Positions 1 to 57,029 of a stretch of 57,029 nt of DNA are shown piece by piece (position 1 is the stretch's first letter; each line of letters starts with the position of its first letter). The stretch lies in NCBI RefSeq assembly GCF_003144115.1, contig NW_020312029.1, positions 1 through 57,029 of the forward strand. The letters are read 5' to 3'. The position numbers and the translations under genes are program-made. The notes below the pieces were generated by a model that was not told where the DNA came from, ran no database searches, and was given only the letters and a program-made list of their open reading frames with translations. Source of the stretch: Tilletiopsis washingtonensis. Lineage: Eukaryota > Basidiomycota > Exobasidiomycetes > Entylomatales.

Positions 1-173
1 AACCCTAACCCTAACCCTAACCCTAACCCTAACCCTAACCCTAACCCTAACCCTAACCCTAACCCTAACCCTAACCCTAACCCTAACCCTAACCCTAACC
101 CCAACCCCTACCCCTAACCCTAACCCCTACCCCTAACCCTAACCCTAACCCCTAACCCCTAACCCTAACTCCC
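1..173. repeat. Telomere, (CCCTAA)n / (TTAGGG)n
   Basis: The first 100 bases are an uninterrupted run of the hexamer AACCCT (about 16.6 copies). They are followed to about 173 by degenerate variants with extra C residues (CCCCTAA, CCCCAA, CCCCTACC). The C-rich strand reads 5' to 3' away from the end, as expected for the left end of a chromosome. TTAGGG is the common telomere unit of basidiomycetes. The variant zone next to unique DNA is typical of the proximal part of a telomere, where old repeats drift. Confidence 0.98.
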
Positions 174-3100
174 TGCGTCGGGAAGGGGGGATTTTCTGAG
201 ACTGCTCCTGCGCCCGGCGCCGCCGCGCAGGCGGCAGGCGGGCATCCCGCCAGTGTGCTTAGCGCAGACGCGGCGTGGAGGCGCGCGGCGCGGGACTCGG
301 GCAAGTGGGCCCTGGCGGCGCGCGCGCGTCTTGGCTGTGCCGCCGCCGGTGTCAAGGCACGCGGCGTGCGTGCCTAGGCGCTGCAAGCAAGCGTTGCGGC
401 GCTGCTGCGTTGCGCGCCTAAAGTACTGCCCATGCCCGCCGCACTAGCATTCCACTGCACACCGAGCGCTTTGCTTTTGAGGGCAAAATCTCTGCCAAAG
501 CGCATTGAAGCAGTTCCCGCAGTCTAAGAGACGATCAGCGTCTTGTCGCTGCACAGGGCTCGCAACGGCGCGCCCAGTACGCAGCCTTGCTTGTGTTCCG
601 GCGCAAATTTGCCACGCAACACGCTACGGCCGCCAAGCGGAGCGAAGGCAGCAGCACCAATGTGGCTGGAGCTCCTGTTCTCGCAAATGTCCAGCGTCAT
701 GTAGCTCAGTTGCCCTTGCCGCTGGCGCATGTTTGTGTGCGCAAATGCGCCGGATCACGGATGGCAGCAGCGGTTGGCGCTGGCAACTCAGGCCCGCCGG
801 ATGGCCGAGGCTGCGCGCCGGCGGCGCACTCCCCACGGTCGCTGCTGGCGCAGCGCAGCTTCATGAAGCCGGCTCAGGCTCACGCTGGCTGCTAGACCAA
901 GCGATGCGGCGTGCCTTCCCCGCCATCAGATCTTGGAGCTACGCCAGCTTGCGTCGAGAACGCTGCGCGCCAAGTCTGCCGGACATGACATGCGTTCTGC
1001 GCCACTGCCTGCGCTGGAGCATGTCTTGCTACGGCACCGTTGCGCTGCCAAGCAGTGCACTGGGCAAGAGAGCGATCGCTTGCCAATAGGCTCTTGCACC
1101 GCAGCAGACAGTGCGCCGGCAAGCAGATGCAGCACTCGGTTCGCAAGGCAGCAGAGCTGTTGTACACGCAAGCTAGACACAGCAACATCCCGCTGACGCA
1201 GCGGAATCTTGAAGCCTCAGCGGCGGCGGCCACCCTCAGCGCGAGGTTTGGCTCGCGCCAAAGCACAGCCGGTGCCATGATCTCGTAACGCCGGCATCTC
1301 ACACTGCCGCAACTGCCGTGCACAATCCTGGCTTTGGAAGGCTCTGTGAGCTGTCGCGCCAGCTTGCGTCGACTCTGAAGCAGCAGGTCAGCGTTGCCAA
1401 GCAGTGCCGCCAACCTTATTGCTGCGCAGCCGGCGTAGGAGATGCACGCCCGAGAGAGCTCAATGCTGCGTGCTGCCAGTGTACGGATGGCTGGCGACAG
1501 CGCACGCAAGCGCTTGTCGCCCGATGAGCAGATGCGCTCCAGCCCTCCTGCTTACAACACTCTACCTCTTGCTTGCCGTGTTGCTCCACCCGCGCACAAC
1601 GTTGCGCCCGGCAGAGCATCTCCCTGCCCGTTCTTTCCTCTAACCTGCCGCGTTGCTTGCCATGTTGCTCCTGTTTGCGCCTTACCAGAGGCAGGCTGCT
1701 CCCACTCTGCATTGCTCCCTCACCCTGCGTTGCGCCTTGTCCGCGCAACTTGACCGCTCCACCACGCTACACCGCTCCTCCGCGTCACGTTGCTTGATTG
1801 CATTGCGCCGCTGCTCCACCGCACTCCTTCATGGCGCTTTGCTCCGCATTGGTCTGCTGGCCCCCAACGGTCTGTCACGGCCGCTGCGCCCGTCTTGTTC
1901 CTCTGTCAGTCCGGCAAGCGCAAGAGGCACAGCCAAGAGCAAGGCAGCCCTTTGTTGCCTTGCAGCAGTATCTTGACTGCAAGCTGGCCCGCACATGGCC
2001 TACCGCCGCTTGAAGCCGCATTGCCTTGGTCGCTGAGCCAGCTCCCCCACGCCTTGCTCACACCCAGCCGTCCGCGCAACGACTCCCACACCACGTGTTG
2101 CTCAACTCCTTTGCCGTGCGTCAGCAGCAGCAAGCACAACTCACTCTCTTGCAACGGCATGCCGCGCACTAGGCGTCGCTTCCTGCGCCGTTGTTGGGCT
2201 ACGTGCCAAGAACTCAGCGGGCTGAGCGTGCCCTGGCGTCACACAGGCTCGGCGCACACCTCTGTCTGCTTGCAAGCTAGCTGACGCTTCTGCTCCTTGC
2301 ACCCGCAGGCTAGCCGCTTCCCGTTGCGGCTGAATACGACAGCCTGGGCGCCCTGCGCTCAATGCTCACAGCTGACTGGCAACCCATGCTGCAGACTGCA
2401 CAAGGAGAGCCCCCCGCTCTGGCAGACACGGTGAACCAAGCTCTGTCCCAAACATGCGCAGCGCTGCTCTCCGACTGCATGCCCTGCTGCGACTTAGCAG
2501 GCACCAGCTGTGTCCCTTACAAGATGGCGCAGATTAGTGACTCCTGGCTTTGTGCAACGTCGTGAGGCAACGCTCAGTTGCGGCGTCTCTCACAGCGCTG
2601 AGAGGCTCGCACCACCACAGCGTCGCAGCATTGCTCACCCGCAGCTTCAAGACTCTCTTGCATCTCCAGCCTCAAGACTCTCCCGCACCCGCAGCCTCAA
2701 GACCCCCGCGCGCCCGTACCGTCGGCACCCTCTTGCACTCACGGCGTCAAGGGACTCACACTCACAGCGTCGAGGCCCTCCTGCACTGCATGCCCTCTTG
2801 CACTCACGCCACACCCGCTCACACTCACAGTGTGCTCTCTCGCCCCCCAAGCATGCCCTCTTGCCGCATTGAGACCCTGGCGCACGCTCTGCCTCACCTC
2901 TGGCGGAAGCCTTCAGCGCTGGGCTGAGCGGTCTGCTCGGCGCGCAGCACGCGCTATGCCGGCCGCCTGGCAGTGCAAAGCTGCCTTCCTGCGCGTACAC
3001 TGCAGCTGCAGGCGCTCACGCGCACGTTGGCTTCTTTACAAGCTATGAAGAGCTCTAGAGGACGCCAAAGTACCTGGGAGGTTGCGGCGGACTGAAACTG

Positions 3101-4311
3101 AGAGACAAGCTGCGCAGGATGGTGGTCGTCGGGAGCAGAGGGGCGCGCGCCGCAGTAAGAAGCAAGCATCCGCGGCAACACGACGCGGACAAGCGGCCCG
3201 TGCGCGCGGCTGACTTAAGTACGCGGCGCGGCGCGTCTCCTGCATCCCGCGGCTCTGCCTCTCCGCCGCGTGGCTACCACACCGGCCCGCGTGGCTCCTG
3301 GCCGCCGCTGCGGCCCCTGCTTGCGCCTAGGACTACGTAGCCGCAGCGCGAACCTCACAGCGCGCCTACAAGAGCACACGAGCACTGCTGAGGGCTGTGG
3401 CGCCGCCGCGCATCTTGGCAGCTGGGCTTCCCTAGAGGGGGCTGAGTAAGGCCTGGCATGGCTCGTCAGGCGCAGTCACTCGCGCTGTCCGTCGAGACGT
3501 CGAGGGTAGTGGGCGGGGCTCCCGCCTTCAGCGCGCCAAGTAGCTGGTCGTGTTGGACACTCGGACACGTCTGAGCGGGCGCGAGCTCGCCATCACACGC
3601 GCTTGGCACCCGATGCGCCGCTTCGACCCCGAGGAGGCCGCGCTCACGCCTCCGCACAGGGGCGCAGCGCTACCCGACCAGCTCGGGCTATGTGTCTCCA
3701 AACTGGCACGCGCCGCATCATGTCGCAACACGAAGCGGCCGATGGTGCTGCCAGCAGCACTGGCCAGACCTGCAAGAGCTCGCACGCGGCGGCAGTGCCG
3801 GTGTTCCGATGAAAATTGTGCGCGCGGCGCGCCGCATCAATCCAGCGCACACAGACGGACGCGCGCGCTTGCAATTACTGCACGAGAACCGCCTTGCGAC
3901 TATTGGTGATGCCGCGAGGCGCCTCCGACACACTACAGCGACGCGTACGGCCTCGGTAGACGCGCCAGGCGCAGGCACGGCACGCGGCAGTGCTACCCTG
4001 TCCTCGGAGTGGCCCAGGGCACGGACGAGCCACACCACGTCACGCTGCCAGAGCACAGCGCAGCCATAGAACGCACAGCGCAGATGTAGAACGCGCAGCG
4101 ATTCCTGCAGCATCAACGCATATGCGCCGCATCTGCGTGACCTGACGGCCCGGGACGTCGCCGTGCGAGCGCGCGTAGCTCTCTTGCATGACTGGCCGCT
4201 GGGCGCGGCCTCAGCGCAGCGAGCTCGTCGAGCGCGACTTGATCGGCACGCGCAGCGAGAAGAAGAGCTCATGTGCATTCGATTCCGCTCTGTCTGACAG
4301 CCCTCCGCCGC
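174..4311. other. Subtelomeric gene-free region
   Basis: No gene can be supported between the telomere and the cyclase stop codon. Open frames on both strands translate to Cys-, Arg- and Ala-rich strings with no recognisable domain, and none chains through plausible introns. From about 480 to 2900 the DNA is less GC-rich than the genes and carries recurring short phrases. Examples are GCCAGCTTGCGTCGA at about 949 and 1362, GCCAAGCAGTG at about 1046 and 1397, and many GTTGC(T/G)CC words between 1560 and 1830. This suggests degenerate subtelomeric repeats. The stretch 3540-4070 has longer open frames but no homology I can name. Confidence 0.6.
2575..2850. repeat. Degenerate minisatellite, ~25-bp unit
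   Basis: A unit resembling GCCTCAAGACTCTCCCGCAC recurs in tandem with mutations. Clear copies begin near 2642, 2669, 2694, 2746 and 2770, several ending in TTGCACTCAC. The copies are too diverged for recent expansion. It lies in subtelomeric DNA without genes. Confidence 0.6.
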
Positions 4312-6186
4312 TCAGAAGACGGCGATGGCGTTGGGCGGCGAGCCCACGCCGCCGGGCACTGCGCGAGCGACAAGGCTCGAGATGAGCTAGTGCTGCGCAG
4401 GTGGTGTGCTGTAGGCACGCACCGTGGAGCGGCGCAGAGGTGAGGAAGAAGGAGTAGCGCTTGTGCTTCTTGCACAGCTCGCTGAGGCCCTCAAGGTTCC
4501 ATAGCTCGCCTGTGCGGCGTGCGCAGCGCGTCAGCGCGCAGAAGCAGGCGCGAGGAGGAAGGCGCGAGCGGCGCGCGGCGCGCCCAGACGCACCGATGGG
4601 CGTGCCCTGGTGCGCGTAGGCGGTCAGCGGTCGTTGCGATGTGCGGTTGGCCAAGGCTAGACGCACCCACAGCGATAGCAGCCACTCGTGAAGCATGACA
4701 GACTCTGCGCGAGGTGAGTGAGCCGAGATCTGGGTTGCACGCAGCGCGCGCCGCGACGCACTGCGGGGCGGCCAATTCTCAAACGCGACGGTGTCGCACG
4801 CCACGGCGCTGCGGGGAGGCGCGCGGTGCTGAGCTCGGCGGTCGGGGGGTGTGTACTGGCAGCGCACCTGAACTTGTTGACCCAGAGCCAGTCGAGCACC
4901 TCCTGGCTCTGCTCGAGGCCGATCGCCTCGCTCGACTTCTGGTGCGCGCGCTTCGCCTCGTCGTCGGCAGCCTCGTGCCACCTCACAAAGCCTGCGCGAG
5001 CGGTGTCAGCAGTGCAGCAGTCGACAGCACAGCAACGCACCCGTGCGGATGAGCAGCAGGTCGCCAGGCTGCAGCTCCGTGCCCTGCGCCTCGAGCGTCG
5101 CCTTGATCTCGGCGAGCGGCACGTCGGTCGATGCGTTCGGTGCCGGCGCGGCGCCGTCATGGTTTGCCTCCCACCAGCTCAGCCAGTCGACGAGCACGCC
5201 GCGGCCGGCAATGCCACCCGCCTGCACCCCTGCAGCGACGAGCTTGCGTCAGCTCATCGGCCTCGACTGCTGTGCCGCGAAGCCTCACACTTGTGGATGC
5301 CGTTGCGAAGGGTGCCGCTGTGCAGCTCGTCGTGCTTGAGGCCGTTGTAGTAGTGGCCCGTGCTCTGCGAGGGCAGTCAGACGAGCACGTCCTGCACGCC
5401 CGCTTCACTCGCCTGGTGCGCCACGTGTCTGCGACAGCGAGTGTCAGCCTCCGTCATCTTCTGCCGCGCCCACGCAGCGCACCTGAAGCTGTCCCACTGC
5501 GAGCCTGCAGCGCAGCGTGAGCAGGACGGAGGCGGAGGCGGCACCTAGGCGTCGCTCACCAGCCTGCGTGTTGAAGCTGACCTCGTCTGCACTCAGTGTC
5601 AGCGATTGGAGCAGCGAGCGAAGCCCTGACAGCAGCACTCACCATCGGTCGCGACTGCAGGACAGAAGTGGCCGCAGCAGGCTCAGCGCGGTGTCAGCCT
5701 CCGATGCTCGCTACGTCGACCTACCGAAGCCCAGCGGCTTGAGGTCGACCAGCTTGTGCTCGAGGCCCTTGCGCCCAAAGCCAGGAAAGTTCTGGGTGTG
5801 CGGCCGTCAGCTATTGTCAGCAGCAGCCGTTGGCTTGCCGCGCACCATGTTGTCGAGCGACCAGTCGAGCTGCGTGCGCTCGCCCGTCTGGCACTCTGCC
5901 GCCACGACGCGCCGGCAGTTGTCTGCCGTCAGGTAGTTGAGCGCTGCAGAGGCCGACTGGTCAGCTCGCATGTACGCATTTGGAATGCGACGACCGCTCA
6001 CTGCCGAGCTCGTCCTTGACGCCGTCCTTGTCGAAGAGACCCCTGAGCGTGCCCGCGTCAGCTGGCGCGGCTGCTGTGCGGCACGCCAGCGGCGCACCAG
6101 GCGCAGCCCTGCGGCATGCCCTCGACAGGCGGCAGCTCGGCAAACGTTGCGGGCAGCGCGGCAAAGTTGAAGGGCGCAGACGACAT
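4312..6186 (-). CDS. Cyclase family protein (PF04199, kynurenine-formamidase-like fold)
   Basis: This is a multi-exon gene on the minus strand. The start is the ATG at 6186 (MSSAPFNFAALP), followed by PPVEGMPQGCAW. The first intron joins this to GLFDKDGVKDELG, and a second joins to GTLNYLTADN. Together they reproduce the N-terminus of fungal cyclase-family proteins. Further exons encode SFNTQAG, YYNGLKHDELH, GIAGRGVLVDWLSWW and LQPGDLLLIRTG. The end reads GELWNLEGLSELC, KRYSFFLTSAPLH, an intron, then VPGGVGSPPNAIAVF and the stop. Members of the family hydrolyse or cyclise small aromatic or amide substrates, and the fungal branch is mostly uncharacterised. I estimate 330-350 residues. It is the first gene inside the telomere and is tandem (minus strand) with the 7-TM gene. 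The family is secure; the substrate is not known. Confidence 0.88.
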
Positions 6187-6812
6187 GCTGGGCCAGGGTG
6201 GTTGTCGGGAGGCAAGAGGCGCGCCGCACCGGCACCGGGGGCGGCATGTGCGTGCATGCGAGCCGCGTCCCACACGCTACGCCCGAGTGCGGGGCAACAG
6301 CAGGCCGCGGACAAGCTGGCGAGGTGAAGCTTGCACAGCGGTACACAATCATCTTGCAGCCGTCTTTTAAGACTGGCGTTGTTCAGCATGAGGAGGTCAA
6401 GCGCTGGGGCAGGTGTGCTGCCTTTCTCAGGGCTCTAGGTTGCGAAGACAGGACGCGGGGGCAAGGGTCCGTGCGCAAATCGGGTCGCGAATCGAGATTT
6501 CGGCCGCCACACGCCGCCGCCGCGAAGGCGGCACAGCAGACCTTGCTCCTCACCACCACCACCACCTCTCACCTGACGTCGGGACCCGGGCGCCGCACAG
6601 CACGGCGCTTCACACACTCTCCGCGGTGCGCATCGCAGTGCCAGCCTGCAACTGCACCACCGGCGGCCCTGCCGTTGCTGCTCGCGCCAGCGAACGCGAC
6701 CTCGGTCGAGCCCGGCGCCGCGCCAGGGCACTACTCCGCAGACCACACGCGACGGTAATGATACATGGCATTATATCGAGCAGGTGATGATGCAGGGGCC
6801 TCGATCTCGACG
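6187..6812. other. Intergenic region upstream of the cyclase gene
   Basis: This holds the cyclase promoter (read on the minus strand) and the 3' flank of the 7-TM gene. A short CAC trinucleotide run lies at about 6551-6566. No coding or RNA gene was recognised. Confidence 0.5.
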
Positions 6813-8342
6813 TCACATGAACGCGCCGGGCCGACCCTCTTCCAGTCGTGGGCTCGTCACCTCGAACGTGACGTCGCGGCGCGGAACTGCACTGCTCGGC
6901 TCCGGCTCCGGCCCCAGTGTGCTGCCGCTCGACGGGCGCGGAGAGAAGCGGTGCAGCGCCGGCTCTGGCCTCGACGGCGAGTCGAGCGACACGTCGACCA
7001 CCTCCTCGACGGACAGCGAGGGGCTGCTCGTGGATGCGTCATGCTTCTCGCTCATCGGCGTGGCGATGTGCGCAAAGGGCGCGGTGCCGACCTTCGTCGC
7101 CGCCGAGCTGGTGCGCTGTAGCGGGCTGAGGTAGCTGTTCAGACTCGCCGCCTCCTCAATGACGTGCAGCGAGGTGGCCGGGGCGCGGTGCGCAAAGGCT
7201 GCGCTCGCGCGCTTGCTCGGCGCCTCGCCGTGCTCAGTCCTGCTGTCGCCCGCCGATGCCTGCGCGCGCTTGCGGTGGTCGATGCCCATGAGGCGGAGGT
7301 TCAGGAAGACGCGCTCGCCACCTACGACGACGGCAAAGGAGGAGAACGGCGTCGCAAACGAGCGGTAGTACGAGAGGCTTGCGGGCGTCAGATTCATGCC
7401 GAGCGCGATGATGTTGGCGACGGTGACGAAGAGGAAGTAGAGGATGCCGTCGCGGAAGATGCACGTCATGATGCTCGAGCGGCGTGCCGCCGAGCCGCTG
7501 CGGCGGTGTGTGGCAATCGTGCAGATGAGCACGAGCGTGTCAAACGCCGTGGCCGTGCCGTAGCTCAGCGCCGACCAGCTGTATGTCCGCGGGTTGAGGC
7601 AGTTGGAGCCGTAGCGCGTCGGCGGGCCCGTGGTAAAGCCGTAGCCGGGCAGCACGGCGATCCAGGCGCCAATGTTGAGGACGTAGAGGAAAATGAGCAG
7701 GTTGCAGAGCAGTGTGTTGCTCTGCGAGAAGGGTGAGTACTATGCTCGGACTGCCGCAGTGCACCCCACTCACACTCGGCTTCCTCGTCAGAAGGCGCTC
7801 GCCGGGCTTGTGCAGCAGCGCCAGCACGCGCGCCAGGAAGATGCCGCCCGAGGCGACTTGCATCAGCAGCACACCGGTGAAGGAGACGCTCGCCGCCGCC
7901 TGGCAGTTGCTGATGTTGAACGAGGCAAAGATGACGCTGCTGATGCTCGCCAGGTACGGCGAGTAGCGCAGCACGACGAAGCTGGCGCGCCGTCAGCACA
8001 GCAATGTCGCGATCGGCCTCAGGCTGCTCACCACCAGAACGGAGGCGACCGCAGCGACTTGCGGTCGAGGTGGCGGTACAGGCGGAACTCAGCGCTGTGC
8101 GAGGGAAGCGAGGCGTCAGCCGCTTTGCTACCCCAAGCGCACGATGGCGACGCACGGGATCAAGAGGATGTGGTCCCACACGAAGAGCGCAAAGATGACG
8201 CCCGCCACGATGCGCAGGTTGGCTGGCGCCGCAAGAGGTCAGCAAGGGCGGTCGGCAGCACTCGTGGCGACGTACTGGCCAGCTCTTGCGCTTCGAGGAA
8301 GGAGTCGACCGTGAAGCCTGGCGGCACGGGAATGGAAGCCAT
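6813..8342 (-). CDS. Fungal seven-transmembrane integral membrane protein
   Basis: The start at 8342 reads MASIPVPPGFTVDSFLEAQ. Several short introns follow, then a long last exon (about 7655-6813). Hydrophobic segments can be read in order: NLRIVAGVIFALFVWDHILL, a segment around the conserved FRLYRHLDRKS loop, YLASISSVIFASFNI, SVSFTGVLLMQVASGGIFL, LLIFLYVLNIGAWIAVLPGY, SYGTATAFDTLVLICTI and FRDGILYFLFVTVANIIALG. These give about seven helices. The cytosolic tail of about 150 residues is Ser/Pro-rich. The RDGxLYF...N pattern in the last helix region is typical of the large basidiomycete 7-TM family often annotated as DUF6533-like. The function is unknown, and a sensory or receptor role is only inference from topology. 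It sits next to the candidate biosynthetic genes, divergent from the hemerythrin gene. Confidence 0.8.
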
Positions 8343-9673
8343 TGTGCTGTCAGGCGCGCGGATCCGGTATCACGAGGGTCAAGCTGCGCGGCGAGGGGCA
8401 GGAGCGGTCGCTGCAGGGTGGGAGTCGAGGTGGGAGCGACCCCCGGGTGCGTCTGGCCCGTTGCCTTTTGAGGCGGCAGTGGCACGAAGCCGGCTCGGCG
8501 GGCGGGCTGACCCGAGCGCTGTACATGAAGGGCGGTACTTTGCGTGTGCCCAGGTGCATCGGATGGCGGAGCGACGCATCACGCCAACGAGGCGACGCAG
8601 CCCCCCGCCGGCTCGGCGACTTGCAAGAACGTGCCATGGCGAGGCCCACAGAACAGCGTTCAGGTCTCCTCGGCATGCTACCGCTGGCTTGCGCCGCTCC
8701 GAGTGTGGGAAGACGGGGAGGGCGGCGCAGCGCGGTCAATCCCGACTCCGCGCGCTAATCGGCCTGTCGCCGTCCCAGCAAGACGGGCACCATCCCTGCA
8801 CGCCTACTGCAGTCGGTTCACTTGCACAGCACACGCTGCATGGGCGGAGACTGCTGAGCCGCTGCAGGCGCAGTCCACATCTGCCGAGTAGCGAGCGGCC
8901 GCCGAGGCACGTGTGCTGCACCACGCCCCTCTAGCGCACGCTGCTCGAGCTTGTCGCACGATGCCATGACATGGCCGATGTCCTGCCTGCGATACGTGTC
9001 TCGACTTGCCCCACTGACAGCAGGCTGGCAGCACTGCGGTCGTGCTGGCCACTCCGGTCAAGCTTCCAGTGCTGTGCCCCGCCCGAGATGCTGCATTCCG
9101 AGCCGCTGGACCACTGCCACTGGGGCGCTGCGCTCCCCACCCGCAGCCTTCGCAGGGACAGAACAGCGCCGGCTGGTGAAAGGCATGGAGCTTAACCTTG
9201 GCACGCCGGCGGCACCTGACTGCACGCTGGGTGCTGGCGCTTCCGCCGGGTGAGGCAATCGTGCATCTGTCGTGCCGCAGCACGCACTTGCGGCTGAACG
9301 TGCGGCGTGGGCGCAGCTCATGAATCGCCGAGGTGCGGAATCGCGAATTAGCGCGCATCGGGCACAGCGGCGGCGCGCGCGGCTGCGACCGGCCCGGCGG
9401 CCGACCTCGTGCGCCCAGCTGCACCCGCGCGTCAAGCTGCGTCGGGCCGTCATGCATCGGGGATGAATGGTGAGTCGAGAGAGGGTGGGGCCGGCTCCAA
9501 GCTAGCGCAACAGCACGCATGAAGAGTCGCCATGCGGGCCGTGCGCCGAGCCAGCACATGGGGCCGATAATAGCACGCAGCGGACTGGATGCTGCTGCTG
9601 CCTCCACCTCTGTTGCACGTGCCGCCCGCATGCCCGCCATCGTCCCGACCACCACCGCCAGATCCCGCTCGCC
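8343..9673. other. Divergent intergenic region, 7-TM gene / hemerythrin gene
   Basis: This 1.3-kb stretch should contain both promoters. Open frames here are Cys- and Arg-rich and do not chain into a recognisable protein. No clear TATA box or RNA gene was seen. Confidence 0.5.
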
Positions 9674-10656
9674 ATGGCCACAACAGTCTCGCAGGAGTAC
9701 GCCGAAGGTCAGCAGCGTTCTTCGCATCTGCGGCGCCTCGCTGAGCCCCGCGCGCAGGCGACGGCTACTTTCAGATCCGCTTCCTCATGATCCGTGCGCA
9801 CGAGACGCTCCTTAAGGGCCTCGACAGCGTCGAGCAGCAGGTCCGCGACGACCACAGTTGTGACCGTGCGTGCTGCCGGTGTGCCGCCCGAGGCCCTACT
9901 GACGCCACGGCTTCGTTGCAGTCGCCAATTGGCTGGGCTACGTCGACGCATGGGCTGCATGCGTGCATCACCACCACAGCATTGAGGAGAAGGTGGGCAG
10001 CCTGCAAGCGGCGCGCTGCGCAGGGGCTGACCTGATGTTGCCAGGTGCTCTTTCCTCTGCTGGAGCGCAAGGGCCTCGGCGTGCATGTAAGCACCGCTGC
10101 TGCGCATCGAGATCCCAAGCTGACCTGCCCTTTGACAGACGGAGCTAGAACAGCACGAGAAGCTGCACGCAGATCTCGAGGCGCTCTCCATACGCACGAC
10201 GGAGTGGCGCGCGAATCCGTCATCGTACAGCGCCGATGAGCTCGCGTCGCTACTGGCCGAGCTCGCGCCCAACTTCAGGCAGCACCTCGAGGAGGAAGTG
10301 GCGCACCTGACCCGCGAGCGTCTATCGCCGCAGGTGTCGAGCGACGAGCTCAAGGCGTGCATTGCTCAGCTCGAGGCCGAGGCGAAGAAAGGCGACCCCT
10401 TCGTCGCGCCGGTCTTCATGATGAGCCACACTGTAAGTCGGCGCGAGGCGTGGCTGATGCACTGTGCTGAGCCTCTCGCGGCTAGCCTCCGGCTCACAAG
10501 TACTGGTCGAATATGGGTGAGCAGCTCCCAGCACGTCGCCCGAGGTCTCAGCTGACGGCATCCTCAGGCTGGCTGATGTACCGCGTGCTCATCCCGGCGC
10601 TGTCCTATCGGCACGCCGGCTACTGGAAGTACTCGCCGGAGCCGCTGAACCTGTAG
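9674..10656 (+). CDS. Hemerythrin-like (HHE cation-binding) domain protein
   Basis: The start is ATG at 9674 in a good context (GCCATGGCC). Short introns join MATTVSQEYAEG to DGYFQIRFLMIRAHETLLKG, then CDLANWLGYVDAWAACVHHH, HSIEEK, VLFPLLERKGLGVH, ELEQHEKLHADLEAL, and finally NMGWLMYRVLIPALSYRHAG before TAG. The metal-binding pattern of the family is visible: His in RAHETL, HHHHSIEE with its Glu, and HEKLHADLEAL. The family uses a four-helix bundle with a di-iron or mono-metal centre for O2, NO or redox sensing and scavenging. I estimate about 215 residues. The gene converges on the O-methyltransferase with only 62 nt between stop codons. A role in the neighbouring pathway is possible but unproven. 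Confidence 0.85.
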
Positions 10657-10718
10657 CCCGCCGCTCAGTCACGTCACGCCAAATGTCACTGTATGCTATC
10701 GCTTGAAGCACCAAGTCC

Positions 10719-12332
10719 TTACTCGGCTGGCCGGGCCACCAGCACCGTCTCGAGCGAGCCGAGGTGCTCGACACGCTCCAGCCGGAAGCCTGCGCGCTCG
10801 AGCAGCGCGCGGTACTCCATCACGGTGCGCTCCATGCCTCCGCCCAGCGAGAGCACCTGTATCGACGTCGACTGCAGAAACTCGGAGCTGTGCGGCGTCA
10901 CCACGAGGTCGCCGATGAGGAGCGTGGGCGAGCTGGCGCCGCCGGGCGCCAGCATAGCCTCGCGAACGTTGCGCAGAATCGCCACGACCTCGTCGTCGTC
11001 CCAGTCGTGGAGCACGTTGCGCAGCTGCGGCATGCTCGAGTCAGAGGCGCAGCAAGTGTGGCGTGAGCGCACTCACCAGGTAGTGCTGATGCCCAGCCGG
11101 CACCGAGCCGGGAGCGAAGAAGTCGCCGCCCACGAACGACACCCGGCCCTTCAGCGGCGATGCGAAGAGTGCCTGGCGCGGTATCAGCGCTGCAAAGCCT
11201 CACATCTGGCTGTGCGCTCACTTGTGCTGACTGCTCGACGGTCGTAGGCCGGTCGAACAGGACAAACTGCAGGTCTGGATAGAGGGAGCCGAGCAGGCGG
11301 GGCGTGGCACCCTGGCCGCCGCCGACATCCACTAGAGGTCCGCGGCCGAGCGCACCCCAGTCGAATTCTGCAGCACAGCGATTAGCCAAGATCGGCGTAG
11401 CCACAGCGGGACGCACCCGTGGCGAACGAGTCCGGAAAGGCGCTGTGCAGCTCGCGCATTGCCTGGCCCATGCGCTTCTCGCGCATCTGGTTCTCGGGCA
11501 GTGCCACATGCGCAAAGTAGTCGAGGTCCGTGTCGTAGGCAACCTGGTAGGCCGTGCGCTTCTCGCCGGCGCCAGCAGCCGCCGGCAGGCTCTCCGCGGC
11601 ACGCATGCCGTCGTCTCCGCTGGGAGCCATAGTGTCAGCCTGCGTCGTAGGACATGGGGCCGGATGCATCGCACATGAACGCAATGCCCTGCTGCAGGCT
11701 GCCGGGCCGGTCTGACCGCAGGAAGTTGGACAGCACGTTGTTGCGCACCTCGAGCGACCCGAACTCGCCGACTTCCTCGAAGATGCCCTGCTGCAGCACA
11801 ACGCGAAGTGCCACCTCTGCCGGCGAGACGATCAGCTCAAAATCGCTCCTGAAGCCAGCTATCACCCACTGAGGTAGGCCGGCCGCACTTTGGCACGCTC
11901 TGCCAGCTCGTGCGCTGTAACAGTCTCCTCTCCGACAAGATCGGCCAGGCCCCAGCTGTTGGCTGCGTGCAGCGCGCGCGCCTGGCAGTGTGACTCTGCA
12001 CGGCAGCTCAGCAGCGTTCTGAGGCGTACCCTTGGCTAGCATTCGACGCACCGGCGCGAGTGACCAGATACTGGGCGGGGTTCAGCGCACGCAGGATGCT
12101 GGAGGAGAGGCGCTCGAGCGCCGCAAAGTCGTCGAGGACTGGCTTGCTGGTGTCGGCAGCCCTGGTGTGGCGTGTTGAGCACATCCGCCGTTCATGCAGA
12201 CCCAGCTGCTGCTCACCTGCTGTCGAGGTCGTCTGCGATGCGCTGCATCTCCCGCACGATCGACCCCAGCTGCTGCTTTGCCGGCGCGCCCGAAACGGCC
12301 CGCCGTGCCGTTCCGCGCGGCGGCGAAAGCAT
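10719..12332 (-). CDS. SAM-dependent O-methyltransferase (plant caffeate-OMT type)
   Basis: A winged-helix N-terminal part reads KPVLDDFAALERL, then ALHAANSWGLADLVGEETV and TAHELAERAKVRPAYL, then the dimerisation-like EVALRVVLQQGIFEEV. The catalytic part has the SAM-binding loop PLVDVGGGQGATPRLL, FVLFDRPTTVEQ, and LRNVLHDWDDDEVVAILRNV with the catalytic His of the HDW motif. The C-terminus is FRLERVEHLGSLETVLVARP. At least six short introns interrupt it. The chosen start (12332, MLSPPRGTARRAV) is the first ATG opening the exon that ends IVREMQRIADDLDS; an extra upstream exon cannot be excluded. Members methylate phenolic hydroxyls of natural products (sterigmatocystin- and flavonoid-type OMTs). 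It is divergent from the A-T-TE gene, suggesting joint control and methylation of that product. Confidence 0.9.
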
Positions 12333-13419
12333 GGGCCGACTGCGCGCTGCACAACGCCAGGCTTGCAAAGAGGAAGTTCGTGCGATCATGGGCGTGGTAG
12401 GCAAAGCTTGTACGGCCAGGTTCCGAAGGGCTGCCGCACGTAGGGCGTCCAGGCGCTGGTGGAAGTGATTGCGAGGGAAGCACGTTGTGTCGCGTCCGTG
12501 ACCGTGCAACGTGCTACGGGCAGCGGCACATGCTGTCCGACACACCGGTCCGCCGTGCTGCTGGTGCTGCGCTCAGGACTGTGAAGCTGACCGGTCGGCA
12601 CTGCAAATCTCGCTCGGACGCTCAAGCTCAACCTCGGGCTTCTCACGGCCGCCGGTATCGCGCATCAAGCTCCACGCTGCGCCCTCGGCCAAACTGGCGC
12701 GGCGCTAAACGCGTGCCTCCCGCTAAGCACCGACAGCGCGGAAGTCGGGCCCGAGTAGGCGGTGCCATGCCAAATGACGTGCGACAGGGACGGCTGCTGC
12801 CGCTGCTTCCGCTCCACCACCTGCGCTCTCCGGGTTGCGTCCCGAATTAGCCTCGCGCTCTAGCCTCGCCAAGCGCAGCGGAGCTACAGGCGCTCGCGGA
12901 GATGGACGCCTGGCCCGTGCGGCGCGCCGGCGTCTTGGTGCGCATCGGGGCTCGCCTTACCGCCAGCGCGTCCTCCCGACAGCCGCATTCCGCACTCGCC
13001 CCGTCCGCCTCGTGCTTTGGCACTGCCGCACGTCGGCGTTAGAGGTTCCGCAGCTGGGAGCAACTCAGGGCACTGTGCGGCACTCATGAGGCAAAAAACG
13101 AGGCACAGCACGGCAGCGCGGAGGCAGGCCGAGGTGCTGACATGCCTGCTCAGCGTTCGAGCTGGCGTGGAGGAAGCTCGATGTGGGCACTCGCGCATGC
13201 CGCAAGGGCGCAGCCGCCGGCTGTCACCCCGCATGTGGGTTCCGCGCCGGTGCGGCTTCTCGACCGGGCGACGCAGGTGCTGCATGCTGTGAGACGCAGA
13301 CCCGGCCGTGCAGAATGATTCGCAGCGATAGGGGCCAGGTAAGGGTCGCCTTATATACCCGTCCTGCATCGACCCCTCTCTGCTTCGACCACTCTCGCTG
13401 CAGGCCTCACCGCATAGCC
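12333..13419. promoter_or_regulatory. Divergent promoter between O-methyltransferase and A-T-TE gene
   Basis: About 1.1 kb separates the two start codons, with no supportable gene between them. This head-to-head arrangement is a common way to co-regulate two pathway genes, so the region probably contains both promoters. The only core element I can point to is the TATA box at 13352 on the A-T-TE side. Confidence 0.55.
13352..13357 (+). promoter_or_regulatory. TATA box of the A-T-TE gene
   Basis: TATATA within GCCTTATATACCCG lies 63-68 nt before the ATG at 13420. This is a plausible core-promoter position in a genome where AT-rich hexamers are rare. Confidence 0.6.
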
Positions 13420-16400
13420 ATGACCGATGTCCTTGATCTCCTTCGGACTGCTGCGAGCTCTCCGCATGCCCTCACCTTCGTTGGCGCCCAACCACCTGAC
13501 GGCGCCGGCAGCGCCGCAGCTTCCTCCAGCTTTGCAGCGCAAACACGCTCGTACGATGACCTGCTCCGGTGCTCGCGAGGTCTGGCATCGCACCTCGCGG
13601 CTGCTGAAGGCACCAAGAGAGGCGACATCGTGCTGATCCACGCTGCCACAAGTCACTGGGTTGCGTTCGTAGCCTGGTGGGCGTGCCAGTGGCTCGGCGC
13701 CCTGCCTTGCCCGCTCCCGCTGCCGCATCCCGATCCGAACCGGCAACAAGCGGTCATCTCGCACCTCTCTGCGCTCTTCGACAAGCCGCTCGTTCTGGCC
13801 GCGAGGGACGACATGGCCTCGTGGGACGAGTGCGCCCTGCGAGTGACCACCATCGACGGCTTTCTCTGCCCGTCGGCGATCGACTTGCACGGCGAGGACC
13901 TACCTCTGCTCTCCCGCCGCGAGCACGATGTCGCAGCTCTTATGCTGACGTCTGGCTCCACTGCCTTGCCCAAGGTACGTTCCGCCTCCGAGACGAAGCC
14001 GCGTCCATTAGTGCTTACGCCTCTCGACCGCAGGCCGTGCAGCTGACGCACGCGAACATGCTAGCTGCCGTGCGCTCCAAGGCCGCTCGCCTGAACACGG
14101 ACAGCTCGACTCGCTACCTCAACTTCATTGCGCCGGACCACGTGGCAAACCTGACGGAGATCCATCTGGCCGCGATGCTCCACGGTGCCGCACAGGTACA
14201 CGTCCGATCGGCAGACATCATCGGCCGGCCTCTCCTGCTGCTCGAGCTCGTCGATGCCTTCGCGATCACGTACACATTTGCGCCGAACTTCCTTCTCGCG
14301 CAGCTGCTGCTTCGACTGGACGGCGAGCACAGGGACGGCACGCGCAGCAACACCACAGCGCCGTCCCTCCGCACACTCCGAGTCTTCGTCAGCGGCGGCG
14401 AGGCCGTGCCCCACCGCACGGCGGTGCGCTTCAACGAGCTCTGCCTCAAGCTCGGCGCAGCCTCCGGTCCGCTCGTTGCCGGCTTCGGCATGACGGAGAC
14501 GAGTGTGAGTCGCCATCACCTCGTTGACGCTCTGAATGATGCTCACCAAAGCGCCTCTTGCAGGCCGGATGCATCTATCGCGCTGCGGGCAGCCCTGCTG
14601 ACGTCGGGCTCGACAATGCGCCAGTCGGCCTCGCATATCCCGGCCTCGAGGTGCGCCTGCTCGCCGGCGACTATCTGGCCGCGCATGACGGCCTCGAGAC
14701 CGGCGAGCTAATCCTGCGAGGGCCATCGATCACCCGTGGCTACCTCGGCAATGCTGAAGCGAACGCAGAAGCATTCACTGCCGACGGCTGGTTCCGCACG
14801 GGAGATCGAGCGCGCATCTCCGCAGACGGAGTCGTCTCTCTGGTCGGCCGATCAAAGGAGGTGCTCAACATCAACGGCGTCAGCGTAGCCTGTGCAGACG
14901 TTCAGCGAGGCATCGAGGAGAGCCACATCGATGGCGTGCAGAACACCTTCACGGTCGTGTGCCCGTATCGGCCGGCGGACGCCGCGACCGAGTCCTATCT
15001 CGTCGCCTTCTTGCCGTCGGACCCAGCCAACGTGCTCGAGCCAGTGCTGCAGGTTGAACGTGCAGCGTGGCTCGCCGCAGGGCATCCACCGCTGGCCGTG
15101 CTGCCTCTCGACCGCAGAGAGCTCGGCAAGAGTGCACTCGGCAAGATCTCCGGCGCACGCATCGCTGGCGCTTTCGCTGCGGGCTTGTACAGAGACCTCG
15201 AGGCCGTTCTCCGGGAGGCGAAGCGACGTCGCCTTTCCGTGGAGAGCGCCAGTGCGAAGCCGCGCAGCGCATTCGAGACCGACATGGCCGCAGCGGTGCA
15301 GCAAGTCCTTGCCCTCGCCGACCCGCCTTCCTGCACTGCGAGCTTCGTCGAGCTCGGCTGCTCATCTCTCGCTCTTATGCGGATGCGCTCTGCGTTTGCC
15401 AGCATCCTCGGCCGGAAGGACTCGGACTTGCCCGTGACGCAACTCCTGCGGCATCCCTCAATCAGAGAGCTTGCCAAGAGCATGGCGTCAACATCACTCA
15501 TGACGGATGGAGCGAGCTCTGAGGAGCCGGCCGAGCCCTACGATCCCATCGTGCCGCTGAGCACGTCGGGGCATGGCACGCCGCTATTCCTCATTCATCC
15601 CGGCGTGGGCGAGTGCTTGGTCTTTCTGAACCTGGCCAAGCGCTTCCGCGGCGAGCGTCCGATCTTTGCGCTGCGAGCACGCGGGCTGGGCTCGGAGCCG
15701 AAAGACGTCGACGCCTCGGGTGCCTCACTGACCCCCTCCGGCTCTTTCGCACGCTTCGACGACATGTGCAAGGCGTATGCGGCCGCCATCGTGGCGACGC
15801 AGCCACGCGGGCCCTATGCGGTGGTTGGCTACTCTTTGTGAGCTTGCACTGCCCTTCCTTCTTCTTCCACTCACTTGCTGACTCTGACCTGCAGCGGCGG
15901 TGTCGTGGCGTTCGAGATCTGCAAGCTGCTCGAGGCACAGGGCCGCGATGTCAAGTACACCGGCCTTCTCAACATTCCGCCGCACATCAGCTGGCGCATG
16001 CGGCAGCTCGACTGGGACGAGATTGCGGTCAACCTGGCGCTGTTCCTCGGTCTCGTTCCCTCGGAAGACGTCGAGCCTCTGCGGCTGCACATCGCGGAGA
16101 AGAGAGAGCTGCGGCAGCTGTCGCCGGCAGCTCTGCACCCTCCAGACGGCGAAGGACACTCCCAGTCCGTCAAGTCAAACGCGTGCGCCAGGGTCGTCGA
16201 CCTGCTGCGCCAGACCGCTCCGCCGGCGCGCCTGCTAGAACTAGGTCTGGACGCTCGCGCTCTGCATCGCTGGATCGACGTCGCAGCAGATCTGGCACGT
16301 TCGGCGCAGGTCTATGAGCCGCAGGGCAAGCTCGCGTGCGCCGCCACCGTCTTCGTCGCCGTGCCGCTCGCCGGCCTCGGCACGCGTGAGGAATGGCGAC

Positions 16401-16549
16401 GCAATCATCTCGACGCGTGGCAGCAGTACGTCAACGGCCCGCTGCGCTTCGTCGATGTCGACGGTGCACACTACACGATGCTCGACGACGCTCACGTCGA
16501 GTCCTTCGCCGGCTGCCTGCGCAAGGAACTCAAGCTCGCCGGCGTGTGA
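13420..16549 (+). CDS. NRPS-like A-T-TE synthetase (atromentin/aryl-quinone synthetase type)
   Basis: Four exons (introns 13975-14033, 14505-14563, 15838-15894) give 984 residues, the usual size of this class. The order is adenylation (about 1-600), thiolation (about 620-700), thioesterase (about 720-984). Adenylation motifs seen are LTSGSTALPKAVQLTH, GFGMTETSAGCIYR, GELILRGPSITRGYLG, GWFRTGDRA, GRSKEVLNINGVSV and LGKISGARI. The carrier site is ELGCSSLALMRM with Ser for phosphopantetheine. The thioesterase nucleophile appears only after splicing: TT|C restores GYSFGG. The probable catalytic His is in VDGAHYTMLDD. No condensation or reductase domain is present. Known A-T-TE enzymes activate aryl-pyruvates and dimerise two of them to quinones, furanones or butenolides (atromentin, polyporic acid, microperfuranone). 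The segment ALPCPLPLPHPDP is typical of that clade. The actual substrate is not readable without alignment to a structure. Confidence 0.93.
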
Positions 16550-16764
16550 ATAACATGCCCTTGCCTCGCCTCTGCTTGCTTGCAGGTGCAGATGAGCGGC
16601 TCAGGGTCACGGCTCACACAGTTGTCCGCCGCGCACATCACCCAGAAGAAGCCTTGTTGACTCGCAGGTGGCATTGACGCTGCTATCGATAGAGACAGAG
16701 TGCAGCATCTAAGCGCTTGCTCGCGGGACGTGTTCCGGATGTGCCTTCAGTGTCCGCGCCCCCC

Positions 16765-19346
16765 TCAGTCCGCACGCTTGTCGGCGTGGGCCGGCGGCAC
16801 CAGAGTCTCGCGACTTTCGTCGCCGAGCTGCATCAAGCCTTGCCGTTCGCCCTCGCCCGCACGCCCGCCCAGTCCCTCGTTCTGGGCCTGGCGCATGTTC
16901 GTGCCGCGCGATGCGGTTCGAGGCGTGGCGTCCTCCTCGTCGTCGGAGCCCTCCAGCGCGAACATGGTCGCGCCATCGCTCACTCCTGTGCGAGTGGTCG
17001 GTGCAGAGGACGGCGCCGCGCCGGCCCCGCCTTGCGGCCGAGCCCGCCCCTCCTCCTCGTCCGCCTCTCGGTCGTGATGCGGTCCGAACTCTGCATCGGT
17101 GGACTAGGGTCAGCACCAGTTAGAATGCGCTGCCGGAGCGTCACGGCCGCACCATCGATCTCAAAGTCTTCCGCGTCGAGGTCGTCGTCCTGAGCCAGCT
17201 CGTCGGACATAGACAGACGCGCGTTGCTGCCGGTCGGGCGCCAGACCCAGGCGATAGCAGCAAAGACTGCGAGCAGGGGAGTCAGATGCTGGACGCGCGC
17301 GATCGACGCAGCACGCACCGATGAAGTACACCGTGCCCAGCCAGCCGTCCAGCAGCACCCAGCGGTACGGCCATGCGCTGGCCGACGTCTCGCCGCCAGC
17401 CTGTGTGAACGCGACCGACGTGATGACGAAGCTGCGGCGCATGCTGTCAGCGCGCGAGCTTCTCTGCCAAGGCGCCGGCTTGTACGCACAATGCAAAGAT
17501 GGACACGACTGCGCCGAGCAGGATGCGGTACAGCTTGGTGAACATCATCTTCTTGTACGTCTGCTTGCGCGCAGCGAGGTGCTCGATCGTTGCGTTGAGC
17601 GCATGCAGCGTCCACATGAGGAAGGACGAGAGCGTGAATGCGAGCGGGAAGATGAACATGAAGACCCAGGCGCCGCCCGTGTCAATGAGGATCCTGCGGC
17701 GATGCTGTCAGTGCTGGCGCCCGGCTAGCGGAGGATCCGACAGTGCACCCACATGACGATGCCGATCGAGTAGAGCACGCCGCACACAAAGTGCACGGCG
17801 GTCAGCAGCTGCACGCGGCGCATCACGGGCCCGATGCTGGGCCGGACCACGGAGAGGCCCATCGAGACGCAGAGCAAAATCGCCAAACTCGCACTGGTCT
17901 TGGTGGCGTCGAGGATGCTCGTGAGCACGAGCAGGAAGCGCGCCATGCTCGTGACGCTGGCCTGGCCATCCAGCGACGCGATGCGCCAGAAGTCCATCAC
18001 GTGCGTGTCGAGATACCGGTAGTAGAGCCACTGCGTGGCGCTGGCGACGAGGAGCAGCGTCATGAGGGCAGAGATGAAATGCTGCACCATCAGTAGGCTG
18101 ACAAGAGGAAAGTCAGCGAGCAGAATGGCCTGCTTGGATACGAGACGCACTCGTCACGATGCTTGACGCAGAGATAGCCCCATGCGGCGCCGAGCAGGAT
18201 GTACAGGCACGTGAGGGTGAAGTAGAACTGCGCACATCGAGCTCAGCGCGTGCACCACGAGCGGTCGCGGGCGCTACATTTGACGCACCTGCAGCTTGGG
18301 CCACTCGCCCGCAGGGAGCTCGCCGCTGAACGCATTGCGGAAGTGGATGCGTGCGGTGAACGCCGATTCGGTCGATCCTGCCGTGACGAGGGGCACCGCA
18401 GCTGTACGAAGCACGCGGCAAGGGGCGCTTGTCAGGGGAGGCACGGGAGCCTGCGAGACCGCAACCCACCCGCACCAACGCAGTAGAATCCCGTCTTCGT
18501 CACGGCGTAAGTCTGCAGGCACAGTGTCTGTCAGCATCGTGGGTCCGCGGCGGCTCCGTGGAGCGTCGTGCCGAGGGAGCGCGCAGCACGCCATGGCGGC
18601 CGAGCACACGGCAGGCGCAGCTCACCGTGTTCTGACCGCTCTTCCCGTCGAGCTCGACACGCGTCTTGACGATGGTTGTGCCGTCGGTGGAGTCGCCCTG
18701 CACGAGAAAGTCGCCCTGCTGCTCTGCCTTGCACAGCCCCTGCGCAACTGCCTTGGCGGTGCAGATGTACGTCTGCAGCTGCAGGCGGCCACCAGGTTCG
18801 CGGTCAGTCGGGCGCACGCTGCGTTGTGCGACCTCGCTGCGGCACTCACTGGCCGATCGAGAAAGTCCTTCTCAAGCCCCGCCTTGCCCAGCTTCGGGAA
18901 GTCGTCGTACTCGTACACTATTGTGGCTACCGTCGCGGGACCAGGGGCGCTGAACTTGACTAAGGTCGCAGACTGGCGTCAGCAGCATGCGCAGAGAGGC
19001 GCACACACCAGAGCCGACGCCGAAGCGAGGCTCTCGCCCAAGGTTCTCTTGCTCGGCTGCTCATCGGCGGCCGAGTCGCACCGCCGCACGCGCAGCGATG
19101 AACGCTCTGAACATCTCCTCGGCTCGCCGGCGCGGTAGGACATTCGCCTCTCCCGCCGCGCATCCCCGCCGCCATCCACATTCGCCGCTCGAGCGCTGGC
19201 CACTCACTCTCGATCGCCGTGCCCGGGCCACTCCACATGCCCGAGCAGCTCTGGCGCAGCGGGTCCGCATCTCCGACCTCGACGGTGTAGGCGCACGCGC
19301 TGCGGGCCAGCAGGGCAAGAGCGAGGCCCGCCAGTGGCAGACGCAT
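16765..19346 (-). CDS. PTM1/TMEM87-like lung seven-transmembrane receptor family protein
   Basis: The start at 19346 begins a signal peptide (MRLPLAGLALALLARSACAY). A lumenal domain of several exons follows, including TVATIVYEYDDFPKLGKAG, VKTRVELDGKSGQNT and HFRNAFSGELPAGEWPKLQV. The family's 7-TM block comes next: FYFTLTCLYILLGAAWGYL, LLADFPLVSLLMVQHFISA, the signature SVVRPSIGPVMRRVQ, HFVCGVLYSIGIVM, MFIFPLAFTLSSFLMW, then WPYRWVLLDGWLGTVYFIGA. The tail FAAIAWVWRPTGSNARLSMS and AEDFEIDEFGPHHD matches PTM1/TMEM87 proteins. The last intron (about 17097-17157) is needed to join EDFEID to EFGPHH. The tail is acidic and ends PPAHADKRAD. Family members sit in Golgi or secretory membranes; their function in fungi is poorly defined. 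It is tandem with the zinc-cluster gene. Confidence 0.9.
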
Positions 19347-20108
19347 GGCGCGCGAGGCGGTCCGTGCAGAGGCGCACGCGGATGCGGGGGTCGCAGAAGC
19401 GCAGGTCTGGCCCAAGATGCGCAAGAGAAGCCGAGGCGCAGGGAGAGGGAGCCGGGAGAACGGGCGAGAGCGCAACGGGCGAGCTGGCCGTGGTGGAGAC
19501 GACAGCGGCGGCGAGTGGCAGTGCAGGCGAGAGAGAAGAAGCACGCGGCGGCCGCGGCGCGCATCGCAGCACAGCCGCCCTCGCTGCTCTGCTGCGCGCG
19601 CCACGACGCACCTCCGCGCGGCGGTGCTTGGCGCAGCCTCAGCGTGAGGTGGCCCTCGTCACCGACACCGCGGCAGCATGATCGCAGCCACGAGAACGCC
19701 AGGTCGAAGGATCACGCCCACGTCAAGCACGGCACACTTATACTGCCCGCAGCGGAGGACTGAGCGAGACGAATGCCTGCCCACACATCCTCTGCCAGAG
19801 ATCTCGCACGGGGTGCCTGGGCAGCGAAGGACACGGGGCCGCCTCCGCCGCGCCTTCTTCTGTGCCGCAGAGGTCGACGTGCCCAAGGGGGCTTCACGCA
19901 GCGTGTTCGCAGTAAATATAGGTGCAATGCATGGGCAGACGCTGGAGTACAACAAGAGGCGCGTAGGCTTTCGGTACAACGAGACACGGCAGGGGACGGG
20001 GAACAGGGGACGCGAGGGGCGGGGGGGACGGACGGGTCGGGAAGTATGTGTGCGGATGCGTATTGGGAGAGGACAGGCCTCGTGCGGGAGGAGCAGCGGG
20101 CCCGTCGC
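19347..20108. other. Intergenic region between PTM1-like gene and zinc-cluster gene
   Basis: This 0.76-kb stretch holds the 3' flank of the zinc-cluster gene and the promoter of the PTM1-like gene (both on the minus strand). A minus-strand GTATAAGT lies near 19737, rather far (about 390 nt) from the start codon. No gene was seen. Confidence 0.45.
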
Positions 20109-21881
20109 TCAGGCCTGCAGGGGCAGGCGCGGCTTGATGGGTGCCAGCTCGTCCTCGGCGCCCGGGGCCAGGCGCGGGAAGGCGGCACGGGCGGCCGTGG
20201 CAGCGGCGGGACCGTACAGCGCAGCGGCGACCGAGTCGTGCTGCGCTGGGCCGCCGGGGTTGGCGCGCGCCCGCTGCGGCAGGTGCAGCGCGAACTGCGC
20301 ACTGGACGCCTGGGGGTGCAGGAATGCGCCGGCGGTGTGCGCCGGCACGATGCCCGCTGCGCCGCCCGTGGCGCCCGTCGTCGACGGCGGGTGGTGCACA
20401 TACTCGGTGCCGAGAAGCGGCGTGCGCGGCGTGCTCGGGTACGAGCCGTCGGAGTGCAGGCGGTGGTGCGCCGACGAGTGCCCGGCGTACGAGCCGGAGC
20501 CGCCGAGGCCGGTCGACGACGGCAGCATGGGCGGCGAGAAGAGCGAGGCGCCGCTTGCGCCGGAGCCGCCGAGACGCGACGACTGCGCGGCGCTGCCGTA
20601 CACTGGCGAAGACACGCCGCCGGCGCCGCCGCCGAGGGACGGCAGCTGGTGCAGCGAGCCGTTCGAGTACAGCGATGGTGACGCCAGAGGCCGCGAGGCT
20701 GCCGAGCCGATGGGCGTCGACGCAGACCGGTCGTGGCCGCCCATCGAGTCCTGGAAGCGCTGCGGCTGCTGCTGCTGCTGCTGCAGCTGGTGCTCCTCGG
20801 CGAAGGTGCGGCGCTCGTAGCCACCGCTGCGCGGCTGATCGCGTGCGTAGATGTGCGGCGAGGACGACGTGTGGTGGAGCGGCGGTGCCGAGGCGGCAGA
20901 GAAGTGCGGCGAGCCGGCGAAGGCAGAGTTGTCCACGTCGCCGTTGCTGCCGTAGCCGCTCGGGCTGCCGCGAGCGAAGCTGGCGCTCGCGCTGTTCGAG
21001 TTGGAGGCGCCGCGGCTCGAGTCGTCGGCGCGGGTCGAGGCACCGTTCACGGGTGCGTAGCCCAGGGCGGCGCCGCCAGCGACGCCGGTGATGGTGGCAG
21101 CGCGGCGCTTGTATGGCCCGCGCTTGATGCCGCGCTTGCGCTCCTTGCGCGAGCTGTCCTGGCACGAGTCCGTGAGGCCGTACTTGACGCAGCGCGAGCA
21201 TGGCCGGCCCTCGTCGCACTTCTTGCACGCCTTCTGGCAGTTGATGCAGGCGTTCTTCACCTGCTTGCGCTTCGGGCGCGTCTGCATGCCGCCGTTGGCG
21301 CCGCCGTGCTGCAGGTGCTGGCCGCCGTTGACGTGCTCGTACGAGCTGTGCATGCCGTACAGCGCCTCGGGCGAGCCGGCGGCGTAGCCGTAGTGCTGCT
21401 GCGACGCGTTGCCGCCGCTGCCGTTGCTGTGGCTGTACATGCCGCCGTGTGTCGGTGCCGAGCTGGTACCCGGCAGAGGCAGGAAGCTCGACGACGTCGA
21501 GGTTGCGTAGACGCCCTGCTGCGGCTGCGCCTGCGATGCCGCGTAGCCGCCGTACGACGTCTGCGCCGCCGAGGTGTGGTGCTGCCCGGCGTACGTCGGG
21601 GCGACGCCGCCGTAGCTGTGCTGCTGGTGCGCCGTCAGAAGCGGCGCGGCGCCCGAGGCGGAGTTGTTGAACAGCGGCGATCCGTAGCTGCCGCCCTGGG
21701 CCGCGGCGGTGCGCTGCTGCCCGTAGCCGGTGCCGGCGCTGGAGGAGGGAGCCGGCTGCGTCGGTGCGTAGAACGACGACGACGCCGGCAGCGACGTGGC
21801 GTCCATGTGGCTCGAGTAGTGCGGCTGCTGTGCCGACTGCTGCTGTGCCCAGTAGCCGGTGTCGGAGAGAGGACGGGACAT
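20109..21881 (-). CDS. Zn(II)2Cys6 fungal transcription factor
   Basis: A single uninterrupted frame of 590 residues starts at MSRPLSDTGYWAQQQ. The first 190 residues are low-complexity (Gln, Tyr, Ser, Gly, Ala). The zinc cluster follows at about residues 200-235: CINCQKACKKC then DEGRPCSRCVKYGLTDSC. The six cysteines are spaced C-X2-C-X6-C-X5-C-X2-C-X8-C, as the family requires. A very basic segment follows directly (RKERKRGIKRGPYKRR), which should contact DNA and act as nuclear localisation signal. The remaining 330 residues are Ser/Pro/Gly-rich with a short Gln run (HQLQQQQQQPQRF). No fungal_trans middle-homology domain is visible. The start is supported by the lack of an upstream frame. 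A 4.8-kb gene-free region lies upstream. Targets are unknown. Confidence 0.9.
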   Translation of the reverse strand: MSRPLSDTGYWAQQQSAQQPHYSSHMDATSLPASSSFYAPTQPAPSSSAGTGYGQQRTAAAQGGSYGSPLFNNSASGAAPLLTAHQQHSYGGVAPTYAGQHHTSAAQTSYGGYAASQAQPQQGVYATSTSSSFLPLPGTSSAPTHGGMYSHSNGSGGNASQQHYGYAAGSPEALYGMHSSYEHVNGGQHLQHGGANGGMQTRPKRKQVKNACINCQKACKKCDEGRPCSRCVKYGLTDSCQDSSRKERKRGIKRGPYKRRAATITGVAGGAALGYAPVNGASTRADDSSRGASNSNSASASFARGSPSGYGSNGDVDNSAFAGSPHFSAASAPPLHHTSSSPHIYARDQPRSGGYERRTFAEEHQLQQQQQQPQRFQDSMGGHDRSASTPIGSAASRPLASPSLYSNGSLHQLPSLGGGAGGVSSPVYGSAAQSSRLGGSGASGASLFSPPMLPSSTGLGGSGSYAGHSSAHHRLHSDGSYPSTPRTPLLGTEYVHHPPSTTGATGGAAGIVPAHTAGAFLHPQASSAQFALHLPQRARANPGGPAQHDSVAAALYGPAAATAARAAFPRLAPGAEDELAPIKPRLPLQA

Positions 21882-22774
21882 GGTGCGAGGTGTCTGCTGA
21901 GGGAGAAGATGGGGATGAGCATGAGGTGCGGCGCTGGGCAGAGGTCATGGCGTCGGCAGCCGCAGCAGCATGTGGTGGGCCGGACGAAAAGCTGCCATCC
22001 CCACGGTGCCATTGCGATGGACTCGGGTCCGCGGCTCCATGGCCGCGCGAAGGAGCCGTCCGGAAAGGACGGCTTCAAGCAATCAGAGCGACCCGCCCGA
22101 ACGACGGCCGGGCGACGGAGCCAGCTGCGGCACGAAGATTTGGGCGAGCGCGAGGCTGAGGGGGTGGCGGTGAGGCGGAGAGCCGCGAGAGCTCGCCGCC
22201 GCGCACGGCGTGCCGTGCCTCGCGCGTGCCTGACGCGCCGCAGCGACCCCCCGCAGACCGAGGCCGGCCGACGTCCAAGTGCTGCCCCGGCACGGGGAGC
22301 CCCCTGTCACTCGGCCCGCGCAACCTTCCCGCGCCGCGACCAGCGTCGGGACAGAGCGGGCCGGCAGGTGCAGACGTGCTTGAGGAGCAGGCACCGGCCG
22401 CGGCGTGCTATTCTCGGCGCCGAGAGGCGAGGAAGCGCTACTCACACTCGGGGCGGGCGACTCGGTGCCTGTGCTGCGGCTGGCGGATGCGACGTCGTGA
22501 GCGGCGCGCGCGAGAGGCAGAGGCGAGGATGAAGGAGCGGCGGTGCGCACGGAGGAGGGCTGCGATGGACGAGTCGGAGGGAGAGCGGCGGGGGCCAGCA
22601 GACGGGGCCGAGCGGGCGGCGTGGGCCCTTAAGACGGGCGGAGGCGCGGAGCGCGGAGCACGGCGGAGCGGCGGAGGGCGGAGCAGGCAGCGGACTGCGC
22701 CAGGGCACGGCGCAGGGGCTGCACCCGTCCCCAGTCTGCACCTCTGCTGCAGAGGCAGCGCTCTGTCTCGCTTG

Positions 22775-22790
22775 CTCTCTCTCTCTCTCC
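22775..22790. repeat. (CT)8 microsatellite
   Basis: Perfect CT dinucleotide run about 0.9 kb upstream of the zinc-cluster start. It reads as a GA tract on that gene's coding strand. Confidence 0.8.
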
Positions 22791-25700
22791 CGCATCCTCT
22801 GCAGACGCAGCTGCGGGCATGACCTGATGCACCCGCGAGACGCGCCCCTCGCCTGCCGCGCTGCACTGCGGAGCGGGGAGCGCCGCACGCCGGGCGGCGC
22901 ACGGCGAGGCGGCAATCGTCGCGCCGCCAGAGGGCCAGGCGCACGCACGCCGCCGGCACTCGCCGAACCACGCGCGATGCGGCGGCGCCCGCGTGTGGCT
23001 GATGGCGGCTTCCCTGCGGCGTGCGCGGGTGCTGCTGCCGCGCCTGCTGCGGCAGCCCGCCCGTGTCCCCCGCAGCAGCGCAGCATTCAGCACACGCACC
23101 GCAGCCGCACGTCTCGCACCCGCCTTGCTCGTGCGCGTGTCAGCGCAGCGCAGCGGCCGCTCCGCCAGCATCCAGAGCACGGCTGCCGCCGGCTGCTCCT
23201 TCTCCCCCGCACGCACCCTTGCCGCCGAGCCTCCGACGCCGACAGCACGCGGCACCGGCGTTGGAGTTGGTACCACACGGCGTGCCACGGGCAGCGCCAG
23301 AAGCCGCGCCGGCGCCGGCAAGTGCAGACGCGAGAGCGCAAGGCACGCGCGGCACTCTGCTCGCAGAACCCTCGGGCAGTGGGCGTCGCGAGTGCGCTCT
23401 CGCAGCCGCAGCAGCTATTTCCGTCGTGCAGCACCCGCCGAGTGTGCTGCATGTGCGGCTCTGGCGCTCGTCTGGCGCGGCAGCAGAGATCTCTCCGCTG
23501 CGCGAGGGCGTGCGCAGCGGCGCTGCGTGTGGCTTTCGGACCCCGACGGCACCTCTGCCCCGCGACGCGCCCCTGCGAGCGCAGGCACGGCGCCTGTGTC
23601 GGCAGGAGCGCCGGCGCCGCGCTGCGCTGCGGCGCCTGCACCGAAGCCGCGCTCGACGCCCAGCGCGTTGGAGCGTGCAAACATCGCCCATGCACCTCTC
23701 TCGTCAGCACCCAGCGCCCAGCAGCGCGATCAGCGCTCGCCAAACGATCGTCCTTCCCACGCCGGACCCCCATTTGGCGAACGGTGCGGTGGCCGCTGAG
23801 GTTGGCGCTGATGGGAACAGCACCCCAGAGCATCTCAGCGTCGGCGCGGCCCGCCTGCGCGCGCTACGTCGCATTCGATCCCCTCCTTCCCTCGAGCGTT
23901 CCTGACATGCCTCTCTCGCCTCTCGGAGCCGCACGTCTGCGACGTAAGCTAATTCTGCGGCGCCGTCAATCAGCACGCAGCCGCGACAGCGGCACGCCCA
24001 GCGCGCCCAGCATGGCGCAGCCCCGCCGCTGCCGCACGTGTCGGAGGCCCTCAGCCTCAGCGCCATGCTGCACCCAGGCGCCTCGGATGGAGTTGGACTC
24101 CAGATGCATCATCTGAGTCAAGTCGGCGTGTGTGCCTGGCGAGCACGCGGCACGCATGCAGCGCCTGGCGTGCTCTCGCCGCGAGGCGACGCCCCCTGTC
24201 GCGCGCTTTCGGCTGCGCGGCAGTCTTGTTGCGGCAGAAGCAGCACGTCGACACGTCGGCCGCGGCCAGCACGCTCTGCCGAGCAGCACGGCGATACTCG
24301 CCCCTGCGTCCAGCTCGATAGACATGCTCGGCTGCGGCGACGGCGGCCGCCCAGCGTGGGGCGTCGACGATGCGGTCTTCGAGCGCGGCGATACTCGACG
24401 GCGCAGCGTGCAGCGAAAATGCAAATCTCGACACGCGCGCGCGCGCTCGGCGGGCACGCAGCAAGGATGCAGGCCTGGGCCCTGGCCGCCGCCCGTGCCG
24501 CCGGCCGCGGTGACTGCACTGCAGCAGCGGCCTGGACCTCTCGGCGTGCGCCATCTGCACCGCTGCATGCCGCAGCCGTGCAGCGGCGCCGATGCAGCAG
24601 CAAAGCATCAAGGCGTGATGCCTCGCTGCAGCTCCTGCGCTTTTGAGCCCTCCTGCAGAGGCAGCTGCTTGGAAATGCTGCAGTCTGCCGTTGCGACTGC
24701 GAGGTGGTGCTGCTCGCTCGCCGGACCGCCTGCCTCCGGCGAGCGGGGCCGTCGGCGGCGGCGTTTGGAGCGGCGCAGCGCGCAGAGCAGGCCGCCCATC
24801 TGCCTCTGTATCTGCCCAGCTGCAGGAGAGGAGGCATCGCACGCCCGGATGCCGTGTACCACAGCCGCTCAACGCCGCCTCGCATGCCGCCTACGCACCC
24901 TTGAACGCACCGACGTAAGCCGTCGCCCGCGAGCGCCGGTGGTCCAGGCGCAGCTCCCGATGCCGGTGTCGCCCTGTGCGGCACGGCCTCCTGCGTGCTC
25001 CACCATGGCGCTCGCACGTCCGCGCATCGCACCCCTCCCGGCGTCCGGCTCCGCCCACGTTTGCCGCTCAGCCTGCGACGTGGAGCAGCGCCGCCTCAAT
25101 GATCAAGGCAGAAGGTTCGGCGGCCGTCGCCTGCGCCGTCGAGCACGCAAGTGCGACACCCGCCGATCCCCTCCGAGCGCCCCCTCGACGCCCGGGTGCT
25201 GTTGTGCCGCAGCGTCCATCTCGCACTCGCTGCCGATCCCGCCGCATCCGCATCCAGCGGCGCTCGACGGCGCAGAGCATATCCGACGCGGAAAAATCGC
25301 AGCCCTCGTCGGTCCGGAGCGGCCCCGAAGGCGTGAGCGAGCGATAATGCGGCGGCGGCAGGCGGGGCCGGAGGCAGCAGAGCAGCAGCGCGCAGCTCTG
25401 AGCCCTGCGCAGCGTTTACCCATCGCCCACCACCGCGCCGCACGCATGGCAGCCGATGCAGCACCATCGCCATCTGCTCAGCGAGGCACCGCAGCGCAGC
25501 ACAGCAGCAGTCGCTCAGGGGCAGGCGAGAGACGCGGTGCGGCCGGCTGAACGCTGCGACGCTGCCTCTGCACGCTGCGCCTGCGCTGCAGCGCGGCGGC
25601 AGAGGCCGAACGAAGCAGCGCTTCGCCTGCGCCTGCGCCAGCGTGCCCTGCACATGGGCGCTGTGGCTTGGCGCTAGCGCAGAGGGCCCGCGCCAGGGCG

Positions 25701-26166
25701 CGCTAACGCGGCTTCCACTGCATGGAATGCGACGAGCCGTGCCTTGCCCTCGCACGCGTCCGTGGCGCCGCCGCGGGAGCGCAGGGTCTCCTTCAGCGCC
25801 GAGCGCTCTGAGCGCTGGAGCGGAGGCGGCGGGGGTGTCAACCTACACCTCCCTCTTGCTCTTGGACAAGCTCAGGCTGAGTGCGAGGTGCGCAGCTGCA
25901 GTGCGGGGAGCGCCGCATGCGCCGCAGCGGAGCCATCGCCGTCGGCGCTGGCGCCGGGCGGGCCGCACCGACCCAAAGCATCGCCGACGAGCAGGCTGGG
26001 AGCAGGGGCTGGCATGCGTCTGGCGGCGCGGTCATCTCCCGGCCGAGTGAGAGGGGCAGGGGCGTCCCGAACGCTGCAATCCGGGAGCCAGGCACACTCC
26101 GCCAGCAGGAGGGCAAACGCAGCGGGCGCACTCGGGCGCAGCATGTCCCGCACTCCCGCTTGAGCA

Positions 26167-26652
26167 GTGTGCACGGCCCAGCTGCTGGGCGTGCGGTCCA
26201 CGCCGCTTGACAACCCTTCCGCTGCCCCTTCCTGGCACGAGCTTGAGATGACCCTGTCGCGTCTGCGCGACAGGAGTATGACGGGTTCGACGAGCGATGA
26301 GCTCTCGGGACGGCTGGGGAATCAGCCCAAGGATGTGCTGCGGCAGGGGTTGCAAGCCACGCCTGCACGCCTGCGAACAGCGGGAGACAGCATGGCCTGC
26401 TTGCACCGGAGGCCAGCCTCGTCGAGCCTGACTCGTGAGCGTGGGCGGACACACAGCACTCTGCACCAGCAGCCACTGGCCTCCAACCCGGTGCCGTTTG
26501 TGAGTTTGCCACGTCGTGTACGGGAGCGTCATGCCGCCACCCAGACAGCGACACCGCAGCATTCTCGCCACATGACATCTCAGAGCAAGGTATTTGATTG
26601 GCCGCCGCAAGACTGCAGTGGCCATCCGTCTCGGCGCGAGCGGTGCATGTGA
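26167..26652 (+). CDS. Weakly supported hypothetical ORF, 161 aa
   Basis: This single frame has a more balanced composition than the surrounding non-coding frames. It includes stretches such as SWHELEMTLSRLRDRSMTGS and SDELSGRLGNQPKDVLRQG, and few Cys. Its first half has mostly G/C in third positions, like real genes here, but the second half does not. It ends 12 nt before the stop of the convergent lipase gene. I recognise no domain and no promoter. Chance is a serious alternative. Confidence 0.22.
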   Translation: MCTAQLLGVRSTPLDNPSAAPSWHELEMTLSRLRDRSMTGSTSDELSGRLGNQPKDVLRQGLQATPARLRTAGDSMACLHRRPASSSLTRERGRTHSTLHQQPLASNPVPFVSLPRRVRERHAATQTATPQHSRHMTSQSKVFDWPPQDCSGHPSRRERCM

Positions 26653-26664
26653 GCGGCGTCAAGC

Positions 26665-28630
26665 CTACGCCGGTGTGGACGTCTCGCAGGCTAGAGCGGC
26701 TGCTGAGGCATCCACGTCGACGAGCCAGCAGCCCATGCCGCGCCAAAAGTGACGCTGGCGGGCGCCGCCGTTCCAGATCGGACACAGGCTCGCGTGAGAG
26801 GCGTCCTGCAAATGGAAGACCTCCCAGCGGTCGGGAGGTGGAAGCGCCGGAGGCGCCGGTGCGGTAGCTCGCGATGCAGGCGCAGCGAAGAGTGACTCCT
26901 CGTCTGGCACAGCATGACGCAGTCTGTTGGACAGCAGCGTCGCGGCACGCGAGAAAGTGTGCCAGAGCGCGCCGCTGTCCGCAGAGGACTTGGCAGAGAA
27001 GGCGACGTCCAGGCTGGGCGCGAGGTGCTGCTCGGGCAGGTGGAGCGAGTGCAGGCAGGACACTTGCTCGCAGCTGCCCGGATGGTACTGCGATGCGAGC
27101 GGCACGACGCCGTCGTTGGCGTACCAGGCTTCATGCTCATGCTCGGATGCGGCCGTCGCCAACTTCTCGTCGAGCTCCTCAAAGGCAGGCATCAGAGGCT
27201 GCTGCGGTCCGGGCGAGCTGTAGCCCGAGTCGTCGTGCGGACGCCTTGTCGCTGCTCGCCGCGAAGCGTCGAGGAGCGCATTGCCGGCACTGTGGTCGGA
27301 AGAGCCTGGGAAAAGCTCGGAGGGACGGGCGACGGAGAAGTCGAAGCGGCCCAGGAGGCGCGACGTCAGCACCAACGGCGCGGTCGAGAGTGTCCACTGG
27401 AACGCTGTGGTAGGCTGGTGCATGCGCGGCCGAGGTGCGCTCTCGCTCGTGCCGAGAGCCTCGACAGGCTCTGTCATGTACTGTTCGCAGGTGATCAGTT
27501 TCGGCGGGGCGAAACGTCGCATCGAGACTACGCACGCAAGCAAAGGAGCGGAACCAAGTCGGCGCATGTCTCCCTTGCTCTGTCCCGACGATCCATGCCT
27601 CGGGCTCCTCTTGCTCGCAGCGGGCACGCTCGCCCAGCGTGCAGTCCCATGGCGCGCAGTCGCGGCCCTCTGCCCATTCGCTGCGCCAGAGATTGCCCAG
27701 CAGAGACGGCAGTCCCCAGCCTGCGCGCCAGCTCCATCCCCGGCCAGACACACTCGGCGGTGCTTCTGCCTGCGCAGTGCTGCCAATGCTGCTGTCGACG
27801 AGCTCCGCATGAGATCGTGCACCTGAGAAGGCCCAGGCGTCGGCCTGTGGGTCGGGAAGGACGCGACGTGCAGCAGCAAAGTGCGCGCGCAAGAAGACGG
27901 CGAGATGCACCGTCTTGGCGAGCATGTCGCCGGCGCTCAGGAAGCGGACTGCAGGCGAGGGCGACGGCTGCTCTCCGAGCAGATAGACGAGTGGTGTGCC
28001 GCGCAGCGGCGAGGAGATCGTCGTGATGGAGCGGACCATGTATGCCGCGCGCGATGGCTCGCCTGCAGGCGTCTCGATCTGGAGCACGTCGTCGAAGAAG
28101 CCGGCGTTGAGAAGGCTGCGCAGCTTCAGGATCGTGGCGCCGCCGAGCGAGTGCCCTACGAGATGCACAGGCCGCTCCGCGCTCCATGCAGCGTATGCGC
28201 CGCCTTGCGGCGGGTACGAGCGACCCCACCGCCCATGACCGTGCTCCGCCGCATGCGCCGCGCCATAGTCGACGGTGCCGCCACGCAGCGAGTAGAAGAG
28301 CTCGCAGGCGCGGTCGTGTATGCTAGACACGGGGCCGATAGGCGCCCAGATGACTCGGCGCGGCGCCTGTGGGGGCGATCCGGGGTGCTGCGGCCGCTTG
28401 CCATCTGCTGCAGCCCTCTGCGCTCGTCTGTGCTGCTCACCCAGCTGCATCTCCACGGCGAACTCGCCCCACAGGAAGCTCGACGCCGCGCAGAGGAAGC
28501 CCTCCACAATGACGAGTGGCGCGAGCTCGTGCTCCTGCTCTTCGCGCGGCGGCGGCGGCGGCGCTGCAACGCCGCGAGACGGCCCGGCGCCTGCATCGCC
28601 TGCCGCCCACGGGCTGTGTGTGCCGGCCAT
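26665..28630 (-). CDS. Bacterial-type (staphylococcal-lipase-like) alpha/beta-hydrolase
   Basis: Two exons (28630-27536 and 27480-26665, intron 55 nt with an ACTGATC branch) give 636 residues. Visible family features in order are PLVIVEGFLCAASSFLWGEF, RRVIWAPIGPVSSIHDRACE, TVDYGAAHAAEHGHGRWGRS, the nucleophile elbow VHLVGHSLGGATILKLRSLL, ITTISSPLRGTPL, then in exon 2 EAWYANDGVVPLASQYHPG and CWLVDVDA. The 'GPVSS-DRACELFY' and 'DYGAAHAxxHGHxRxGR' blocks are typical of the large lipases first known from Staphylococcus and Bacillus, which have fungal relatives. A Ser nucleophile is clear. No signal peptide is visible, so it may be intracellular. It probably hydrolyses acylglycerols or esters. A poorly conserved spacer of about 120 residues (around residues 280-400) interrupts the core. 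Confidence 0.82.
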
Positions 28631-28938
28631 GCCCTCGTCCAGCGCTGGGTGTGGCGCAGTCCTGGGGCGTTGCGAGTGCGCCTGGCGGCTGCGTCACGCT
28701 GCTGCCGATGCGCTGTGGCCGATGTGCTGCGGTCAGGTGTGCGCGTCTCGCGGCACGAGTGCGCCGTGCGGTGCTGAGCTGTGCGGTGCTTTGAGGTGAT
28801 GTGGTCGCAATGCAGCCTGTCGCCGACGCTGACGAGCGTGCGCGAAGATCGTAAGGTTTGCGCGGCCCGGACTTAACGGCGGCAAGCTGATGATGCGGAG
28901 CGCCGCCGGACACATCCGCGGGATCGCCGCCGCAGATC

Positions 28939-28961
28939 GCCGCCGCCGCCGCCGCCGCCGC
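28939..28961. repeat. (GCC)n microsatellite
   Basis: About eight GCC units in the non-coding DNA upstream of the lipase gene. Confidence 0.75.
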
Positions 28962-29409
28962 TCCTGCCGCCGGCGATCTTGATAGTGACGCCTCGCCTCC
29001 GAATCGCCTCCCTCGCCATCCCTGGCGCCGCACGATGGCATCGTCGCGTCTCGAGAGCAACCGGCAAGGACGCCAGAGCATAAGACGAATCTCTGCAGAG
29101 CCACTTGCTTACCGTGCCCTGCTTCTCTGCCAGACTTTGTGCTCGCGCGAGCGTCAGTCGCAGGCACACGCCGCGCGCGCGAGCAACTGCGGACAGCCGG
29201 CGCCTGCTGTACGAGGCGTGCAACGGGTCCGAGTGGCAATTTTTCCCGTTCGAAATCCCCCGGATAGACTCACGAGTGGCCCGCCGTTCTCAGAAGCCCC
29301 TGTCCAGCCGCGCACCCGGTGTGCACGACGCCTCTATGTGTGTGCGTGCAGCGGCGATCAGCTGCGTACATGGACGAGTGTCCCACTACGCGGCGCCAAG
29401 CGAATGCAC

Positions 29410-29640
29410 GGCTGCTACCTCTATATAATCCCCCTTCCTATTCGTCTCAAGGATTCGACGTAGCTTACTCCCAGTCTGGGAGCTGGCAGGAGTGCGAGTC
29501 TCATATGCCGGGTCGGAGGCGCATCAAGGCGGGCAATACGCCTGTCGCGTTTCGAAGTAGCGACGAGTCCCGAGGAAGGGGTCATGTTCCGTTCGAAGGC
29601 GCTGCTGATCGTGTACAGACCTAGCTCTTCCATGGAGCTT
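29410..29640 (+). other. AT-richer patch with TATA-like element; possible short transcript
   Basis: TATATAA at 29422-29428 is followed by a pyrimidine-rich stretch and small inverted repeats: CTCCCAG/CTGGGAG at 29468-29482, and GTCGC/GCGAC at 29544-29564. The patch is visibly less GC-rich than its flanks. It does not match the conserved boxes of U1, U2, U4, U5, U6, SRP RNA or tRNA that I know. A non-coding RNA gene is possible but is only a guess. Confidence 0.2.
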
Positions 29641-32508
29641 CTGGAAGACAGCCTGAGCACTTTGAATGGTCACTGTGTTCACCTGGCGCTTCCTTTCGCG
29701 CTGGGAGACAACGCGTGGCTCGCTCCGCGCCATCGAGCTCAACGTCAGCCCTCGAGCGCTGCTGTGAGGCTTGCTGGTGCCGGTGCACAGCTAGCCGCAC
29801 TCAGACTCCCAGGCACAGGCACAAAGTGCATGCGCATCGCTGCTCTCCGTCCGCATCGACGACGGTACATTTGACGCATGGCAAGTGCGCCTCGATGCGG
29901 CGCCAACGCGTTCGCCTCGCTGCTTTCACAGGAGGACGGCGCCTCGCGCTGCTGCCGCATGAATGGCGACTCGGCACACCAGGACGCCGTAGCAGATGCA
30001 GCGTCAGTAGCGCCTCCAGGTGAGCGAGATCGACGACGGCGACGTGGTGCGGCGCGGCCTCTTGCCGGGGTGCGCAGGCGCCAGATGATGCTGCTCGGCA
30101 GCGGACGCGGGCGCGGAGCTCAAAGGCAGCCGGCGCTCTCACGCAAGCGCCTTCGCGCCAACGCGGCGGCGCAACCACAAGCGCTTCTGCCTTCGTTCCA
30201 GCCGCATCGCGGCCCCGACTCAGCCTCTGCAGCTGCCGAACGAGCTGCTCCGCATGACAGCGGCAGGCCCCGCCCGCTCGCAGCCAGCATACGGCGATGG
30301 CGGCTCGGCAAGGCCGGTGCGAAGCTCCGTGCGGCGTGCAGCCCGGCGCATAGCGTCACTGCGTCAGCGCGGACGAGCACGGGCCCGTCACACCACGACA
30401 GCGAGCCAAGCAGGCACAAATTGAGCCCGATGGACGCTGGCAGACGCCAACACTGTGCAAGCTTGTCTGCGCCATCGCCGGCGAGCGCGGTGGGGACACG
30501 AGGAGCTGGTGCTGGACGATGCGCTCAGACGTGTGCGGAGATCGCACCTCGCGGTGTGATGAGGAATAAGCATTTTGCAGCCCATCATCGCGGCTCCATC
30601 TGCGAGACGGCTTGTGCTGGGCGCCTCGCTGCCCCTGGGCCCTGACGCACGCCTCGTTGTGCCTGCGCGCCTGCTGCGCCCTAAGCGGCGCCGGCATTCG
30701 CTATTCTTATTCACGCTACGACAGCAAGTCAACGCAAGGGATCGGCGGCCACGCGGGGCAGGGTGCGCTGATCCGCGAGATGCGAGATGCGGTCTGCAGA
30801 CAGCAGCCGTGCTGCCGCCGGCAGTGCTGCTGTGCTGAGTGCATCTGCATCCGAGACGGCAAGCAGCGGCGAACGGAGCGCAGAGATGCCTCCGCCTGCG
30901 GCTGAGCGGCCGCTGCGTTCATGCCGCAGCCGCTCGAGCACGCGCCGGGCACGCGGCAGCGCAGGCGCTAGCAGCGCGCCGATGCCCTTCTAGCACGCCC
31001 GCTGGCGTGCTCCTCCATCACCATCATCCGCCGTGCCGCTCATGTCACGCAAACAGCACCGTGTCGTTCCCGCGCTGAGCGTTGTGCCGTCGAGCGACAG
31101 TTCTACCTAGCGCGCACGGCCGGCGGAGGGCCTTGGGCGCTGCTCGCCGTTGCCAACGCGTCGCGACGTGAGAGGAGCGCGTCGCTGGGCCGCGGGCTGC
31201 CTCTGAAGCGGCTGAGACGCGAGCCTTGGAGGCAACGCAGTGCAGCGCTCTTGCCGTGCTGCGGGTCTGCGACGGAAGCAGCGAGACGAACCATTTCTAC
31301 ATCGCAGGGCGTGAGGAGGATCGGCTCGGCACAGCAGCACCCATCCTCGCTCGGCACGGCCTCTTTGCGCTGCAGGATCAGCCGCGCGCGCATGAACGGC
31401 GCGTAGGCTTCCTTTCCGCCTGCCGCAGCGGAAGCAGACGCCGCCGCCGTCGCTGGGGCCAAGCATCCGGCGGCACGGCGCCAGCACGGCGCCAGCATGC
31501 CTGTGCCCAACAAGCAGCGCGGCTGCGCTATGCTTGGCTGCTCTCGCTTGCCCTCCTGAGACGTCGAGTGAAGGTCTCGTCGCGCGAGCAAGCGCGGCAG
31601 TTGATGAGGTGCCGCGCACCGCAACAACGGGCGCGCTGCAGCGCAAACTCTACGCCTGCCCCTGCGCTGATGCGTTGTTCCATCTCTCGCTGCTTCACGG
31701 ACAGCAGACGAGAAGCAAGATGCGGTCAACTGGACGTCGTTCAGGCCGAGCTCGTCGTTTGAGACGGGAAGCTGATGCGTTCTGCTCCTGCGGGCAGCGC
31801 TAGGCAGGGCCCGCGCTTCCCCGCGCGTGCCAGCGCCAGGTGCGGCTCGCCCGCCGAGGCAGAGTAGATGCAGCCGGCCTCCCAGCAGCGCTGCAGATGC
31901 AGCTCGCGACGCTCACGGGCACATGTCAGGGCGGAGTAGTGCGTAGCTTGCTGCCGCACCACGCTGAGCGCGAGAGCATCGGGAGCGCCGCAGCAGCAGC
32001 CGCGGTTGCGCCGCGCCGTCTTCGCTAGCGTGCTGCCGAGACAGAGCGTCGCTTTGGCGCCGGCGCGCGTCCACGCCGACACCTCGCACGGCCGGGGGCA
32101 GGCGCGAGGTGAAAGAAGGCTCGCGAGCCTAGCAGCATCGCAGCACGCAGTCAGCGACGCACGGCGCACCACGGCACCGGGACAGCGGCGACGGCCGCGA
32201 GGATGAAGGCCGCAGGCGCACACGCCCCTCTCGGTGTGTGCCCTCTGCCGCCTCGCCGGTGCGCCCCCTGAGAAGTGTTCCATGCACTGCCCTCCGGAGG
32301 CACGCCGCCAGCGCAAGCGCAAGCGCGGCGCTGCGTCTCACAGTCCGGCGGCAGTTGAGTGCTCTTCACCTTGCCGAGGGCCGGGTGCCGCTGCCACACA
32401 CATCTGCGCTCTGGTGCCTGCAGCGCTCCGAGCATGGGCAGCAGGTGCAGGCCGGCACGGGCAGCACACCTCCTCGCCCCAGGGCTGCGCGCTGGCTCCG
32501 TCCCTACT

Positions 32509-32514
32509 TATAAG
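32509..32514 (+). promoter_or_regulatory. TATA box of the carboxylesterase gene
   Basis: TATAAG within CTACTTATAAGCAGC lies about 107-112 nt upstream of the ATG at 32621. A CT-rich leader typical of strongly expressed fungal genes follows. Confidence 0.6.
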
Positions 32515-32620
32515 CAGCGCTGCTCGCCGCGTCTGCCGCTGCTCTCGCCATCACTCCCTGCTGTGTGCATCCCCCACTCTCCTTTCATTCCCTCCGTCTC
32601 TCCTCTGGAAACCTGCTACG

Positions 32621-34648
32621 ATGCGCTTCAGCGTCCTGGCCACGCTCGGCCTCGCCGCCGCTGCGGCTGCCTCGCCGGCGCCGCGCATGGAGCACCGCCG
32701 TGCGCCCGCGCCCGAGCCGCTGCTCGGCAACCTCGAGAACAGCGCCAACGTGCTCGGCGCCGCCATGACGAACCTCGCCGGCGCCGCGCTGCGCCTGGCG
32801 CAGGTGCCGCTGTCGCAGGCCAAGGCCACGGCCGACAACGTGCGCGCCGCGTTCGGCGGCGACCCCAAGCTGCCGCAGGGCTCCTTCAACCTGCCCAGCA
32901 TCGACTCGTCCAACGGCGGCTATGTCGGCGGCCTCGTCGGCGGCGTGCTCACGTCCTTCGGCGACGGCCCGACGGTGAAGCTGCAGCAGGGCAGCTACAC
33001 GGGCCTGCGCTCCAGCCCGCTCTTCCAGCAGGAGTGGTTCTTCGGCGTGCCCTTTGCGCAGGCGCCGCTCGGCAACCTGCGCTTCCGTGCGCCGCAGAAG
33101 CTCGCCGCCGGCTCGGCGTCGCACAACGCCACGGCCGTGCCGCCGGCGTGCCCGCAGCCGAACAACTACATCCTGCACTTCAACGACGGCGACCCGGTCA
33201 ACTACCGCAGCGAGGACTGCCTCAACCTCAACATCTACTCGCCCCTCGGCGCGAGCAACCGCCAGCTCGGCAAGCTGCCCGTGCTCTTCTGGCTCTTCGG
33301 CGGCGGCGAGATCGGCGGCAGTGCCAACTCGTACAACTCCACCGCCCTCGTGCTGCAGAGCATCCTGCAGGGCCAGCCGATCATCGTCGTCACGCCGCAG
33401 TACCGCGGCAACTCGTTTGGCTTCCTCGCGGGCAAGCGTGTCAGCGCCGGCGAGGGCGGCGCCGTCGTCAACGCCGGCCTGCACGATGTCACCGCGGCGC
33501 TCGAGTGGACGCGCGACAACATCGCCGCCTTCGGCGGCGACCCAGACAAGATCACCCTCGGCGGCCACTCGTCCGGCGCGATGAACGTCGGCGCCCAGAT
33601 GCTCAAGGACGGCCGCGAGGGCGGCAAGCCCATCTACCGCAGCGCCATCATGCTCTCGGGCACCGGCTCGTCGCTGCCCGCGCCGCCGTCGGACAGCGAC
33701 TTTGCCGAGGAGAACTACCAGCGCATCGCCGGCGCCGCCGGCTGCGGCTCGAGCCCGACGATTGACTGCCTGCGCGGCGTCGACGCCATCAAGCTCGGCG
33801 AGCTGGCCTTCTACCCGTCCAACACGCCCGACCCGTCGCTCTACTGGGTGCAGGGCCCCAAGTACTACGCCGGCAACCAGCCGTTCCAGGTGACGCAGGA
33901 CGGCGTGTACCAGCCGCGCGGCGGCGCCTCGGCGGCCATCCGCGCCGGCAAGTGGCCCGACGTGCCGCTCTTCATCGGCAACGCGCGCGACGAGGGCACC
34001 ATCTTCGTGTCGCGCGTCATGGACGCCGCCGGCATCCACAACAACGTCAAGACGATCGGCTTCACGGACCCCAACCAGGCCGGCGTCGACGCGCTCGTCG
34101 ACCGCATCCTCGATGCATACAAGGACGTGCCGCGCGAGGGCGCGCCCTACTGGCCCGGCTACTCGAGCCCCAACTCGCGCCTCGGCGCCGGCAACCAGTA
34201 CGAGCGCCTCGCCTCGATCCTCGGCGACTTTGCCTTCCAGAGCAAGCGCCGTGCGCTCCTCGACCTCTACACGGGCCGCAACGGCCTGCGCGGCCTCAGC
34301 TCGCCCGTCTGGTCGTACCAGTTCAACGAGACGTACGCCGCGCCCGACGTCAACAACCAGGTCGGCGCGACGCACGGCGCGGACCCGCCGTTCTGGTTCG
34401 GCGCCTACAACTTCGTGCCGGCGCGCCTCGCCGCCATGTCGGCCGGCACGCAGGCGAGCAAGAGCCTGGCGGCCTTCGTCAGCACGTCGAACCCCAACGC
34501 GCTCGGCAACCTCTTCTGGCCGCGCTACACGGCCGCCAGCCCGCGCCAGATGAACTTCCAGGGCCTGTCGAACATCATCGGCGACGACTTCCGCCCGCAG
34601 ATGAGCATCTTCGCCGAGCCCGACGCGGCGCGGATGGCGCGCGTCTAG
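32621..34648 (+). CDS. Secreted type-B carboxylesterase/lipase
   Basis: A single exon of 675 residues. The ATG at 32621 is chosen because it begins a clear signal peptide (MRFSVLATLGLAAAAAASPA) after a CT-rich leader; the open frame extends further upstream without a better start. Residues 19 to about 120 form an Ala-rich leader before the esterase domain, with a dibasic site in MEHRRAPAP. The domain shows FFGVPFAQAPLGNLRFRAPQ, SEDCLNLNIYSP, oxyanion region WLFGGGEIGGS, the nucleophile in GGHSSGAMN (the usual family form is GESAG), an acidic residue in ARDEGTIF, and His in GATHGADPPFWFG. Asn-glycosylation sites occur (HNATAV, NSTALV, FNETYA). Codon use is extremely GC3-rich, suggesting high expression. 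It should hydrolyse esters or lipids outside the cell. Confidence 0.95.
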   Translation: MRFSVLATLGLAAAAAASPAPRMEHRRAPAPEPLLGNLENSANVLGAAMTNLAGAALRLAQVPLSQAKATADNVRAAFGGDPKLPQGSFNLPSIDSSNGGYVGGLVGGVLTSFGDGPTVKLQQGSYTGLRSSPLFQQEWFFGVPFAQAPLGNLRFRAPQKLAAGSASHNATAVPPACPQPNNYILHFNDGDPVNYRSEDCLNLNIYSPLGASNRQLGKLPVLFWLFGGGEIGGSANSYNSTALVLQSILQGQPIIVVTPQYRGNSFGFLAGKRVSAGEGGAVVNAGLHDVTAALEWTRDNIAAFGGDPDKITLGGHSSGAMNVGAQMLKDGREGGKPIYRSAIMLSGTGSSLPAPPSDSDFAEENYQRIAGAAGCGSSPTIDCLRGVDAIKLGELAFYPSNTPDPSLYWVQGPKYYAGNQPFQVTQDGVYQPRGGASAAIRAGKWPDVPLFIGNARDEGTIFVSRVMDAAGIHNNVKTIGFTDPNQAGVDALVDRILDAYKDVPREGAPYWPGYSSPNSRLGAGNQYERLASILGDFAFQSKRRALLDLYTGRNGLRGLSSPVWSYQFNETYAAPDVNNQVGATHGADPPFWFGAYNFVPARLAAMSAGTQASKSLAAFVSTSNPNALGNLFWPRYTAASPRQMNFQGLSNIIGDDFRPQMSIFAEPDAARMARV

Positions 34649-34954
34649 GACGCTCGTCGCGTGCCTCGCCCTGCTGCATCTCCCTCTCCCTTCGCCTTCT
34701 CTCTCCCCAGGCGCCGCCCTGTCTTTGGGCTCGCTCTTTTCCCCGTCTGCCGTCACTCTTTGGCCCTCTTGTAATACCTGCTCTCGCCGCGCTCGCCAGA
34801 CGCGCGCCCTCTGCTCGCTGGCGGCCTACTCACACAGCACACACGCGACCACACATACTCAGACACACAGCCACGCCTGGCTGCCCCGTTCCATCACTGG
34901 AATCGATTGATGGCACCACACGCTCCTGTCTGGGAAGTTGTGCCTCGCTGCCGG
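34649..34954. terminator. Convergent 3' region
   Basis: This 306-nt region between two stop codons is pyrimidine-rich, then CA-rich (ACACAGCACACACGCGACC). It presumably holds both polyadenylation sites. There is no canonical AATAAA; TTGTAATACC at about 34769 is the only AT-rich word. Confidence 0.4.
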
Positions 34955-35987
34955 CTACCGCAGGATCTTGCGTCCGGGCAGGTTGCGGCGCAGGATCACA
35001 CGGCCCGACCCATGCGGCGGCGGCGGAATGGCGCCGCGATGGTGGGCAACGCGCAGCATCCACATGCGGCGCAGGTCGGCGGGCATGTGGACCTCGCGAG
35101 CGCGCGCCTGGCGACGCAGCAGCGCACGGTAAGAGAGCACCGTCGGCGGCGGGTACTCGACCTCGGGCGGCTCGGGCAGCGACACGATAGCGGTGCCGTC
35201 GTGGTACGGCGGCATGCGCTGCGCTAGGTGCTGCGTCCACTGCCCGCCAAGGCGCGCCACGCAGACATGCATCTGCGGTGAAAGCGGCGGCCAAGCGTTG
35301 ACAGGCACAAGAAGGCCCCGCTCGTCGTCGGCCAGGCTGGCGTCGTACTCGCGAGGTGGTGCCAGCGCGGCAGCCTCTTCGGCCAGGCTGAACGACGGCG
35401 AGACGGAGCGCGGCTCCTGCTTGAGCGAGTCGGGCGGCGCCCAGGGGTGCAGCTGCGACGCGGCCGGCGCCGTACCCTCAGCGAGCGGCGGCGGTAGCGG
35501 CAGCGGCAGCGGCGTTGATCGCGCAGCAATCCGGCCCTCGTCGGTGCCGGCGAGCGGCTCAGCGCGCAGACTCGGATCGAGCCAAAGCTCGTGCTGTGGT
35601 GCCGGAGGCGCCGGACGCAGGCGCATCGGTACTGCCGAGAGAGCCGAAAGCGCCTCAAAACGGCGCGGCGGCGACGGCGGACGCAGGTGCGGCTGCGGCG
35701 CAGCCACGAGAGCCGAAAGAGCCTCGAAGCGGCGCGGCGGCGACGGCGCGCGCAGAGGCGGCTGCGGCACAGACGAGGGGCCCGCACGCATGAAGTCGTC
35801 GAAGCTGGCGAGAGCGTGGGTGAGCCGATCAGATGAAGCGCCCGTGTGGCACAAGCACGCACAATGAGTCAAAGGCCAGATCGATGGCGCGTTCGTGCAG
35901 CGAGGCAGGGAACGCATGATGCGCAGCGCTCGACGCAGCAGGCGGCGCCTGCGGCCTGGACGAGCCGCGCTGTGCGGGCGGCATCAT
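34955..35987 (-). CDS. Hypothetical proline-rich protein
   Basis: Two exons (35987-35863 and 35804-34955, intron 58 nt) encode 324 residues. Splicing joins LAFDS to FFDDFMRAGPSS. The N-terminus is MMPPAQRGSSRPQAPP. Residues about 50-105 contain two copies of a roughly 25-residue unit with the core SPPRRFEALSAL. The second half is less repetitive (GLLVPVNAWPPLSPQMHVCV, PPEVEYPPPTVLSYRALLRR) and ends basic (RVILRRNLPGRKILR). No transmembrane segment or known domain is seen. The conserved-looking C-terminal 130 residues suggest a real protein. It is divergent from UTP11. I do not recognise it. Confidence 0.65.
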
Positions 35988-36459
35988 GGCTGCGAGCTCC
36001 AGTGAAGAGCTGAGGAGAAGCGAGAGCCGGCGGCAGAGCGGGCGTGCGCAGAGTTGTCGCCGTGGAGGGTGCGAGGTGCGGCGTGTGCGTGTCCCGCGGC
36101 AGCGCGCGATGCGTAGCGTCACGCAGCGCTTCGATGCTCAGCACTGGCAGAAGAGCAGTACAGCCGAGCAGCAGACAGATGCAGAGATGCGGTGCTGCTG
36201 TTGGACGGCTGGCGAGGGCGCCGAGAGCGGGCGGTGGAGGTGTGGGGAGAGGGAAGGCGCAGGTGTTGGCGCGCGCGCGTCGCGTCCGAGGCGCACTCAA
36301 CACGCTGCGCCGCGCATCGGGCCTGCTGACTAAGCACATCGGGCGGCGCCCAGCCAAAATGTTGCCGGCGCTGCGCGGAGCTGCGCCTGTGCTGCGCCTG
36401 CTTTCCTTCCACTCCCACACCCTCACCCACCCCGCCGCCAACCCCGCATCCTGCCCGCC
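35988..36459. other. Divergent promoter region, hypothetical gene / UTP11
   Basis: This 0.47-kb region lies between start codons. The UTP11 side has a CT/CAC-rich leader just before the ATG. No TATA box or RNA gene was seen. Confidence 0.5.
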
Positions 36460-37648
36460 ATGGCACTGCGCAACGTCATCCATCGCCGCCAGCACAAGGA
36501 GCGCGCGCAGCTGGCGCACCGCAAGAAGCTCGGCCTGCTCGAGAAGCACAAGGACTACGTGCTGCGTGCGCGCGACCACGAGAGCAAGAAGCTGCGTCTG
36601 CAGCGCCTGCGGCAGAAGGCCGCCACGCGCAACGAGGATGAGTTCTACTTTGCCATGGTCAAGGGCAAGCAGCACGTGAGTGCCCGTGCAAACACTCAGC
36701 CGCCGTGCCCGCGCGGGCAGTCTGCAGCGGTGGCGGCGCGCGGAACGTGGGGGAACACTGGCAACGGCGAGGTGCTTGCCCATGCTGACCAGATTGTACG
36801 CAGAACGGCGCACATCTGGCACACCGCGAGACGGAGACGGCGCTGCCGGTCGACGTCGTCGCCCTGCTCAAGACACAGGATGCCTCCTACGTGCAGGCGC
36901 AGCTGCGTGCCGAGACGAAGCGCATCGCCGAGCTGGAGCAGCGCATCGCATCTATGCTGCCGCATCTGCGTGCCGAATGGCTCGCCGACAAGCCCGAGCG
37001 TGCTGCCACGCTGCGTGCGGCCAATCTGCTGCCAGACGTTGTGCGCGAGGAGGGCACCGTTGGCGCGATGGGCAAGAAGACTGTGTGGTGTGAAGGCGGA
37101 CGCGACGAGGGTGAGTGCAGACGCTGGCCAGCGTATGTCTTGCAGCTGCTCAGACGCGCGTGCCTGCAGTGCGCAAGTACAGAGCACCCGCTGCTTCTCT
37201 CGAGGCAGAGGCAGGGCCTTCGAGCGCAGGCAGCTCGAGCTCAAAAAGCAGAGGCAAGGCCGCCGCGGGCCGCTCGTCTCCGAAGGGCAAGAGCAAGGCC
37301 TCGGACGACGACTGGTCGGATGCGGACTCGGACTCGGACGCCAGTGCAGAGGCGAGCGGACCGCCAGGCTCGCGAGCGTTTGAGAAGCATGCCTCGTACC
37401 AGGTCTCGATGCTCGCTGCTCGGCAAGGGCGGCTAGCGGCGCTGCGCACCGCGGCCCACAAGCTGGAGACCGTGCGCGCACTCATGGCGACGCGCGGAGG
37501 CAACGCACGCAAGGTCTCGGCGCGTGAGGCGTCCGCCAAGGACGCAGTGGCGCGCGGCACGGTGACGAAGGGCGGCCTGGAGCTGCCTGCGGGCGAGGAC
37601 GGCGAGCCGAAGCGGAGCTGGAAGTGGAGCAGCGAGCGGAAGCGGTAG
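36460..37648 (+). CDS. UTP11: U3 snoRNA-associated protein UTP11 (SSU processome)
   Basis: Three exons (36460-36675, 36804-37110, 37170-37648) encode 333 residues. The N-terminus [20 protein letters not shown], with [20 protein letters not shown] and [15 protein letters not shown], is the hallmark of Utp11. Exon 2 gives [20 protein letters not shown] and the conserved GAMGKKTVW. The C-terminus ends [10 protein letters not shown], as in orthologues. An acidic Ser-rich insert ([14 protein letters not shown]) lies between about residues 205 and 235, longer than in yeast. Utp11 is a nucleolar component of the small-subunit processome needed for 18S rRNA maturation. The start has CCGCCATGG context. 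The first intron (128 nt) is longer than most here. Confidence 0.95.
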
Positions 37649-37716
37649 AATCGATCGAGTCATCACGAGCAGTGTGTGCACAGGACGCAGCACGACATGG
37701 GGCGCGCGCAGGAAGA

Positions 37717-37728
37717 GGGGGGGGGGGG
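37717..37728. repeat. G12 homopolymer
   Basis: Twelve consecutive G in the 153-nt convergent space between UTP11 and the next gene. It is prone to sequencing and replication slippage. Confidence 0.85.
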
Positions 37729-37801
37729 CGGTCGGCATGAGTGAGTAGCAGTCTCGGTCTTGAGTTGACACGTGTGGGCGTGGTGTCATGCCAGCTTGGC
37801 T

Positions 37802-38860
37802 TCACGCGCTGAAGCGGTTCAGCAGTCTTTGGAACATCTGGTCGAGACCTCTATTGAAAGCTGTGATCTGGTCGGCGTAGACCATGAAACGGCTGTTGAA
37901 GTTGACCTCGCCGGAGCCGCCGCGCACGAGCACCTCGATGTGGATCTGCGCGCTCGTATTGCCGCGCTGGGGCTCGACGTCGTACTGCGGCGCAAGCGCA
38001 GTGGCGACGAGCTCGAAGCCGGTGTCCGGGTCCGAGTCCGAGTCCGAGTCGACAGCAACAGCCGCAGTCGGAGGCGCAGGAGCACGCACGCGAGGAGGCC
38101 TGTTGCCATGCGGCAGTGTCAGTCACAGCTCAGTGCAGCGCAGCGCAGCGATGCCACACGTACGGCATCTCGACGTTCTCGTTGACTTGATGAAACTGCA
38201 TGCCAGGCGTGCTGCGCATCGAGCTGACGCAGCTGGCAGCGCGAGCGTGGCCGGCCTCGTAGAGCGTCTCCATCGGCTGCTGCTGTCCGCGACGCGAGAC
38301 CGACGGCGCACGGCTGACGCTGCGGTGAGCGACACTGCCTGCGCGCGGCGCCAGGAGGCTGCGAATGGCCGACGGCGCGCGAGAAGGTGCGCGAGAAGGC
38401 GCGCGAGAAGGCATGCGAGAGGGCGCACGGGAGGAGAGCGTCTTGGTCAGGCTCGCGCCGACCGAGGCTGAGCGCGCTCGTCCCGCCGGCGTCGCCGACT
38501 TGCGGAAGGGCATCGGCGTGGACACTGCAGCGACGTCGTCAGTCGCAGCTCGGCTCGGCTTGCTTCACGGTCTCACTCACTGCGAGACATGCTGCTGCGC
38601 GGCCGGGCAGGGATGTCGACGGTGCCGGCGCGCGTGCGGAGCGGTCCGATGCTGCTTGCGCGGCTGGAGCTCGACGGGCGCACGCTCATGGAGCGCTGGA
38701 AGATGGGCGCAGGCGTGGCGGAGGCGCCGCGCGGCAGTCGAGGAGCTGCATCGGGGTCGGGCTTGATGTAGGGCGCCGGCGCCGGCGTGGCCGACGGCAC
38801 GCGGAAGGCGCGCGAGAGCGAGCCGTCGGGCGCGGGAGTCTGAGAGTTGCGCGACGTCAT
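37802..38860 (-). CDS. Hypothetical Ser/Arg/Pro-repeat protein
   Basis: Three exons (38860-38581, 38524-38164, 38099-37802) stay in phase and encode 312 residues. The N-terminus MTSRNSQTPAPDGSLSRAF is followed by a disordered, basic region. This contains a tandem SRAP/SRMP tetrapeptide (SRAPSRMPSRAPSRAP) around residues 125-145 and many other Ser-Arg or Ser-Val pairs. The C-terminal 70 residues look folded: FELVATALAPQYDVEPQ, SAQIHIEVLVRGG, FMVYADQITAFNRGLDQMFQ, RLLNRFSA. The basic, phosphorylatable tail plus small C-terminal domain recalls chromatin or kinetochore proteins, but I cannot assign a family. Three matching splice junctions support the model. Confidence 0.65.
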
Positions 38861-39534
38861 GATGCGAGTCGCTGTGCTAGGGCTCGTTGTGCGCGAAGAG
38901 CTTTGCGATGCGAGGAGCTCGATGTGCGGCCTGAAGAGTCGAGCGGAGGTGAGCGGGCAAGAAGAGATGAGGGAGGGAGCGGTGCCGCCTTAAGAGCGCG
39001 TCGCGCCCCGAGGACGCGTAGAGTGCGCACATGGGAACCGGGACGCTCTGCTGCTCCCCGCCTGCACCGGCCAGTCCGTCTCCTCCGCTATCGCCAGCAG
39101 CGCAGCCTCACTCCTGAGGCAGCAGGCATGAAGCGCACGCGGCAGTGGGGTCAGTCTGACGCGCGGTGCGCGCGCGGCGGCCCGCCGCGCGCTCCGACGG
39201 CTGCTCAGGAGCCGTTCCGATGGACGCGCTCGCGCCTCGCTCCTCGTGTCAGACAGGCGCTGCAGCCTCGCCGAGGTTGAACGTCTATGATTGCATGATG
39301 CGACTGGAGGCCATCAGTTCGTGAGACGGCCCACCACGACGGAGCACGAGCTCCGATAGGCGCTAAGATCTCTGGCGCCGTGCCATGGCGGCGGGAGCGA
39401 GCATCCATCCTCTCTTCAGAGTGCCGCCCGAGACCGATTGCCATCGCTTTGCCTTCGCAGCGGCGCAGTCCGATCGCAGCGTCCGTGGATGCTGAGCACC
39501 TCTAACCTTCGCGCCCAGCGCGGGCTAGTCCTTT
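38861..39534. other. Intergenic region with a GC palindrome
   Basis: This 0.67-kb stretch holds the promoter of the hypothetical gene to its left (minus strand) and the 3' flank of the TMEM115-like gene to its right. A near-perfect GC inverted repeat lies at 39171-39193. No gene was recognised. Confidence 0.45.
39171..39193. repeat. Near-perfect GC palindrome
   Basis: GCGCGCGGCGG followed after one base by its reverse complement CCGCCGCGCGC. It could form a hairpin or cruciform. Its low-complexity composition makes chance a fair alternative. Confidence 0.6.
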
Positions 39535-41754
39535 TCATTTCCAGTCGTCGTCGTCATCCGCGGTTCTCGCGCCGATGTCACCCTCGCCTTCCAACTCTGC
39601 CGCGTCCTTGCGGTCACGCGACGGCCCGCCCTGTGGCGACGCTTGTGAGATGACGACGTCTGGCACGCGGACGTTCTGCGTTGGCAGCGATGCGGGCTCC
39701 GCTGCGCCTGCGCTGCTGCTGCCGCCAGGAGCGGAAGAGCCGGAGTCCTGCTTGCCGCTCGGCGCGCGCGAGTCGAGCGCCTTGAGCGCCATGGCACGGC
39801 GCCGTTCTGCCTCGGCACGCGCTCCGGCGCCGTTGCTGGCCGAGCTGGCGCCCGAGTTGGAGCGCCCGAGCTCGCGCCCGACGCCGAGCTCCACGTCGCC
39901 CAGCGCCGAGTACTCGTACGGGTGGATCACGCCCAGGCGCACCCAGATCGGGTACAGGAAGTTGGACAGCATGCCCACGGGCTTGCTGCAGGAGGCAGGG
40001 CGGCGTCAGACAGCGAGCAGGCTAGCTACGCTCCTCGCAGACGTACTGCATGAAGGGCGGGAACCACTGCACGAGGCTGAAGGTCTCGCTGCGGTCGCCG
40101 CGCGTGCCGTTGTCGTTGACCTTGAAGAAGCGCAGGTAGCCCCAAGAAATGAGCCAGCCAAACTTGGGGGCGCGGGGTGTCAGCCACTCTGCCCGTGAGA
40201 GCCGCGCAGATCGGCAGTGCGCGCTAGGCTCACTTGAATGAGAATCCAGGGCGACATGACGCCGAGGAGGCACATGACGTTCGACACCGTGACATAAGCC
40301 ATCGGCAAGTCCTGTGCGCGAACAGCAAGTCAGCAAAGCGGAGCGCTGAGGCGATGGCATGCTTCGCAAGCTCTGGGACTGCTCGCGCCAGGTGCAGACG
40401 CGGCGGCACTCACGCGAACTCGGATCTTGACGCGCCCGGCGAAGAGCTGCACGCGGTGCTCTGGAATGATCTGCGCAAGGGCCACGAGGAAGGCAGTCTG
40501 CACCGCCTGCATGCCGTGGTACTGCGTCTGGAACCTGCGATGCGGCTTCTTCAGCTGAGCACCGTCAGCGCGGTCCCTCGTGGGCCACTCACATGCCAGA
40601 CTCGATGCGCAGCACCGCGTACGCCACGACAGCCAGGAACCATGCCACCACGTTGCTCAGCACACCGACGATCAAGACGAACTTGATGAGCTCGGCTGCG
40701 CCCCAGAGCCGCTCGAAGTAGCGGCCCGCCAGCGGCAGGGCGACGATGGAGATGGCAAACTCCCAGATCGACGTCTCGACGAACATCGCTGTCACGAGCG
40801 TCCTGCGAAGCACAGACTGAGGTCAGCGGCAGCAGCGAGAAGAGGACCAAGAGCGTCACGCGGTACAGAGCCAGATGACCGCCGCTCTCGGCCTTCTACT
40901 CCGAGCAGAAGCGTGCGGGAGGGGTGCCTGCACGTCGCTGGATCGCACGTGCAGCAAGCAAAGGCCCGCAGAGGGGTGCCTGCACGTCGCTGGATCGCAC
41001 GTGCAGCAAGCAAAGGCCCGCAAGTCTCCGCTGTCGCGAGTGCAGCACGACGACAACGAAGTCATTGGCTGCTTCGGGCTTGCAGAGCGTGCGATGGCGC
41101 TACAGGTGCGACTGTTGCGTGTCCCTGCAGAGCCTCACCATCGGCAACACGCTCGACGACACAGCTCGCAGCCTGCTTCCGCGCATGCCGGCCCGAGCCG
41201 GCGAGCCTGGCGTTCTCTTAAGCGCCTCAGCCGCTACACTACTAGACGCTGGATGCGGAATGCGCGCGCGCTCATGGACACCCGGGACGTCGGATGCCCG
41301 GCATCCTGACTTCCAGGCTGCATCGATGCTGCTGCCTCTGTCGCCCGAGCATCCGCAACACGTCCGCCATGCGCGCGGCAACGCAGCAGCAGCCTGCAAG
41401 GACGCCCATGCGCAGCCGTATGACCTCTTCAGTCGTTGCCGACTGTGCTCTCTACGCAAGCGCTCGCCTGGAACTTCTTCGAGGCAGCATGGCTGCGTGC
41501 CTCTCCACCCGCACCTCCCTGCCTGCTCGTGCGCTCGCGCCCTGCTCCGGCACTGACCATGGGCTGACGAAGCTGGTGCCGGGCACGATGACGAGGGCGT
41601 AGAAGAGCGGCATGCGCGGGCCGTGGAACTCGGGCGGCGCGGCAAACTGCGAGAGGAGCAGCGCGAGCAGCGAGCCGGCGACGAGGAGCGCACAGAGCAC
41701 GCGCGTGCCGATGGGCAGCGAGAGCACGATGGCGGCGGGCGAGAGGACCGCCAT
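39535..41754 (-). CDS. TMEM115-family (PF08551) rhomboid-like Golgi membrane protein
   Basis: Exon 1 (41754-41558) begins MAVLSPAAIVLSLPIGTRVL and ends VIVPGTSFVSPW. After an unusually long intron (40803-41557), exon 2 starts TLVTAMFVETSIWEF, restoring the family motif SPWTLVTAMFVE exactly. Later exons give GRYFERLWGAAELIKFVLIV, FQTQYHGMQAVQTAFLVALA, QIIPEHRVQLF, DLPMAYVTVSNVMCLLGVMS, FGWLISWGYLRFFK and IWVRLGVIHPYEYSALGDVE. The cytosolic tail is Ala/Ser-rich and ends DDDDDWK. I estimate about 400 residues. TMEM115 proteins are catalytically dead rhomboid relatives of the Golgi implicated in retrograde traffic with COG and COPI. The family is clear from the EXWG-like and QYHGMQ blocks. Confidence 0.92.
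40803..41557 (-). other. Unusually long intron (755 nt) in the TMEM115-like gene
   Basis: The donor is CCATG|GTCAGT and the acceptor is CTTCGCAG|GACGCTC. Other introns of this gene and its neighbours are mostly 50-60 nt. The intron has no recognisable gene but contains a 52-bp tandem duplication with internal hairpins. Confidence 0.8.
40920..41023. repeat. 52-bp tandem duplication with internal hairpin
   Basis: Two head-to-tail copies (40920-40971 and 40972-41023) are identical except for the last base. Each contains CTGCACGT and its reverse complement ACGTGCAG separated by 11 nt, so each can form an 8-bp stem. It lies inside the long intron. Confidence 0.9.
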
Positions 41755-42641
41755 GGTGGGAGAGCGGGGCGCCGTGCGGCGGGCCGGTGTGCGGGTGAGA
41801 GGGAGGAGGTGGTGGTGCGGACCGAGCTGTTGGATGCGCGCGGCACGCGAGGGGCTGTGTGTGCGCACAGACGGCAAGGCAAGGCAAGGCGCACCGTCGG
41901 CCGGCCCGCCGCGCAGGCGCGGGCAGCACCAAGCAGCGAAACTTGAAACACGTCGCGGTCCACCGCGTCGCTTCCTTCCAGCGCCAGCCTTTCGCGACGG
42001 TTCGGCATGCGAATCTCGTCGGCGGCACATACACCGCACAAGCTTGCCGTTCTGTCCTTGGTCTGCAGCGTCGTCAACCCAGCAACGCTAGCCGTCTGCG
42101 GCGATGGGTGCAGCACTAGGTCACAGCGCGCTTGCTCGCCGTCGCTCGCAGGCGTAAGCGTGGCCGGCCCGCCGTGCAGCGCGCGCGAGCGCAAGTTCGC
42201 CAAACGCGGCGCGTCAAATACCGCCGTCGCTCTCGCGAGCCGGCCGCCTGCCACCGCCCGAGCCAGGCGCTGCGCGAGCCCTCGCTGAGCCGCCTCGTCG
42301 CCGCTCCTCCGTCCCCACTCTGACTCTCCTTGCCTTCAGCTTCGTCCCACTGTCCACAGCCGTCGCGGCTGCTCTTCCTTCTCGCCTCTTCTCCCCTCTC
42401 CGGTTACGCACCCGCACAGCGGTATCGCTCTTCGTCGCGCTGCTCTGCCGTCTCGCGCCCTTCTCGGCGAACACTCTGCTGCCTGGCTGCGCTCCTCCGT
42501 CGGCATCCGCTCGGCGCCGAAAGTGCTTTCTCGAGCGCGTCACCGTCTCGCGTCTGTGCAAAGCGCATCGACGTCACTGCACACTGCCGCTGCGACTGCG
42601 AGACCGGCACGGCCGGCTAGTCTGCTCGCAGCGCTCGCGCC
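41755..42641. other. Divergent intergenic region, TMEM115-like / TBL1-like genes
   Basis: This 0.89-kb region lies between start codons. The part before 42642 is CT-rich, like leaders of expressed fungal genes. No TATA box or RNA gene was recognised. Confidence 0.5.
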
Positions 42642-45257
42642 ATGCCGCCTCTCGCGACCGCAGCGCAGGTCAACCTGCTCGTGTACCACTACCTCAAGGA
42701 GTCAGGTGCGTATCGTCTCCCTCTCGTGCTTTCGACGGCCGCTTCGCCGGTCTGCTGCAGGATCTCGACTGCCCAAGGAGATGTAGAGAGGATGCGCGCT
42801 GGCCCTTTGGGCTGACTGCTGGCTGGATTTCTCGCCGGCAATGCCGTGGGTCGCCTTCGGGCGATCTCATCCCGCCCTGAGGTTTCACAGCTCGTCCTGT
42901 TGCGGATGCCGACTGGACTTGCGCAGGCTCTCGAAGATTTGTCCACTTCTTCAGCGATCACTCAGCTGACGCGCTGCGTCTATCTATCAGGCTTCGCACA
43001 CGCGTCCTTCTCCTTGCGACACGAAGCACGGCTTGACGAAGCGCCTCACGCGAACGAGGCTGTCGTCGCACCTGGCGCGTTGGTGCGCTTCCTGCAGAAG
43101 GGTCTGCTCTATTGCGCAGTGGAGGCACATGTCAGCGAGGTGAGTCGATTGCGCTGTCGAGCATCGCAGGCCTTATGACGCTCTGGGAGCCGCGCGCATG
43201 TGCGCGACATCACGCGGCCTGTCTGTCGGAGCCAATGGCAATGTCCATCCCCTATCCGCGACTGACCACTGGCCCCCTCGCAGGACGGCACCGAGTCGCC
43301 ATGCAGTGCTCCCTTCCAGCTGGTCGGGCCGCCGCACGTCTGCGACGGACGGCCACGGCCTGCAGTGGCGCCGGGCCCGACTCGTCTGACCCCGTCGCCG
43401 CCGCCGGAGCCGCAGCCTATGCGGCGAGAAAACTCCGCGCAGACTGCGCTGCCGCCGCACACCGCAGTCGCGTCTGGCTCTAGCAAGCGCAAGGCCGGCA
43501 CGCCCACAGCAGCCGCAGGCGCGAAGCGTGCGCGGAAGCAGAATGGGCATGGCGATGAGAAGGAGGAGGAAGAGGAGGAGGCGGAGCAGGAGGACGAGGC
43601 AGAGGCGAGTGCTCCGGGCGTGCGGAGGAACGGCAAGGTGGCGACACCGAGCAAGGTCAAGGCGTCGACGCCCGCGCCGTCGGGCACGCCAGCTGCCGGC
43701 AGCAGCCGAGATGCCGATGTCGTCAACAGCAAGAAGAAGAAGAAGAAAGGTCCGCAGGGCAAGGATGCCAAAGACGGCGGCAAGTCGGGCGGCAAGGGCG
43801 CTGCCGCCGTGCGCGTTCCATCGTTGAGCACCAAGGCGAAGGGCTGCGAGGTGCCGGACTCAAGCGTGCGACGACTGGTAGGCCACAATGGCGAGGTCTT
43901 CGTCTCGTCGTGGAACCCGTCTGTGCCCGGTCTCCTGGCCTCCGGCGCCGCGGACGCCACAGTGCGGATCTGGGATTTGAGCGATGATGCAGACGATGGC
44001 GGCGCGCCGACAGTGTGCAAGCACCTGCCGGCCACGCATGCCAAGGACGTCAGCGCCCTCGACTGGAACCCGGACGGCACGCTGCTCGCATCTGGCTCGT
44101 ACGACGGCATCCTGCGCCTGTGGACGCCGCAAGGAGACCTCCACCTCGTCATGAGCATGCACCAGGGCCCGATCTTCGCCGTGCGCTGGAACCGGAAGGG
44201 CAATCTTCTGCTGACCGGCTCTGCGGACGGCACGGCGATCGTTTGGGACCTGAACAGTGGCAAGGTGCGGCAGCAGTTCTCGACGCACTCGGACTCGGTG
44301 CTCGACATCGACTGGCTCTGCGGCTCCCGATGGGCAACGGCGCACCCTGGTTCCTCACCCTCGGCAGCGGCCGACGGAACGCTGGCCACGTGCAGTGCCG
44401 ACAACAGCGTCAATCTGCTGCGGATAGGCGAGTCGCGGCCGGTGCGGACGCTGCGCGGGCACAGCGACGAGGTCAATGCGATCCGCTTCAACGCCTCGGG
44501 CTCGCTGCTGGCGTCGGCCTCCGACGACATGACGTGCCGCATCTGGGACATGGACGTGATACTCGGCGCTGACTTTGCCGCGCCCTCTGTGGCCTTCCCG
44601 GCGTCCACGCACGCGCCGCAGCCTGACCAAGCCGCGAGCAAGGCGGTGCTGCGAGGGCATACGAAGGAGCTCTATGCTGTCGCGTGGGCGCCGCCGGGCT
44701 CGCAGGCGGACAGTGCTCGGCTCGTCGCTACGTCCAGCTTCGACCGGACCGCTCGCCTGTGGAACGCAGACGACGGCAGCTGCATCCGCACCTTCGCCGA
44801 GCACACCGACTCTGTCTACGCGATCTGCTTCTCGCCCGACGCGCGGTATATGGCCACCGGCGGCATCGACCAGCGGGTCTATGTCACGCGAGTGGATGTG
44901 AGTTTGCGCAATACTGATGGACCTGCCATGCCGCTCACCCACCTCTCTGCGCAGGATGGCACGATCGTCAAGGCGTACGCCGGCGGAGGTGGTGTGATGG
45001 ACCTGTCCTGGCACCTCGAGCGCTCCGGCTCTGCGCTCAAGCGCAGCGCCAGCGATGGCGAGACGCACGTCAACGGTCGCAGCTCGAGCTCCCGCGCCGA
45101 CGCAATGGACGAAGACGGCGCTCCTGCCACTGCTAGCGGAGCAGCAAATGCATCGCCGAACGCCGACGCGAGCAAGAAGAGCGCGCCGACACAACGACTG
45201 GCGGTCGCGCAGAGCGACCGCGCGCTGGTGGTGCTCGACCTCTCCGAGCTGGACTGA
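42642..45257 (+). CDS. TBL1/SIF2-like LisH-WD40 corepressor subunit
   Basis: Exons 42642-42705, 42991-43139, 43284-44897 and 44955-45257 give 709 residues in phase. The LisH motif is at about residues 7-40 (VNLLVYHYLKESGFAHASFS). A disordered, Lys- and Glu-rich linker with KKKKKK separates it from about eight WD40 blades, for example VRRLVGHNGEVFVSSWNP, THAKDVSALDWNPDGTLLAS, MHQGPIFAVRWNRKGNLLLT, RGHSDEVNAIRFNASGSLLA and FAEHTDSVYAICFSPDARYM. The final blade runs from DGTIVKAYAGGGGVMDLSWH to ALVVLDLSELD. TBL1/TBLR1 and yeast Sif2 scaffold histone deacetylase complexes (SMRT/NCoR, Set3C). A nuclear corepressor role is inferred from that architecture. The last intron is 57 nt and stays open, so it must be removed on splice-site and homology grounds. 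Confidence 0.92.
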
Positions 45258-45760
45258 ATGCCTGCCCGGGCCACCTGGCCGGTGCGTCTGGCACTGGCCG
45301 CAACCATGCGCGCGGCACCACCTCGACACTCTCTGGATCGCACGCACGAGTCCTTGCACTTTCTCCGCCTTCGCCACGCCTTGGTCCTGCTGCTTCCGCA
45401 GCACTGCTCTGCACTCGCACTGCGGAGGCAGCATCACCACTGACGTCGCTCGGACCCGTGCTCGGCGCGCCTTTGCTTTCTCATACCTTTCTCCAACCTG
45501 TACTAGTCTCTCTGCCTCTGACGCGTCCGGCCATTCCCGCAAGGCCGCTCTGCCGCTGTCTCCCTATGTACCCTACTCGCGCGGACACCGAGAGCAGTGG
45601 CTGAGCAACCCTCGCCTCCGTCCCGCGCCGTCTCCTCGCAACTACTGCCAGTGCAATGCAATGCGCGCGCCCCGCGTCACCTGCGCAACTACAATCACGT
45701 CTGAGACCGCAAAGAGGCATCGCAGATAGTTGGCAAATAAGAGGTGTCCGCGTGTGCCCG
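45258..45760. terminator. Convergent 3' region, TBL1-like / SLA2
   Basis: This 0.5-kb region between stop codons has a pyrimidine-rich middle and an AT-richer TTGGCAAATAAGAGG near 45730. That could serve SLA2 polyadenylation only if read on the other strand. No gene was seen. Confidence 0.4.
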
Positions 45761-48700
45761 TCAGTCGTCGTCGTCGTGTGCGTGATACGCCGAGCGGCGG
45801 TAGGCACTGGGCGAAGAGGTGTCAGCGCACTGCGCACGCCCGCGGACACACGATACTCACGCCAGTGTCCTCCGCGCCAGCGTGAGCTCCTTCTCGAGCT
45901 TGAGCACCTCGACCTGCTGCTCCATCTCCTTGACGCGGAACTCGTTAAGCGGCAGATGAGAGTAGTCGCTCGGCTCGTCGGCGCCCGGCTTCTCGGTGAT
46001 GGCCTTGACCTGGCGCACGAGCGCCTTGCACGCGTCGGTGACGGCCTTTGCAGCGCGCTCGAGGCGGTCCTGCGTGCGGCTCATGTACTCGGCCTTGACG
46101 CGCGACGCCGCCACGAGCTGCACCGTCGCCGCGCTGACCTCGTTGGAGGCCACGATGAGCTGCTCGAGCGAGTGCGAGCCGAGGATCACGCCGTCGGCCG
46201 CCTCGATGAGCATCGTCGTGGCGAACGCCACAGCGCGCGCCGCGGAGATGAGGCCCTCCGTCCAGCGGTTGTTGCGCTTGTAGAACTGCTGGCTCGAGCT
46301 GCTGCCCTTGCCCTGCGCCACGATCTCCTGCTGGCTCTCGGTTGCAGCCTGCATGAGGCCGCCGATGGCGCGCGTGATGGCCAGGGCGGCCTCGAGAATG
46401 GCATCGTGCACCTGCAGGTCGATGGCCGAGTGCCGACCGGTGTCACGGGGGCGCGACAGAAGCGCCTGCAGCTTCTTCGTGGCTGCCTCGATGGCAGCCG
46501 CAGCGCCCATCATCTCGCGCTCCACGAGGTCGCCGATGTCGCCATTGGCCTTGGCCAGCGAGTCGCCGCTCTTGACCATGCCCTCAACGACGTCGTTGAG
46601 CTGGCGGAACGCGTTGGCCGCCTCCATGCCCTGCTGTGCGACGACGTTGCGGCGCTGTGCAGGCGCCACGCCTGCGAGACGGAACGACTGCAGGCTGACG
46701 AATTGGCGCAGCAGCACGTCTCCCGAGGCGCGGCCAGTGCCCACGAGCTTCTCAGCCGCAGCATCGGACTGCGCCAGGCGCGTGATGCCCTTCGTGGACA
46801 CGAGCACGTCGTGGATCGTCTGCGCCAGCGCGTTGGCGCGCTTGATCACCTCGACGTGCTCGCCGCCGGCTTCGCCCGAGAGGTAGAGTGAGTAGACGGC
46901 GCCGAACTCGCTTGACGCGCCAGTGCCCTTCTCGATGAGGGAGAGCACGTACTCGGGCGTGGCGGTTGCGTTGCCCGACGCCGAGGGCGACTCGAGCTCG
47001 TAGATGGCATCGTCGACCTTCTCCACGCAGGCCTGTAGGAGCTGTCAGCACGTTGCGGCGTTCAGCGAGCTGCGCGCGCCTCACCTGCAGGATCGAGTCG
47101 ATGATCGCGTTGAGCTTCTTCGAGTTGTCGAGGATAAGCGTGTCGATCTGCGCGTTGACGGCCTCGTCCTGGGCGCCCTGGCCGAGCTGCATCTCGCTCA
47201 TCTGCTTGATCGTGGCGTCCATGCCCTCCTGCATGATCGCCAGCTCGGCAGCCTGCTCGTCGCGCAGACGCGCCAGCTCGGCGTCCTTCTCGTCGAGGCG
47301 CCGCAGCAGGTCGTCGGAGCCGTTGCGCTTCTCCCGCAGCGCATCCTCCAGTTCGGCGATCTGACGATTGAGCGTCGCCATGATGCCCGACATCTCCGAG
47401 CTCTTGCTGCGCGTCGCGTCCTCGGCGCGCTCGTTGGCGAACATGAGATCGCGCTTGAGCCGGTCGAACTCCTCCTTCTGGCTCGCCTTGATGCGGTCCA
47501 GGTCGAAGCGCGCGCGGTCGCGCTCGCGGATCATGTCCGCCAGCTCGAGGTTCTTCGCCTTGACGTCGCGCTCCATGCGCTCCATCTTGTCAATCGCCTC
47601 CTGCGCCGAGCCAGCCTTGATCTGCATCTGCTTGTACTTGGCGAGCATGTCGAGGTGCTCGGTGCGCAGCTGGCTGTACAGCTTGGCCAGCGCCTCGTAC
47701 TTGTTGCGCCACAGCGTCACCTGGTCCTGCAGCTGCTTGAGCATCTCGTCCTTGCTCATCAGCTGCGCGTTGACGTTCTGCCCGATCGTCGCCAGCTCGT
47801 TCTCGAGCGCCTTGACGCGCCGGTCGTACTGCTCAAGCATGAGCTGGTCGCGCTCGTACTGCCCGCGCATGGCCAGCATCTCGCGCTCGAGCTCCGCCGC
47901 GCGGCCGCCGGCCATCTGGTCCATCTGCGCGCGCATCAGCGCCTCCTGTGCCGCGCGCTCGCGCTCGGCCTGCAGCCGCTGCTGCTCCTCAAAGTCGCGC
48001 TGGCTCTTGGCGGCGGCGTCGGCCAGGCGCTGCTTCTCCGCCTCCTCCGACTCGCGCAGTGCCCGCTGCCGGTCCTCGTACTCCTTCAGCATGCGCGCCT
48101 GCTCGTCGATCTCGGACTGCGAGGGCCCGCTGGGCGGCGGCGTGGCTGCCTTGGGTGTCCGAGAGGGCAGCGCAGGGCCGTCGGGCGAGTCAAAGAGGTT
48201 CGGCGGGTCCTGCATAGGCCAAGCAGTCAGCACAAGCCGCTCGCAAGTCCCGCACCTGCAGCCTCACGTGATTGAGCTTTGGCACGTTGATGAGGCTGGT
48301 GAGGAACTTGAGATTGGCGCACTCGTAGTAGAATTTACGCAGCGAGTAGTGCTGCGTGTTGTAGCGGCCACGCAGCGGCTCGAGCGCGTCCATGGCGTCG
48401 GTGCGGCGGTGCATGGCGCGCAGCATCGACGTGAGGAACTTGTAGATGCCGTACGACTCCTTGACGAGCGGCACGAGCGACGAGATGCGGCACTCGTTGT
48501 TGGCGCTGTTGCGGAAGTGCGCAAAGACGAGCTTCTGGAATTGCTCGATCTGGTCCTGCAGGTTCATCAGGTCCATGATCGTCTCGTAGCTGCGCGAAGC
48601 GTCAGTGCGGGGCTGTGGCCTGCGCTTGTTCGGCCTGGCGCAGCTCACCCTTCATCGGGGTTGTCGATGTTCTTCAGCGAGATGTACTCCTCGTACTCGA

Positions 48701-49302
48701 ACAGGCCGTTGAACTCCTTGTGGTGGCGGTGGAAGCGCAGCTTGGCGAGGATGAAGGAGACGTACGCGCGGATGAGGGGGGCATAGCCTGCGCGGCACGC
48801 ATGAGCCCATCGATCGCACAGCCCACTGCATTCGCCACTCACCGCGCATGCTGTCGTTGCCCACCGTGCGCGCACACGTCTCGAACCAGCCCATCTGCGC
48901 CTGTGCCTCGCGCAGCACAATGGCATGGCCCTCCTGCAGCACCTTGTGCACGAGGATGAGCGCCTTGAACGTCTGCACCTCGTCGGACAGGATCGGCTGC
49001 ACGCGCAGGCCCGTCCAGATCGACTGCGACGTGTGGTAGTCCCACGTGTAGACGATGCATTCTGTGTGGCAGCGGTCAGCCTGGCCAGCGCTGCGGAGTG
49101 CCGCGCCGGGCACGCACTTCGCACGTGCTTCTGCTTCGGCGCCGTCTCGTCGGTCGAGGTGGCCTTCTTGATGTTGAGGTTCAGCTCCGTCTCGTTCTTC
49201 TCGCGGTCGACGGGCCGCGTGGGCAGGTGGTCCTCGAAGCGCGGCCTGCGGCGCTGTCAGTCTGGTGTGCGCGCTGTGCGGCGAGCGGATGCGGCCTCAC
49301 AT
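45761..49302 (-). CDS. SLA2: SLA2/END4 (HIP1R-type) endocytic actin adaptor
   Basis: I estimate about 1,050 residues in eight exons. The ANTH domain comes first: TELNLNIKKATSTDETAPKQ, KCIVYTWDYHTSQSIWTGLR, FKALILVHKVLQEGHAIVL, FNGLFEYEEYISLKNIDNPD and LMNLQDQIEQFQKLVFAHFR. A Pro-rich linker follows, then a long coiled coil (about residues 330-640), then the talin-like I/LWEQ actin-binding module (NRWTEGLISAARAVAFATTM, LIVASNEVSAATVQLVAASR, LNEFRVKEMEQQVEVLKLEK). The last exon, found by splicing, encodes AYRRSAYHAHDDDD and the stop at 45761. Sla2 links PIP2/clathrin coats to actin at endocytic sites. The start is unusual: the reading frame of the ANTH exon is closed upstream by a TGA, and a 55-nt intron (49246-49300) joins AT to G, giving MPRFEDHLPTRPVDREKNE. 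Confidence 0.93.
49246..49300 (-). other. SLA2: Intron splitting the SLA2 start codon (AT|G)
   Basis: Exon 1 ends CCCGCCAT at 49301. The intron runs from GTGAGGCC to CCGCAG with a CTGAC branch 10 nt before its end. The next exon begins GCCGCGC at 49245. Unspliced, the ATG is followed at once by TGA. Spliced, it opens the ANTH frame. Confidence 0.7.
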
Positions 49303-49894
49303 GGCGGGTGCCCGTGCGCCGAGGCCGGCCGGCGTGGGGCGGGGGTCGGAGGGCTTGCCGCGTCCAGGAGACGGCGCAGATGAGGTGTGGTTGCAGGCAG
49401 GTGCAGGCAGGCGGATGCGGAGCGAGTGCGAGTGCGGTCGCCGGCGGTGTGGGTGGAGGGAGAACAAGAAGGTCGGCCCTGCGGGGTGGATGGATGGATG
49501 CTGTCCGAGCGCAGCGCTGCTGGTGCCGTGCCTGATGGTGCTCGTGCTGGCAGCGAGGCCCTGCCAGCCACACCGCCGCCGCCGTGCCGTGCCGCCGAGC
49601 CGCCGCCGATCGCCGCTGGCCGCGCGCGCACAGGCGCACCGCCTCAGCACGGACCGTGGGAACCACTCCTAGCCGCACGTGACGGGCGTGCGCGGACCCG
49701 CTGCGTCCTGAGCAGCCGCTTCTTCGCGTCCGCCTCGCAGCCTCTGACCACGACGACGACGACACCGCCGCCCACGCCCCATCCCGCAGCTCACCCCCGC
49801 GGCCCCCTCTGCATCAGCGCGCTGAGCCTGCATCCGCCCTGCCTGCTCCTCCGCCCGACGTGCACGCCAGCGCGGGCCGCGCCGCTCTGCCACG
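49303..49894. other. Divergent promoter region, SLA2 / RSE1
   Basis: This 0.59-kb region lies between two housekeeping start codons. It is GC-rich near SLA2 and CCGCC/CACC-rich before RSE1. No TATA box was seen. Long open frames here are GC artefacts. Confidence 0.5.
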
Positions 49895-52800
49895 ATGCAT
49901 CTCTACAACCTCGCCCTCGTGGCGCCGAGCAACATCACCGCCGCATGCGTGGGCCAGTTCAGCGGCACGCGCACGCAGGAGATTGCCGTGTGCCGCGCCG
50001 GTGCGCGCATCGAGCTGCTGCGCCCCGATACGACGGCGGGCCGTGCCGCCAGCATCTGCGAGCAGCAGGCCTTCGGCACCGTGCGCAGCATGGCCAACTT
50101 CCGCCTCACGGGCGGCAGCAAGGGTGAGTGATGCGCTGTAAGCGAGAGCGGGCGGCGCAGGATGCGGCCTGGTCGCGCATGACAGACGACGATGGCGCAG
50201 CGAAGAGCCGTGCCCTCTCGACCCTGCGCCGAGGCCTCCCGGCGCGCCACGAGCACCGGCCTGGCCCCGCAGTCCTCTTGTTGCTCACCCACGTCCTCCG
50301 CCGCAGACTACCTGATCCTGGGCAGCGACAGCGGACGCATCGTGATCCTTGAGTTCGACACGAAGCTGCTGCAGTTCACCGTCGTGCACAGCGAGACCTT
50401 CGGACGCTCCGGCTCGCGCCGCATTGTGCCGGGGCAGTACCTGGCCGTCGACCCCAAGGGCCGTGCCGTGCTGATCGGCGCCATCGAGAAGGCCAAGCTC
50501 GTCTATATCCTCAACCGCGACGCGGCCGCCAACCTCACCATCTCCAGCCCGCTCGAGGCACATCGGCCAAACGCCATCATCCACGCCATCACGGGCGTGG
50601 ACGTGGGCTATGAGAATCCGGTGTTTGCGGCGCTGGAGGTGGGCTACGAAGAGAGCGACCGGGATCCTACCGGTGCGGCCTTCGATGCCGCAGAGAAGGT
50701 ACGTCTGCGGTGAAGCATGTGCCGCGTCAGCCTGGCTCACTTCTTGCCCTACGCAGCTGCTCACCTACTACGAGCTCGATCTCGGCCTGAACCACGTCGT
50801 GCGGAGATGGACGTCGCCCGTCGACCCGCGCTCCTCGCACCTCATCCCAGTGCCTGGCGGCTACAACCAGACGTCGGAGCGGTGGGAGGGCCCGAGCGGC
50901 GTGCTCGTTTGCGCCGAGGACTACATCACCTACAAGCACTCGGTGGGCGAGGAGCACCGCATCCCGATCCCGCGGCGGCATAACCCGGTGGAGAATGACG
51001 CAGAGCGGCGGGGCACCATCATCACGGGCAGCGTGTGCCATCGCATGAAGGTGAGTCAGCAGTGAAGAGCTAGAGACGCCAGAATGCTCGAGCTGCAGGG
51101 CTACTGGGCTCGGAGAGGGCAGATGCGCCTTGGGGAATGGCTTCGAGCGCGCAATGGGCGTCGGCTGACGCGCGCTCTAATGCTCCGCAGTCCGGCTTCT
51201 TCTTTCTGGTGCAGAACGAGGACGGCGACCTGTTCAAGATCACGATTGAGCACGACGGCGAGGACATGCGCAGCCTCAAGATCAAGTACTTCGACACTGT
51301 GCCCATCGCATCTTCGCTCTGCATCCTGCGCGCAGGTCTGCTCTTCGTGGCATCCGAGAGCGGCCCGTCTTTCATCTACTCGTTCCAGAAGCTCGGTGAC
51401 GACGACGATCTGCCAGAGTACAGCAGCACCCACTATCCAGACTTCGGCGTTGGGGATCGGGCGCCGGAGGTGCCGACCTTCACGCCGCGGCCACTCGAGA
51501 ACCTGGTGCAGACTGACGAGCTGCCGGCATTGGATCCAATTCTGGACGCCAAGGTGCTCAACCCGCTCGGTACGGACTCGCCGCAGATCTTCACTGCCTG
51601 CGGGCGGGGCCCGCGCAGCAGCTTCAAGATGCTGCAGCACGGCCTCGAGGTGCAGGAGGCCATCAGCAGTGACCTGCCGGGCGTGCCGAACGCCGTGTGG
51701 ACGACGAAGCTGCAGTCCGACGACCAGTACGACGCGTACATCATCCTTTCCTTCGTCAACGGCACGCTGGTCCTCTCCATCGGCGAGACGATCGAGGAGG
51801 TGGGGGACAGTGGCTTCCTCACTTCGGCGCCGACGCTCGCGGTGCAGCAGCTGGGTGCCGATGCTCTGCTGCAGGTGCACCCGCACGGCATCCGGCACGT
51901 CATGGCGGACAAGCGGGTGACCGAGTGGACCACGCCTGCTGCGCAGGACGGCTCGCCGACGCAGATTGTCGCCGCTGCGACGAACTCGCGGCAAGTTGTG
52001 CTCGCGCTGGCGCCGACCAACGAGCTCGTGTACTTCGAGCTCGACATGGACGGCCAGCTCAACGAGTATCAGGAGCGCAAGAGCATGGGCTCGCGCGTGC
52101 TGACGCTCAGCATCGCCGACGTGCCCGAGGGCCGCCAGCGCACGCCGTACCTCGCCGTGGGCTGCGAGGACCAGACCGTCCGCATCATCTCGCTCGACCC
52201 GGACAGCACGCTCGCCTCGATTTCCATCCAGGCGCTCACTGCGCCGGCGAACAGCATCTGCATCGCCGAGATGGAGGACACCGTCATCGACCGCAACCAC
52301 GCCACGCTCTTCGTCAACATCGGCCTGACGAACGGCGTGCTCCTGCGCACCGTTCTCGATCCCATCTCCGGTCAATTGACCGACACGCGCACGCGCTTCC
52401 TCGGCGCCAAGCCGGTGCGCCTCGTGCGCGTGCGCCTGCAGGGCACGCAGACGGCCGTCCTTGCGCTGAGCTCGCGGCCGTGGCTCTCGTACACGCACCA
52501 GTCGCGCACGCACTTCACGCCGCTCATCTTCGAGGCGCTCGACCACGCATGGACGTTCAGCGCCGAAATGTGCCCGCAGGGTCTCATTGGCATTGTGGGC
52601 GGCAGCCTCCGGTGAGTGCCCATGAGGACCGAGTGACCGGACGCAACGCTGAACTTGCCATCTCGCAGCATCTTCACGATCCCGACTCTGGGCACGAAGC
52701 TCAAGTCCGACTCCATCTCGCTCTCGTACACGCCGCGCCGCTTCGTCAACCACCCGGAACGGAGTAATCTCTTCTACATCGCCGAGTCCGACCACCGCAC

Positions 52801-54077
52801 CCTATCGCCATGGGCACAGCAGCAGCGCCTCGGCCAGCTCGGGCGGGAACTGAAGCCTTCGCAGCGCGGTGTTCTCGACCTGCCTGCCTCCGAGTTCGGC
52901 CCGGTCCGCGCCGAGGCAGGGCAGTGGAGCAGCTGCCTGCGTGTTGTCGACGTCAAGGACATGTCGACGGCATTCCGGCTCGAGCTGGACAACAACGAAG
53001 CAGCCTTCTGTGTTGCGCTCGTGCCGTTTGCCAGTGGCGGAGCCGCTAACGGCGCCGGCCACGGCGCCGAGCCTTACCTCGTCGTTGGCAGCGCCGTCGA
53101 GGCGCACGTCTCGCCGCGCGCTGTCCGCCAGGCCTACCTGAGCGTCTACAAGCTCACAGACGAAGGGCGGGGACTCGAGCTGCTGCAGAAGACGGAGGTT
53201 GATGAGCTGCCGACTGTCCTGCGGCCGTTCCAGGGGCGGCTGCTTGCGGGAGTGGGCAAGGCCCTGCGCATCTATGAGCTTGGCAAGAAGAAGCTTCTGC
53301 GCAAGTGCGAGAACAAAGTGAGTCGCGTGAGCCTGTACGCGCATGCCTTTGCGCTGACGAGCGTGTGCGCAGAACTTCCCCACCGCCATCGTGTCGCTGC
53401 AGACGCAGGGCACGCGCATCATCGTCGGCGACCAGGCCGAGTCGCTCATCTACGTGACGTACAAGGCTGCCGCGAACCGGCTGATCATCTTCGCCGACGA
53501 CGTCGTCGCACGCTGGACGACTGCGACGGCGATGCTCGACTACGACACCGTGGCGTCGGGCGACAAGTTCGGCAATGTCTTCGTGTCGCGGCTAGACAGC
53601 GCCGTCAGCACGGCCGTCGACGAGGACTCGTCGGGCCTCAGCATCCTGCACGAGAAGCCCTTCCTGCAGGGCGCGCCGCACAAGACGGACCTCGTGGCGC
53701 ACTTCCACATCGGCGACATCGTCACGAGCATGACGCGGACAAGCCTCGTGCCGGGCGGCCGCGAGGTGCTGCTCTACACGGGCCTCAACGGCACCGTCGG
53801 CGCGCTCGTGCCATTCGTGGCCAAGGAGGACGTCGAGACGCTGAGCACGCTCGAGATGCACATGCGGCAGGAAGCGACGTCGAGCATCGTGGGCCGCGAC
53901 CACCTGGCCTTCCGCGGCTACTATGCGCCGGTGAAGGCCGTCGTCGACGGCGACCTGTGCGAGACGTTCGGCCAGCTGCCCGTCACCAAGCAGCGCGCCA
54001 TCGGCGAGGAGCTCGACCGCACGCCGGCGGAGGTGAACAAAAAGCTCGAGCAGCTGCGCACCACATCTGCCTTCTGA
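49895..54077 (+). CDS. RSE1: RSE1/SF3b3 (SAP130) pre-mRNA splicing factor
   Basis: The start [20 protein letters not shown] matches the conserved N-terminus of SF3b3. Six exons give about 1,230 residues, near the usual 1,200. Landmarks are [116 protein letters not shown] and [20 protein letters not shown]. The CPSF-A C-terminal region follows: [48 protein letters not shown] and [20 protein letters not shown]. It is a three-beta-propeller scaffold of the U2 snRNP SF3b complex, acting in branch-site recognition in the nucleus. The first and third introns (about 185 and 140 nt) are longer than average. It converges on TRM44 with 60 nt between stops. Confidence 0.97.
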
Positions 54078-54137
54078 GCCGCGCAGCTCACTCTGTACTT
54101 GTACTTTATCAATGCATTCTGCCTCACGCATCATCTC

Positions 54138-56058
54138 TCAGTGGCTCGCGCCCTTGCCTGCGTTGCCCTCGGGCACGCGCGCTTTCCAGTGCGCTGCCGC
54201 GGCGCGAGCGTCCGACAGAGCTCGCTCTCGCACCTCGGCCTGCAGCGTCGTGGCCCACGCCTCGCTGTCTGGGCCCGGCTCAGCCTCGCGACCCCATGGA
54301 CGCTCCCAGACGCGCCGCCGACCGAGCATCGCCCAATTGCGCGTGCTCGGGATGCGCAGCGCCTCCTTCTCGAGATGCCAGCCGGCCAGCAGGTGCAGGC
54401 GCGACACGTACGCAAGGTACGCGACATTGCGCGAGCGCGAGGCAGTTGCCGGGCTGTCTGCGCTGGGCGAGAATGGACCGCGCTCGAGCTCCGTCTGCGT
54501 GGCCGCAAGCAGTTGCGCTGCGGCCTCCGAGTCGTCGCCGTCCAGGCCGAGAGCCTGGCGCAGCTGCTCGTCCGTCATCAGCTTGAGGCGTGCGTCTGTG
54601 AAGCGGTCGCCGCCGAGCTTCCAGAAGCAGCACGGCATGTTGACGAACGCAGAGCGTGGCGTTGCAGCTGCCAGCAGCGGCAGCCACGGCGTCAGCTCGT
54701 CGGCGTGGTTGCCGATGAGGAACGAGCCCTCGGGTGGTGTGGCTTCGCGAACTGCGGCTGTCTCCTGCCCGCCGCTCAGCAAGCAGATGACTAGCTCAGC
54801 GACGTCGATGGACACGGTGCGCAGGTCTGCACCTCCAGGAGCAGCGCGGTAGCCCTCCCAGGACTTGCGCTCTCGCAGATCCATGCCGTAGCCAACATAG
54901 CCCTGCGCGAGAAGACGTCAGCTTGGGCAAAGCACCGCGGCGCAAGCGACTCGCCTCTGCGTTGAGGATGTGCACCAGCAGCCCGTTGCCGCAGCCGAGA
55001 TCGACGAAGCCGCCCTCAGGCCTGCCCCACGTGCTCCATGGCCGGTCGTCTGACGCCGCGGTCGACTCGTACATGCCCTTCCAGAGGCACATCAGCCATG
55101 CCGCGATGCCAAGATCCTCAAAGACGTGCTTGGCGGGGTTCGTCGTCTCCGCCCACGTCGCGATGAGGCGCGCCGTGTGTCGCTCCTTGAGCGCAAGGTA
55201 TGTGTCGAGGTAGAGCACGCGCGGCACGAGGACGTCGTGGTGCACGCGCTTGACGTAGTCGTGCGCCGTGCCCCAGGAGTGCATGTGTTGTACCTTGAGC
55301 AGCATGAGCGCCGTGCGTGCCAGACGGTCGTCGGCCGGCAAGGGCGACGGCGTGGTCGGGAAGCCGATGTAGAAGACTCGCAGCGCGCCGAAGCGAGGCG
55401 GCGTGCTGAGTGCGTCGGCCGACGAGGCGTCGAACTGGAATGACAGAGCCCGCACGGCTGGGTGGTAGTACGGCACCTCGTCGGCAGACTCGGGCAGCTC
55501 GGCGGGCTGCTCGCCGTCGTCTGGCTGCGTACTGCTTGGCGCTGTACCGCGTGCCTCGCCAAGCGCCGTGCGGCTTGTGCGCGAGCGGTACTGCGTGTAC
55601 ACGACGAGAGCATCCTGCGTCGAGGGCTCTTGCGTGTAGAAGCTGCACTCCTGCTCCATCGGCCAGTCCATCGAGCGGCGCGGCAGCAGGCGGCGGTGTA
55701 CGCGCTTGAAGCGTCGCCAGTCCGCCGACGATGACGGCCCCGCCGCATCGTCGTCGGCGTCCTCGTCGGCGAGCACGTCGGCGCGCAGGATGGTGCTCGA
55801 GTTGCGCTCGGGATGGTGCACCAGCGAGACCATCACCTCGAGCCAGGCGTCCAGCGGCGCATAGGCCGTGCACTCGGCCAGCGGCAGCCACTCGTCTTCT
55901 TCGCGCTGCTGCGGCAGGCCGGAGAGGCTGCGTGGCAGTGGGGCCAGCGCCGCGGCCGAGCTTGGGCCAGCCGTGGCATCTGCACTGCCGAGCAGCAGGC
56001 GGGCATCGCACGGCGGCCGAGCAGCAGTGGCAGCGGAAGAGGAGCTTGCCTTGGTCAT
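54138..56058 (-). CDS. TRM44: tRNA (uracil-2'-O)-methyltransferase TRM44
   Basis: Two exons (56058-54955 and 54902-54138) encode 622 residues. The SAM-binding motif is GGFVDLGCGNGLLVHILN. After splicing it runs into EGYVGYGMDLRERKSWEGY, the Trm44 signature. Upstream conserved blocks are DWPMEQECSFYTQEPSTQDA, LVPRVLYLDTYLALKERH, WAETTNPAKHVFEDLGIAAW and LMCLWKGMYES. Downstream are FLIGNHADELTPWLPLLAA and FVNMPCCFWKLGGDRF. The enzyme methylates U44 of serine tRNAs in the cytoplasm. The single intron (54903-54954, 52 nt) uses a GC donor (GAG|GCGAGT) with a CTGAC branch; no GT donor keeps the conserved frame. The N-terminus is Ala/Ser-rich and poorly conserved, so the start is probable but not certain. 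Confidence 0.93.
54903..54954 (-). other. TRM44: GC-AG intron of TRM44
   Basis: Exon ...GCAGAG, intron GCGAGTCGC...CTGACGTCTTCTCGCGCAG, exon GGCTATGTT. Splicing here gives NAEGYVGYGMDL as in the family. Nearby GT dinucleotides give frames that lose GYVGYG. Confidence 0.85.
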
Positions 56059-57029
56059 GCTGATGATGCTGAGGGGTCAAAGTCCGCCGAGGTAGCCTTG
56101 GGTCGCGTTGGTCTGGCGCCGCGTCTCGCCCACAGCTCCTTCAGGCACAGGGGCCGGCCGCCGCCACGTTGATGAGAGACCTTGAGAGCTTGCCGCAGCT
56201 TATCAGCCGCAGAGGCCGCTTCGGCGTAGCCCCGCACCTATTGCTGAGCCGAGTCTCTCGGAGAGCGGCACCGCAGCAGTCAGGGGCGAAGGAGGCAGCT
56301 CTTGGACCGACCTGTGCAGAGAGAGCGCTTGTGAGTGAGAGCTCTGCAATTGCGCGGTCTCGTGCCCAGATGGGCGCTCCAGCACGCTAGAAAATGCAGC
56401 CAGCTCCGCTCTCTCCTGCTCTGCAGGCTCAGCAGCAGCACACAGCCTGCAGAGCACCTGCTCAGTGCCCAGACAGCACAGGCCCAGTGCCTGTGAGTGT
56501 GCAGCCCAGACCAGGCCTGCAATGCCCTCACTGCTCCCTTCTGGTCCAGTACAGCAGTCATGCTAGCTGCACTGCTGCCATCATGCGCCTGTCATGTGAC
56601 GCCATGGCTGGCCTTACTGTGCAGGCAGCAGGCAGCAGAGGCTCTTGTCCTGGTGGGTGAGGACAAGGAGCATGTGCAGAAATCAGCTGATCTTGACATG
56701 CAGCAGTGGCTCAGGGGCGCTGCACATCTGTCTCAGTGCAACGTGACGGCAGCGGCAGAGTGTGATGTGACAGAAGAGAGGAGTAGAGTGCTCTGTGATT
56801 GCCTCCCAGCCTGGCGCCCCTGTGCTCCTGCCCTGTGCCCTGTGAGTGCCTGCCAGGCAGCCCAGCTGTGTGCTGCAGCCCAATTTGCCAGCAAGGCCCG
56901 CCTTTATTCCGTGCCCGCGCTGCGAGCGCACACTTGAGTTTGGGGGCTACCTCGGCCGGCGAGGAGCGCCAAGCTCTAAGCCGCGGAGTAGCGCTACCGG
57001 CCGGGAAAGGCGTGGGAGCGCACTCAGAG
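56059..57029. other. Region upstream of TRM44 to the window end
   Basis: This holds the TRM44 promoter (near 56059-56300) and then a compositionally different block (56395-56890, listed separately). No gene can be supported. The last 90 bases return to normal CpG-rich composition. Confidence 0.5.
56395..56890. repeat. CpG-depleted block, possible decayed repeat
   Basis: In the 480 bases from 56401 to 56880 I count 8 CpG dinucleotides, while CA and TG are abundant (CAGCAG, CTGTG, TGTGAGTG words). Neighbouring DNA of similar or slightly higher GC has several CpG per 60 bases. Such CpG loss with CpA/TpG gain is the mark of methylation-linked C-to-T decay, usually of repeated DNA. No transposon domain can be recognised. 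Confidence 0.55.

Follow-up and report, generated by a model that had tools for sequence, protein, structure and literature searches.

The closest described bacterial systems are the p-terphenyl clusters (ech, dat and ter) of Streptomyces, in which the NRPS-like synthetases EchA and DatA, made of adenylation, carrier and thioesterase domains (A-T-TE), convert phenylpyruvate into polyporic acid. According to the available part of the published account, the genes for the synthetase, for an NAD-dependent dehydratase and for one more small enzyme follow one another in these clusters, and DatA is encoded in the three-gene cluster datA-datB-datC (PMC9379647). In the case of basidiomycetes, the accessible text on quinone synthetases distinguishes a clade I, with CorA, HapA1, HapA2 and PpaA1, from a clade II of atromentin synthetases such as NPS3 (PMC10316625). 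Both are A-T-TE enzymes (HapA1 has 964 aa and HapA2 925 aa) with a substrate code that begins with Val and carries Ile/Val or Asn at position 5, and they are described from Polyporales, Agaricales and Boletales. In mushrooms, terphenylquinones and their derivatives provide pigmentation, reduce iron and modulate bacteria in the vicinity (PMC10316625).

O-methylation has also been described next to enzymes of this type. The alf cluster for allantofuranone, as far as its consulted description goes, combines the A-T-TE AlfA with the clustered O-methyltransferase AlfD, which acts on the reduced dimer and leads to terferol, together with the dehydrogenase AlfC and the dioxygenase AlfB (PMC12105029). 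Similarly, the accessible description of the cor cluster, responsible for the corticins of Terana caerulea, places corA, for an A-T-TE, beside the putative O-methyltransferase genes corB-D (PMC9603100).

The locus analyzed here lies in the 18.7-Mb genome (32 contigs) of Tilletiopsis washingtonensis, and the window is the whole of one of these contigs, with 57,029 bp and a GC content of 67.5%. An array of the telomeric repeat AACCCT occupies positions 1-169 at its left end, and a gene pair follows 10-16 kb from the array, which bears out the subtelomeric site given by a first-pass annotation of the sequence. The pair consists of a predicted A-T-TE gene on the forward strand and a predicted O-methyltransferase gene on the reverse strand, in divergent orientation, with 1087 bp between their starts (Table 1). 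Both gene models are predictions, with splice models and Pfam matches in agreement with the coordinates and motifs first proposed for them.

Table 1. Predicted features of the 57,029-bp window
Feature	Position	Strand	Basis or remark
PF04199 cyclase-like exon	5009-5248	-	Pfam
Hemerythrin-like match, sub-threshold	10136-10552	+	0.037
Predicted O-methyltransferase (Methyltransf_2), 414 aa	10719..12332	-	exons 12332-12217, 12161-12052, 11995-11870, 11816-11675, 11619-11417, 11367-11222, 11172-11077, 11024-10719; Pfam 3.6e-31
Intergenic stretch between divergent starts	12333..13419	.	1087 bp, GC 0.67, TATATA 68 bp before A-T-TE start
Predicted A-T-TE NRPS-like synthetase, 984 aa	13420..16549	+	exons 13420-13974, 14034-14504, 14564-15837, 15895-16549; splice model, Pfam, 16 full-length bacterial homologues
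Val304 codon, specificity-code position 5	14388..14390	+	coordinate by exon arithmetic; placement relative to GrsA by motif
Carrier-domain Ser610 codon (phosphopantetheine site)	15365..15367	+	identical residue in 16/16 aligned sequences
Thioesterase nucleophile Ser766 codon in GYSFGG	15833..15835	+	identical residue in 16/16; intron 3 starts 15838
GOST membrane protein	17728-18153	-	Pfam
ORF with Zn2Cys6 domain, possible regulator of the pair (candidate)	20112..21944	-	PF00172 2.2e-04, 21.7 bits vs cut-off 21
Lipase-like protein	27182-28693	-	Pfam
Carboxylesterase	32207-34645	+	Pfam

Removal of three GT-AG introns of 57-59 nt leaves the synthetase gene with an uninterrupted reading frame of 984 codons, and three introns are also predicted for corA and hapA1 in the consulted parts of their descriptions (PMC10316625, PMC9603100). 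Its product shows, in order, Pfam AMP-binding (6.8e-45), PP-binding (3.3e-06, residues 585-647) and Thioesterase (2.5e-23, residues 682-976) domains, and no condensation domain was found by Pfam. The motif GYSFGG comes together once intron 3 is spliced out, and the product likewise contains GAHYTM. Moreover, K185, E340, D423, R438 and K536 in the A domain, S610 in the T domain, and S766 and H959 in the TE, which are taken here to be the catalytic residues expected of the family, are kept and are invariant in an alignment with 15 bacterial homologues (the sequence of locus L034 was left out). The enzyme is a distant and apparently intact member of its family, with the domains, the carrier serine and both TE motifs first described.

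Almost certainly, this gene encodes an A-T-TE of the type that dimerises aromatic alpha-keto acids, the family to which it had first been assigned, as the order of the domains, the missing condensation domain and a TE of the same subfamily all indicate. A scan of bacterial genomes confirmed 460 relatives, among whose best 80 loci there are 16 full-length A-T-TEs (L021-L036), matched to the last residues and all actinobacterial, from Streptomyces, Kitasatospora and Frankia; in the other loci of these 80, the best matches fall in the A or A-T part. Identity by tblastn to the 16 is 34.9-38.4% over the full length and 40.7-44.5% for the TE alone. When the TE was used as query against the same 80 loci, only L051 matched beyond the 16, and weakly (26.8% over 138 residues, 9e-06). 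The subfamily is also apparent from the scores, with 221-248 tblastn bits against the TEs of the 16 bacterial enzymes and at most 56 phmmer bits against any solved TE. In the case of the A domain, the best solved relatives are McyG and the module 6ulx/6ulw, which take keto- or aryl-acid substrates.

Divergence within the family is nevertheless strong, since the window enzyme keeps 198 of the positions invariant among the 15 aligned homologues but departs from 87 others. Among these departures are W216F, A224N and A335G close to residues of the code, a P-loop change (G182A), and G608C next to the serine of the carrier. In a midpoint-rooted tree of A domains with 48 rows, which comprise the window enzyme and those 47 of the 80 loci in which coverage exceeds 400 residues, all bacterial, the window enzyme attaches immediately outside the bacterial A-T-TEs, 16 in number, and 26 other A domains (support 87/88). 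Its end branch measures 1.65, and the tree program warned that this long branch meets others. A further branch (97/100) splits off the 26 and keeps the window enzyme separate from them. When all 17 A-T-TEs are constrained to one group, 5.2 log units are lost; this arrangement is not rejected (p-AU 0.279) but not demonstrated either, and the tree gives no firm placement of the enzyme.

The A-T-TE layout and the code V-A-E-F-I/V are shared with the ech, dat and ter systems, and identity to the p-terphenyl-type loci of the scan amounts to 35-38% over the full length and 41-45% in the TE; EchA and DatA themselves are likened here by description and not by sequence. The window differs from these systems in its introns, its stand-alone methyltransferase and the 87 departures from bacterial invariants, and no TerB- or TerC-like neighbour appears among the ORFs scanned. 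In the case of the basidiomycete clades I and II, also likened by description, the layout and the code are similar and the host lineage is different. As compared to alf, no counterpart of AlfC, AlfB or AlfS is present among the 30 window ORFs scanned, and against the three methyltransferases of cor the window has one.

The domains, the expected catalytic residues, the family and the position of both genes are read from the sequence, whereas the substrate, the product and a joint action of both enzymes are inferred from relatives and precedents. The best reading, which we consider probable, is a polyporic-acid-type dimerisation by the A-T-TE followed by O-methylation. The pathway would start with phenylpyruvate drawn from ordinary amino-acid metabolism. 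The A domain would adenylate an alpha-keto acid of the aromatic type, with phenylpyruvate as the best candidate to judge from family and code, and load it onto the carrier Ser610, and the TE (Ser766/His959) would hold this first unit while a second one is loaded. The same TE would join the two units through a Claisen/Dieckmann-type C-C bond and set free a terphenylquinone similar to polyporic acid, or else a related core with two aryl groups. Finally, the SAM-dependent O-methyltransferase would cap a hydroxyl of the product, yielding for instance a betulinan-A-like dimethoxyquinone, as adjacency and precedent suggest. An aryl-keto-acid dimer, possibly methylated, had already been predicted, and the broad chemistry is well supported as an inference from the family. 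AlfD, acting after an A-T-TE, offers a precedent for the methylation.

As regards the core, the chances are about even that the product is a terphenylquinone rather than a furanone, butyrolactone or dioxolanone. An enzyme of the same family whose TE closes the dimer in one of these other ways, with the methyltransferase acting on an enol or carboxylate of the resulting core, is somewhat unlikely. All of these cores are known from A-T-TE enzymes, and which of them is formed depends on the TE according to the available part of the literature (PMC9047271), and the window TE shows only 41-45% identity to those of loci with TerB/TerC-family neighbours, so that the core cannot be read off. On the other hand, TE signatures common to the bacterial relatives are largely kept in the window enzyme, and the surroundings of these relatives are terphenyl-like, although with the bias of what the scan could find. 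The neighbours were grouped by single linkage of crudely called ORFs, and two members from L021 were compared with characterized proteins: an SDR that matches TerB of the PDB (4.9e-173) and a SnoaL-like protein that matches TerC of terfestatin biosynthesis (1.2e-57). The family of the former stands next to the A-T-TE in 12 of the 16 loci and that of the latter also in 12, and no locus of the 16 lacks both, a count that may miss neighbours because the ORF calling was crude. The 16 loci look like p-terphenyl clusters.

A second question concerns the partnership itself, since the two genes could be chance subtelomeric neighbours and the methyltransferase could belong to another pathway. We regard this as doubtful, and action of the methyltransferase on the A-T-TE product as likely. 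The methyltransferase gene contains seven GT-AG introns, 49-56 nt in length, and is open for 414 aa when they are spliced out; if translation began instead at 12389, also in frame, the protein would have 433 aa and the gap to the A-T-TE start would be shorter by 57 bp. The spliced product contains VDVGGGQG and LHDWDDDE, in line with the intact loop and HDW motif first noted, besides the match to Methyltransf_2. Bacterial natural-product O-methyltransferases are among its top solved relatives, with MmcR (3gwz) as the best in the PDB, and no NCBIfam model matched at 1e-5. The family, the SAM loop and the HDW motif are shared with MmcR and 6c5b, but the relationship is distant (E 4.1e-32 at best), and the alignment starts at residue 77-79 of the window protein against 22-50 of these chains, which indicates a longer N-terminus. 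The fetched flanks of the 80 bacterial loci contain homologues (tblastn, E <= 1e-5) in two cases, L032 and L068, and only L032, from Frankia, is an A-T-TE locus, its homologue being a fusion of a SnoaL (TerC-like) and a Methyltransf_2 part with 31% identity to the window protein over 339 positions. With the family present in one of 16 A-T-TE loci, the pairing is not general in bacteria, which would favour chance vicinity, as would the lack of any further clear pathway gene in the flanking ORFs scanned. However, the starts are divergent across a single gap, no second copy of either gene was found, and two described fungal A-T-TE clusters contain O-methyltransferases.

The search for second copies covered the genome through its best-scoring candidates. 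With the A-T-TE as query, the 14 matches correspond to three of its own exons and 11 weaker matches elsewhere, all within the A-domain part, and with the methyltransferase all eight matches are its own exons. PF00975 matches the genome at two places, the A-T-TE gene being one, and three matches of the ACPS type (phosphopantetheinyl transferase) are present, one with an internal stop. In the case of the gap between the genes, the 1.1-kb shared promoter of the first-pass annotation holds in its length, and a promoter function may only be supposed; apart from TATATA, nothing emerged from a motif search of this stretch. CGG-N0-12-CCG occurs 16 times per strand, a count that is not meaningful at a GC content of 67%.

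Concerning the substrate, an aromatic alpha-keto acid is very likely from family and code, and phenylpyruvate in particular is the probable one. The code assigned by motif is V222, A223, E227, F267, V304, G306, G335, A343, G344 and K536, and position 5 is taken, from the SGGEA motif and the letters of GrsA, to correspond to GrsA position 299. In the 15 aligned bacterial homologues the code reads V (I in one), A, E, F, I/V, G, A, A, G and K, and the set V222-A223-E227-F267-V304-G306 is identical or conservatively replaced in all 15. The first position (V222) and the last (K536) match the rule for alpha-keto-acid enzymes, in which Val stands at the first position as stated in the available texts (PMC10316625; PMC5238615). 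Ile or Val at position 5 is associated with phenylpyruvate, and Asn with 4-hydroxyphenylpyruvate, as in atromentin synthetases (PMC10316625, consulted in part). Since position 5 in the window enzyme is Val304, and Ile or Val in all 15 homologues, phenylpyruvate is the best guess. An A domain that takes 4-hydroxyphenylpyruvate or indole-3-pyruvate, leading to an atromentin- or asterriquinone-type dimer, appears rather improbable against this residue, but the pocket region is altered with respect to all 15 homologues (A335G, A224N and W216F). Moreover, position 5 contributes to specificity without strictly setting it, because swaps there relaxed NPS3 and PpaA1 whereas CorA given Asn was unchanged, according to the accessible part of the same source (PMC10316625).

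A decaying or silent synthetase without product, which the long branch in the A-domain tree, the unusual P-loop GSTA and the unusual carrier motif LGCSS could suggest, is very unlikely in view of the 984 open codons, the GT-AG introns and the expected catalytic residues that are kept.

In any case, the locus had been put forward as a candidate new pathway, and this novelty is not supported, because A-T-TE and O-methyltransferase genes are already described together in alf (alfA/alfD, PMC12105029) and cor (corA and corB-D, PMC9603100), in the parts of these sources consulted, so that the pairing belongs to an already known type of pathway. What is possibly new is the host lineage and the strongly divergent enzyme. 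A 92-aa thymidylate synthase exon of the genome has 2aaz (Cryptococcus) as its best match in the PDB, with 145.9 bits against 121.1 for the next, 1ci7 (Pneumocystis), so that one short marker also points to a basidiomycete host; a search for 5.8S rRNA gave no match. In a literature search, in which most subscription journals were lacking, no product of an A-T-TE turned up as described for basidiomycetes of smut- or yeast-like habit, and a paper on Tilletia gives NRPS-like clusters and, in the available part of its text, names no A-T-TE of this sort (PMC9172201). An A-T-TE in this compact GC-rich genome would extend terphenylquinone-type chemistry to a lineage for which no described case was found, and a sequence this divergent might be of use in rooting the family. 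A bolder proposal, which we hold to be unlikely, is that of a third line of basidiomycete quinone/furanone synthetases outside clades I and II, where the remodelled A pocket and P-loop would lead to a dimer core or a substrate of no described A-T-TE, within a minimal two-gene subtelomeric pathway.

A last aspect is related to the surroundings of the pair, for which 30 coding-scored ORFs, hand-picked from the 126 of the window with a score of 6 or more, were scanned with Pfam, a selection that may have passed over genes that are small or broken into pieces. Among these 30 there are no aminotransferase-, TerB-, TerC-, AlfC-, AlfB- (dioxygenase) or AlfS-like genes, and therefore no fuller cluster can be claimed; TerB as query gave no match in the whole genome either, a weak negative, as an empty result of such a search shows nothing. 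The ORF with a Zn2Cys6 domain, slightly above the cut-off, is a candidate regulator of the pair, and the remaining Pfam matches near the two genes are collected in Table 1. Beyond the carboxylesterase, the window continues with genes of housekeeping type, namely Utp11, a WD40 protein, ANTH and I/LWEQ ORFs, a DDB1/CPSF-type protein and a PF07757 methyltransferase.

The thioesterase domain of the predicted A-T-TE synthetase reads LLN where the matching site of the EntF thioesterase, on sequence comparison, reads LLD, whose Asp we take to be that of the usual thioesterase catalytic triad. Asparagine also occupies the Asn793 column in all 15 bacterial A-T-TE homologues aligned, and none of the positions invariant among these proteins and the window enzyme is a thioesterase Asp residue. 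As judged from the alignment, the usual triad Asp may be absent at this site throughout the A-T-TE family. Besides the window enzyme, the genome yielded a single PF00975 match, located on contig C17.

Among the bacterial loci with full-length A-T-TE homologues, the Frankia sp. CIT1 locus (L032) encodes a fusion protein that is possibly a dehydratase-methyltransferase of a p-terphenyl pathway. Genes of a halogenase type, for an aminotransferase and for a chorismate mutase (loci L031, L036 and L024, respectively) suggest halogenation and precursor supply in these bacterial loci.

A telomere-type array was detected only at the left end of the 57-kb contig (C32, window 1-57029). The contig probably represents a detached chromosome end, in which case the wider context is cut off. 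Between the telomere and the A-T-TE/methyltransferase pair lies an apparent PF04199-bearing gene.

Coordinates of features in the window, elsewhere in the genome (G000) and in bacterial A-T-TE loci
Feature	Position	Strand	Remarks
Apparent many-exon gene, PF04199 cyclase-like stretch	window 4214-6382	-	5.4e-05
Asn793 codon of A-T-TE	window 15971-15973		exon arithmetic
Perfect 52-bp unit	window 40919-41022		two tandem copies
PF00975 thioesterase-type match	G000:C17:514143-514475		7.7e-11
SnoaL_2 (TerC-like) + Methyltransf_2 fusion	L032:8571-9989		adjoins A-T-TE gene
Tryptophan-halogenase-type gene	L031:9190-10782	-	near A-T-TE
666-aa protein containing aminotransferase	L036:8805-10805	+	near A-T-TE
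Type I chorismate mutase	L024:10589-11032	+	near A-T-TE
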